Positions 1-37,354 of a stretch of 37,354 bases of DNA are shown one piece after another; positions within the stretch are counted from its first letter, which is position 1; each line of letters begins with the position of its first letter. The stretch lies in IMG/VR virus record IMGVR_UViG_3300042564_000114, positions 1 through 37,354 of that record; one strand, 5' to 3'. The stretch comes from a virus. The position numbers were made by a program, and so were the translations under genes. Under the pieces are notes generated by a model, which saw nothing but the letters and a program-made list of their open reading frames with translations, did no database searches and had not been told where the DNA came from.

Positions 1-22
1 GAGAAACCAAGAAAGTAAAAAA

Positions 23-280
23 ATGAACGAGCAACAAGAATTTATTGGCGCTATCGCTGGCGGCAGTGGGCATGAGCAAAAAATCAAAGACCCTTGGTCT
101 CACCGCTCTGAAGGTATGCGCTGTAAGACCTGCATCTGGTTTGTCCCAAAGAAGGCAGAGAACAAGCTTGGCTACGACTTAGGTCGATGCCGCCGTCACG
201 CTCCAACAATGAACGGATACCCCGTAGTGTTCGTGAATGACTGGTGCGGCGATCACCGTATTGACGAAAACAAATTTTAA
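23..280 (+). CDS. Small Cys-rich protein, probable zinc-binding knuckle
   Basis: An 85-residue protein with a Cys pattern suggesting a small metal site: RCKTC in the middle, GRCRRH about 20 residues later, and a final DWCGDH. Four Cys plus nearby His could bind one zinc ion. Small phage proteins with this Cys/His spacing and an APTMNGYPVV-like stretch are common, but I know of no assigned function. The ATG at 23 follows an A-rich stretch with only a weak purine ribosome site. It is the first of three tightly spaced rightward genes, with 10 bases to the next start. The role is unknown; a protein-protein or nucleic-acid binding accessory is possible. Confidence 0.7.
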   Translation: MNEQQEFIGAIAGGSGHEQKIKDPWSHRSEGMRCKTCIWFVPKKAENKLGYDLGRCRRHAPTMNGYPVVFVNDWCGDHRIDENKF

Positions 281-290
281 AGAGACACCA

Positions 291-497
291 ATGAAACAGC
301 AACGCATCTATATCGTAGGCCACGGCCAAACCATTCGCTTGGTTCGCGCCTCTCATCGTTCACAGGCACTGAGCCATGTCGCCAAGTCTTTGATTAACGT
401 CAAGGTTGCAAACCAAGACGAACTGGTCGAGGCTCTTGGCCGACAGATCGCAGTAGAGAATGCCTCCGATGGAGAGCAAGGAGAGTTAGAGCTATGA
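291..497 (+). CDS. Hypothetical phage protein, 68 aa
   Basis: Unrecognised 68-residue protein. The ATG at 291 is preferred because AAAGAG lies a suitable distance upstream. The frame remains open back into the previous gene, but a longer version would need a non-ATG start and would overlap it. The N-terminal half is basic (YIVGHGQTIRLVRASHRSQ) and the C-terminal half acidic (DGEQGELEL), which may form a small alpha/beta fold. Its stop overlaps the start of the HTH gene by four bases (ATGA), so the two are probably translationally coupled and may act together. Confidence 0.65.
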   Translation: MKQQRIYIVGHGQTIRLVRASHRSQALSHVAKSLINVKVANQDELVEALGRQIAVENASDGEQGELEL

Positions 498-709
498 AAG
501 AAGTGATCGGAGTCGGAGAGATTGCACGAATGCTTGGGGTTGTACCTGAGACAGCCCGTCAGTGGTGCGTCTCAAAAAAGATTCCGGCATTTCGGTTCGA
601 TGAGAACGGTCGGTGGAAAGCCTACCGAGAAGATATAGTGGACTGGATTGATGGGCATCGCAACGCTACGGGCGGCGAAACACCTTCGTCTTCTGAGCAA
701 TCTTCTTAG
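494..709 (+). CDS. Small helix-turn-helix protein (MerR/excisionase-like HTH)
   Basis: A 71-residue protein whose first 50 residues form a compact winged-helix reader: VGEIARMLGVVPETARQWCVSKKIPAFRFDENGRWKAYREDIVDWI matches the usual order of recognition helix, basic wing and final helix of HTH_17 or excisionase-type domains. The last 15 residues are Ser/Thr/Gly-rich and probably disordered. It likely binds DNA as a regulator or a recombination/packaging accessory. The start overlaps the previous stop as ATGA. The 3' end overlaps the oppositely oriented gene ending at 666 by 44 bases, so two transcription units collide here. I do not see the usual excisionase partner, an integrase, in the window. 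Confidence 0.75.
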   Translation: MKEVIGVGEIARMLGVVPETARQWCVSKKIPAFRFDENGRWKAYREDIVDWIDGHRNATGGETPSSSEQSS

Positions 710-1055
710 GCTGTGCTACGAACTGCTTCCCTTGTTTGTTGCCTTGCGATTTGGCTTTGTTTGTTGAAGCCTTCTCGCTGGGTGACAAGCTGTCCCAAGC
801 TTTTGCGGGGAGGTATCTTTTTCTACCCTCGGAAGGTTTGCCATCGGATGTCTTCCAATCCTCCTTCGTCCACTTAGACAGAGACTTCTGTTCTCCAGTC
901 TTTCCACCAGAGTACCCGCCGCCAGCAGCCTCGTACTTCTGAGCCACCAGTTGAGCTTTACGGGCAGACCACTCACCAGCATCACCGCCCTTGCTGCCAG
1001 CCATTACCTGCTTCTTGATGCGATCACGCAACTCAGGCTTTGTATATGTCGTCAT
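666..1055 (-). CDS. DUF5872-like basic protein, last gene of the late block
   Basis: A 129-residue strongly basic protein. The ATG at 1055 is chosen over an upstream in-frame codon because it is preceded by GAGGT at good spacing, which itself overlaps the stop of the giant gene. Features resembling the DUF5872 family are an N-terminal helix (TKPELRDRIKKQVM), a GGDAGEWSARKAQLVAQKYEAAGGGY segment, a WTKEDWKT turn and a C-terminal YLPAKAWDSLSPSEKA motif followed by a Lys/Gln-rich tail. The family has no settled function; the charge suggests nucleic-acid binding or packaging in the virion. It is probably cotranscribed with the giant gene. Confidence 0.75.
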   Translation of the reverse strand: MTTYTKPELRDRIKKQVMAGSKGGDAGEWSARKAQLVAQKYEAAGGGYSGGKTGEQKSLSKWTKEDWKTSDGKPSEGRKRYLPAKAWDSLSPSEKASTNKAKSQGNKQGKQFVAQPKKIAQKTKVFRRP

Positions 1056-1062
1056 GATTACC

Positions 1063-4000
1063 TCATTTCTTTTTGGATGCGATACGCATATCCTCGACAT
1101 CCTTGGCTATCTGGATGCGAAGCTGTTGCAGTCTTTCAATCTCAAGCCGCTTCTCTGCGCCGCTCATCTTGGGATCGTCTTCCACTATCCTCACCTGTTT
1201 GCCAATGGTTGACATCATGTTGGTTCCTTTGGTGTACAGCTTGGCTAGGGCGATCTTGTCGCTCTTCTCGATGAATGCTTCCTTGGCTTTCTCAAGCTGA
1301 CCTGAGTTCAGGAAGTGGCTTACATCTGATGTTGCGGTTGCGATGTCCTTAGCGTTCTCGTAGAACGATGTGACATAGCGAGACTGTGACTGAGGAACCG
1401 TCTTGACATAGTTGCCCACAACCAAGAAGTCATCAATACGCTCGTACCGTGACGATGCGCCATCCTTGAATGGGGTAGCCGCCACATTAGATGCCGTCTG
1501 AATTACAGTTCCGACCCAGCCAAGGTATCCCTTGAGCAAGTAGTCGTACTGGATTGGCGATAGCTGCGTGGACTGTGTGCTGATAGCCCCGCCGGTAGCC
1601 TTAGAAGCAAACTCAGCGAACAGACTGTTGACAGTTCCAAGCGCAACGGCAGCTCCAGAAGTTCCAGGGGAGACGCGGTTCTGGACAGATATTCTTTCCA
1701 TGCCCATGCTCTCGATAGGTCGGTCAGTGAATCCATCCTTGTTACGAGCGATGTCGTAGAGAGGGCGAATTGCCTGTGGGACTGGGTTGACGGCGAAGGT
1801 GTCGTGGAATACAGATAGCAGGCGCTTGGCAAACACCTTGCCCTCAACTTGAGAGTCAATCATCTGTTCTGTCATGCGCTCTGCTAGAGTGGCGATTGCG
1901 CCCATCTCGAATGGCTTGGGAATGCGAACAGCTTTATCTGTTCCGGGGAGCTTGAACCAGAAGAAGGCATCACGATCCCAATCTTCACGCTTCTTCCAGT
2001 CCTCATCGTCCTTCTGCGTCAGATACAAAATCATAGCAGCAGCCACGACTGCTCCAGTGACAGTGGCAAACTTTGCCGCTTTCTGTCTCTCGGTGTCCGA
2101 AGCCTTGCCTGTCAGCACCTGCATGGTGGGGTCGAGTCCATCACGCCCCAGCTTATACAAGCCCTGAAGTCTGGCGTTGAAGTACGGCAGAACCTGAGCC
2201 GCATAGCGTATGGCAGACCAGCTACCTTGTAAGCTGAAGTCCTGCAAATCTCTCGCAGCGTAGGATGCCTCAAGATGTGAGGCTCCCTTTGCACGGAGTT
2301 GTTGATACAGTGCAAGCCGGTTGGCATTCTCAGAGGCATCACTCACCTCGTCGTACTTGTCTTGGATCTTTCCAAAGAAAGATGCCACCTTCTCTGGTGT
2401 GTCCAAGATGTCAGCTTTGTTCACACCGGTCTTGAGTAGGCGCTTCACTGATGCGGACTGATCTCCGTCGAAGGCGTTGCCCATAGCGAACAAGCCGCCA
2501 CCAGCAAGAGCCTCGGCACGTTCTGTCTTGTAGGCTCTCCATCCCTGCATCACGTTGCCCATTGGGTTTCTGCTGAGTTCAGACAGACCTATAGACTGAA
2601 TCGAGTCTCGGATCAAGTTGTTGATCTTGAAGGTGGGAGACAAGGAGATGAAGCGAGTCAGCGTGGTTTTGAAGCCACGCATGATGTCCATGCCCCATCC
2701 GTAGCTGGGCATCTGAGCAACAGCAGACAGCGATGTCAGAAGGAACTCGTCGTCGATACGGTAGAAGGTTTCTTTGCCCTTCTCCATGACTTTGACAGCG
2801 CCCTTCTCTTGTCTTTCCAGCTTGGTCACGATGTCGCCCATCTGGGTAGCGGAAGCCAATGTCTCTACTGCCGCTTGGTTCTTCATCGAGGCTGACAGGA
2901 TATGCGTCCAATTCATCAGGACGTTCTCCATCAGGTCGTTCAATGGGCGCTCGCTACCCTTCAGTTTCTTGGACAGATACTGACCAACAGCTCCGGAACT
3001 TGTCTGGGCTGCCGACAGGCTGCCGTCATCTTCCATCTGTCGATAGAACGGGATGTACCAGATGTCTGCGGAGAAGCGTTTATACCCTTCGGCATCAATC
3101 AACCCGGTATCCTTGGCGACATCGAGGACAGATCTGTTCAGCTCATTCATGTTCTTCAGGGTCTCGGCGTAGATAGCGAGACGAGACTTACCATTCTTCA
3201 TAGTACCCATGTTCAGGCCACGCAAAGACTTGATGTCTTCTGGGCTGAAGAAACGCTCGCGCTCATCCTTTGACAGAGCTGCTGCACGGTTGGCTGCAAT
3301 CCAAAGCAGGAAGCGATCAACCTCACCGCCGACAGGATCGAGAATCTCTAACAATCCCTGCGTCCCCTTCTTCACGTTCAGTGCGCCATCATCATTGAAG
3401 ACTTGACCGTAGTGCAGGAGTGTGGAGACAGCTCCATCCTGAGAGCCAGCAGACATGCGGAGCATGAGATAGGCTTTCTGGCTGATGTCGCGGACAGATC
3501 TGAACTTGTCGAACGTACCTTGCACGATACGCATTGCGAAGTTTGGACGAAGGTGATCCAGTCTCTCCTTGATTGTGGGGGGAGAGTAGAAGCCTTTCTT
3601 TAGAGCACGTTCACGGGTGTCAGGGCTGACATCAGAGAACTGATCTTCGTAACGCTTGCGACTGAACATCGGGAAGCCATCATTGGCAACCTGTTCCTGT
3701 ATCTTTTCGGGGATGATGAACCCCATCTGTGGCTTCGCGCCCTTCGACTCAGCCTCATATCGAGCCATTCTTTGATTGTCGGCCTCTTGGTATGTGTCAA
3801 ACATTTTGCTGACGGGAGTTTCTACTTTATTATCAACCTCAACGAGTTGATACTTTCCACCCTCTTGCTGAACAACCTGAATTCTTTTCCCTTCGTATGG
3901 GTCTGCCGTAACCACATACATTGGACTGACGGTTGCTTTTGTAATTTCTTTTGCGACAGATGGGACGATTACATCGTAAAACTCACGCATACCAGCGCCA

Positions 4001-7000
4001 CCCATCGCAAGGTTGTCGCCACGGATTGTCTTTATATCCTTGAGATCTGGCTCCACCGCTGGATCGAACTCTTGATCGCCAACATCATTCTCCATAAGTG
4101 TAAGAATGTCTTTGCCGAATGTCGCAGAGATTTCTTTCTTTGACATATCGGCGTTTTTGATGTTTGCCCCGCCGAGAGAAATGGTGTTAACGTAAAAGCC
4201 CTTTTCTGTTGGTTGATATGTTATCTCCCGGACGAATTCGCTCAGCCTGTACCTTTGATTCTGTTGGTCTCCGGTAGTCCAAGCAACGCGATCAATGCCT
4301 TTGGTTTGAGCATAAGCAATAGCCCTCTTGAGAAGCAAGGAGACCCATGACTTTGTATCTTTAACGAATGGCGCTCGTGGGACTGCACCGCTTCCTTCAG
4401 ACTCGATGAACCTTTCAACCTCTTCGCGGCTTGGGAAGCCATCTTCAATCTCACCATTTGCTCGAACAATCTCCCACCCGCCATCAGTGGCTTGCCGTAT
4501 CTGCTGATTAGGAACATCAAATCCTTGCTCCCGACCTTCTTGCGCTCTTTGGCTCTGGATCTCCTCCAAGAACAAAACATCGTTACCGTCCGCATCCTTA
4601 CGCACATTTGTTCTCAGCCACCCAATGTGCTTACCATAGGCAACGTCACCAAAGTGAACGCTATCTTGATCTTTATATGGCTGGATGCTTGGATCTGTCA
4701 ATATGATTTCTGCATAGTCCATGCCATAGGGCAATGTCAGGCGCTCAGTGTTGTGCCTTGCCTTCAGCCTATCCTTTGCCCTGCCAAGAGATCTCTCATA
4801 GCCTCTAATGTGCTCACGGTTAAACACCGCCATCGAGGAGTTGTCCAATATCCACTGCTTAGCCTCCTCCATACTCATGGAGTCTGGATCTACTTTGTAG
4901 AGTTGTGGAAAGTCTTCCTCTAAATCATAAAAATCTGACCCGAACACTGCGTACTCAACATTATTTTTTTGCTCTTCTATTCGCTCTCGAACAAACTCTC
5001 TATAGTCCTCTTCTGTTGGGTCTTTGTATTCAGGTAAAGGGACAGATGGGTTATCAGTCAATATGATGTCGTTGAGCTTGACCTTGTTGCCTGCAATCCA
5101 GTTTAAGACGGTCTGCTTCTCGACCTTGCCTTCTTGCAGATCAAGCCACTCATTGATACCAGTCCACTCGATCTCAGCCTTCCTGATTCCAAGCTTTTCC
5201 TTATTCGAGTTGAGCCATGACTTCCACTGCTGGGCAGGCATAGATGTTTGCTTGACAGATTCAAAGCCACGCTCCATTGCAGAGTAGAAGGTCTCACCCT
5301 CTCTCTTGCGGCTGAACATCGGAGCCTTGGTGGTGTCTCCGCCTATCTCTATTTGATGCTCTCCGACCAATACGGCATAGCCCCTTTCAGATCCTTGCGG
5401 TGCGCTGTAGTAGCCATCAAAACCAGCTCTCAAGACAGCCCTCTCAAACGATGAGGAGATCTCTTCTTCTGTTGTGCCGCGAGCGCCTCTGGCTAGGCCA
5501 AGCGTATCGGCAACAGCATCGTAGATATTCTTGAGTTTGATTGTGTGAGCAACACTACCAACACCGGATTCTGGCTTGATGCCATAGCCAACATCCACAT
5601 AGGTGTATATGCGGTTTCTGATGTCGGCATTCGCTGGGTCTGTTAATCGAGACTTCTCTGCACCACGAAGGCCAGTCCCAAAGAATGCTGAGCTTAAAAC
5701 TCTCCGTGGTTCTTGGCTGAAGTGAACAGCTATTACCTCGATTGCCCCTTGCTTGGGGGTTCCGTACTCTGCGTCCGGTTCTCCCACAGAGATTTGGTTA
5801 GGTTGGAGTCTGCGTCCTGAGCGAGCAGCTCCTCTGGAGTCAATCCATTTATCGCGGATGGCGATGGCTTGCTCCGCAATGTCCGTAAGACGCTCACGCC
5901 TGCTCCTCCGAACATTTGCCCCTTCTCCACCTTGAAGTCCACTACCTTCGCCATATTCTGTCCCTTCTAAATAAGCTTCTCTGTTGTCAGGCCAGATAAA
6001 CTGGCTGTGGAAAGTTTGCGGCTGAGATACACGAATCTCTCCATCGTAGTCAAAAGACTCGACAGCGGATCTGATTGCCGCCCTGTACTCGTCATCAGTC
6101 AGCGTCTGCACATTGTCGTTATATGCGGAGAAGTTTCCGAATATCAACGCACCATCTCTCAATGTGTCGCTGTCTGCTTGTGGAACTCTATCAGAGATGT
6201 GCTGGCGTAGGTTGTCAAACTGAACCTCTGACATTCCAGACGGGATTTCAACTTTAACAAAACCAGCCTGATCTCCGGACGTTGTGTTGTTCTCGTCGTA
6301 AGCAACCATCGCCTTCTGATCTAACACGTAACCCATAACCTTGGCGAGAGTCTCCAACTGTTGAACAGACGCACCTGCTGGAGCATCAATCAATATGTTT
6401 GGGTTGACATCACCCTCATATCGACCGCTAGAGAATCTATAGGTAAACCCAGTCAGATCCAGTAGATTAAAAATCTGGGTCATCATCTTGTTGGCTAGGG
6501 CCTGAGTTGCGCGAGTCTTCTCCTCGACTGTCATCTCATTCCAGCGTGATGCAACCTCTTGGTCTGGGTTGGGAGCGACCTCGGCTAAAACTCCAGCAGA
6601 TCTTGTCGCTCTCTGTTGAGATGGTGCTGGCTTGCCGTACTTATCTTTCACGTACGCAACAGCAAGTTTGTAGTCACCTTCAAGATCATCAAATTCACCA
6701 GCCAAGGCTTTTTGCAGAACATCTTGATTGTCCGCATCTTCAAGATACCGAACTCTTCTGTGCCAAGGATAGTGAGCAGCAATGATTTGATTTGGCTGTA
6801 CGTCCTGAAGAACAAACGGGGCATCCCACTGATCTTTGGGAACAACAAACTCTAGCGTTGGCCTTGTCTCTACTGGGCCATAGAAAGGTGTCTCACCAGC
6901 GTAGATGGCTCTTGGCCCTTCAATACCCCTAGCGTATTTAATCGACAGGCCCTCCTTGGCGATCTTATCCAAGGACTCCGTATCTGTCTGATGGTATAGG

Positions 7001-10000
7001 CGAACATACCCATCTGGTATTGGTTGAGTGCCGAATTCCGCAGGAAGATCCATTCTCTTTTGAGAGAAGGATGGCAAACCTGTCGGCTTTGCTGGAGCTG
7101 TTGGCTGCTTCTGTTCAAAGTCCGCCAGAACGCTGACGATTGCCTGGCGTGCGGCGGCGACATCTGTCAACAGATTCTTGGAGTCCAGAGTCTGCTTGCT
7201 GCGGATCTTGTTCATTACTGAATCAAGGAAGTCCACAACAATTCTTGCGAGCTGCGTGAACATGCTTGGATTCTCATCGGCCATCATTTGCCAGAAGGAG
7301 GATTCACCGAATCTGTCTCCAACGATGTCGCCAATAGCTTCTTCCAGAATCAATGCTGGATCTTTCATGCCCTCTTTGTTGAGCTGCGCTCGATAGGCAT
7401 TCATGCCACCCTGATCCAGATAAGGCGACAGATGTTTTGTCAGTGCTGTATAAATTTCTTTATTACTGAACCGCAAAGCATGAACCATCTCATGGCCCAA
7501 GACCCGAATGTGTGGTCGGGTGCTGTTTACATTGATGAAGATTGTGTCTGATCCGTTGAGGACAGCGCCGTCTATGAAGTCAACACTTCCCTTCTCCACT
7601 GCAAAATATACGAGCTTCTTTCCGAACAGATCGGCAATGCGTTGCATGGAAGGGAGGCCGGGAATCTTTCCAGCAAGATTGCCGAGAGGTACTCTCGCTG
7701 CGGTAAAGCTGTCCGTGCTTCCTTGTCTTGCAAGGTATCCTCTGACATCCTTGTTGAGGTCGTCAACGGTTTTGAGTTTGCCATAAGAGAAGTCCCTTCC
7801 TGTTGTGGTTGTTTGCGGCGCTCTGCTTAGGCTGTACTTTGCGCCAGCACCAACACCAAGATTGCCTTCAACAATCCTCTTCATGCTGTTGATTGCGCCC
7901 ATGAGGTCGCCGTCATCAACCATCTTATTCAGCTTAACAACGTCCGCAAAGTCAAGGCCGCCGTCTTCGTCTGCTCTGTTAATGCGCTCCTTAACACGAG
8001 CCTGCATTACAGGGTCAACTGCTGGCTTTACTTCTTGCGGCTGCGCCCTGACTTCGACAGGCTGATTGCCACCGCCTGCTTCACCGCCGCCTGTTTGCTC
8101 TTCGGCTTTGACCCCCCGATCTTCCCCGACCGCTGGAACTTGTTCACCAGCTCCTTGACGTTGCTGCTCACCACCTTCTGTGACTTGCCTTGTTTGAGTG
8201 GCATCTGGTTCTCCCTGCTTGGTTAAGTATTCTTGCGCGGCGACAAGATCTTTTTGCAAGTCCGCAAGAGACTTGTTCTTTTGCTCAAGGCTTGCGCTCT
8301 TGTATTTCTTGTCAACAGCTTCCCGCTTCAACAACATCCTAGATGTTGAACCAGAAATCTGAGACATGAGGTTCTTTGCAAACAACGCACGTTTGTCAGG
8401 AGTTGCATTGTTGACATCAGCAACCGCATAACCGAGGTTGTTGATGAATGTGGTCAGTTGCTGAATAGCATCGTCAGCCGACTGCAAGACTGGGCCTATG
8501 TCCGCATTGTCTTTGTATTCGTTGTAGCGGCCTTGGTCTCTCTTGCTATCAGTAAAGTAAACCGACACGCCGCGCTTCTCTGTGACCTTCTGTACTCCAG
8601 CACCTTTAAGCGCCTTCAACTCAGCCAGCTTAGCTTCTCTGAAGTTGTTGTCTGTGATGCGGCTCTTACCGGCTACAGCAGTACGGATTCCGCTGATTAA
8701 GTTTTTGTCACCGCCTAGAGCCTCCAGCTCATTTGCTATCTCTGTGGCGCGAGCGCGAAGGGGAATCTGTTGTTGCTCTTCTTCTGGAGTGAGAGCAGCA
8801 ATAGCCGTCTTCTTGCCCTTGGTGGGCGTCACTGGGGCGGTAGGGGTAACGGTTGGCGCTACTACCGGAGCGGCGGCAGTTGTTACCGGAGCGGCAGGAG
8901 TTACTACCGGAGCTGCCGCAGGAGTTACCTCTGCTGGCTTCTTACGAGTCTCCACAAAATAGAACGTGCCGCCGCCTTCGGCTTTGGAGCGTTTACCCTG
9001 ACGGATTCGCGCCTCAAGTCCCTGTCCGACCAAGTTTGTTTGGGCGTAGCCACCGCTGCGCTGTCCTGTTTTTGCGTCTTTCGGGCCGAACAGAAAAGTC
9101 TCGGCAGCCTGGGGTGATGGGAATCTGTTCCCGACTGGGCCTTTGTCTGTTGTGATGCCGATCAATGGCTCAAAGCCTTGCTGTCTGGCAACCAAGTCTT
9201 CAGGAGACAGGGCGACCGTACCAGCCTGACCGCCTGCTGTCTCTGGCAGGATCACTGGCTGAGCTTCACCCTCTAGGGTGCGGGTCTCAAGATTGGGGGT
9301 TACGCTGGCTCGCTGTATGACGGGCTCGATTGCGCCCGTATCTCCGCCGACTGCGGTAGATGCTGTCTCGCCAAAAGCGGCAAGGACATCAGCCTCACGT
9401 TGCTTTCTGGTTTCAGCTCTGGCTTCAGGAGTTGGAGCCTCAAGGTCAACCAACATGCGCTGGGTAGCCAGTGCCTTGGTGACTACATTCTGGAATCTTG
9501 GATCGTCGCCAGACTCAATGCCGTTGGCCTGAAGGATTGGGCCAAGAGCTGGATCGTCGAACATCGAGTCGAACAGTTCCTGACGACCATCGTCGGATGT
9601 CATATCAGCCTGAGCTTGCTCCAGAATCTGTCGAACTCTGTCGGGGGATGTCTTGCCGCCACGGAAAGCGCCGACCGCAGCACCGATAGTGCCGCCGCCC
9701 AATCCACCCAAAGCAAAGGCGTTGATGTACTCGTTCATGGCATCTTCGCCAGTGAGATCTTTGCCTGCGCCGAAACGCTCAATGGCTGTCTGGAATAGTT
9801 CTTGACCACCCTCAATACCAACACCAGCCGCGCCGCCAATCAGCGCACGACCGGGGCGACCAGCGCCGGGGATGTTGATCTTGCCAGCCGCAACGCTCAA
9901 GCCAAGACGATCAACCGCCGCCTCAGACAGACCAGCAACAACGCCAGATCCAAAGATTCGGGCCAGATCGCCACCAGTCAGTTCGCGGCCTTCTTTTCCT

Positions 10001-10962
10001 GCCTGCTCTTCTGCCTCGCCATAAATGCCGCCAGTTGACTTGATGATGCCGGAGCCAACCAGAGCAGTACCAGCGCCAATGTTCTTGGCGACAGTCTTTG
10101 TAGCCTGCTTGAGCATCTGTTCCGTTGCAAACTCAGCGCCTTCTTTTTCAGCCAGCTTAGCGGCTTCCTTGGCGACCATGCCTTCGATCAGATTCTTGGC
10201 AACACCTTGAACGGCCTGCTTTCCAACAGCGCCAGCACCAGCACCAGCCAAAGCACCGGCAGGGCCAGCAGTAAGTCCACCGATGGCAGATCCAAGGGCG
10301 GATGTGGCGACCGTCTCGACGATGCTGCCGCCAAGATAACCAACGCCATACTGCGCCCAATCAACCAAAGCACCAAGATCGCCCTGCTTGGCCTTGTCCC
10401 AAGCCTTGGTCACATCGTCTGTGTCCTTGGCTGTTGCGCCGATCTCTTTCATTCGGCTGCCGTACTCTCTCAGGCCATAGTTCTTCAGCGAGGTCATGGC
10501 TCCGCCAGTGCCAAAGGCTTTCTCGCCAGCGGCTCCGGCAAAGCCAAGAGCGCCAAATGCTAAAGCTGGGGTCTGTGCCAGTGCTGTGCCGCCGCCTCGC
10601 ATGAAGTCGCCGGTATCTTCGGTTGGAGCTTTCTCAACTGGCGTAGTTGCTGGAGAAGACTTTATGCCCATCAGATCATTGACGCTGAACATCTCGCTGG
10701 GCTTTGCTGTCGCAGTCTCCGATGGAGGTGGTTGACGGACAGCAGATCCCATGAGATCGTCCAAAGAGAAAAGATTGGCCGAGCCAGTCTGTTGCATTGA
10801 AGCCGATGATGACGGGGTAGAGATGGCGGTTCTGGGTTTTACGTCCCCGCCGTAAGATCTAGGAAGAACCTCAGTTCTTAGAGCTTCATCTTTTGACAGA
10901 TAGAGAGAGTCATTTTCTCTGTCGATGTCCTCATCGCCAAATAACGAAAGACCTGTTGCCAT
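1063..10962 (-). CDS. Giant polyvalent protein (3299 aa): metallopeptidase, ADP-ribosyltransferase-like and LPD38-like domains
   Basis: At 9.9 kb this gene fills about a quarter of the window. By eye: tandem LFSLDDLMG/MFSVNDLMG motifs (64-99); hydrophobic Gly/Ala-rich region (about 125-430); Pro/Ala/Thr linker (about 678-713); coiled-coil region; HEMVH zinc motif at 1157-1161 with a later LEEAIGD, a gluzincin-like arrangement; an ART-like segment with RLYHQTDTESLDKIAKEGL (about 1315-1425); a second ART-like segment (about 1738-1875); a domain with FLEEIQSQ (about 1890-2430); and a long C-terminal region resembling LPD38 (about 2440-3299). This is the architecture of 'polyvalent proteins', thought to enter the host with phage DNA and counter defences. 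The ATG at 10962 follows AAAGAGG. Whether each enzyme domain is active is not established. Confidence 0.88.
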   Translation of the reverse strand: MATGLSLFGDEDIDRENDSLYLSKDEALRTEVLPRSYGGDVKPRTAISTPSSSASMQQTGSANLFSLDDLMGSAVRQPPPSETATAKPSEMFSVNDLMGIKSSPATTPVEKAPTEDTGDFMRGGGTALAQTPALAFGALGFAGAAGEKAFGTGGAMTSLKNYGLREYGSRMKEIGATAKDTDDVTKAWDKAKQGDLGALVDWAQYGVGYLGGSIVETVATSALGSAIGGLTAGPAGALAGAGAGAVGKQAVQGVAKNLIEGMVAKEAAKLAEKEGAEFATEQMLKQATKTVAKNIGAGTALVGSGIIKSTGGIYGEAEEQAGKEGRELTGGDLARIFGSGVVAGLSEAAVDRLGLSVAAGKINIPGAGRPGRALIGGAAGVGIEGGQELFQTAIERFGAGKDLTGEDAMNEYINAFALGGLGGGTIGAAVGAFRGGKTSPDRVRQILEQAQADMTSDDGRQELFDSMFDDPALGPILQANGIESGDDPRFQNVVTKALATQRMLVDLEAPTPEARAETRKQREADVLAAFGETASTAVGGDTGAIEPVIQRASVTPNLETRTLEGEAQPVILPETAGGQAGTVALSPEDLVARQQGFEPLIGITTDKGPVGNRFPSPQAAETFLFGPKDAKTGQRSGGYAQTNLVGQGLEARIRQGKRSKAEGGGTFYFVETRKKPAEVTPAAAPVVTPAAPVTTAAAPVVAPTVTPTAPVTPTKGKKTAIAALTPEEEQQQIPLRARATEIANELEALGGDKNLISGIRTAVAGKSRITDNNFREAKLAELKALKGAGVQKVTEKRGVSVYFTDSKRDQGRYNEYKDNADIGPVLQSADDAIQQLTTFINNLGYAVADVNNATPDKRALFAKNLMSQISGSTSRMLLKREAVDKKYKSASLEQKNKSLADLQKDLVAAQEYLTKQGEPDATQTRQVTEGGEQQRQGAGEQVPAVGEDRGVKAEEQTGGGEAGGGNQPVEVRAQPQEVKPAVDPVMQARVKERINRADEDGGLDFADVVKLNKMVDDGDLMGAINSMKRIVEGNLGVGAGAKYSLSRAPQTTTTGRDFSYGKLKTVDDLNKDVRGYLARQGSTDSFTAARVPLGNLAGKIPGLPSMQRIADLFGKKLVYFAVEKGSVDFIDGAVLNGSDTIFINVNSTRPHIRVLGHEMVHALRFSNKEIYTALTKHLSPYLDQGGMNAYRAQLNKEGMKDPALILEEAIGDIVGDRFGESSFWQMMADENPSMFTQLARIVVDFLDSVMNKIRSKQTLDSKNLLTDVAAARQAIVSVLADFEQKQPTAPAKPTGLPSFSQKRMDLPAEFGTQPIPDGYVRLYHQTDTESLDKIAKEGLSIKYARGIEGPRAIYAGETPFYGPVETRPTLEFVVPKDQWDAPFVLQDVQPNQIIAAHYPWHRRVRYLEDADNQDVLQKALAGEFDDLEGDYKLAVAYVKDKYGKPAPSQQRATRSAGVLAEVAPNPDQEVASRWNEMTVEEKTRATQALANKMMTQIFNLLDLTGFTYRFSSGRYEGDVNPNILIDAPAGASVQQLETLAKVMGYVLDQKAMVAYDENNTTSGDQAGFVKVEIPSGMSEVQFDNLRQHISDRVPQADSDTLRDGALIFGNFSAYNDNVQTLTDDEYRAAIRSAVESFDYDGEIRVSQPQTFHSQFIWPDNREAYLEGTEYGEGSGLQGGEGANVRRSRRERLTDIAEQAIAIRDKWIDSRGAARSGRRLQPNQISVGEPDAEYGTPKQGAIEVIAVHFSQEPRRVLSSAFFGTGLRGAEKSRLTDPANADIRNRIYTYVDVGYGIKPESGVGSVAHTIKLKNIYDAVADTLGLARGARGTTEEEISSSFERAVLRAGFDGYYSAPQGSERGYAVLVGEHQIEIGGDTTKAPMFSRKREGETFYSAMERGFESVKQTSMPAQQWKSWLNSNKEKLGIRKAEIEWTGINEWLDLQEGKVEKQTVLNWIAGNKVKLNDIILTDNPSVPLPEYKDPTEEDYREFVRERIEEQKNNVEYAVFGSDFYDLEEDFPQLYKVDPDSMSMEEAKQWILDNSSMAVFNREHIRGYERSLGRAKDRLKARHNTERLTLPYGMDYAEIILTDPSIQPYKDQDSVHFGDVAYGKHIGWLRTNVRKDADGNDVLFLEEIQSQRAQEGREQGFDVPNQQIRQATDGGWEIVRANGEIEDGFPSREEVERFIESEGSGAVPRAPFVKDTKSWVSLLLKRAIAYAQTKGIDRVAWTTGDQQNQRYRLSEFVREITYQPTEKGFYVNTISLGGANIKNADMSKKEISATFGKDILTLMENDVGDQEFDPAVEPDLKDIKTIRGDNLAMGGAGMREFYDVIVPSVAKEITKATVSPMYVVTADPYEGKRIQVVQQEGGKYQLVEVDNKVETPVSKMFDTYQEADNQRMARYEAESKGAKPQMGFIIPEKIQEQVANDGFPMFSRKRYEDQFSDVSPDTRERALKKGFYSPPTIKERLDHLRPNFAMRIVQGTFDKFRSVRDISQKAYLMLRMSAGSQDGAVSTLLHYGQVFNDDGALNVKKGTQGLLEILDPVGGEVDRFLLWIAANRAAALSKDERERFFSPEDIKSLRGLNMGTMKNGKSRLAIYAETLKNMNELNRSVLDVAKDTGLIDAEGYKRFSADIWYIPFYRQMEDDGSLSAAQTSSGAVGQYLSKKLKGSERPLNDLMENVLMNWTHILSASMKNQAAVETLASATQMGDIVTKLERQEKGAVKVMEKGKETFYRIDDEFLLTSLSAVAQMPSYGWGMDIMRGFKTTLTRFISLSPTFKINNLIRDSIQSIGLSELSRNPMGNVMQGWRAYKTERAEALAGGGLFAMGNAFDGDQSASVKRLLKTGVNKADILDTPEKVASFFGKIQDKYDEVSDASENANRLALYQQLRAKGASHLEASYAARDLQDFSLQGSWSAIRYAAQVLPYFNARLQGLYKLGRDGLDPTMQVLTGKASDTERQKAAKFATVTGAVVAAAMILYLTQKDDEDWKKREDWDRDAFFWFKLPGTDKAVRIPKPFEMGAIATLAERMTEQMIDSQVEGKVFAKRLLSVFHDTFAVNPVPQAIRPLYDIARNKDGFTDRPIESMGMERISVQNRVSPGTSGAAVALGTVNSLFAEFASKATGGAISTQSTQLSPIQYDYLLKGYLGWVGTVIQTASNVAATPFKDGASSRYERIDDFLVVGNYVKTVPQSQSRYVTSFYENAKDIATATSDVSHFLNSGQLEKAKEAFIEKSDKIALAKLYTKGTNMMSTIGKQVRIVEDDPKMSGAEKRLEIERLQQLRIQIAKDVEDMRIASKKK
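8826..8930 (-). repeat. Pro/Ala/Thr/Val-rich imperfect tandem repeat inside the giant gene
   Basis: The DNA shows imperfect tandem copies of GTTACTACCGGAGC-like units, encoding runs such as VTPAAAPVVTPAAP within a linker of about 35 residues. It separates the Gly/Ala-rich N-terminal part from the coiled-coil region. Low-complexity PA/PT linkers usually act as flexible, protease-accessible spacers. The near-identical units are candidates for copy-number change between relatives. Confidence 0.7.
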
Positions 10963-10973
10963 TGATTGCCTCT

Positions 10974-12278
10974 TTAATCAGCAAAGATTTGTACGCCGCC
11001 GTAGTCAAAATACGAACGCCCTGTTTTTGGATCAGACTTTCTCGCAGGCAGCTTGCCCGATGCGGCGGCCTTGGCAGCACCAATCAAAATCTGTGGATCA
11101 GTTTTTGGATTCAAAGAGGCCAGATTGACTGCGATATTTCTACCAACAGTATCATTTTGGATAGATAGTTTTGTCGCCTCGACATCTGGCCCAACACTCT
11201 CCTCTAGCTTGAGAACCCTGTCGGCGTTCGGGAAGCTCTTTGTGATGCTCTCTACCTTGGCCCTGACATCAGCGCCCTTGACTTGATCTTCTAGAGCAGC
11301 CTTTTGAGCGGAACGAAGATCTCTTGTTGCAATAGCACCTATGCGCTCGACACCAATCTTCTCTCTCTGAAGAGCAACATCTTCTTTTCGGTTGGCTGCT
11401 GCTATTGCAAGATCTTCTGTGCGGCGCTGAGATCCAATGTTCAGCTCAAGAACTTTAACTGGATCGAGTTGGTTCAAAGCTGACAACATTGATTGCTGAT
11501 TCAGTGGCCGCATCTCAACCTTGCCAGTCTTCTGGTCAACAACACTCAGGTTGTATGTGCCAGTTTTTGCATCGTATGTTGATTTGGTTGGATCAATGGA
11601 CTTGCCGTCATCAACAAACCCATACACCTTTTGGAGTGCAGGGATAACAGAGTCAGGTGGTGCGCCAGCCATAACAAGAGCAGCAGCCTTCTTGCGAACA
11701 AGTTCGTACCCCTGCTCCTTCATCTTCTCAACATCTTGGTCAACCATCATGGCTCGTCCGAAGTCACCTTTTGCGAGGAGAGACTTCTTCATCGCATCGC
11801 CAATTAACTGGTATTTCAGATTGTCAGCAGCGGTTTGATTTTTGTACAAGCCTTCGCCGCCTGACTTGAAGAGGTTCTCCTCTTGCGGAGTAACCGAAGC
11901 TGTCTGGGTCTCATCTACGCCTGTCCTACCAAGTCGTCGAGCCTCTGCCCTGTCGTAACTCATGCCAGCCTTCTGTTCAACAGATTGGGTGGCCTGCTGC
12001 TGCGCCTGAAGAGCGGCGGGGTCTGCGAGCGAAGCGAATTTACCAGTACCGCGCTTGGCATCTTCCAGAACAGAAAGAGCTTCTGCCTGAGCTTCACTAG
12101 CAATCTTGGCCTGCTCTTCTTCTCGCTGCGCCCTTGTTTGTTCCAAGGCAAAACGCTGGCGCTCTCTTTCGTCTCGCTCTTCTTCGCGCTTCTGCAAGGC
12201 ATCCATGCGAGACATCTCTTTGCTGGTCTTATATCCCTCGACCGCGCCTTTTACGAAGGCTCCTAATCCTGTTGCCAT
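10974..12278 (-). CDS. Coiled-coil virion protein, candidate internal/injected protein (434 aa)
   Basis: Starts MATGLGAFVKGAVEGYK, then a strongly charged heptad-rich helix (about residues 20-70: KREEERDERERQRFALEQTRAQREEEQAK), then mainly helical sequence and a small C-terminal beta-like end (RSYFDYGGVQIFAD). I do not recognise a family. Position between another Ala/Gly-rich protein and the giant polyvalent protein is where T7-like phages keep their internal virion (ejection) proteins. Two adjacent ATGs exist (12281 and 12278). The second is preferred because GGAG is six bases away and the upstream stop overlaps it as TGATG. It shares its MATGL N-terminus with the giant protein. Confidence 0.72.
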   Translation of the reverse strand: MATGLGAFVKGAVEGYKTSKEMSRMDALQKREEERDERERQRFALEQTRAQREEEQAKIASEAQAEALSVLEDAKRGTGKFASLADPAALQAQQQATQSVEQKAGMSYDRAEARRLGRTGVDETQTASVTPQEENLFKSGGEGLYKNQTAADNLKYQLIGDAMKKSLLAKGDFGRAMMVDQDVEKMKEQGYELVRKKAAALVMAGAPPDSVIPALQKVYGFVDDGKSIDPTKSTYDAKTGTYNLSVVDQKTGKVEMRPLNQQSMLSALNQLDPVKVLELNIGSQRRTEDLAIAAANRKEDVALQREKIGVERIGAIATRDLRSAQKAALEDQVKGADVRAKVESITKSFPNADRVLKLEESVGPDVEATKLSIQNDTVGRNIAVNLASLNPKTDPQILIGAAKAAASGKLPARKSDPKTGRSYFDYGGVQIFAD

Positions 12279-13438
12279 CATGCGCTCCTTTTATTCAGTG
12301 CTCTGCGTTTTTGAACAGCCGCTGGAGTGTGAGTCGCCTTGACCAACTTGTCGAGCTTCTTGACTCCGATTGCCTTTACTGTGTCTGCTGGGATAACGTA
12401 CTCTCCGTCTGACAGCATGGCTGGGATTTTGTCATCAACAGGCCCGCCCGGGCCAGTCACTTTGCCGCCGCGACCAAGGCGTTTGACAGATCCGCCGTCG
12501 GCTTTTCTGGTTGCGCCGAACAGAGATGCGCCTCCTGGCCCTCCAACATACATACCAGCAACACTTCCGAGAGCGCCAAACATATCTGATTGGTTTGCCA
12601 TCTGTGCGGTATATCCTTGCATCCTTGCGCCGAACTCTTGTCCGTAGATGTTTCCGGCTGTGCCGAAAGAAGAAGAAGCACCGCCCAGCATATTTCCAGT
12701 CTGTCCATAAGACTTGCCCATAAACTCGGCAGGAGCCATGTAGCTTCCTCCTGCCGACGTTCCTGCTGATGCGGCTGTGCTGGCCGCCGCTGTTGCATTT
12801 GATGCGAGACCACGGCCAAGGGCTGCGGCATCGTATAGGCGAGCGCGGCCCATCTCCTCAGAAGCAATCCTTGATTTAGTGGCTACCCCTGCGCGGGAAG
12901 CAGCCTCACCCTGACCAAGCTGAGCATTGATTGCTGCAAAGCGAGCAGAGTTGGGGTTGATTCCGTACTTTGCCATTGTGTCCAAAGCCTGTTGGCGCTG
13001 AACCTGATAGGCACTGGCTACGTCAGCCATCCCTTGAGAGGCCATCTCTTCCTGCTTGGCGGCAGTGTTGAACTCCTCCGCCTCTGAGACAAGTCTCTTC
13101 TCTAAAGGTCGAAATGTTTCTCGCTCGTAAGTTGCGTACTCTTCTGCTCGCTTTGCCGTGTCGGACATGATTTTTTTCTGAGCGGCAGCAATTTCCTTCA
13201 GGTCATCCTTGAAGGCAGCATACTGTTCTTTGGAGAAATTCAAATACTCCATAGCAACATCTTTTTGCATCTGACCAACTTCTTTTGCTGCTTCCGCCGA
13301 AGCAATCTGTCCGGGGTTTGGATCAGGCGCAGAAGGACTGTCTCCCATATCAAGGTGACAGATGTTCTTCCAGTTTGCTCCGTGCGTCTCGCGCAAAAGC
13401 TGAAGCTTATTTGCAAATTTTTCGTGTTTACTTTTCAT
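12278..13438 (-). CDS. Ala/Gly-rich virion protein with C-terminal DGGSV / GPGGPVDDKIPAMLSDGEYV domain
   Basis: A 386-residue protein: helical N-terminal half with Lys/Glu repeats (about 45-160), an Ala/Ser/Gly-rich middle resembling a membrane-interacting or flexible segment (about 195-300), and a C-terminal module with KADGGSVKRLGRGG then GPGGPVDDKIPAMLSDGEYV and PADTVKAIGVKKLDKLV. That C-terminal motif recurs in many phage virion proteins, often near tape-measure or ejection proteins. A structural or ejection role is therefore inferred. The ATG at 13438 has AAGGAA upstream; an internal Met at residue 31 lacks a ribosome site. It overlaps the previous gene by 11 bases and is coupled to the next gene. 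Confidence 0.75.
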   Translation of the reverse strand: MKSKHEKFANKLQLLRETHGANWKNICHLDMGDSPSAPDPNPGQIASAEAAKEVGQMQKDVAMEYLNFSKEQYAAFKDDLKEIAAAQKKIMSDTAKRAEEYATYERETFRPLEKRLVSEAEEFNTAAKQEEMASQGMADVASAYQVQRQQALDTMAKYGINPNSARFAAINAQLGQGEAASRAGVATKSRIASEEMGRARLYDAAALGRGLASNATAAASTAASAGTSAGGSYMAPAEFMGKSYGQTGNMLGGASSSFGTAGNIYGQEFGARMQGYTAQMANQSDMFGALGSVAGMYVGGPGGASLFGATRKADGGSVKRLGRGGKVTGPGGPVDDKIPAMLSDGEYVIPADTVKAIGVKKLDKLVKATHTPAAVQKRRALNKRSA

Positions 13439-13877
13439 TTTTCATTTCCTTCAGGAAGTTTTCCAGCCTATCCTTCTGCGACCGAAGTCGAAGCTCTGGG
13501 CCTACCTCGGCAGCCCAATCAGGGCCGCCTATGGCTGTAGCCAAATACAAAGATACGTCTGCGATTGAATACCTAGTTACGTGAGCAATCTGTTTGGCGT
13601 GATCGTCGCCATCTTGAAGCTTGTTGGCTACGTGCCAGTTCATGATCCCTATACTAAAGACCGCAGTGATGTCTAGCTGGTACTTTCTGTACGCAGGATT
13701 TCTTGGTATATCTACACAAGCCAACCAGAAGGCTTGATTGATGTCATCCTTGCTGACCGGCTTATCAGCATCAATCAGGTTGTCCCAAACATCAGCAATC
13801 TTTACGACAGACATTACAAGACCAACCGCATCCATGTCTCCGCGCATTGCAAACGTAAGGAACTCGATGTCATTCAT
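13428..13877 (-). CDS. Conserved-looking phage protein, 149 aa, helical
   Basis: Predominantly helical protein of unknown function. Recognisable stretches are DVWDNLIDADKPVSKDDINQAFWLA and IPRNPAYRKY, which I associate with a small cytoplasmic-type protein commonly encoded beside podoviral tail genes. No catalytic motif or membrane segment is visible. The C-terminus is highly charged (LENFLKEMKNEK). It overlaps genes on both sides (8 and 11 bases), so it is firmly inside the late operon. A virion or assembly-factor role is possible but not shown. Confidence 0.7.
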   Translation of the reverse strand: MNDIEFLTFAMRGDMDAVGLVMSVVKIADVWDNLIDADKPVSKDDINQAFWLACVDIPRNPAYRKYQLDITAVFSIGIMNWHVANKLQDGDDHAKQIAHVTRYSIADVSLYLATAIGGPDWAAEVGPELRLRSQKDRLENFLKEMKNEK

Positions 13878-14070
13878 TGAAGTTAAGCCTTGTGATGATC
13901 TCGTTAATCTTTGCTACAACCTGTGCGAGAGTTGCGTCTGTTGGCAACTGAGCTATGGCTCCCTCACGAACGCCAGTGATGATTTCTAGGTTCTCTTTCA
14001 TTGGCCTAAGTATTGTTGCTATAGAGGCATCTTGAATACTCAGGGTTGTTGGGATAGCTGGCTTCTTCAT
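13870..14070 (-). CDS. Small conserved-looking phage protein, 66 aa
   Basis: A short protein with a disordered start (MKKPAIPTTLSIQD) followed by two probable helices, including RPMKENLEIITGVREG and TLAQVVAKINEIITRLN, which could form a small coiled coil. I have no family for it. The ATG overlaps the stop of the upstream hub-like gene as ATGA, and its 3' end overlaps the next gene by eight bases. That tight packing argues it is real and translated with the tail genes; it may be a minor tail or assembly component. Confidence 0.65.
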   Translation of the reverse strand: MKKPAIPTTLSIQDASIATILRPMKENLEIITGVREGAIAQLPTDATLAQVVAKINEIITRLNFNE

Positions 14071-15878
14071 AACTGAGCAAGCTCTTTGGCTGTCTCTGCT
14101 ATCTTGAAGGCCCTTAGTGGGACATTGCCACTGAGCTTAAATTGCCATCTGTCGCTCTTGAAACCAGACGGAAGTCGGTATGTTGATCTGTCTGTGACAG
14201 ATATTGTTGACACTAATATTCCGTTGCAATAAATTTTTACTTGCAGACTTAAAGAGGAGACTACGCCGGGAATTTTTTGAAGGATTGACCCACCCAAAAC
14301 AATTTTTCCTATCTCAACACTACCAAGAGTAGATAAAAGATCAACGCCAGATGCAAAGACTGTTTGGTTGCTGGCAATGATCGCATCAACTTCGTCTTGT
14401 AGAGCGCCCAGCAAAGCATTGTCTTCAAAGGCTGCATCTATTTGAATGGCAGAAAAATTAACTGGTCTTGGCAATATGTAAAGCTTGGATGTCCAGTCGT
14501 AGGTTAGGAAGTTTAGTGGGTCAGACTCCCACCCGCAAACCACACCAGTGTATGCAATAAAAAGTTGAGCTGAAGTTGGGTCAATGAATACTGCTGTTGT
14601 GTAAATGTTCGTTGTGGTTAAAGCTGATGCAGCTTCATTCCTGTCCAGAATTAAACACTCCTGAACATCATTGATCTGATCTTCCCAAAACAGATAGTAA
14701 GCGCCATCAAGAACAGCACCAAGCATTGTTGATGGGTATCGTAATTGCCACTCGTCACGAGTGAACAATCCGTTTGTTGTTACCCCTGCAAAGCCCTGAG
14801 AGATCTTCACAATCCCGTTAGGTGAGGCATACATCACGCCTGTGTCGTCAGAGACGATTGACCTCTTGGATACGCAAGGCTCAAATAGAGGTATCTTTGC
14901 CTGAGACATCGAGGATGGCGTTGTTCCACTGATGATGAATGGATTACCTTTTGTTGCGACAACAACAGATTCTCCGAATGCACCAAGACCAACAACTGGG
15001 TACTCAACTGTTAGGGAGTAAATAACAGGCCATGCGTGAGGAACGTAAGGCTCGGAGAAGTAGATTTCATTTTCTCTGAATCCAACCAAGATACCGTTAG
15101 CCATCGCCACAATTCCAGAAAGATCAGAGGGTGGCGGGTTGTAGTTAGATGACTCAAGAGCGCCACCCAACTGAGTGGCTGTTTTTGTATCTGAGTACGA
15201 TGATGTGCCAATAGCTACATCAGCGACCTTCAGATATATGGTGGTGGACGTACCCGATACGGCTCGATAGATTCTCTTTGCTGTTATGTTGTAGTCGCCA
15301 GCAGGAGCCGCTGTTCCAAGGCCGGATACCGTAACAGTTCCGCCGGGCAGAACAGATAGAACAGACGACGCAGGAGATGGAGCAGACTCTTCTTCAATAG
15401 CTCCAAATGTTGAGATGTATGTGAACAGATAAACGCGACTCTCTGCTGTACCAGATCCACCAGAGGCAGATACTGTTGGAGCTGTCGTTGGAGCTGGAAC
15501 ACCCATCTCATAGTAGTCGCCGGGGAATGGTGCTGTGCCAGTCTCTGCGAGTGTTGAGTTTGTTTTCTTTGGAGTGCCGCTACCTGTGTAGTAGATTGGA
15601 TTCTCGCCAGTATCAAAGATAGGACTGGGAACAACATTGACATCTGTTGACCACGATAGCCAAAGATCATCCCCAGCCACATTCTTGTGTTTGTAGATTG
15701 ACTTAACGCTGGCAGCCAAGGATGCCGCGCCTTCAACAACACCAGGTTTATTCCACGCCCGAAGCTCTCCGCTGTATAGCTTTGTATTGATTGCCGAAGT
15801 AGCCTCATTGTCTTTCAACAAAGCAGAGCCTACCCTCGGCGCAATGCCAGCAAAAGCGGAGATCTTCAGTGCAGACAT
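14067..15878 (-). CDS. Tail hub/stopper-like structural protein, beta-rich (603 aa)
   Basis: Begins KISAFAGIAPRVGSALLKDNEATSAINTKLYSGELRAWNKPG, a pattern of a gene product that folds back on many small beta modules; the remaining sequence is beta-strand-rich with Gly/Ser/Thr turns and few charges. N-terminal layout and length are reminiscent of P22 gp10-like or T7 gp12-like proteins closing the head-tail channel, but I cannot prove homology by eye. It follows the lysis peptidase with only the TAAATG junction between them, and precedes ejection-type proteins, which fits a tail tip or hub. There is no clear Shine-Dalgarno; translation is likely helped by coupling. Confidence 0.68.
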   Translation of the reverse strand: MSALKISAFAGIAPRVGSALLKDNEATSAINTKLYSGELRAWNKPGVVEGAASLAASVKSIYKHKNVAGDDLWLSWSTDVNVVPSPIFDTGENPIYYTGSGTPKKTNSTLAETGTAPFPGDYYEMGVPAPTTAPTVSASGGSGTAESRVYLFTYISTFGAIEEESAPSPASSVLSVLPGGTVTVSGLGTAAPAGDYNITAKRIYRAVSGTSTTIYLKVADVAIGTSSYSDTKTATQLGGALESSNYNPPPSDLSGIVAMANGILVGFRENEIYFSEPYVPHAWPVIYSLTVEYPVVGLGAFGESVVVATKGNPFIISGTTPSSMSQAKIPLFEPCVSKRSIVSDDTGVMYASPNGIVKISQGFAGVTTNGLFTRDEWQLRYPSTMLGAVLDGAYYLFWEDQINDVQECLILDRNEAASALTTTNIYTTAVFIDPTSAQLFIAYTGVVCGWESDPLNFLTYDWTSKLYILPRPVNFSAIQIDAAFEDNALLGALQDEVDAIIASNQTVFASGVDLLSTLGSVEIGKIVLGGSILQKIPGVVSSLSLQVKIYCNGILVSTISVTDRSTYRLPSGFKSDRWQFKLSGNVPLRAFKIAETAKELAQL

Positions 15879-16346
15879 TTAAGCAACCAATCCATTCAAG
15901 TAGGTCGTTTTCCCGGCAACCTTGGTGGCAGTCAACTCTTGCTTCTTCAGGTTGTTCGGATCGTAACTGACATGTACCCAGCCAGAATCAGGAATACCCG
16001 GAGTGTAGAACTCAAGAATCAACTGCGTATATTCGAGATTATCCATGATCCACTGCGCTAAGTCAGCATTTGCTACGCCGGGAATCTCAATATCGGCTGC
16101 CATCCCACGGCAATGGTCTGAGGTTTTTGACCCTCCCACTGCTGCATTTGACTCAGGACTGCGGAAGGCTGAGTTCACCTTGACCCCTTTGCCGTAGTGC
16201 TCACGGACAGGTTGTAATACTTTTTCGCACAAAAGGCGCAGATTCTCTGTTGCCTCGTCGTCGGGGGTGTTGTCGAATCCCATACGCATGGCTGTCTCGG
16301 ATTTGCACATTTCGTGCAGGCTGAAGTTTGCTGTCAGTTGGGTCAT
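15879..16346 (-). CDS. Endolysin: M15-type zinc D-Ala-D-Ala carboxypeptidase/endopeptidase
   Basis: A 155-residue peptidoglycan peptidase of the M15 family (Peptidase_M15_3-like). The zinc site is visible: SDHCRGMAADIE gives His78 and Asp85, and GWVHVSY gives His125. The preceding AFRSPESNAAVGGSKTSDH block is the typical substrate-side motif. The N-terminal FSLHEMCKSETAMRMGFDN is the helix usual in phage members. No signal peptide is present, so it would need a holin to reach the wall. The start overlaps the Rz stop as ATGA; it is the last gene of the lysis cassette, directly before tail genes. Confidence 0.93.
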   Translation of the reverse strand: MTQLTANFSLHEMCKSETAMRMGFDNTPDDEATENLRLLCEKVLQPVREHYGKGVKVNSAFRSPESNAAVGGSKTSDHCRGMAADIEIPGVANADLAQWIMDNLEYTQLILEFYTPGIPDSGWVHVSYDPNNLKKQELTATKVAGKTTYLNGLVA

Positions 16347-16825
16347 GGTTTACTCCTTAAGGTTTGGTAGACGGTGTTGTAGGCATCGATGCAGGCGTTG
16401 AGCTGTCTGGTGTTGGCATCTCCTTGGTCGGTAATGGCGACAAGAGATTGAGCAGTCGTTGCGTCAAGTTCGCCTCCTGTTTGAACGCTATCTCCGGCGG
16501 GAGGGGTGGGATCTCCGGCGGTTTGTACGGGGCAGACGGGGCTTTTGACAGGAATCCGCAGCTTGAGACTGCCAGAGGCAATAGCAGCATCACGCTCCTT
16601 TGCAGCAATTTTTGCATCGTAGTTGGCCTTTTGAAGTTTGGTTGCTTGGGTGGTCACAGCAGAGATGAGAGCCTGCTCTTTTGCCCTTGCTTGGGCATTA
16701 AGCTCGGCGATCTCTAACTGCTGTCTTGTAACCTCATCATGCTGGCCCTTGTAGTACCCGCCGCCTGCGGCAGACAGAATAGCCAGCAAGATTCCCAGCA
16801 TGACGTAGGGATTGAATATGCTCAT
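16343..16825 (-). CDS. Rz: Rz-like inner-membrane spanin (i-spanin)
   Basis: A 160-residue protein with one N-terminal transmembrane segment (YVMLGILLAILSAAGGGYY, about residues 7-26), then a periplasmic alpha-helical, Gln/Ala/Lys-rich coiled coil (about 27-85), a Cys-Pro segment and a short C-terminal helix. This is the standard i-spanin plan: it joins the outer-membrane Rz1 lipoprotein to fuse the two membranes in the last step of Gram-negative lysis. A proline-rich lipoprotein gene is wholly nested in it in another frame. It sits between the holin candidate and the M15 lysin, with ATGA overlaps at both ends. Confidence 0.9.
   Translation of the reverse strand: MSIFNPYVMLGILLAILSAAGGGYYKGQHDEVTRQQLEIAELNAQARAKEQALISAVTTQATKLQKANYDAKIAAKERDAAIASGSLKLRIPVKSPVCPVQTAGDPTPPAGDSVQTGGELDATTAQSLVAITDQGDANTRQLNACIDAYNTVYQTLRSKP
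16357..16617 (-). CDS. Rz1: Rz1-like outer-membrane lipoprotein spanin, nested in Rz
   Basis: An 86-residue protein encoded entirely inside Rz in a different frame. It has a basic start (MQKLLQRS), a hydrophobic stretch and a lipobox ending SSC at about residue 20, and then a proline-rich mature part (PYKPPEIPPLPPEI and a Pro/Ser/Thr C-terminus). This combination of lipobox, proline richness and nesting defines o-spanins. ATG 16617 gives a proper basic signal peptide, but its ribosome site (AAAGG, nine bases away) is weak. An internal ATG at 16590 has a strong AAAGGAG yet would lose the basic n-region, so the exact start is uncertain. It ends 14 bases before Rz ends. Confidence 0.87.
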   Translation of the reverse strand: MQKLLQRSVMLLLPLAVSSCGFLSKAPSAPYKPPEIPPLPPEIAFKQEANLTQRLLNLLSPLPTKEMPTPDSSTPASMPTTPSTKP

Positions 16826-17142
16826 GGCTTTGGGGGTTCGTCGTTATCTGTTGACTCTGCCGTAGCAATAGCCTTAGCAGTTGCAGAAACAGCGGTTCGA
16901 CCAGCAACGCCGCCAAGAACCCCAGTGATGAACACCATGATGGTATTAATCTGTTGGGTGTACACCTTGTCTATCGCAGCCATACCGCTCATGGGCTGGG
17001 TTACAAATGAGACAGAGTACAGAAACATAGCGACAGATCCCAGAAGGATCATGGTCAATGAAAAGATCACAATGGCCCAGATCCTGACTTCAATTTCCTC
17101 GGGAGTCAGGCGGTTGTTAGGTTTGTATCCAATGGTTGGCAT
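16822..17142 (-). CDS. Candidate holin: small protein with two transmembrane segments
   Basis: A 106-residue protein with a cytoplasmic-looking charged N-terminus (KPNNRLTPEEIEVR), a first hydrophobic helix of about 25 residues (IWAIVIFSLTMILLGSVAMF), a short polar loop (TQPMSGMAAIDKVYTQQ), a second hydrophobic helix (INTIMVFITGVLGGVAG) and a charged C-terminal tail. Size and topology match a class II-type holin. The location immediately upstream of Rz/Rz1 and the M15 peptidase supports that. It is coupled by TAATG to the preceding lipoprotein gene and by ATGA to Rz. The call rests on topology and context, not on recognised homology. Confidence 0.72.
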   Translation of the reverse strand: MPTIGYKPNNRLTPEEIEVRIWAIVIFSLTMILLGSVAMFLYSVSFVTQPMSGMAAIDKVYTQQINTIMVFITGVLGGVAGRTAVSATAKAIATAESTDNDEPPKP

Positions 17143-17327
17143 TATTTTTTCTCCGGTTCAGGTTTAGTGAGTTGCTCAGGACAAGTACCAGTGGCGGTAC
17201 AGATTGGTGGCTTGCATTCAGCATTCTGCCAATTCTGTGGGTCTTGGCAAGGATAGCGGAATCTGTCCTCACAACCAACCAACAGAACCAACAGGACTGA
17301 TAAGCCCCAGATACAGTAAATGTTCAT
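17142..17327 (-). CDS. Small Cys-rich lipoprotein of the lysis cassette
   Basis: A 61-residue precursor with an N-terminal hydrophobic segment and a lipobox (LLVLLVGC, Cys at about residue 19). The mature part of about 43 residues has several more Cys (YPCQDPQNW, AECKPPIC, TGTCPEQL), probably disulphide-bonded in the periplasm. Similar small phage lipoproteins beside holin genes are familiar, but their role is not settled; superinfection exclusion or lysis assistance are possible. The start overlaps the preceding gene's stop as ATGA, and its stop overlaps the holin start as TAATG. Confidence 0.78.
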   Translation of the reverse strand: MNIYCIWGLSVLLVLLVGCEDRFRYPCQDPQNWQNAECKPPICTATGTCPEQLTKPEPEKK

Positions 17328-17488
17328 TTTTGTTTCTCCCTTTCTTTCTGTTCAATCTGTCTTCTCATTTTTTCAACCTTCTCGACTTGCTGCTTTACCT
17401 CGTGCTTTGCCTCAAGGGTCTCAAGCAGCAGCATAGCCATGATTGGCAACAGTAATGCGACAAGAACACAAGCTGCAATCCATCCCAT
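17324..17488 (-). CDS. Small membrane protein with charged coiled-coil tail (54 aa)
   Basis: Start chosen at ATG 17488: the stop of the upstream gene overlaps it as TGATG and GGGAG lies six bases upstream. The frame is open back to 17611, but that longer version would read through the upstream gene's transmembrane region with no good ribosome site. The protein is one hydrophobic helix (IAACVLVALLLPIMAMLLL) followed by a lysine/glutamate coiled coil (KHEVKQQVEKVEKMRRQIEQKEREKQK). Single-TM proteins with a charged coiled coil are seen among antiholins and small i-spanin-like proteins. The location in the lysis cassette supports such a role, but none is proven. Confidence 0.68.
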   Translation of the reverse strand: MGWIAACVLVALLLPIMAMLLLETLEAKHEVKQQVEKVEKMRRQIEQKEREKQK

Positions 17489-18177
17489 CACGCTCTCCCA
17501 GTCTTGCTCACGAACACGATTAGCATCCACAGATACAGGAGGCAAAGGAAAGCTACCAACAGATATGCCTGTTTTTCTTGTAGGAGGCGCTCTTTTTCCT
17601 TTCGTTGCCATGCTTCTGCGTCCCGCCTTTTTCTTGCTTTCTCTTGCTCTCCAGCAATAATGTCCTTCATGCTGAACACTTCGCTATACAGAGCGCCCAT
17701 TTCGGGAGGAGATTGATAAACCATGCACTCTCGAATCTGGACTACAAGTCTTTCCATCTCCTGTTGAGCCAAGACTCTGTTCAGAGCTTCTTCCATTATG
17801 TTCACATCGTCAGCAAAGACTACTGTCCTTGATTTCTCTTCGGAATCTCTAATGTGGGCTTCGAGTTGTTCTTGTAGTTTAAAGAACTCAGTAAGGTTCT
17901 TAACGATGTCAGCCTTGACTTGAGTTTCATCAACAGCAACATACTCAGACTTCTTACTCTTTGCAACAGATTTTGGAGAATCTGTCTTAGGGGTTTTGCC
18001 AAATAACTTTTTCAGCGTCCCCCATATCCCTTGCACTTCCTTGCCAATGGCTACTACGTCATTGGCTGTCTTCTTTATCTCTACGAATGACTCTTTGGCC
18101 TGCTTGTAAAGATCACACCCCGCCTGTATATTTTTTACAAGGCCAGCAGCAAGAAGGCAGATTGAGATTGGATCAAT
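17488..18177 (-). CDS. Coiled-coil protein with C-terminal membrane anchor, probable AUU start (229 aa)
   Basis: The conventional start is GTG at 18036 (182 aa), but the frame stays open upstream to 18183 and encodes convincing protein: an IDPISICLLAAGLVKNIQ hydrophobic start, then GCDLYKQAKESFVEIKKTANDV, running straight into the rest. That extension has no ATG, GTG or TTG. The first plausible start is ATT at 18177, just after the upstream gene's stop, with a weak GGTAGAG upstream. The body is a charged helix with many Glu/Lys/Gln, and the C-terminus has a hydrophobic helix (YLLVAFLCLLYLWMLIVFV). The function is unknown; position suggests lysis or membrane association. The stop is coupled by TGATG to the next gene. 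Confidence 0.65.
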   Translation of the reverse strand: MDPISICLLAAGLVKNIQAGCDLYKQAKESFVEIKKTANDVVAIGKEVQGIWGTLKKLFGKTPKTDSPKSVAKSKKSEYVAVDETQVKADIVKNLTEFFKLQEQLEAHIRDSEEKSRTVVFADDVNIMEEALNRVLAQQEMERLVVQIRECMVYQSPPEMGALYSEVFSMKDIIAGEQEKARKRRDAEAWQRKEKERLLQEKQAYLLVAFLCLLYLWMLIVFVSKTGRA

Positions 18178-18187
18178 TTTGCTCTAC

Positions 18188-18679
18188 CTATTTTTCTGTC
18201 ATAAGAATGGCTACTGCACTCTCTGGGACAACGATCTGAGCCTCTGAGTCGTTTTTAATTCTTGCATAATTTCTTTCAGAGATAGGCACTCCGTTACAAG
18301 TGACTGAACCGTCCAAGCACAATAAATAAGTTTCTTTTAATGATCCAATTACTGTTTTTGTTACGGGTGTATTCAAAAGCTCAAAGTTAAATTCTTTTTG
18401 TCGATAATTATTATTGACGCATACCCACGATCCACCGTTGCTTCCTACGCGATTCTCAACCATCCCGCCAGTGATTGACTGTAGATCAACTAAGTTTTGT
18501 TCATTGCACTCAAACAACAATCCGTTGCTAGATGTAATAGTTCCACTGCCCTGATAAACATAAATACATAGATTGCGCTGAAGAACCTTGGAATAGTCCC
18601 CTAAAAAAACTTCATTTGGGCTCGCGCTTCCGTAACAAATAGAGAAGGATCGACAAAAAATAAAATTTTCATGTTTCAT
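18188..18679 (-). CDS. Beta-rich, cupin-like hypothetical protein (163 aa)
   Basis: No recognised family. The sequence is mostly beta strands with a pattern reminiscent of a cupin barrel: YVYQGSGTITSSNGLLFECNEQNLVDLQ in the first half and YLLCLDGSVTCNGVPISERNYARIKN, then VVPESAVAILM at the end. No metal-binding His set is obvious, so a catalytic cupin is unlikely. The base composition looks more A+T-rich than its neighbours, which may indicate recent acquisition. The start overlaps the preceding gene's stop as ATGA. It lies between an adhesin-associated gene and the membrane protein at 17488, so it may belong to the host-recognition module. Confidence 0.62.
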   Translation of the reverse strand: MKHENFIFCRSFSICYGSASPNEVFLGDYSKVLQRNLCIYVYQGSGTITSSNGLLFECNEQNLVDLQSITGGMVENRVGSNGGSWVCVNNNYRQKEFNFELLNTPVTKTVIGSLKETYLLCLDGSVTCNGVPISERNYARIKNDSEAQIVVPESAVAILMTEK

Positions 18680-19020
18680 ATATTTGTCTCATTTGAGTAA
18701 GATTCGTTAAGCTCTAACAAAGCCGTCACATCGTATGTTTTTTCTTGGCCGACAAAAGATTTGAGGTTGTCTATCAGTTGTTGATTTTGCACGAAAGACT
18801 CTTTTATTTTTTGCTGTTCAGCCATATGAATTCCTGCATGACCAATTCTTTTAATCAGTTCTTCTGGATCTGTTATATCAGGCCACATCGACATTGGCTG
18901 ATACGCATACGATGGATAAGCAGACGGATCTTGCGATGCTGTTTCATCAGATGCAAAACTCACAATTAATGAATGCGACTCTTCTTCGTACCCAACAATT
19001 TTCATCTTCAATGTTTGCAT
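18676..19020 (-). CDS. Adhesin-associated protein, possible fibre-assembly factor (114 aa)
   Basis: Starts MQTLKMKIVGYEEESHSLIVSFASDE, a beta-hairpin-like N-terminus, with a QPMSMWPDITDPEELIKRI centre and a charged helical C-terminal half. Small proteins with this organisation commonly follow tail-fibre or Gly-rich adhesin genes and are often proposed to help fibre assembly. Here it directly follows the Gly-rich adhesin. The ATG at 19020 has AAGGA at good spacing, and the stop overlaps the next gene as ATGA. The assembly role is inferred from position only. Confidence 0.65.
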   Translation of the reverse strand: MQTLKMKIVGYEEESHSLIVSFASDETASQDPSAYPSYAYQPMSMWPDITDPEELIKRIGHAGIHMAEQQKIKESFVQNQQLIDNLKSFVGQEKTYDVTALLELNESYSNETNI

Positions 19021-19029
19021 ATAACTTCC

Positions 19030-19980
19030 TTAAGATACGTTTCCTTGCCTTGTTCCTGTAGCAGGCCAAGTTACAAATGGGTTTCCAACAATATAGGAGC
19101 CAGTGCCGCCACCGCCACCGCCCGGTTGATAACCCCCCCCGGGAGCAGACCCACTAGCTGCGGCTCCTGCGGCTCCTGCGGCTCCCCTACCTCCACCAGC
19201 ACCACCACCACCTGCTGCTCGTGTAGGGCCAAGAACCCTAGGGCTGCCACCTGCTCCGCCACTAGAAGATGACCCGGGAGAGCCGGGGTTTCCCGGTAGC
19301 GATTGCGGACCTGGGACTTGTACGTTGTAAGCGGAACCTCCTCCACCTCCACCGCCATTATTTGTTCCTGCACCACCACCACCGCCGCCGCCACCTGCAT
19401 AGACTGAAAAACCCGGTTTTTGGTCATCTTTCGAATTAGAGCCACCGCCGCCACCACCGCCGCCACCCGATGCAATAGTGCCATTATTGGTTATAACAGT
19501 AGGTCGGTTAACATAGATGGCGTTGCCGCCACCACCACCACCACTGCCCGGTGTAGAAGTACCCTCAGGTCTATTCGCATTACCGCCACTACCACCGTTG
19601 CCGCCCATACCTTGGATTACACCGTTGTTGATAATCGTTACAGTGTCTCCGGGATTAAAGGCATTTGGCACAAGCATGGCATACGAGCCAGTAGATGAGC
19701 TTCCAACAGTTCCGGGAACAGTTACAGTTATGTCTGAAGTACCGGGAGAGTATGTTGGCCCTCTGTTGGAGTACACATCGTAATTGTTGCCTGACGCTGT
19801 CAATGAAATAGTAACTCTGTTTGACTTTCCATAAAAGTTTCCAAGAGAAATTGTTCCCGATGGAATGCCAGCCAAAGTTCGATATGAAGCTTGGTTAATA
19901 TTGGCAGTAGTTGTCCCAGGCTGTCCAAGCTCTACGTTAATAGCATTAAATGATATTGCGCCTGATGCTGGAAGCGTCAT
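19030..19980 (-). CDS. Gly-rich receptor-binding tail adhesin (316 aa)
   Basis: The N-terminus MTLPASGAISFNAINVELGQPG... IPSGTISLGNFYGKS is a widespread phage tail attachment segment, probably docking to the tail. After a beta-rich middle (about 55-115) the protein becomes extremely glycine-rich, with runs of seven to nine Gly broken by short polar loops (NNGTIAS, NSKDDQKPGFSVYAG, TNNGG). Polyglycine stretches of this sort form stacked polyproline-II-type helices in the phage S16/T4-type gp38 adhesins, where the loops between them touch the receptor. A collagen-like VPGPQSLPGNPGSPG segment is also present. It is probably the specificity determinant. Confidence 0.82.
   Translation of the reverse strand: MTLPASGAISFNAINVELGQPGTTTANINQASYRTLAGIPSGTISLGNFYGKSNRVTISLTASGNNYDVYSNRGPTYSPGTSDITVTVPGTVGSSSTGSYAMLVPNAFNPGDTVTIINNGVIQGMGGNGGSGGNANRPEGTSTPGSGGGGGGNAIYVNRPTVITNNGTIASGGGGGGGGGSNSKDDQKPGFSVYAGGGGGGGGAGTNNGGGGGGGSAYNVQVPGPQSLPGNPGSPGSSSSGGAGGSPRVLGPTRAAGGGGAGGGRGAAGAAGAAASGSAPGGGYQPGGGGGGTGSYIVGNPFVTWPATGTRQGNVS
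19090..19630 (-). repeat. Polyglycine-coding low-complexity tract in the adhesin gene
   Basis: On the plus strand this is a long series of CCACCACCACCGCC-like runs, encoding glycine blocks on the minus strand. The blocks vary in length and are separated by non-repeat loops. Such tracts are prone to slippage or recombination, which would change adhesin loop spacing without frameshift when three-base units change. Confidence 0.75.
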
Positions 19981-19983
19981 GTT

Positions 19984-20193
19984 TTAACTCTTGCCGAACA
20001 GATTGTGGCTGAGAAATCCGATAACAGAACTGATTGCAGAAACAATGGCTACGCCCATCCACACTCCGCCCTTGCCTTTGTTGACTAAAGCAATAAGCTC
20101 CTCAATAGAAGCCTCTAGCTTGTCTAGCTTTTTCTCTAGGTTCTCTACCTTGGCAGTCAGTGCGCCATAAGCAATTGGATCAATCTCGCTCAT
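19984..20193 (-). CDS. XhlA-like coiled coil with C-terminal membrane segment (69 aa)
   Basis: A short acidic start (MSEIDPIAYGALTAK), a clear heptad coiled coil (VENLEKKLDKLEASIEELIALV), then a C-terminal hydrophobic segment (VWMGVAIVSAISSVIGFL) and a basic end. This matches XhlA/haemolysin-type small phage membrane proteins, which accompany holins. It sits between the dioxygenase and the Gly-rich adhesin, separated from the main lysis cassette by five genes, so a holin-accessory role is possible but not certain. Confidence 0.7.
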   Translation of the reverse strand: MSEIDPIAYGALTAKVENLEKKLDKLEASIEELIALVNKGKGGVWMGVAIVSAISSVIGFLSHNLFGKS

Positions 20194-20201
20194 TTCTGTT
20201 C

Positions 20202-21317
20202 CTATCTAAAAAATTTTCCGAGCATCCAGCAGACTGCTGAGTATCGGGTTCCCTCTTCTATGTCTTCTACGCCGTGCATCACAAAGCTTGGGAAAACCAA
20301 AACTGTTCCCTTGCTTTGTGGCGGATACATTCTTTCGTGACCGTTTTGTAAATAAAATCTACCACCCTTAAAGTCGTCATTTAAAAATGCCAGTACGGTT
20401 AACTTTCTACACTCATCACCATGAGCAAGAAAAGTATCTACGTGGGACTGGTATCTCCCACCGGCAGGATAGATTAGAAATTCTGCTTGATTGGCGTGAG
20501 TGATGTCAAACTTAAATGACTGGTGATTTGCAGATAGACCGGCAGCAGTAAGCAATCCACCAAGATCTTTGTAGGTGGGCAACATGACCCTCTCCACATT
20601 CCTAATCTTTCTGTCTACAGTTCCATCACCAGATCCGATCACCGGAGGTTCTTTTTTAACTGACGAGTTTGTATATGAAGAAATAATAGAGTCGCACATT
20701 TCTGTACTCAAGATGTCTGTGAACATCCAATAGTTCAGCTCGTTGCTAGTAGTTGGTAAGTTTAAGCCGGGGCGCTTGTCGAACTTCCACTCTTTGTGTG
20801 GGCCATCAGCATCGACGTAATGCAAGAAAACCTGTGCTTGCCATTCGCCCTTGAATTTTTTTCTCCAGTGATACTTCTCCATTCCACGATAAAGCACGAC
20901 ATCACCAACATCCATAACGATTTTGGATGCGTTCTCTCCGCCCTCGTCACCCATATAGATAGGCCATGCCTCTCCATCAAAACCCAACGTCAGAGTTGCG
21001 CTTATCTCGCAAGATTCTCTATCAGTGTGGATATTCAGCTTTTCACCTTTTTTATACAGTCGAGCATAGCTGTAAGTTGGGTAAAGGCGCTTGCCCGTTG
21101 CCTTCTCAAAGTGAGGAAGAAGATCTACGAGAAGCTTGTCAAATGCCATAGCACCATGAATTGCTTCTGACGTTGGGCATTGAGTATCTTTGTGAGTTAC
21201 TTTTGCATCAACCAACCGTTTCAGTTCAGCGGCAAATTCATTGCAATTATTAACATCAAGGAAGCCCTTGAGGTGTACATACTTTTCAACAGTGAACTGA
21301 GACAGTTGATTACACAT
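20202..21317 (-). CDS. Tandem 2OG-Fe(II) dioxygenase, prolyl-4-hydroxylase-like (371 aa)
   Basis: Two non-identical dioxygenase domains fused head to tail. Domain 1 (about 5-170): His97-x-Asp99 in LNIHTDRES and a distal His150 in EKYHW, with the strand pattern of the double-stranded beta helix. Domain 2 (about 190-371): FLIYPAGGRYQSHVDTF gives His292-x-Asp294, FVMHGVED gives His348, and GTRYSAV gives Arg358, the usual 2-oxoglutarate contact. Both iron sites look complete. Family members hydroxylate prolines or other residues using iron, oxygen and 2-oxoglutarate. The gene is embedded in the tail-fibre module between two Gly-rich genes, which suggests protein substrates in the virion; free metabolites or host proteins remain possible. 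Confidence 0.88.
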   Translation of the reverse strand: MCNQLSQFTVEKYVHLKGFLDVNNCNEFAAELKRLVDAKVTHKDTQCPTSEAIHGAMAFDKLLVDLLPHFEKATGKRLYPTYSYARLYKKGEKLNIHTDRESCEISATLTLGFDGEAWPIYMGDEGGENASKIVMDVGDVVLYRGMEKYHWRKKFKGEWQAQVFLHYVDADGPHKEWKFDKRPGLNLPTTSNELNYWMFTDILSTEMCDSIISSYTNSSVKKEPPVIGSGDGTVDRKIRNVERVMLPTYKDLGGLLTAAGLSANHQSFKFDITHANQAEFLIYPAGGRYQSHVDTFLAHGDECRKLTVLAFLNDDFKGGRFYLQNGHERMYPPQSKGTVLVFPSFVMHGVEDIEEGTRYSAVCWMLGKFFR

Positions 21318-21517
21318 TAAGCCTCCACGGATGGATCAGGTTCGGGAATGGGTTTTATTGTTTGGTCAGATGGGTTATACCAAAACTGGTCTGCAACAAC
21401 ATTATTTTCACACGTAACCCAAAATAATGGTTCTGCAACCTCAAATTCTTGTTGTTGGACTTGTGCAACACGATAGCCAGTCTCTCTTGTCTCATTAGGT
21501 GAAATAAGTGCTTTCAT
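21317..21517 (-). CDS. Small fibre-module protein (66 aa)
   Basis: An unrecognised 66-residue protein: KALISPNETRETGYRVAQVQ at the start, then EFEVAEPLFWVTCENNVVADQFWYNP and a Pro-rich end (IKPIPEPDPSVEA). Small proteins with this FWVTC...ADQFWYNP-like block are often found immediately after a phage Gly-rich fibre gene. Its start overlaps the Gly-rich fibre's stop as TAATG, and its stop overlaps the dioxygenase start as TAATG, so the three genes are translated as a coupled group. A fibre accessory role is inferred. Confidence 0.68.
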   Translation of the reverse strand: MKALISPNETRETGYRVAQVQQQEFEVAEPLFWVTCENNVVADQFWYNPSDQTIKPIPEPDPSVEA

Positions 21518-22182
21518 TAATAAAACTCCTCAACAATAATAATTCCAGCTGTCCCCGCAAAGCCAGTTGTTGTTCCGCTCGTAGTACCACCACCTCCACC
21601 ACCTCCGTACCCAGTTGCAGTTTGAGTTGGTGAACCTTGAGTCCCACCAAAACCAAAACCAAAAGCAGTGTTTCCTCCACCATTAGTCGACCTATTTGTG
21701 CCAGTTACATTTGGCCCTGCGCCAGTACCAGGGCCGCCATTGATTCCAAATATATTTGGGCTCGGAGTAATAGAACCACCAGCTCCCGCAGTGCCAGCGG
21801 GAGAGGAAACACCACCCCCGCCTCCTGTGGCAGACATTAATGGACCAAAACTTGATGTTCCTCCGCTTGCTGTTGTACCGCCACCAGCACCAACAGTTAC
21901 AGTTACTGGGCCTGGTATTGCTGGCGCTTGGAAATAACCAAAACCAGCACCACCGCCACCGCCACTGCCACCGTTGTTTGGGGCTGCTGGGTTAGTTGGT
22001 GAATTTCCACCGCCGCCACCGCCACTTACAAGAGTTACTTTTACTGCTTTTAAAGCAGCGTCTTTTGTCCACGGCGATGGTGATGTATAAATTCTTGTAA
22101 CTACAGTACCTGGACTTGCCGAAGCTTGTGTAGTTCCATCAGGAAATACTACACCTGGTGCGCCAATAGTTGTTGTTGCCAT
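21517..22182 (-). CDS. Second Gly-rich tail fibre/adhesin (221 aa)
   Basis: A short N-terminal part (MATTTIGAPGVVFPDGTTQ, typical of phage fibre starts), a WTKDAALKAVKVTLVSGG segment, then repeated glycine runs with intervening loops, ending GTAGIIIVEEFY. Such a VxxxEFY-type ending is characteristic of Gly-rich phage tail proteins (Gly_rich-type domains). The ATG at 22182 has AAGGAG at ideal spacing. It is distinct from the 316-residue adhesin: shorter, with longer Thr/Ser-Gly linkers, and it contains PGPV and GPGTGAGPN segments. It probably forms part of the tail tip or side fibre. Confidence 0.8.
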   Translation of the reverse strand: MATTTIGAPGVVFPDGTTQASASPGTVVTRIYTSPSPWTKDAALKAVKVTLVSGGGGGGNSPTNPAAPNNGGSGGGGGAGFGYFQAPAIPGPVTVTVGAGGGTTASGGTSSFGPLMSATGGGGGVSSPAGTAGAGGSITPSPNIFGINGGPGTGAGPNVTGTNRSTNGGGNTAFGFGFGGTQGSPTQTATGYGGGGGGGTTSGTTTGFAGTAGIIIVEEFY

Positions 22183-22192
22183 GTTTTACTCC

Positions 22193-22909
22193 TTAACTGC
22201 CTGAAACTGAACCACCAGCGGTAATAGCTCCAGCAGATGAGATGGTGACAATTACCGTTGTTCCGTACTTTATAACAAGATTTCCACTCTCTTGCAGGAT
22301 CTTAAAGTTTGCTGTATTTAAAGATCCTGTGAGCGAAAGAACATTAGAAAATACCGGAGTCCCACTGAACGTCGGATTTCCAGAATGAGTTGTGTCGCCT
22401 GAAAATGTTGGCGTTCCTGTAAATGTCCCAGACAATGTGCCGCCGTTGTTTAATACCGGTACGCCGCTGAAGGTGGGATTACCAGAGAAGGTTGGGTTGC
22501 CAGAAAGTGTTGGGCTGCCGGTATAGGTTCCGGACATAGACCCGCCACCACTCAACGCAACAGTTCCACTAAATGTCTTGTTGCCTGATATGGTTTGAGT
22601 GCCATCGAGCTGGACAAAATTTTCAAGAGCAGTCGAAATCAACCGAAGTTCAACCTTGTCACCTGCCGTATATGCGCGAGCAGACGACCCTCCCTGCGCC
22701 CTAACAATAGTGAACGTATCAGATGAGCGAGTGGTGACTTTGACAAACTCTATCTGGTTGCTTGAGTTGACAAGAGCAACGTAGAAAAATCCGCTTGTTG
22801 TTGCCGGGAACAGAGAGCCTGTTCCTGACGCAACAGTCAACGACAGATCCCCGATGAGGATTGAAGACCCGAGGGTCGTGGTTGCGTTATTTGTAAATAA
22901 GACTGGCAT
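22193..22909 (-). CDS. Tail fibre protein with hexapeptide-like repeats (238 aa)
   Basis: A beta-rich N-terminal domain (about 1-100, MPVLFTNNATTTLGSSILIGDLSLTV and FFYVALVNSS), then about 14 short repeats built on SGNPTFSG / GTFTGTPTFSG, and a C-terminal ILQESGNLVIKYGTTVIVTIS segment. Repeats of six to eight residues with small and aromatic positions are typical of triple beta-helix or fibre-shaft regions. The gene is coupled to the preceding S74 fibre gene by TAATG, so it is probably a fibre segment attached to, or an alternative to, that protein. Confidence 0.8.
   Translation of the reverse strand: MPVLFTNNATTTLGSSILIGDLSLTVASGTGSLFPATTSGFFYVALVNSSNQIEFVKVTTRSSDTFTIVRAQGGSSARAYTAGDKVELRLISTALENFVQLDGTQTISGNKTFSGTVALSGGGSMSGTYTGSPTLSGNPTFSGNPTFSGVPVLNNGGTLSGTFTGTPTFSGDTTHSGNPTFSGTPVFSNVLSLTGSLNTANFKILQESGNLVIKYGTTVIVTISSAGAITAGGSVSGS
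22335..22600 (-). repeat. Imperfect short repeats in the fibre-shaft gene
   Basis: DNA encoding SGNPTFSG-type units, with copies of GTTGGGTTGCCAGA/GTGGGATTACCAGA-like words spaced 18-24 bases apart. The units vary by several bases, so they are diverged coding repeats and not a CRISPR or a simple microsatellite. They predict a regular beta fibre and are a place where unequal exchange could lengthen or shorten the shaft. Confidence 0.65.
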
Positions 22910-25056
22910 TACGCCCCCTCTTTCAGTTTTTCTTCGAGAACTATTACCTTGTCAGACAACTCTTTAATCGCCTCAATCAAAAGAGGCACAAGACGCTCAT
23001 ACCTGACAGTTAAATACTGCTCATCAATAGGCGCTGGCGCTACTGCTTGAGGCTGAACGGCCTGCACGGATTGAGCCGTTACACCAACCTCGATAACAGA
23101 CGCATCATATCCAAGAGACACTGCTACTTCGTTGGCGTGATACAGCATTGTCTTGATTGCGCGAACCTTGACCAATGGATCTTCAATGTCACCTATCTTG
23201 GTTTTCAGTCGCTCATCTGAATAATATGCCGTGATATTGTTGGTTGCTCTAATTTCACCAGCAGTAGTAGATGCAGCAGTTCCAACACCAATAGAATTAA
23301 ATTGTGAGTTTTGCGATGTGCTTGTAAAGGTAGCCGCTGAGCCTGAAGCATTGCCAGTTAAGTCTCCAGCAAACGCTGTGGCTGTGAGCAGTCCAGTGCT
23401 TGGGTTAAATGAAAGCTTAGTGCTGGAGGTCTTGACCGAGGAGAATGAACCTGAGTTCGATGTGGACAGTGCTGGGTAATACGTAGCATTGGTTGTCGTG
23501 TCGTCGGTGATGTTTGACCCAGCACTAGCCCATGCAAATGCTGATCCATCCCACTTCAGAAACGTATCAGTTGTTGTTGGCGCTACTGCAAATGCAGATG
23601 CTCCAGATCCTGTTTGATAAGCAATACGATTAGCTCCACCACCAGCAAGATTTGTTGCTGTTGTTGCTGTGTCTGCATTACCGACCAATGCCGCTGTAAT
23701 TGTTCCGGCAGTGAAGTTGCCGCTCGCATCTCTCTGGACGATTGCCAGCGCCGTGTTTGCGCTTGTCGAACTTGTCCATGTCGGAACAGATGCGCCGCCA
23801 GATGTCAGAACCTGTCCAGCAGTGCCAGCAGCGGTGAAGTTAAAAGATGTGGCTGTGCCGTAGGCAATACCACCGGCAACAGGAGTTGATGGGATCAAGC
23901 TATTTTTAACAGACTGAGCAACACCCGGCCTTACATCTGTGTCCGACAGGTACTGTGGGTGGTCATCATCTGTTAGGCCAGACAGATTTCCGTGGTCTGT
24001 AATCAAAGATGGAGCCACTCCAGCAGAAGAGATACTCCTGAGGTCTGTGATGCCCCTCAATCTTGTATGAGGAGTATTTGAATACGAGTTATTGGATTGA
24101 AAGATCAGCTTGTACAGCGGCCTGAACTCAACAGATGGGAATCCGGGCAAGTCCAAATCCTCAAACACAGCAGCTTCTGCATTGTTTAGCGTGGACAGAT
24201 TTGATTGGCTGATTACGCCAACTACCGGGTAGTTAAGGTTGTTGGTCGCAAGAATCCACGTACATGTGAAGTCTGTATTGGTTACATCAACAAGAGTCCA
24301 AACACCGCCAGTAAACAAGTTGTACTGTGGCCTAGCTGTTCCCTGCTTAACGGGATAGTCAGTTGGAGATGTGATTCTCCACTCACTTCCTTCAAGATAC
24401 AGAATTGGTATGCGAGCTGGGCTGCTGAGATCTTGCTCAAATGTATTTGCTGTTGGAGTGTTGGACGAAACAATGTCAATCTGCATGTCCTCGTCAAAGA
24501 ACGTGCCGCCTTCTATCGTTATCTGTGCATCTGCATTTGCACTTCCATCGCCGGATAAAGTGTATCCACTGGCTGCAAATCCATTTGCTATTGCTGCGCC
24601 GCGAGTTCTGTGAAGATACTCGTGCGTCTGCCAGTCAAGAGTAACGCCATGACGTTCGTCGGCAAAGTAAACAGCCTCGTTGTTTGTTGCGTTCCAATAA
24701 ACATAGGATGTTGGCGCATCTTCATCCCATGTGAAGAATGACATCTTTGTTGACAACACGCCAGACGAGCTGAAGTAGATGTAATGAAGGCCAGCAGTGT
24801 CTGGAATGACGACTGTCTGTGCTGTGGTGTAGGTGTACTTCTCACCCTTGCACCAGACAACAAAGTTCGCTCCAACAGGGGTAATCGTAAATGTGCGTGT
24901 ACCCGCATTAAACGAAATCGTTGACTGCGCTATATTGGCATGGCCCATAGGCTCGCCCATGACAGTCTGCGACTCATTGAGACTGGTTAGGTTGGCATCC
25001 ATCTCCGCATTGGTTAGTGGAGAACCCTTGCCCGAGCGAGTTGTAATTGCGGCCAT
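22909..25056 (-). CDS. Tail fibre/spike with C-terminal S74 intramolecular chaperone (715 aa)
   Basis: The N-terminus MAAITTRSGKGSPLTNAEMDANLTSLN is the usual phage fibre attachment segment. A large beta-rich middle follows, including DHGNLSGLTDDDHPQYL, a common fibre repeat, and Thr/Ala/Ser-rich shaft sequence. The end is a Peptidase_S74 chaperone: YYSDERLK with candidate Ser613 and Lys618, the dyad that cleaves it off after trimer folding, then VRAIKTMLYHANE, EVGVTAQSVQAV and YERLVPLLIEAIKEL with a final coiled coil. Cleavage would release about 100 residues. The ATG at 25056 has only a weak ribosome site. Confidence 0.9.
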   Translation of the reverse strand: MAAITTRSGKGSPLTNAEMDANLTSLNESQTVMGEPMGHANIAQSTISFNAGTRTFTITPVGANFVVWCKGEKYTYTTAQTVVIPDTAGLHYIYFSSSGVLSTKMSFFTWDEDAPTSYVYWNATNNEAVYFADERHGVTLDWQTHEYLHRTRGAAIANGFAASGYTLSGDGSANADAQITIEGGTFFDEDMQIDIVSSNTPTANTFEQDLSSPARIPILYLEGSEWRITSPTDYPVKQGTARPQYNLFTGGVWTLVDVTNTDFTCTWILATNNLNYPVVGVISQSNLSTLNNAEAAVFEDLDLPGFPSVEFRPLYKLIFQSNNSYSNTPHTRLRGITDLRSISSAGVAPSLITDHGNLSGLTDDDHPQYLSDTDVRPGVAQSVKNSLIPSTPVAGGIAYGTATSFNFTAAGTAGQVLTSGGASVPTWTSSTSANTALAIVQRDASGNFTAGTITAALVGNADTATTATNLAGGGANRIAYQTGSGASAFAVAPTTTDTFLKWDGSAFAWASAGSNITDDTTTNATYYPALSTSNSGSFSSVKTSSTKLSFNPSTGLLTATAFAGDLTGNASGSAATFTSTSQNSQFNSIGVGTAASTTAGEIRATNNITAYYSDERLKTKIGDIEDPLVKVRAIKTMLYHANEVAVSLGYDASVIEVGVTAQSVQAVQPQAVAPAPIDEQYLTVRYERLVPLLIEAIKELSDKVIVLEEKLKEGA

Positions 25057-25060
25057 GTGA

Positions 25061-25510
25061 TTAGCTTACGGTTACAGTCCAAGTGACAGACATTGCATCG
25101 TCGGAACCTTTATTGACAACAGAGAAGACGGTTCGACAAAGCATTGTTCCGCCAGTGCTGTTATTCAAAATGCCAGCCTCTGTTACCGCGCCAGTGCCAG
25201 TGCCAGCAGGGAATGAAGCTGTGTAGGTAACAACAGCGCCGGAAGATGCTGCACTTGCAAGAGCCACACGACCAAGCTGGCTTTCCATGCCTGTATTGCC
25301 AATCGCAGCCGCAGTGGTTCCAGATCCAATAGCCATGTGACTCATCGCAACAGGACTGTTGGTGGTTGTCTTCAGCATACTTGAAGCAATAAATTCCTTG
25401 CCTGCTGTCAGGACAAGGTTTTTGACGCTACGAGTATCTTTGACAAACCCATGCTTGTCAGTGACCACAATGTCAACATGACCCGTAATTTTGATTTCTT
25501 CATTAACCAT
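25061..25510 (-). CDS. Tail-associated structural protein (149 aa)
   Basis: A beta-rich protein with GHVDIVVTDKHGFVKDTRSVKNLVLTAGKEFIASSM at its start, MSHMAIGSGTTAAA in the middle, and GTGTGAVTEAGILN...TMLCRTVFSVVNKG...TWTVTVS at its end. This pattern is a familiar small structural protein near podoviral tail fibres, probably a tail-side or collar component; I have no formal family name. GAGGT sits six bases upstream of the ATG. It directly precedes the S74 fibre gene in the transcript, so the two may be partners. Confidence 0.75.
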   Translation of the reverse strand: MVNEEIKITGHVDIVVTDKHGFVKDTRSVKNLVLTAGKEFIASSMLKTTTNSPVAMSHMAIGSGTTAAAIGNTGMESQLGRVALASAASSGAVVTYTASFPAGTGTGAVTEAGILNNSTGGTMLCRTVFSVVNKGSDDAMSVTWTVTVS

Positions 25511-25522
25511 GATTAACCTCGT

Positions 25523-26209
25523 TTAAAAAACATAACCTACACCAACGTAGTCTTCAGCAAAATATGTTAAGTCAACATAGTCTTGCTGCACCAAAATGCC
25601 CGAGTCACTTGTGGAAACAGAATCTGTTCTTGTTTTTGTGAATCCTCGAATGCTTGCATCCGAAGCAGTGACAATGTTTTGAACAGCGTGAGCAAATGCA
25701 AATGTTATTCCGTCAGTGGCTTCCGATGAATCGTTCATCGCAAACCCATCTTGGAATTGCTTAGAGAAGCTTTTGGCAATTACATCTTCTGGCGTGACAT
25801 ACTCGTATACAAATTTTTCAAATACCTTTGCGAATACGTCATCAACTCCCTGAGTTTCAGCAAAGATTCTAATTAGAATCAAAGTCCTTGTGAGGCTATC
25901 CAGCAACGTCACCGTATCAGATAGTGGTTTTTCAAAAGACTCAAATACGTAATCGGTAATCAGTGCGCTGTCTGCTAATGACTTAGAGAAAGAGAAAGCC
26001 TTACCATCAGACACTACAGCGGAGTCTGTTATGAAGGCAAACCTTCCTGTGCTATCTAGGCTGGCAAGAACCTGCAAATAAATATATGATATTTCTGAAA
26101 CTGGTATTGATCTCGATACATCAACAACTGGATCTACAACAGACACGGCGGCACGAAGCTTAACGTCTGTTGACGAGACGGTTATTTTTGTAACCGCAAC
26201 CGTAACCAT
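25523..26209 (-). CDS. Repeat-containing structural protein (228 aa)
   Basis: Built from diverged units of about 30-40 residues containing Asp-Ser pairs and aromatic positions (for example AFSFSKSLADSALITDYVFESFEKPLSDTVTLLDSL), ending DYVDLTYFAEDYVGVGYVF. Similar repeats occur in phage tail and collar proteins. No catalytic motif is visible. The start overlaps the preceding Ig-like gene's stop as TAATG, consistent with partners in one structure. The specific place in the virion is not shown by the sequence. Confidence 0.72.
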   Translation of the reverse strand: MVTVAVTKITVSSTDVKLRAAVSVVDPVVDVSRSIPVSEISYIYLQVLASLDSTGRFAFITDSAVVSDGKAFSFSKSLADSALITDYVFESFEKPLSDTVTLLDSLTRTLILIRIFAETQGVDDVFAKVFEKFVYEYVTPEDVIAKSFSKQFQDGFAMNDSSEATDGITFAFAHAVQNIVTASDASIRGFTKTRTDSVSTSDSGILVQQDYVDLTYFAEDYVGVGYVF

Positions 26210-26541
26210 TAGAAGTCCTCGCGGATCTTAAATTTCAAAAGATCGTAGACGGTTTGAATCTGTCCATCGCTGAACGTGATTTCAATCTCACCCTCATAAT
26301 CTCCTGCGTCACCTGTCAGCATTGCTGGAGCGGAGGCTGGGTAGAAGGCGACTTGTCCAGCAGAGCCAGATGTCACCGTTCCCGTTACGGTAGCTTGTAG
26401 GGTTGTGCTTCCGACTGGGCGGAACTTCAAAACAACAGTGGCTCCAGTGATGTTAACCGCAGTTCCTGTGGTCTCGTCGGTAATCGTGCAGACAATGGCT
26501 GGGCGAGTGTCACCTTGAACAAGTTTAATTTTGTCTGTCAT
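26209..26541 (-). CDS. Ig-like/BppU_N-like structural domain protein (110 aa)
   Basis: A single compact beta-sandwich by its strand pattern: MTDKIKLVQGDTRPAIVCTITD, AVNITGATVVLKFRP, GTVTSGSAGQVAFYP, GDAGDYEGEIEITFSDGQIQTV and DLLKFKIREDF. This matches the small domain found at the N-terminus of lactococcal-phage-type upper baseplate proteins (BppU_N), also often encoded alone in phages. It likely helps attach fibres or decorates the tail. ATGA and TAATG overlaps join it to genes on both sides. Confidence 0.78.
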   Translation of the reverse strand: MTDKIKLVQGDTRPAIVCTITDETTGTAVNITGATVVLKFRPVGSTTLQATVTGTVTSGSAGQVAFYPASAPAMLTGDAGDYEGEIEITFSDGQIQTVYDLLKFKIREDF

Positions 26542-27188
26542 GGCTTCCTCAACTTGACTTGTAAAGTAGATCGCACATTGCCGCGCAAAGCTCTCTGTCT
26601 AGCGTCATTCAACCCTGTCATGTAGCGAACTTGATTGAAGTTTGCCGCCTCGTTGTTTGAATAAGGCTTTCCAGGTGTCAGCATCAGCCTTGCCTTTGCA
26701 CCAAACCCAAGAGTCTCGCCCCAGATCTCAAACAAGAAATCAGCAACCTCTGTCACTGTTCGCAGGGGAACGAGAGCCACCCTCATTGTAAGGGCGCTTG
26801 TGTACTTTTGATCCGGAATTGGCAGAATTGTGAAGGTATCCACATCCTTCTGCGTATATCCGGCAGGTGGGCCACTGCTGGGGTTGTAGCCAGTTATGTT
26901 GGTTCGATAGGCATCTGGCACACCGATACCGTCCGGAGCCAAAGCCTCAAGCTCCTGCCCCAGATACCACATCTTCATGATCTTCTGAATGCGGTAGTTC
27001 TTGGGAGGCTCCAGATCGTAATCTGTTATGCCCTCCAAGACGGTAATTGCATCCATCGTGTCCTGATAGATCAAGCTCTTTTCGCAGAACTCAATAATTG
27101 TGTTGCGTAGAGCGCGGATGGCCATGTCTGACGGGCATCCGGGTACATCGGGAAGGATCTCTGGCAGGAATGATTCGAGTGTCTTCAT
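26538..27188 (-). CDS. Tail/connector structural protein (216 aa)
   Basis: Opens MKTLESFLPEILPDVPGCPSDMAIRALRNTIIEFCEKS, a helical segment, with YDLEPPKNYRIQKIMKMWYLG and a TILPIPDQ beta block, and ends in helical basic sequence (ARLMLTPGKPYSNNEAANFNQVRYMTGLNDARQRALRG). Proteins with this sequence pattern are regular members of podoviral head-tail modules. A tail-tube or adaptor role is the best inference. It follows the 115-residue adaptor-like gene with an ATGA overlap. Confidence 0.75.
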   Translation of the reverse strand: MKTLESFLPEILPDVPGCPSDMAIRALRNTIIEFCEKSLIYQDTMDAITVLEGITDYDLEPPKNYRIQKIMKMWYLGQELEALAPDGIGVPDAYRTNITGYNPSSGPPAGYTQKDVDTFTILPIPDQKYTSALTMRVALVPLRTVTEVADFLFEIWGETLGFGAKARLMLTPGKPYSNNEAANFNQVRYMTGLNDARQRALRGNVRSTLQVKLRKP

Positions 27189-27532
27189 GTGATTCCCAGC
27201 AGTGCAGACTTAAATTTTTGGTACAGGGTGGCAGACCGACCGTCCACAGCGAACTCATCATCCCGCAACTCGGCGCGGTGGACAACGTAATCTACCATTG
27301 CAAGAAGGTAGTCGTCAGAAATTGGAATCGTGGAAGCAGCCGTATAGCTTGCGAAAGACGTAGTTAGGTTTGACAGAAACAGATCTGGCCTGACTCGACG
27401 GGCCTCGATGAGAGCCGAGCGAGCATAGCTCATCAACTGGGTCTCCGTATAGCGAGGGATTGGGTTCAACTCAGTGGTTTCATCATTGAGGAGAACTCGC
27501 GCATCGTCCATTACATTTTGAAATGTTGCCAT
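27185..27532 (-). CDS. Head-tail adaptor-like protein, DUF6682-like (115 aa)
   Basis: A small mainly helical protein: TFQNVMDDARVLLNDE, RYTETQLMSYARSALIEARRVRPDLF, then ISDDYLLAMVDYVVHRAELRDDE and a final SATLYQKFKSALLG. The RxxxxxLMxYARxAxxEARRxRPDLF signature is that of DUF6682-type head-to-tail adaptor proteins, which ring the portal and start the tail. It lies where a P22 gp4-type adaptor would be. Five bases separate it from the preceding gene. Confidence 0.8.
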   Translation of the reverse strand: MATFQNVMDDARVLLNDETTELNPIPRYTETQLMSYARSALIEARRVRPDLFLSNLTTSFASYTAASTIPISDDYLLAMVDYVVHRAELRDDEFAVDGRSATLYQKFKSALLGIT

Positions 27533-27537
27533 TTATA

Positions 27538-27849
27538 CTACCAAAGTACCTTTCTAGCCCAGTGGTTTGCACTGAACACATCATCCTTGGTGGGCTGACC
27601 GCTTTTATTTTTGATGCCTGCTGATCTCGCAAGGTAGTTCTTACGGCGCTCAGGGTCTTTGTGTTGGGTGAAATCTTCCATCCCACGCAGACCAAAGCGA
27701 ACAAGCTTCACTTCATCGCCTTTCTTGGCGAGAACGACTTTCTTTTGCTTTGCGCCAGTAGGGGCATTCTTTGGCTTGTTGAAGCCATCAAACTCTTGTC
27801 CACGATAGACGAGCTTGCCACCTTCGCGTTTTATGTCCTTCGCCTTCAT
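27538..27849 (-). CDS. DUF5754-like basic head protein (103 aa)
   Basis: Strongly basic, with the KKVVLAKKGDEVKLVRFGLRGMEDFTQHKDPERRKNYLARSAGIKNKSGQ core and a final HWARKVLW. That FGxxGxxDFTxHKDxxRRxNYLxR signature is the family annotated as DUF5754, found in diverse phages and large viruses. Its function is unknown; the basic charge suggests a DNA-contacting or head-packaged component. The start overlaps the 55-residue gene's stop as ATGA. Confidence 0.8.
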   Translation of the reverse strand: MKAKDIKREGGKLVYRGQEFDGFNKPKNAPTGAKQKKVVLAKKGDEVKLVRFGLRGMEDFTQHKDPERRKNYLARSAGIKNKSGQPTKDDVFSANHWARKVLW

Positions 27850-28013
27850 GCGGCCTCTTTAAACAGTTTGATGGTGATCTCGTCCTGCACGGAAACCTCG
27901 TCGTCAGTTGGCTTCTTTGGCTTTGGCTCGTCTACGACCACCTCGTACCCCAACTCCAGCAGCTTCTCGTCGTAAACCACTATCCTGCCCGTGCGCTTGT
28001 TTCTCATGAACAT
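27846..28013 (-). CDS. 55-aa protein, paralogue of the glycosyltransferase N-terminus
   Basis: A short gene read by eye: ATG at 28013 with AGGAG six bases upstream, and a TGA that overlaps the next gene's ATG. It begins MFMRNKRTGRIVVYDEKLLE, continues LGYEVVVDEPKPKK, and has an acidic-then-hydrophobic tail ending FKEAA. Its first 24 residues resemble the start of the glycosyltransferase just upstream (see that entry); LLELGY is identical. About two thirds of the gene overlaps the 3' end of the glycosyltransferase in another frame. The function is unknown. Confidence 0.72.
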   Translation of the reverse strand: MFMRNKRTGRIVVYDEKLLELGYEVVVDEPKPKKPTDDEVSVQDEITIKLFKEAA

Positions 28014-28938
28014 GTGATTCTCCTAGCTGTAAGACTTGCTCTGGCTTGACTGACTGCAAAGACTCGCAGTTTTTGATGCACCTGTCGTCCCAGCCATGAT
28101 CTCTCTGCCAGTAGCATCCAGCGCATGGCATGTCAGAGCTTATCCCAACGACAGATTCTCCGCAATCAAAAATGAAGTCTCTCGTGGTTGGGCCAAGTAC
28201 CGCCACCGCTGGAGTTCCCAGCAGTCCAGCAATGTGAACCATGCCACTGTCATTCCCAAGCAGGATTGTCGCACCGCCAATCAATTCAAGGATTTCGGCC
28301 ACTGGCCTGTTCCAATAAACCTGGCTGGATGGGATTCTGTCGAGCAGATCCTTGTCCTTTCCAGAGCCTATGACCATCACAAGATAGCCATGATCTGTCA
28401 ACAGATTCGACATATCTGTCCATCTGTTCTCGCTCCACGAGCGAACAGGCCAGATACTGCTTGGTGCAAGCACTGCAATCTTCTGTGATCTGTCGAAGCT
28501 CTTTACCTTGGCGGGTCTTGCTGCTTGGCAGGCTGGGATCTCGTAATACCTACCGATGTTCTTGATGTACCAGTTCGGTCTTGAGCCAAAGCTCTTGTCT
28601 CTACCAGCCCTTAGCTGGCCTGCGTAATCAAGGTTTGCATCAGCGGAATAATCTGATTCCTGACAAATACTGACATTTGGATGTTCGGCGACAGACAGCC
28701 AGTCAACGTGTCTTGTGTGGAGTGTGACATTGAAGCCTTGATCCGCTACACCGCAGGCTGCATACAGCGCACAAACCGCATCACCAATACCAATGGCTGA
28801 GACGTAGAAAGAGACGTCCTTCGTCTTTCTCGGAGGATCTTGCGGATCATCCTCATACTCTTGATAGTAGCCAAGCTCAAGCAAGGATCTATCGTAAGCA
28901 TGAAGCTTATTGGTTTTGGTGTTGCGTAAATAAAGCAT
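27904..28938 (-). CDS. GT9/heptosyltransferase-like glycosyltransferase with fused N-terminal peptide (344 aa)
   Basis: Residues about 1-35 resemble the neighbouring 55-aa protein. The rest is a glycosyltransferase family 9 (ADP-heptose heptosyltransferase-like) core: VSAIGIGDAVCALYAA at the N-terminal Rossmann domain, APSSIWPVRSWSENRWTDMSNLL, then GNDSGMVHIAGLLGTPAVAVLGPT, the classic sugar-nucleotide donor motif, and a Cys-rich GCYWQRDHGWDDRCIKNC end. It may modify host surface sugar to block superinfection, or glycosylate a virion protein. Start at ATG 28938 is chosen for the paralogy; no ribosome site precedes it, as the base right before it is a terminator T-run. The C-terminal tail from about residue 308 is overprinted by the 55-aa gene. 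Confidence 0.82.
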   Translation of the reverse strand: MLYLRNTKTNKLHAYDRSLLELGYYQEYEDDPQDPPRKTKDVSFYVSAIGIGDAVCALYAACGVADQGFNVTLHTRHVDWLSVAEHPNVSICQESDYSADANLDYAGQLRAGRDKSFGSRPNWYIKNIGRYYEIPACQAARPAKVKSFDRSQKIAVLAPSSIWPVRSWSENRWTDMSNLLTDHGYLVMVIGSGKDKDLLDRIPSSQVYWNRPVAEILELIGGATILLGNDSGMVHIAGLLGTPAVAVLGPTTRDFIFDCGESVVGISSDMPCAGCYWQRDHGWDDRCIKNCESLQSVKPEQVLQLGESHVHEKQAHGQDSGLRREAAGVGVRGGRRRAKAKEAN

Positions 28939-28966
28939 AAAAAGGGAGGAGGCCGAAGCCTCCCCC
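28939..28966 (-). terminator. Rho-independent terminator behind the capsid gene
   Basis: On the minus strand the RNA would read GGGGGAGGC-UUCG-GCCUCCUCCC then UUUUU. The stem has nine pairs including one G-U, closed by a C(UUCG)G tetraloop, an exceptionally stable loop, and the T-run follows one base later. It begins 18 bases past the major capsid stop. T7 also has a terminator right after its capsid gene, so capsid transcript should exceed downstream tail transcript. Tail genes then depend on read-through or on an unseen promoter. Confidence 0.87.
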
Positions 28967-28983
28967 AATTCCTCGGCAACTGC

Positions 28984-29982
28984 TTAGGCTTTGGAAACCA
29001 GTGCATTGACCAAAGCTTCGGGCTTGGTCACTTTGTAGCCGTAGACATTCAAACCACGAACGATGTTACCGAATGTGGATTGAGCGCGGATGGTCTCGAC
29101 GTTTGCCATTTGTGAAGCAAAGGAGATTGCATCGCGTGTACCGGCAAGAATGTTCCAGCCACGAACGTCAGCAGCGCCGCCTGTACCGCCGGTGGCTGAG
29201 TCGGAACCCAAGTCAGTGGCGTAAGGCAGGTTGTTGGAGACGTACAGGGTGAAGCGGTCGATCATGCCGAGCTTACCGTTACGCAAGGGAGACTGGCTGT
29301 CGCCGGTCAAGTACGCTTGCTTCAGGTCAGAGTTCTTAATCAAGGCGGCCATCCATGAAGGAATAACCAACCAACGACCAGTCTCAGGAACGTCTTGCTC
29401 GTCCAACACTTGGCCCATGTCCAAAATCAAGTCCAACACGTTGGTCTTGCTGATGGCGCGGGTAGCGTAGGTAGCACCCAAGTTGATGTTGCCAGAGATA
29501 GCACCGGCTGTTGCACCCTTGTTTGCTGCGGCTGCGCCTGCTTTCACACCATTCAACACATCTGCGTCGATAGTGATCTTCATTTGCTCGCTGGCATCGT
29601 TGGTGAACATGTCCATCAACTTAACGTCTGCTTGAACGGCGTCAACGTCATCCAACACCACAGAGAAGTATTGACCTTGGTCAATGTTCAACTCTAAAGG
29701 AGTAGATGTGGGGACTTCGTTTGTCAGGTTCATACCTTTTGTGTATGAACGGATGGTGATGGTGGGGATTGAACGGATATAGACTTTATCGCCTTGACCC
29801 TTGATCTCGCCTTCCCAATCGTTGTTGGTGATCTCTGCAAGAACGGTGCTCTTGTAGAACTTAGCTTGCAACTTGCCAGACCAAACTTCAGGAATGAACT
29901 TGGTTGTACTGGCAGTTGAATACTGGGGATATGCTCCGCTGATGAGGGCTGCGGAACCTGAGCCTGCTACTCCAATAGACAT
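28984..29982 (-). CDS. Major capsid protein, HK97-fold/P22-coat-like (332 aa)
   Basis: The sequence has the features of a major coat protein: N-arm with AALISGAYPQYSTASTTKFIPEVWSGKLQAKFYKSTVLAE, a spine-helix/P-domain pattern (LNIDQGQYFSVVLDDVDAVQADVKLMDMFTNDASEQMKITID), the central RWLVIPSWMAALIKNSD block and a C-terminal WNILAGTRDAISFASQMANVETIRAQSTFGNIVRGLNVYGYKV. AAGGA lies six bases before the ATG. It follows the scaffold gene and is followed by a strong terminator, the usual capsid placement. The length fits a P22-coat-like or T7-gp10-like HK97-fold protein without a long insertion domain. Confidence 0.92.
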   Translation of the reverse strand: MSIGVAGSGSAALISGAYPQYSTASTTKFIPEVWSGKLQAKFYKSTVLAEITNNDWEGEIKGQGDKVYIRSIPTITIRSYTKGMNLTNEVPTSTPLELNIDQGQYFSVVLDDVDAVQADVKLMDMFTNDASEQMKITIDADVLNGVKAGAAAANKGATAGAISGNINLGATYATRAISKTNVLDLILDMGQVLDEQDVPETGRWLVIPSWMAALIKNSDLKQAYLTGDSQSPLRNGKLGMIDRFTLYVSNNLPYATDLGSDSATGGTGGAADVRGWNILAGTRDAISFASQMANVETIRAQSTFGNIVRGLNVYGYKVTKPEALVNALVSKA

Positions 29983-30016
29983 GATTTTTCCTTAAAAAAA
30001 GATTGATTTGTTTGGG

Positions 30017-30901
30017 TCATCGAATACGACCCTCGAAAGATGCTGATGCAATATCAGCTTCAATGGCAACTACGTCTGCATCTGAAATAGTTCCTCGTCT
30101 TACCCTGTCGTAGAAACTGGTGATTTCTGCGCGAGTCCAAATCTTCTTCGCCTGCGGTGTGGAAGGAGCTTGGTTTGTAGGTGGGACGATTTGCTGTTCC
30201 AATGATGCGGCGCTTTGTGCCGCCCACGTTTGTGATGTCTTCTTAAACATGTTGAAGAACTTCGCAGCTCGAACTGGATCACGTTGCTGTTCTGCTTTGC
30301 CGAGAAGAGCCTGTCTGGTTTCTCCTGTAAGGTCATCAACACCATCGAGCCAATTTAGAAAATTAGCATCAGCGTTAAGGGCCTCCCAGTCGGGAACCAT
30401 TTCAGTCAGTGACTTGAAGAAGTTGTCCTGCACGACATGTGATTGAACAGATTTGACCGAATCAATTTCGGATCTGAGTTTTGCAATCTGTGCGTCCTTC
30501 GATGCCAGCTCTTCTCTGGCGACTCGACGGGCTACGTCAATCAAACCTTCACCGTATTGCTCGATCTCTTCTGGCTTAACCAAAAGCTCAGCAGGTTTTG
30601 CGTTCTTCATGTCTTCGAGTTGTTCTTCGAGAGACTGAAGACGACTCTTCAAATCTTTATTCTCGTGTGCAAAGCGAGGAACCTCAGCGTTGTACTTCCC
30701 TTGTAAAACCTTGAATCGGTGTTCCCAGCTTTCCTCTTGGGGAGGAAGCGTGGAGTCAATAGGAGGTTGGGGAGTTGGAGGGGCTTGCGATTCAACCGGA
30801 GGTTGAGGCATTTGCTCCATCTGGTTCTGCTTCTCTATCTCTTGCAAAATTTCATCTGCTCGCTTTTCAGCGGCGATTACTGCACGTGGTAATGTAGACA
30901 T
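30017..30901 (-). CDS. Capsid scaffold protein (294 aa)
   Basis: Start set at ATG 30901 because GGAG lies five bases upstream, instead of a TTG at 30970 that has no ribosome site. N-terminal AVIAAEKRADEILQEI helix, a proline-rich stretch (QPPVESQAPPTPQPPIDS), a long charged coiled coil (HRFKVLQGKYNAEV ... LKSRLQSLEEQLEDM), then helical sequence and a basic C-terminal hairpin (TRAEITSFYDRVRRG). This is the profile of a T7 gp9/P22 gp8-like scaffold: helical, acidic/basic, with the capsid-binding basic hairpin at the end. It is positioned directly before the coat gene. Confidence 0.88.
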   Translation of the reverse strand: MSTLPRAVIAAEKRADEILQEIEKQNQMEQMPQPPVESQAPPTPQPPIDSTLPPQEESWEHRFKVLQGKYNAEVPRFAHENKDLKSRLQSLEEQLEDMKNAKPAELLVKPEEIEQYGEGLIDVARRVAREELASKDAQIAKLRSEIDSVKSVQSHVVQDNFFKSLTEMVPDWEALNADANFLNWLDGVDDLTGETRQALLGKAEQQRDPVRAAKFFNMFKKTSQTWAAQSAASLEQQIVPPTNQAPSTPQAKKIWTRAEITSFYDRVRRGTISDADVVAIEADIASASFEGRIR

Positions 30902-31031
30902 CTTTTCTCCGTGAGCCGAGACAGTCACATTCGAGTCTTGCGGTATTCGAGTGATTTGTTCGGTGTTCAACGGTTGCTGGGAAAGGCCAGCACCTGTTGC
31001 AGCGAATGCTGCTAGACAGTCCTAAGACCAT

Positions 31032-31265
31032 CTACCGCAACTTTCGGATAACCTCTTCGGCATCCTTTGATTTTTCTAAAAACTCACTCACAGCCTGCGC
31101 CGCTCCTTGCTGCCAACGACATAGGACTTCATCCTTTGTGCTGGCGCTGTCGCGGTATAGGTCTTGCAGTGAGGCCGCCATCCATTGCTGAATGGTCTCA
31201 AACTGAGGGTTGCCCTTGAGTGAAGCAAGGGCGTTCAGAACTTGTACTGATGGCTTCTGAAGCAT
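31032..31265 (-). CDS. Small head-module protein, helical (77 aa)
   Basis: Short helical protein: LQKPSVQVLNALASLKGNPQFETIQQWMAASLQDLYRDSASTKDEVLCRWQQGAAQAVSEFLEKSKDAEEVIRKL. The pattern of a small alpha-helical bundle with STKDEVL(C/T)RWQQGAAQA is repeatedly seen in podoviral head modules; a named function is not available. TAATG couples it to the preceding disordered protein. It ends 130 bases before the scaffold start, the only substantial gap in the head genes. Confidence 0.75.
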   Translation of the reverse strand: MLQKPSVQVLNALASLKGNPQFETIQQWMAASLQDLYRDSASTKDEVLCRWQQGAAQAVSEFLEKSKDAEEVIRKLR

Positions 31266-32224
31266 TAGATCAAGCCAGCTCGCTTAGCCTGCGCTCTTTC
31301 CATCGCCGTGAGGTTACCAGCATCAATGCGTGATTGAAGGTATCTGTTCTCGGCGCGACTCATGGCGGTACTTCCATCGCCACTGTAAACCTGCGAAGAT
31401 CTTGGCCCGAGTCCGACAGGAATTTGGTTTCCTTGAAGATCAAATCGACCAACAACTCCGGGGATGGACTTGCTAGTCTTGTCCCGCAAACGAGTCATCT
31501 CATCGCCAGTATCAGTTGCAGCTTCTCTCATTCGAGCGCCACGAGAACCGCCGGATGTGCGGACTTGTTTTTCGCGCATTTGAGCAGCAGTCTCTTTTGT
31601 TTGCGATGGCGCAGCAGGCATAGGCCGAGAGGAAGACTTGGCGACAGAAGGCTTGGCTGTTTTGGCGGCAGAGGGCTTGTCGGTTTTAACGGCAGTAGGC
31701 TCTTCTGTCATCGTCATGGTTGACTCAGCCTTTGGCTTTGACAGGGTGTCGCGGACATCCTTCATGTATGAAGGCTCTGTCGTTGTCTCTGTCTTCATCT
31801 CCACAGGCTTGGCAGTGTCAGAATCTTTTTTGCCACCGTAGTAGGTAGAGGCCATAGAGTCAGGAGACATGGTTGACTCAGCAGAAGCCGAAGGCTTGTT
31901 GTCTCCAGTGAACTTGTTGAAGGCATCCTTCAATGCTTGGAGATTCTTCTCACCTTGAGCCATTCGACGATCATAGCTTCCGGGATCTACCTTGCCGGTA
32001 CGAAGATCGGTATCACCAATCTCGTCGTCCGAGCGAGTACGCACAGAACCACCATCAGCAAACTTGCGAACAGCAGGCATTGGCTGACTAGGCATGTTGT
32101 GGTTGGAGACAGCAATCTTCGAGTGAAGGCTGGTCATGCCCACCTTCAACTTAGAGTGCATAGTCGAAGGGGCGGTGGGTGAGCTTGTCTTGGCGTAGCT
32201 CTTATTTTGCCAATCAGGTTTCAT
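31265..32224 (-). CDS. Disordered Lys/Ser/Thr-rich virion protein with ADGGSV motif (319 aa)
   Basis: Predicted to be mostly unstructured: stretches such as TMTMTEEPTAVKTDKPSAAKTAKPSVAKSSSRPMPAAP and TSGGSRGARMREAATD carry Lys/Pro/Ser/Thr repeats. An N-terminal VRKFADGGSVRTRSDDE resembles the KADGGSV motif of the 386-residue protein downstream. The C-terminus is helical (SRAENRYLQSRIDAGNLTAMERAQAKRAGLI). Likely a DNA- or capsid-binding head component; I know no family. Start couples as ATGA to the 27-residue gene, stop as TAATG to the next gene. Confidence 0.72.
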   Translation of the reverse strand: MKPDWQNKSYAKTSSPTAPSTMHSKLKVGMTSLHSKIAVSNHNMPSQPMPAVRKFADGGSVRTRSDDEIGDTDLRTGKVDPGSYDRRMAQGEKNLQALKDAFNKFTGDNKPSASAESTMSPDSMASTYYGGKKDSDTAKPVEMKTETTTEPSYMKDVRDTLSKPKAESTMTMTEEPTAVKTDKPSAAKTAKPSVAKSSSRPMPAAPSQTKETAAQMREKQVRTSGGSRGARMREAATDTGDEMTRLRDKTSKSIPGVVGRFDLQGNQIPVGLGPRSSQVYSGDGSTAMSRAENRYLQSRIDAGNLTAMERAQAKRAGLI

Positions 32225-32304
32225 TTCTTTTCCCTCAGCTTATTTACTCGTTCCATGAACTTGGCGACCAAAGCCTTGGCCTGCTCAACAATCTTGGAAA
32301 TCAC
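32221..32304 (-). CDS. 27-residue amphipathic microprotein
   Basis: Starts with GTG at 32304, overlapping the preceding stop as GTGA, with an AAGGGTGG purine site just upstream. Its TGA overlaps the next gene's ATG as ATGA. The peptide, (M)ISKIVEQAKALVAKFMERV followed by NKLREKK, has hydrophobic residues spaced as one helical face and a strongly basic end. It exactly fills the gap between two head genes with an open, coupled frame. The function is unknown: a helix that binds DNA, membrane or capsid is conceivable. Confidence 0.62.
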   Translation of the reverse strand: MISKIVEQAKALVAKFMERVNKLREKK

Positions 32305-32570
32305 TTTCCACCCTTCATGCACTTGCCCATAGCAGCGCACTTCTTGGGGGCTGGGCAACCAGCACAAGGCTTGAACGCCTTGCCGCCATCTGCCATTTTT
32401 GCTTTGCCGCCATTTGCCATCTTCATGCCGTACTCTTTGGCTTCGGACATCATCACCTTTTTAGGAGCGCCGCCCTTTTTCAAAGCAGCCATTTCTTTTT
32501 TAGCGTGACCGCCATCCTTGTAGCCTGCTGGCATCATTCCTTTTTTGGGGGCTTTTTTCATTGTCATCAT
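32301..32570 (-). CDS. Lys/Met/Gly/Cys-rich basic head protein (89 aa)
   Basis: An extremely basic, low-complexity protein: MMTMKKAPKKGMMPAGYKDGGHAKKEMAALKKGGAPKK, then MANGGKAKMADGGKAFKPCAGCPAPKKCAAMGKC. About one residue in four is Lys; there are five Cys near the end in a pattern (CAGC, CPAPKKC, GKC) that could bind a metal or form disulphides. Such proteins beside the portal gene are probably packaged with DNA, protamine-like. ATGA couples it to the portal stop. The DGG/NGG repeats echo motifs in other virion genes here. Confidence 0.75.
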   Translation of the reverse strand: MMTMKKAPKKGMMPAGYKDGGHAKKEMAALKKGGAPKKVMMSEAKEYGMKMANGGKAKMADGGKAFKPCAGCPAPKKCAAMGKCMKGGK

Positions 32571-34591
32571 GCTGATACTCCTTGTTGGGGTTGAACTGTA
32601 TTCATTGCAGGAGGCGCTTGGTCTCCGGCTGGGTTTGTTGCTTCAGGGGCTGCAATCTGTTGTTGTGGCATTGTGGCCTGCAACTGTTGCATTGCCATCT
32701 GAATCTGTTCTTGTTTGAACTTCATCATCTCTGTCGATGGAACCAATCTGTCGGTATCCATCTGTAAGCCCATCGCTGTCTCGCGCAACAGATACGCTGC
32801 ACCCTCTGGGCCAACAATCTGTAGGGCGATCTGGTTGCTGAGCACAAGATTCAAGAACTCGTTGCGGCGAACTTGGATCTGCTCTTTGGCGATCAAGCCC
32901 ATTGCGCCTTTGGCTACAACACGGAAATCACCCTTGATGTATGGATCAGGGTTATAGATCATGTTGTGGACATAGAACCGGTTGACGACCATCGTGACCA
33001 CATCGTCGATAGTCCCGACCGCTGTCTTGATTCCCTTGGCGGCGTTGTCCATCAGCATGGACAGACCAGAAGCTGTGCGGCCTGCGCCACTTGCTCCGGA
33101 GCCAGAACCGTAGATGTAGTTGGGGATACCTGTCACTTCGTCCGCTTGTTTGGCGAACTGGTTGTAGATACCCATCAGCTCGGCGGCCTTCATTTCAGGC
33201 ATGAAGAAGCGAACACCGGGCTGACCGCCGCCGGTTTTATCCGATGTGGTCTGCCAGATCTTCCAAGGATACATCTGGGTTACGTCTTCGCCGTCAGCCA
33301 ATCTGTCCACAGCCACTTCGACTTGAGGGCCAGAGCCGATGCCCATGTTGTTTGCCAGAGCGCGGGATGCTGCGTTGCACATGATCTGTACATCGCGCAT
33401 GTTCTCAGGCAGAGCCATACCCCAGAAAGCTCCGGGGATGGTGCGCCATGAGGCGATCTCGTAGGGGCGCTCGCCGAGGGGATCTGGATTCAGAACCACC
33501 TTGATGGTGAAGCTTGCCACTTGCCAAGCATTGATCTCATAGACCTTGTTGGGGTCAACGTCCTTCATGCCCCACTGGATCAGCAGGTCGCCCATGACTG
33601 GCCCCCAGAACTCCAATGCTTCGATCAGGTGATCGTTGTGCATTTGGGAATTCGTCTTGCCTTCGAGGTCGTCACGCTGTTGGTCGCCGTACTCGTTGTA
33701 GCGGTAGCCAGCTCGTCCATAGCGGATGAGCACTTGATCTATCTCGTCGTCAGAATATCCGGGAACACCCTTGAGGGACTCCAATGACTTGGCCGACAGA
33801 CGGTGACGCTGAATCAGGAAGCCGTCATCCACGCCCATTGAGTTGGCGCTTGGGAAGATGTCGTAAGCAGAAACCCTTGAGACTTCACGAACCATGTCAT
33901 TGATGACGATGGGTGTGAAGTTTGGCCCCCATTGGAGTTGTTTCTTGCGGCGAACGCTTGGGCCTTTGAGGATGGCCGTGGGGAACGTCACGAAGTCATC
34001 AATGAAGTCCTGCATGGCAGGCTTGAACTTGCCGACATCCAGTTGATCTTGGATGACCTGAGCCATTCTCTCTGCGGTAGCCTTGGCTTCTTCCTTGACA
34101 CGCATGGAGATGATGTCGTGGACTTCATTCATCCGCTTGCGGAATGTCTCTGGGTGCAACTCTTGACCGGCGCGGACGTAATCTTCCGCTTCTGTCCTCA
34201 CCAAGTCGATGATCGACAGACGGACTTCAGGAGGAATCTGTGGTTCTTGAGCGGGTACGAGATCGAAAGGACGGTTTGCTTGGAGCATTACGTCCTGAAT
34301 CCATGACTTGGCAGCGGCACACTTAACGTCTGTCAGCATCATGAAGATGTCTGACCCGCCGGTTTCGGCGATGTCGATGGCTTTGTCAGGGTCATACTCA
34401 CCACGGCGCTGGCGCTCGCACTTGAGCAAACGCTCAGTGATGTCCTGCTTTGCCATCTTCGCTTGAGTCCAGCAGGAATTGATGTGTCCAGAGATGCCGA
34501 GCGCGATCAGGTCGGAGTTATCCACGCCTTGTGCTTGGACGGCGCTGATGTCTGCTTCGACTGGCGCGACTGCCTGATACACCTGTGTCAT
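32567..34591 (-). CDS. Portal protein (674 aa)
   Basis: Long protein located directly after the large terminase, with portal-type features: N-terminal DITERLLKCERQRRGEYDP, IMPTDVKC-like DIFMMLTDVKCAAAKSWIQDVML, wing-type sequences (TFPTAILKGPSVRRKKQLQWG, SAYDIFPSANS), GERPYEIASWRTIPGAFWGMALPENM, and a GIPNYIYGSGSGASGAGRTASGLSMLMDNAAKGIK segment, characteristic of podoviral portals. A Gln/Pro/Ala-rich C-terminal tail follows (TMPQQQIAAPEATNPAG). It forms the dodecameric channel at one capsid vertex through which TerL pumps DNA. GAGGAATAAACC precedes the ATG. Confidence 0.93.
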   Translation of the reverse strand: MTQVYQAVAPVEADISAVQAQGVDNSDLIALGISGHINSCWTQAKMAKQDITERLLKCERQRRGEYDPDKAIDIAETGGSDIFMMLTDVKCAAAKSWIQDVMLQANRPFDLVPAQEPQIPPEVRLSIIDLVRTEAEDYVRAGQELHPETFRKRMNEVHDIISMRVKEEAKATAERMAQVIQDQLDVGKFKPAMQDFIDDFVTFPTAILKGPSVRRKKQLQWGPNFTPIVINDMVREVSRVSAYDIFPSANSMGVDDGFLIQRHRLSAKSLESLKGVPGYSDDEIDQVLIRYGRAGYRYNEYGDQQRDDLEGKTNSQMHNDHLIEALEFWGPVMGDLLIQWGMKDVDPNKVYEINAWQVASFTIKVVLNPDPLGERPYEIASWRTIPGAFWGMALPENMRDVQIMCNAASRALANNMGIGSGPQVEVAVDRLADGEDVTQMYPWKIWQTTSDKTGGGQPGVRFFMPEMKAAELMGIYNQFAKQADEVTGIPNYIYGSGSGASGAGRTASGLSMLMDNAAKGIKTAVGTIDDVVTMVVNRFYVHNMIYNPDPYIKGDFRVVAKGAMGLIAKEQIQVRRNEFLNLVLSNQIALQIVGPEGAAYLLRETAMGLQMDTDRLVPSTEMMKFKQEQIQMAMQQLQATMPQQQIAAPEATNPAGDQAPPAMNTVQPQQGVSA

Positions 34592-34601
34592 GGTTTATTC
34601 C

Positions 34602-36038
34602 TCATGTCCAAGCTTTGCTGGACGCTTTTTTAACTTGTCGTGCTCTCACTTCCACTTTGCCGCTTCTCGCTGCTAAGCAGAGGTACTGAAGCGCATCGTG
34701 TGGGTGACTGAATCTGTCTTTGACTGGGCGGTCGCGGTATCTTTCTCCAGCGACCTTGAGTCGTTCATACCTGTAGCCACCGAGGAAGCCCTTGCGTAGC
34801 TGGCGGCAGTTTGGCGAGAGAAGAAATCCAGGTTCTCCCCCAGCCAGCTTGTTGAGGAAGTAAGCAACCGATTCTCTGCGTGGTATGAAATCGTTTGTGT
34901 TTGTTGGCTCACTTGCAATCCCAGCCTCAAGGAGTTCTTGGTAGCAGGTTCGCTCGTCCGCTTGAGACCTATGTGTTCCAGCGGGGTCACCAACAGAGAT
35001 GAACCGCATTCCGGAGTAGGTCGTCATCAGGGCTGGCTTGACGATTTCCTGAGCAAACTGTCTGATGCCCATGTCTTCGGCGACAAACTCTTCAAGGATC
35101 ACCAGTTGCCCACGGGCAGTAATCTGTCCGACGATGCAAGCTGGTGTGAGTCCGAAGTCCCATCCAAGGTACAGAGGGAGTCCTCTGTTCACAAGGATCT
35201 CCTCTTCCGAGGTGTGGATTCTGTCGTTGTACTCTGGGTAGACTGGCTTTCCGTCAGCGGTCGTTCCGTACTGGCCGAGGACAAAGACTTTGATCCAGTC
35301 GTCGGACTTGCCCTTAACCATCTTCAGGTAGTAGTCGTACCCTTGAGGAAGATTGAACACATTCTCCGCATCTGGGTTCGGTTTGTATTCAACCTCATCG
35401 CCCTCTTGAATACGAATGAGACCACCCGGCTGGTTAAAGAATTCCCATCCTTCGGGGGTGTCTTCTTCTGCAATCTTGTAATACCAGTGATCGTCGTCAG
35501 GCGGGTTGGTATCGAGGATGACGCATGGATGAACGGGGCCGCCGCCGTGAGTCTTCGCGGGGTAACGACCGATACGTTGCGTGACCATGTTGAAGACTTC
35601 ATGCGGAACCTCTGAGGCTTCATTTATCCAAGCTCCAGTAAGTTCGAGAGATCTCAGCTTGCCGGTTTCAGAAGCTTTATCCAAGGCGATGAAGATGACT
35701 TCGAGATCCAGTCCGTTGCCGTCTCCACAGTCTTTGATCTTCATGTGAGCTGTGATCGGGGCATCCCACTTGATCGGGGCAAGCTCGTCATTGAACCAAG
35801 TCTGCCAAGTTTTGATCGTGGTGGACTTCAGTTCAGGGTAGGTATTACGGATGACGGCCCATCGAGCCTTGCGCCAACCATTGTGTGGGGTTTGCTTGAG
35901 GGAGTGTTTGACGATCTCCATGCAGCAGGTGGAAGACTTTCCGGAGCCGACCGGCCCTTTGATTCCTCGGACATCAGCCTCAGAAGCATGGAAGTCGGCA
36001 GCCACTTGTCCTGGCGGCATGTATTGGATGACGGTCAT
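34602..36038 (-). CDS. Terminase large subunit (478 aa)
   Basis: ATPase and nuclease motor. Walker A is GPVGSGKSS (Lys34); Walker B is LTGAWINEASE (about 134); coupling region VILDTNPP. The RNase H-like nuclease has acidic motifs GWDFGLTP (about 292), SVGDPAG (about 348) and FSHPHDALQYL (about 443). The enzyme cuts concatemers and translocates DNA into the procapsid through the portal. It is somewhat shorter than T7 gp19. Its ATG overlaps the stop of the small subunit as ATGA. The DNA-packaging strategy (cos, pac or direct terminal repeats) cannot be decided by eye. Confidence 0.95.
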   Translation of the reverse strand: MTVIQYMPPGQVAADFHASEADVRGIKGPVGSGKSSTCCMEIVKHSLKQTPHNGWRKARWAVIRNTYPELKSTTIKTWQTWFNDELAPIKWDAPITAHMKIKDCGDGNGLDLEVIFIALDKASETGKLRSLELTGAWINEASEVPHEVFNMVTQRIGRYPAKTHGGGPVHPCVILDTNPPDDDHWYYKIAEEDTPEGWEFFNQPGGLIRIQEGDEVEYKPNPDAENVFNLPQGYDYYLKMVKGKSDDWIKVFVLGQYGTTADGKPVYPEYNDRIHTSEEEILVNRGLPLYLGWDFGLTPACIVGQITARGQLVILEEFVAEDMGIRQFAQEIVKPALMTTYSGMRFISVGDPAGTHRSQADERTCYQELLEAGIASEPTNTNDFIPRRESVAYFLNKLAGGEPGFLLSPNCRQLRKGFLGGYRYERLKVAGERYRDRPVKDRFSHPHDALQYLCLAARSGKVEVRARQVKKASSKAWT

Positions 36039-36316
36039 TCAGGCTTTACGAAGTTTGAACCAATCATGAATGTAACACTCTTCGCATCTGTCTCATGCTT
36101 GACCGAAGCCAAGTTCGGCAGGGTCTTGTCCAGCAACATCTCAATCGCTTTGATGCGAGCCGCAGTCAACTTGGCGGTTCCCTTGCCGAGAGCAAAGTTT
36201 TCCAGTGTGGTGACCAAGCTTGACACTTGAATCTTTTCACGGACAGCAACGGCGTGTTCTTCCCGAAGCTGCTCCCGACGAGCACTCACTGCTTCAGTAG
36301 ATTTCTTTGTTGCCAT
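36035..36316 (-). CDS. Terminase small subunit-like protein (93 aa)
   Basis: A small helical protein before TerL: a charged Glu/Arg/Lys N-terminal helix (EAVSARREQLREEHAVAVREK), then SSLVTTLENFALGKGTAKLTAARIKAIEMLLDKTLPNLASV and a short beta-like end. The LTAARIKAIEMLLDKTLP block is typical of phage small-terminase-like DNA-recognition proteins, and position immediately upstream of TerL with ATGA overlap supports the role. A good AGAGGAAACA site precedes the ATG. It is the first gene of the leftward late operon visible here. Confidence 0.85.
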   Translation of the reverse strand: MATKKSTEAVSARREQLREEHAVAVREKIQVSSLVTTLENFALGKGTAKLTAARIKAIEMLLDKTLPNLASVKHETDAKSVTFMIGSNFVKPE

Positions 36317-36650
36317 TGTTTCCTCTTGTGTGAAGGCTACTCGCTACGTCTGGCTGACCGCCGCTCCGCAATCCCCTGTACCAGCATCCGCTTTCGCCAA
36401 ACTTGTTGGTGGCTCCCATAAGGCAGGGTGTGGGCGCAAATCAACAACGAAAAACTCCCAACGGGGCCAAACCGTTTCCACCAACACGGCTGGGGACTGT
36501 TCAGGAATTATTGGCGCAACCGCCAAACCCAAAGCTCAAAGTTGTTCGATCAATCCCCATGCGTCTTGAGATGGTTTGTCCATCATTGGCAGGGAATATA
36601 CCCATCCGATCCGGAATATGCAATACCTTTTCCGGCATTCCTGATTACAA

Positions 36651-36664
36651 CTCTGATCTCAGAG
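36651..36664. promoter_or_regulatory. Operator-like palindrome, copy 1
   Basis: CTCTGA-TC-TCAGAG is a palindrome with six-base arms and a two-base centre. A related site with the core TCTGATTTCAGA occurs 75 bases away (36726). Two spaced copies of one palindrome in an otherwise empty region resemble a repressor or activator operator pair. No cognate protein is identified, although an HTH protein is encoded at 494-709. Confidence 0.4.
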
Positions 36665-36680
36665 ACACTTGCCAGTAGAG

Positions 36681-36710
36681 TGGGTTATTGGGTTTATGGG
36701 TTATTGGGTT
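36681..36710. repeat. 14-base direct repeat with 16-base period
   Basis: TGGGTTATTGGGTT occurs at 36681-36694 and again at 36697-36710, separated by two bases, in the intergenic region. Short tandem repeats (iterons) next to terminase genes may be protein-binding sites, for example for packaging, but no function is shown. Confidence 0.6.
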
Positions 36711-36725
36711 GCATCGTGTTTTCAG

Positions 36726-36738
36726 CTCTGATTTCAGA
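36726..36738. promoter_or_regulatory. Operator-like palindrome, copy 2
   Basis: CTCTGATTTCAGA matches copy 1 at 12 of 13 positions, with TCTGA/TCAGA arms. It lies in the A+T-rich stretch. The same caution applies: it is a pattern only. Confidence 0.38.
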
Positions 36739-36945
36739 ACTGATTGCAGAGAATTTGAGTATTTTGTAGAAAAAATTATTATCGGTGTTTGTATAGACCC
36801 CGGTGTTTTTGAGACGAGGGCATGAAAAAGGTTTAGTGTTTGTGAAATACCTATATCTAGAGGCTCAGGACGCACGCAACGCATGGCACGGCCACGCCAC
36901 CCCCCTGCCCCTGATCGCACCCGAGGGTCACAGCAGGCGCACACC

Positions 36946-36958
36946 GTCCCAGAGGGAC
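36946..36958. other. Small hairpin in a GC-rich island
   Basis: GTCCC-AGA-GGGAC is a five-pair stem with a three-base loop, at the end of the GC-rich stretch. No T-run follows on either strand, so it is not a standard terminator. It could be a protein-binding or RNA element. Confidence 0.35.
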
Positions 36959-37007
36959 AGAGACCGACAGATTTTGTAGCTGGAAAGCCAATTAAACCGT
37001 AATTTTG

Positions 37008-37021
37008 CCCTCTAAAGAGGG
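37008..37021. other. Short palindrome CCCTCTAAAGAGGG
   Basis: Six-base arms with a two-base centre, a few bases after an A+T-rich AATTAAACCGTAATTTTG stretch. The loop is too short for a normal transcription terminator, so a DNA-binding site is more likely. Confidence 0.35.
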
Positions 37022-37065
37022 TAGATGTGGGTCATAGCATGGGCGCATGAAGGGATGGAATGCCG

Positions 37066-37079
37066 TTTCCTTTAGGAAA
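37066..37079. other. Short palindrome TTTCCTTTAGGAAA
   Basis: Six-base arms (TTTCCT/AGGAAA) around TT, 58 bases from the preceding palindrome. It has no obvious transcription context and could be a protein-binding site. Confidence 0.33.
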
Positions 37080-37305
37080 GCGTGGACAATTTACTGAATT
37101 CCGTTTTTCCCATACCCAAAATTCCAATCATTTCAACGCCTTGCATAATGCACGTATTGACTATTGCTCTCGATTTCACCCCTACATGACCCATTAGCGA
37201 AGCAGTGCCTGTGATGCCTGCCTTGAAGCTTTGCGGCTCAAAATCGTCGTTCAACCCCAAAACAACACCTATTTTCAACTTTTTTACGGAGTAATAGGGG
37301 TCGAA

Positions 37306-37354
37306 ATGAAAAAAAGACTTGACACAGCGTCAACAATCTGGTCAACTTCAAATC
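37306..37354 (+). CDS. Start of a rightward gene, cut by the window end
   Basis: ATG at 37306 with AGGGG five bases upstream. The visible peptide is MKKRLDTASTIWSTSN and the frame is open to the end. The length and product are unknown. It indicates that a rightward module lies beyond the late genes, matching the rightward genes at the left end of the window. Confidence 0.5.
   Translation, partial: MKKRLDTASTIWSTSN

Follow-up and report, generated by a model that had tools for sequence, protein, structure and literature searches.

Would a giant phage protein that travels as one chain be cut into separate effectors and, if so, at which sites and by which enzyme? The question is raised by the last gene of the window, by which we mean the whole 37,354-base viral record IMGVR_UViG_3300042564_000114 (IMG/VR), positions 1 to 37,354. 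The minus strand of the window carries portal, major head protein, tail fibre and lysis genes, together with the following two features.

1063-10962, minus strand: giant polyvalent-type virion protein, a single open reading frame of 3,299 residues (LPD38 by Pfam, E=3e-33; PHROG 18222, E=1e-183).
1066-3651, minus strand: C-terminal LPD38 core, residues 2438-3299 (LPD38 Pfam match at 2986-3167; found at 47 viral loci).

The 3,299-residue multidomain chain shares with polyvalent proteins an LPD-type domain (LPD38), and it combines a HEMVH peptidase with modules that are mosaic between relatives, some of which bear ART labels unconfirmed by Pfam. A homologous giant protein, JC1 gp69, was detected in virions with 51 peptides (PMC9144972). 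The window protein is probably injected into bacteria by the phage.

Four virion-type genes separate the giant gene from the endolysin and spanin genes (window 1063-16825), and in the named phages PTXU04, CF418P1, F116 and Y11 the giant gene adjoins lysis genes (loci L371, L372, L374, L376 and L378). Elsewhere in the window, a match to the phage tail fibre adhesin Gp38 family at 19030-19980, with tail fibre genes nearby, barely exceeded the cut-off, and a 371-residue reading frame amid the tail fibre region (20202-21317) matched the PHROGs for ferrochelatase and 2OG-Fe(II) oxygenase, its name and role being doubtful.

The original prediction held that a short FSRKR-like string punctuates the domain boundaries of the giant protein, and the four strings on which it relied were all found at the residues given for them.

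7822-7839, minus strand: linker motif 1, KYSLSR, residues 1042-1047, before the metallopeptidase; homologues keep AKYSLSR or A[KR]FSM[SG][RK] (pLDDT about 30).
7054-7074, minus strand: linker motif 2, PSFSQKR, residues 1297-1303, after the metallopeptidase; homologues have PAFSQK[KR] or, if the next module differs, PMFSRK or IQFSTKK.
5302-5322, minus strand: linker motif 3, PMFSRKR, residues 1881-1887, with homology breakpoints at 1880-1883.
3652-3672, minus strand: linker motif 4, PMFSRKR, residues 2431-2437; most homologues in which both adjoining modules are present carry a string of the type P[ML]F[SRK]R[KRHD], and PMFRAREYE and PTFRLRDYE occur as variants.

In 20,000 composition shuffles, FS.KR occurred on average 0.026 times, compared with three times in the giant protein, and P.FS.KR, also observed three times, was expected 0.001 times; FS.KR was absent from the remaining 7,891 residues encoded by the window genes. 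The strict motif is not a chance occurrence, and chance, composition and GC content were rejected as explanations by these shuffles and by the GC strata described below. The degenerate pattern [FY]S.[KR] barely exceeded chance in the giant protein (4 versus 1.6, P = 0.08); one of its four matches, RFSNK at residue 1165, lies inside the peptidase domain, and KYSLSR itself falls outside the pattern. KYSLSR is a looser relative of the strict motif and weak when taken alone; we group it with the others because close homologues keep A[KR][YF]S[LM][SG][RK]. The two PMFSRKR copies differ by synonymous changes only, and the serine of PSFSQKR is drawn from the TCN codon family, which argues that the string is maintained as protein sequence. 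The sequences flanking the two PMFSRKR copies are unrelated. Recent DNA duplication as the origin of the motif was not supported by the codon comparisons.

Between the motifs lie the following domains and modules.

7108-7779, minus strand: HExxH zincin-like metallopeptidase (MPTase) domain, about residues 1062-1285, from alignment A1 and AlphaFold2 (no Pfam match above cut-off).
7480-7494, minus strand: HEMVH active-site motif, residues 1157-1161.
6625-7053, minus strand: module "ART-like segment 1", residues 1304-1446; the homology block ends at 1443-1446 and is missing from some homologues, and the ART label has no Pfam support.
5323-6624, minus strand: module 1447-1880, containing "ART-like segment 2"; no homologue aligned, and no motif on its N side.
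3673-5301, minus strand: module 1888-2430, retained across the wider family (Pfam gave no match above cut-off).

The earlier domain labels thus stood for LPD38, which Pfam confirmed, but neither the HEMVH domain nor either of the ART-like segments matched Pfam above cut-off, and their names derive from sequence features. For the peptidase, AlphaFold prediction of residues 1030-1312 (eight sequences) folded about residues 1062-1285 into a domain in which a helix and then three strands precede the HExxH helix; motifs 1 and 2 lie on either side of it, in segments predicted to be disordered (pLDDT 25-35). HE.VH was invariant in alignment A1 and ILEEAI(G/A)D was conserved. An HExxH helix following a beta sheet, with a conserved acidic ILEEAI(G/A)D downstream as a putative source of a metal ligand, is the arrangement of a zincin-like MPTase. 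Foldseek with the model of the window-clade peptidase gave no usable match, AlphaFold did not dock the motif into the peptidase active site with confidence, and no peptidase of the window clade was found in the scanned cellular genome contigs.

The claim that each motif sits at a junction was confirmed. Motifs 1 and 2 lie in the disordered flanks of a folded domain, and BLAST breakpoints between the giant protein and its viral homologues fall at 1282-1303 and 1880-1883; some seams, however, have no motif. None was found from residue 1446 to about 1742 or within residues 1-1041. Module 1447-1880, which lacks a counterpart among the giant homologues compared, is probably an insertion, and since it has no N-side motif, ART-like segment 1 and this module would remain joined after cleavage.

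In close homologues, the modules between the motifs are swapped and the motif is retained at the seam. One arrangement has PSFSQKR, ART-like segment 1 and then PTMFSRKPEGETF; in another, the peptidase leads directly to PSPMFSRKPEGE or to IQFSTKKEGTE. Homologues that are ~55% identical in the C-terminal part mostly carry another peptidase clade, HE[IVA]AGH[FY]GL (hereafter the FR clade), in which [FY]R[TV] precedes the peptidase and the 2431 site reads PMFRR[KHD]DYE in most cases. Among 43 non-redundant relatives of this clade, the boundary between linker and peptidase had [FY] in 42 and R in 41, with Q in 2, and this [FY]R island carried about 4 bits, compared with at most 1.9 bits per upstream linker column. 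A second [FY]R followed just after the peptidase in about 27 of the 43 (counted after matches inside the next domain had been removed by eye) versus 16% of random background windows. Structure comparison of an FR-clade peptidase placed zincins (lethal factor domain, MATCAP and M61) among the best matches, none of them significant. In a third clade, HE[AST][LI]HAMK, many members have PSFRAEV ahead of the peptidase, and one has GDFRALV after the peptidase and NPDIRAEVPS after an ART domain. Distant homologues, in short, differ from the window protein in MPTase clade and in motif ([FY]R[TV], [FI]RAE). A homologue whose window-clade peptidase is divergent (L018) has LKR, SLRR and FKRR.

In near homologues the motif is conserved between domains and kept across module swaps. 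Distant homologues retain the 1891-2430 domain but have no motif where it begins, an outcome that the original prediction had named as counting against it; this is so in the FR clade, where module 1891 is present and the junction before it is bare. FSRKR as a conserved unit did not survive the comparison, and as a universal site it was ruled out by the other letters found in distant homologues and in other polyvalent proteins. What is conserved is a lineage-specific short motif, an aromatic residue or N/K followed by S, Q, R or K.

We examined the generality of this pattern in viral proteins collected by anchors that ignored the motif. Across entire proteins, disorder-based motif enrichment was weak ([FY]S.[RK] 1.5-fold in S-type proteins and 0.7-0.85 in others) and a crude disorder scale did not sharpen it, after which anchored junctions were adopted. 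Two scans with DNA patterns that encode conserved stretches of the ART-PolyVal domain yielded 215 non-redundant proteins, in which the residues after the ART end, NP[DN]I, fall into the classes R[FY]S, [LY][FYNKHE]Q, RFR/RYR and RFK/RYK, with rarer forms such as RYMPP. In 80 non-redundant, non-tandem ART-domain proteins, the linkers before and after the ART domain resembled each other far more than permuted pairs did (k = 4; 11.35 versus 8.61 ± 0.33; z = 8.2, 0/20,000), and the true N-side window reached a median percentile of 0.85 against random windows of the same protein (p = 6e-8). The N- and C-side classes agreed in 39 of 69 proteins, compared with 24.2 ± 3.1 expected (1/20,000), in a set from which every protein with any trace of an upstream ART end, a possible ART duplication, had been left out. 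Codon identity at matched residues was near the codon-usage expectation (51/92 versus 38.3; for S/R/L, 13/38 versus 10.9). Neither random windows of the same protein nor codon identity accounts for the match between the two sides. The standalone ART of Dickeya phage JA13 (225 residues) has no motif, which agrees with the proposal developed below (n = 1).

In the Q class (L266, L211, L166 and L248), the ART end, the motif and the peptidase start are almost fused, as NPNIL[NEHK]Q..RG.F, and from this arrangement the Q-class peptidase may begin directly after its own putative cut site.

The class of the motif, defined by the residue after the aromatic, followed the class of the peptidase. HExxH was present in the same chain in 26 of 30 complete ART proteins, and 63 non-redundant proteins had both an ART end and one HExxH class. 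The gamma peptidase (HE.GHFFLE-like) occurred with the Q motif in 27 of 30 cases and the alpha peptidase (HExxH[AS][LIMV][KR], the window type) with the S motif in 9 of 10; the beta peptidase occurred mainly with S, often FSR, or with R. The MI between motif class and peptidase class, both patterns having been defined after data inspection, was 0.46, compared with a null maximum of 0.22. It was 0.41 (null maximum 0.29) for ART ends without a peptidase within 160 residues downstream, and the association was present in all three GC strata. This covariation is a correlation: GC strata and redundancy filters remove the effect of phage lineage only partly, and common descent within a phage lineage could have passed on both peptidase class and motif.

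Motif pairs could also be read in named phages. F116 gp60 has AFSRT before the ART domain and LFSRS after it; USP_18 has LFSRD and RFSRS around its ART domain; Shewanella phage Y11 has LFSRM, RYSQS and KFSRA; in BcepIL02 gp70, KFSVAPD precedes LPD3 and RFSVGGQ follows the peptidase; and in Aeromonas phage phiARM81mr, IRFSKQ, KKFSQE and IKMSQA surround the peptidase. Achromobacter phage CF418P1 and Escherichia phage PTXU04, peptidase-bearing homologues in the LPD38 region, showed no clear motif pair and are real exceptions, and in Limnohabitans phage DC33 no pair was readable. The crAss-like cr130_1 was excluded because of a frame with 31 stops in table 11. These in-frame stops in gp80 (L379), with a tRNA-Gln at the locus, are consistent with stop reassignment, and the protein has an ART-type match and HELLH.

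The motif lies in exposed linkers, is repeated within the chain, is common to unrelated domain borders and switches with the peptidase clade, and for these reasons we read it as a protease site. As in self-processing polyproteins, sites repeated at domain boundaries covary with an embedded protease, although the latter is a correlation. We consider it likely that the tags are processing sites at which the protein's own zincin-like HExxH MPTase would cut the polyprotein into effectors, enzyme specificity and site changing together. The giant polyprotein would go with the virion and enter the host with the DNA, and its metallopeptidase would recognise the short linear motif in flexible linkers and cut there, in cis or in trans, either during head assembly or after injection. 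Cleavage would turn the peptidase, the ART-like portion, the 1888-2430 portion and the LPD38 core into free-standing proteins, the predicted fragments being 1 to about 1044, about 1045-1300, 1301-1884, 1885-2434 and 2435-3299. In other lineages, peptidase clade and motif would switch jointly (FS-x-[KR], FR-[TV], [x]Q, RAE), and new modules could be inserted provided that the junction keeps the current motif. We also lean, if only slightly, towards an evolvable cleavage code, in which each lineage would have one short motif matched to its own zincin, a motif-flanked module would be a separable injected effector, and the junction motifs would follow when the peptidase is exchanged. Of the two enzymes originally suggested for the site, the internal metallopeptidase is the better supported, with a motif that is kept across swaps, occurs at both domain ends and follows the peptidase clade; a host protease explains the covariation poorly. 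The original interpretation thus has partial support.

MPTase processing of polyvalent proteins had already been proposed by Iyer et al. 2017, citing P1 DdrB (PMC5512222). The same paper reports that N4 vRNAP, with its MPTase domain, ArdC and TraC1 are packaged or transferred uncut, which counts against self-processing. In the literature searched, with subscription journals largely outside its coverage, we found no description of a repeated linker or cleavage motif or of its covariation, and no cleavage data. What the sequences add here is the repeated linker motif and its covariation with the peptidase, i.e., a concrete candidate site for MPTase processing.

Three other readings bear on the same observations. 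Another protease, from the phage prohead or the host, might cut the tags, leaving the internal MPTase to act as an effector against host proteins. Packaged internal proteins are indeed substrates of T4-type prohead proteases, processing is believed to occur in P1 DarA (PMC9024508), and for some MPTases Iyer et al. name a role as effector (PMC5512222). Nevertheless, the class of a motif tracks that of the peptidase with which it shares a chain, no prohead-protease PHROG match was found among the window structural genes searched, and FS.KR does not recur in other window proteins, so that we regard this reading as unlikely. Yet less probable, and distinctly unlikely in our judgement, is that the tags are docking or packaging signals that organise the chain by binding a partner, be it the portal, a scaffold, or the peptidase or LPD core acting as a non-cleaving clamp. 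AlphaFold2 placed a short strand at the N-side LFR of the FR clade (residues 10-12, pLDDT below 50), and P1 DarB has a capsid-localisation signal (PMC9024508), but a packaging signal need not be present at every junction or depend on peptidase class. Non-cleaving docking to the peptidase would yield the same covariation and is the main remaining alternative.

The tags might instead be recombination joints, short repeats left by the insertion of domain cassettes and devoid of protein function. Homology breakpoints do coincide with the motif, and some N/C pairs have 4-6 residues in common (SNIPP, SRPEG, FQPAPP). Against this stand the codons of matched residues, which agree little beyond the codon-usage prediction, the synonymous differences between the PMFSRKR copies, the other serine codon family of PSFSQKR, and an [FY]R island conserved over 43 diverged proteins; we find such an origin very unlikely.

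Processing at the linker motifs by the internal peptidase, as favoured here, can be set beside known systems. The giant protein resembles the polyvalent proteins of Iyer et al. 2017 in its size and multiple domains, LPD38, HExxH zincin-like domain, mosaic modules and structural-gene neighbourhood; the repeated linker motif and its covariation with peptidase clade are absent from the passages of that account consulted (PMC5512222). It shares an LPD38 C-terminus and an HExxH domain with the DarB-like giant protein of Bcep22-like podoviruses (BcepIL02 gp70 and JC1 gp69), which has the motif pair KFSV/RFSV; there the motif is shorter, and SLT, methylase, helicase and LPD3 domains replace the ART-like modules. 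P1 DdrB and DarA are likewise virion-packaged anti-restriction proteins, and DdrB, with its C-terminal MPTase, is reported to be processed before packaging, its cleavage site being unmapped in the text consulted (PMC5512222); the end of DarA could not be sequenced (PMC9024508). The likeness to RNA-virus polyproteins, also drawn by Iyer et al. (PMC5512222), lies in one chain with its own protease and repeated sites at domain boundaries, but the proteins and proteases are unrelated and the phage product would be an early effector set rather than a whole proteome.

Whether and how polyvalent proteins separate after delivery has so far been an open guess, and a predictable site makes a proteomic test on existing phages direct. 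With such a site, the limits of fragments and domains can be read off the sequences of many giant phage proteins that lack annotation, and a set of related proteases that differ in the short motif they recognise could be obtained. If true, self-processing at these sites would explain the free exchange of modules among such proteins.

Follow-up and report, generated by a model that had tools for sequence, protein, structure and literature searches.

A tandem 2OG-Fe(II) dioxygenase-like protein in a phage tail cassette and its putative role in proline hydroxylation of the receptor-binding tip

The glycine-rich receptor-binding-tip protein encoded in this DNA of an aquatic bacterial virus is, with a probability that we put at about 0.55, the substrate of the phage's own tandem 2OG-Fe(II) dioxygenase-like protein, with proline as the residue hydroxylated. 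Both are encoded in the window, i.e., the whole stretch of 37,354 nucleotides that we analysed. An earlier note on this DNA had taken the collagen-like Gly-Pro text of the phage adhesins as a sign that they are modified by the enzyme. Self-modification is supported by linkage to the tip gene, a doubled proline content of linked tips, and relatives of the enzyme in peptide-modification loci, but the collagen-like reason given for it is not. The 2OG oxygenases of aquatic phages are numerous, unexplained, and usually discussed in terms of host metabolism (PMC3037559, PMC9602691). With a specific candidate substrate, a candidate class of residue, and three cassette genes suitable for co-expression, this old question can be tested directly.

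Two iron triads in one protein

The enzyme gene (20202..21317, minus strand) encodes 371 aa in two domains. Domain 1 (residues 1-185; 20763..21317, minus) carries H97-D99-H150 together with R86, R152, Q160, and Q162 and matches PHROG_2954 (E=2e-47). Domain 2 (residues 186-371; 20202..20762, minus) carries H292-D294-H348-R358 and matches PF13640 (E=1.5e-15). The two HxD...H sites and Arg358 reported earlier are at exactly these positions, and both iron triads and R358 are invariant in alignments of 37 and then a broader 57 sequences; therefore, the tandem active site is genuine. In a 47-row enzyme alignment, identity to the window protein ranges from 50 to 93%. Pfam detects domain 2 only. Among the PHROG families, PHROG_2954 corresponds to domain 1, PHROG_61 to domain 2, and PHROG_3531 to the whole protein, with residues 13-365 aligned to profile positions 12-361 of 362 (E=4.4e-34). 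By these profile matches, the tandem layout is already catalogued, under the name ferrochelatase. The PHROG_3531 tandem protein of cyanophage ACG-2014f, labelled ferrochelatase, has the same full-length two-domain layout (E=4e-34; 28% identity by tblastn). Unlike the window gene, the tandem protein genes of ACG-2014f and S-T4 have no annotated tail gene alongside.

In domain 2, the 2OG-binding arginine, expected about 9-11 residues past the last histidine, is R358, invariant in the 57 sequences. In domain 1, a canonical 2OG-binding Arg or Lys is absent 9-11 residues after the last histidine across the same 57 sequences, all of which have glutamine (Q160) at this place (H+10); its cellular, cyanophage, and pelagiphage relatives have Q, C, Y, M, or W there. 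An invariant R152 is found at H+2, directly after the last histidine (HWR). The missing canonical arginine of domain 1 counts against hydroxylation of the tip.

The AlphaFold2 model of the enzyme (pLDDT 85.8) has two double-stranded beta-helix (DSBH) domains, and their mutual arrangement is not fixed by the model (pTM 0.53). With a predicted DSBH core and an HxD...H triad in both domains, the protein is, by sequence and model, a member of the 2OG-Fe(II) dioxygenase superfamily. VIA-align comparisons of the AlphaFold2 model placed domain 1 close to the P. putida P4H (Z 18.0, 168 aligned, 2.8 Å) and PHD2 (Z 17.6, 174 aligned, 2.7 Å), and domain 2 close to PHD2 (Z 17.1, 176 aligned, 2.7 Å) and the PBCV-1 collagen prolyl hydroxylase (Z 16.9, 163 aligned, 2.6 Å). 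However, non-prolyl enzymes such as SnoN score as high as the prolyl hydroxylases for domain 1, and therefore the fold by itself cannot name the substrate. The Phold authors had noted that many phage 2OG oxygenases are similar to EGLN3 (PMC12774648). In profile searches, the best solved relatives of domain 2 are prolyl 4-hydroxylases, with the B. anthracis-type P4H (3ITQ/5HV0) at E=1.2e-7 as the best of 12. Domain 2 thus appears prolyl-4-hydroxylase-like from its profile and predicted fold, and prolyl hydroxylation itself is putative. It shares the fold and the HxD...H motif with a basic residue with 3ITQ/5HV0, PBCV-1 vCPH (5C5T), and the P. putida enzyme (4IW3). These are single-domain chains, whereas the window enzyme has two domains, and its proposed substrate is a Gly-rich tip rather than collagen.

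Two DSBH domains per chain are also found in the ribosomal prolyl hydroxylases OGFOD1 and Tpa1, both among the top Foldseek matches of the enzyme model. In OGFOD1 and Tpa1, only the N-terminal domain is known to be catalytic, and the second domain is not known to have an iron triad. The window enzyme differs in that both triads are intact and invariant and that its C-terminal domain is the more canonical of the two. Domain 1 could be a pseudo-enzyme without catalytic activity that keeps the substrate in place while domain 2 alone is catalytic, a mirror image of OGFOD1/Tpa1. These tandem relatives and the occupation of the arginine place by Q160 speak for such an arrangement; however, the H, D, and H of domain 1, along with R86, R152, Q162, and H166, are conserved in phage and cellular members, which is unusual for a dead site. 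We consider a pseudo-enzyme possible, though less likely than not. Either version is compatible with hydroxylation of the tip by the phage enzyme, of which the pseudo-enzyme is a variant.

A three-gene cassette encoding tip, F1, and enzyme

The tandem enzyme is closely linked to one type of tail gene. When relatives were collected with the enzyme alone as the query, 72 distinct tandem enzymes had a long enough upstream region to be scored. A Gly-rich gene was present within three genes upstream of 68 of them, and a small protein, F1, within two genes upstream in 61 of these 72 enzyme-selected loci; enzymes were counted as distinct by exact peptide difference only, and neither count consists of fully independent cases. 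The baseline for a Gly-rich gene among other genes of the same loci was 50/775 (6.5%), and a downstream Gly-rich gene accompanied 10 of 80 tandem enzymes. The surroundings of the cassette vary, with different fibres upstream and different genes downstream, and therefore the tip, small protein, and enzyme appear to be kept or moved together.

In the window, the upstream partner is the 221-aa Gly-rich tip protein (21517..22182, minus; PF21722), which ends in VEEFY and is the proposed substrate. F1, a 66-aa tail-fibre-assembly-like protein (21317..21517, minus), is conserved between the tip and the enzyme. Downstream are a 69-aa protein (19984..20193, minus) with weak similarity to PHROG_5211, which is not a conserved neighbour, and a second Gly-rich, GP38-like adhesin of 316 aa (19030..19980, minus; PF05268, E=1.7e-6). 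A tail fibre with a C-terminal S74 intramolecular chaperone (PF13884) is encoded at 22909..25056 on the minus strand. The enzyme was previously described as sitting between two fibre genes; both fibres are indeed nearby, but the 66-aa and 69-aa genes intervene, so neither is an immediate neighbour. The upstream fibre is the conserved partner, while the GP38-like gene adjoins the enzyme only in close relatives (L001, L002, L003, and L010) and was rejected as a general partner.

The tip is predicted to have the TNF-like plus glycine-rich fold of the cyanophage Pam3 gp24 type. Its AlphaFold2 model (pLDDT 85.8, pTM 0.80) aligns with the Pam3 fibre 7YPX (gp24) at Z 22.4 over 181 residues (2.1 Å, 29% identity) and with the Bxb1 tail tip at Z 17.6, and its sequence profile also matches the Pam3 fibre (E=4e-12). 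S16 gp38 is not in the VIA list for the tip, an absence that proves nothing, and no close relatives of the window tip protein were found in GenBank. Pam3 gp24 forms trimers and contains a TNF-like domain along with a glycine-rich one, the latter proposed to bind the host receptor, and it is assembled by a dedicated chaperone, gp25, encoded next to it (PMC9608196). The order of a tip gene followed by an assembly-type gene is the same in the window, with F1 in the slot of gp25. In contrast to the window, no relative of the enzyme was detected in Pam3. Pam3 gp24 also folds in E. coli without an enzyme of this type (PMC9608196), which weakens the case for hydroxylation.

We infer that F1 may be a chaperone for the tip. 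A long F1 variant (135 aa) weakly matches phrog_4912, tail fiber assembly (E=2e-4); this variant has no BLAST similarity to Pam3 gp25, and no solved relative was found for the 66-aa protein. In several loci (L015:9535-10008, L023:1737-2210, L027:9537-10001, and L188), a protein of ~157 aa with PHTD/PHAD...H is encoded between F1 and the tandem enzyme. It has no Pfam or PHROG match and, judging from its motif, is perhaps another oxygenase; L036 also has a small HxD...H protein in the same slot.

The fibre texts quoted earlier are present, VPGPQSLPGNPGSPG in 19030-19980 and PGPV and GPGTGAGPN in 21517-22182, but the description of the fibres as collagen-like does not hold: strict G-X-Y runs extend to no more than 3 in either protein, a length reached by 46% and 58% of shuffles. 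Since G-X-Y runs are at chance in both window fibres, collagen-like fibres were rejected as the substrate; the Gly-X-Y repeats that would mark a neighbouring substrate of a collagen-modifying P4H were not found in them, and collagen repeats are also at chance in tips as a class. Long genuine G-X-Y proteins are encoded in some contigs, both with and without the enzyme and in no conserved place, and most are nearly proline-free (G-[YFI]-S type) or have proline in the X and not the Y position. Almost proline-free G-[YFI]-S proteins of 41 to 80 units occur in L037:11703-13817, L062, L076, L107, L118, and L301, which have the enzyme, and in L104 and L208, which have none. They are encoded two genes downstream of the tip/F1(/enzyme) cassette.

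Proline content of tips with and without the enzyme

Tips linked to the enzyme contain about twice as much proline as tips without it. Using F1 as the search query, we collected loci with and without the enzyme. In the first set, with proline scored over the C-terminal 190 tip residues, the content was 7.1% in EEFY tips with the enzyme and 6.6% in other tips with the enzyme, compared to 3.5% in tips without it (p=1e-4 for the difference among non-EEFY tips). A second set, fetched later (41 loci with and 12 without the enzyme), gave 6.0 versus 2.5% (p=1.4e-6), with proline the most different of the 20 residues. Each enzyme-free tip was also compared to the three enzyme-linked tips most closely related to it, and 34 of 39 comparisons had the same direction (p=1.8e-6). 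The enzyme was found elsewhere on two of 30 records of "enzyme-free" contigs (L070 and L102), which were then reclassified. GC bias was rejected as the cause, as the contrast is followed neither by GC nor by how much proline other proteins contain.

Differences are also seen within single genomes. Where two tips are adjacent (L033, L034, and L168), the EEFY tip has 7.4-9.5% proline and its VVIEY neighbour 3.2-3.7%. Locus L226, in which two enzyme-type genes lie between two tip cassettes, is a natural within-genome contrast, with 5.8% proline in the EEFY tip and 1.1% in the VIIEY tip. The low-proline tip of L226 itself adjoins an enzyme, which counts against hydroxylation.

Tip lineage is a partial confounder of the proline contrast, much of which lies between lineages. 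Proline partly follows lineage (EEFY tips are rich and VEW tips poor), and within the VEY class, tips with and without the enzyme have 5.5 and 3.7% proline, a small gap with overlapping values. This lineage dependence and the small VEY gap weaken the hydroxylation reading. So do proline-rich tips with no enzyme on the contig, found in L046, L057, L058, and L063 (all fragments) and in the Pam3 record (5.8% proline, no match to the enzyme). The context of the added prolines is a further point against it, since no fixed motif surrounds them apart from a hairpin; proline is followed by glycine in 31% of cases in tips, equal to background glycine. The hairpin motif QAPAIPGPV spans tip residues 85-93 (21904..21930, minus) and includes P90 and P92. 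In the [IL]-P-G-P context, these are the most conserved prolines of the hairpin, and in an alignment of 85 EEFY tips, each of the two columns is proline in 92%. The candidate tip peptide across the hairpin is QAPAIPGPVTVTV.

The enzyme may instead modify the tip on Asn, Asp, Lys, or some other residue, with the extra proline as a lineage trait. The superfamily includes Asn, Asp, Lys, and Arg hydroxylases, domain 1 is tied to no residue, and L015, L023, L027, and L036 have a further small HxD...H protein in the cassette. However, no residue besides proline is consistently enriched across both locus sets. In the first set, asparagine was 4.2 and 3.6% in the two enzyme-linked groups versus 4.5% without the enzyme, and lysine was 1.4 and 1.1% versus 1.0%. 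Together with the prolyl hydroxylases that are the closest solved relatives of domain 2, this makes modification of another residue unlikely.

We regard a substrate other than the tip as quite improbable. It could be F1, another chaperone, or a host protein such as EF-Tu or a ribosomal protein, with adjacency to the tip resulting from cassette transfer. F1, the frequent companion of the enzyme (61/72 loci), has a Pro-containing tail (PIPEPDPSVEA), and the structure 4IW3 shows the P. putida P4H, one of the structural neighbours, together with EF-Tu. Against F1, loci without the enzyme also commonly encode this protein, with its Pro-containing C-terminus retained, and it is missing in L033-L035 even though the tip and the enzyme are still adjacent.

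Domain 1 relatives and the ferrochelatase label

Domain 1 belongs to the family that PHROG 2954 names "ferrochelatase." We rejected a ferrochelatase identity, as domain 1 is a predicted DSBH domain and the Pfam ferrochelatase model matched neither the window protein nor the phage "ferrochelatases" at E up to 10. Phage proteins with this name (PHROG_2954/3531; L351:7246-7866, L352:6348-6914, and L355:4974-6062) contain HxD...H and HWR and are homologous to domain 1. The name is likely a propagating misannotation, and it has been used in recent ecology papers. In a pelagiphage study, every "ferrochelatase" was beside a 2OG oxygenase and was interpreted as iron metabolism (PMC9599517), and a later study reported PHROG_2954, as ferrochelatase, to be seasonally enriched (PMC11561400). 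A role as an auxiliary metabolic gene, in which the window enzyme would redirect the nitrogen or iron metabolism of the host by 2-oxoglutarate drawdown or by acting on a small molecule, has been suggested for oxygenases of cyanophages and pelagiphages (PMC3037559, PMC9599517). For the window enzyme, it is very improbable, as it leaves the 68/72 linkage to one tip gene and the proline contrast unexplained and its iron/heme part depends on a "ferrochelatase" related to a DSBH domain.

Stand-alone relatives of domain 1 are present in bacterial genomes and retain the signature Y-x-R-x-Y, HxD, C-E/Q-x-S/T, HWR, and Q-x-F-x-H, which is common to pelagiphage, cyanophage, and cellular proteins. In Mycobacterium persicum (L337:4319-11867), a domain-1 homologue is fused to TPR repeats. 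Its gene immediately follows those for a LanM synthetase and an NHLP-type precursor and precedes an ABC transporter gene, and it is likely a lanthipeptide tailoring enzyme; the assignment of this locus as a RiPP cluster is reasonably firm. Other homologues (L338, L342, L343, and L348) are near an Asn-synthase gene of the lasso-peptide-locus kind, with a sulfotransferase also nearby in L348 and distant domain-2-like neighbours in L338, L342, and L343; these loci may be RiPP clusters as well. The occurrence of domain-1 relatives in cellular peptide-modification loci favours, by analogy, a peptide substrate.

The two domains also occur as separate neighbouring genes in pelagiphage HTVC023P, cyanophage S-TIM4, L038-L041, and L170-L172. 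Domains that are fused in some genomes and encoded by adjacent genes in others argue for joint action. The two domains may have different substrates. In HTVC023P, gp65 ("2OG-Fe(II) oxygenase") and gp67 ("putative ferrochelatase") correspond to the two domains of the window enzyme as separate nearby genes; unlike the window fusion, they are split in two with another oxygenase gene in between. The pair is shortly downstream of three Gly-rich proteins with 6-8% proline.

Proposed mechanism and implications

We propose that the tandem enzyme acts with the upstream Gly-rich tip and the intervening small fibre-assembly-like protein. The tip chain would be synthesised and then held by its assembly protein, and domain 2 would hydroxylate tip prolines before or during trimerisation. 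The candidate prolines are those of the conserved [IL]-P90-G-P92 hairpin and of the variable loops. Domain 1 may act as an additional peptide oxygenase or help to position the substrate, and the added hydroxyls could rigidify the tip or supply receptor contacts.

More broadly, we tentatively suggest, at slightly less than even odds, that phages possess a widespread and unrecognised system that hydroxylates their own tip prolines during assembly. The "2OG oxygenase + ferrochelatase" pairs seen in pelagiphages and cyanophages would then be the same enzyme in split form. If so, genes at present classed under auxiliary iron or nitrogen metabolism would be virion-maturation genes, the ferrochelatase label in recent ecological work (PMC9599517, PMC11561400) would be corrected, and the window would provide an example of a phage that alters its receptor-binding tip by chemical modification. 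Neither the enzyme family nor its fold is new. In the literature that we searched, which excludes most subscription journals and thus does not establish priority, there was no precedent for hydroxyproline in phage tail fibres, for a tip-dedicated enzyme, for its co-variation with proline, or for the reinterpretation of the "ferrochelatase."

Two further features of the window lie outside the cassette. A GT9 heptosyltransferase-like gene (27904-28968, minus; PF01075, E=2.6e-16) adjoins the major head protein gene, an odd location for an LPS-type glycosyltransferase. A single open reading frame of 3299 aa (1063-10962, minus) probably encodes a giant internal virion protein.
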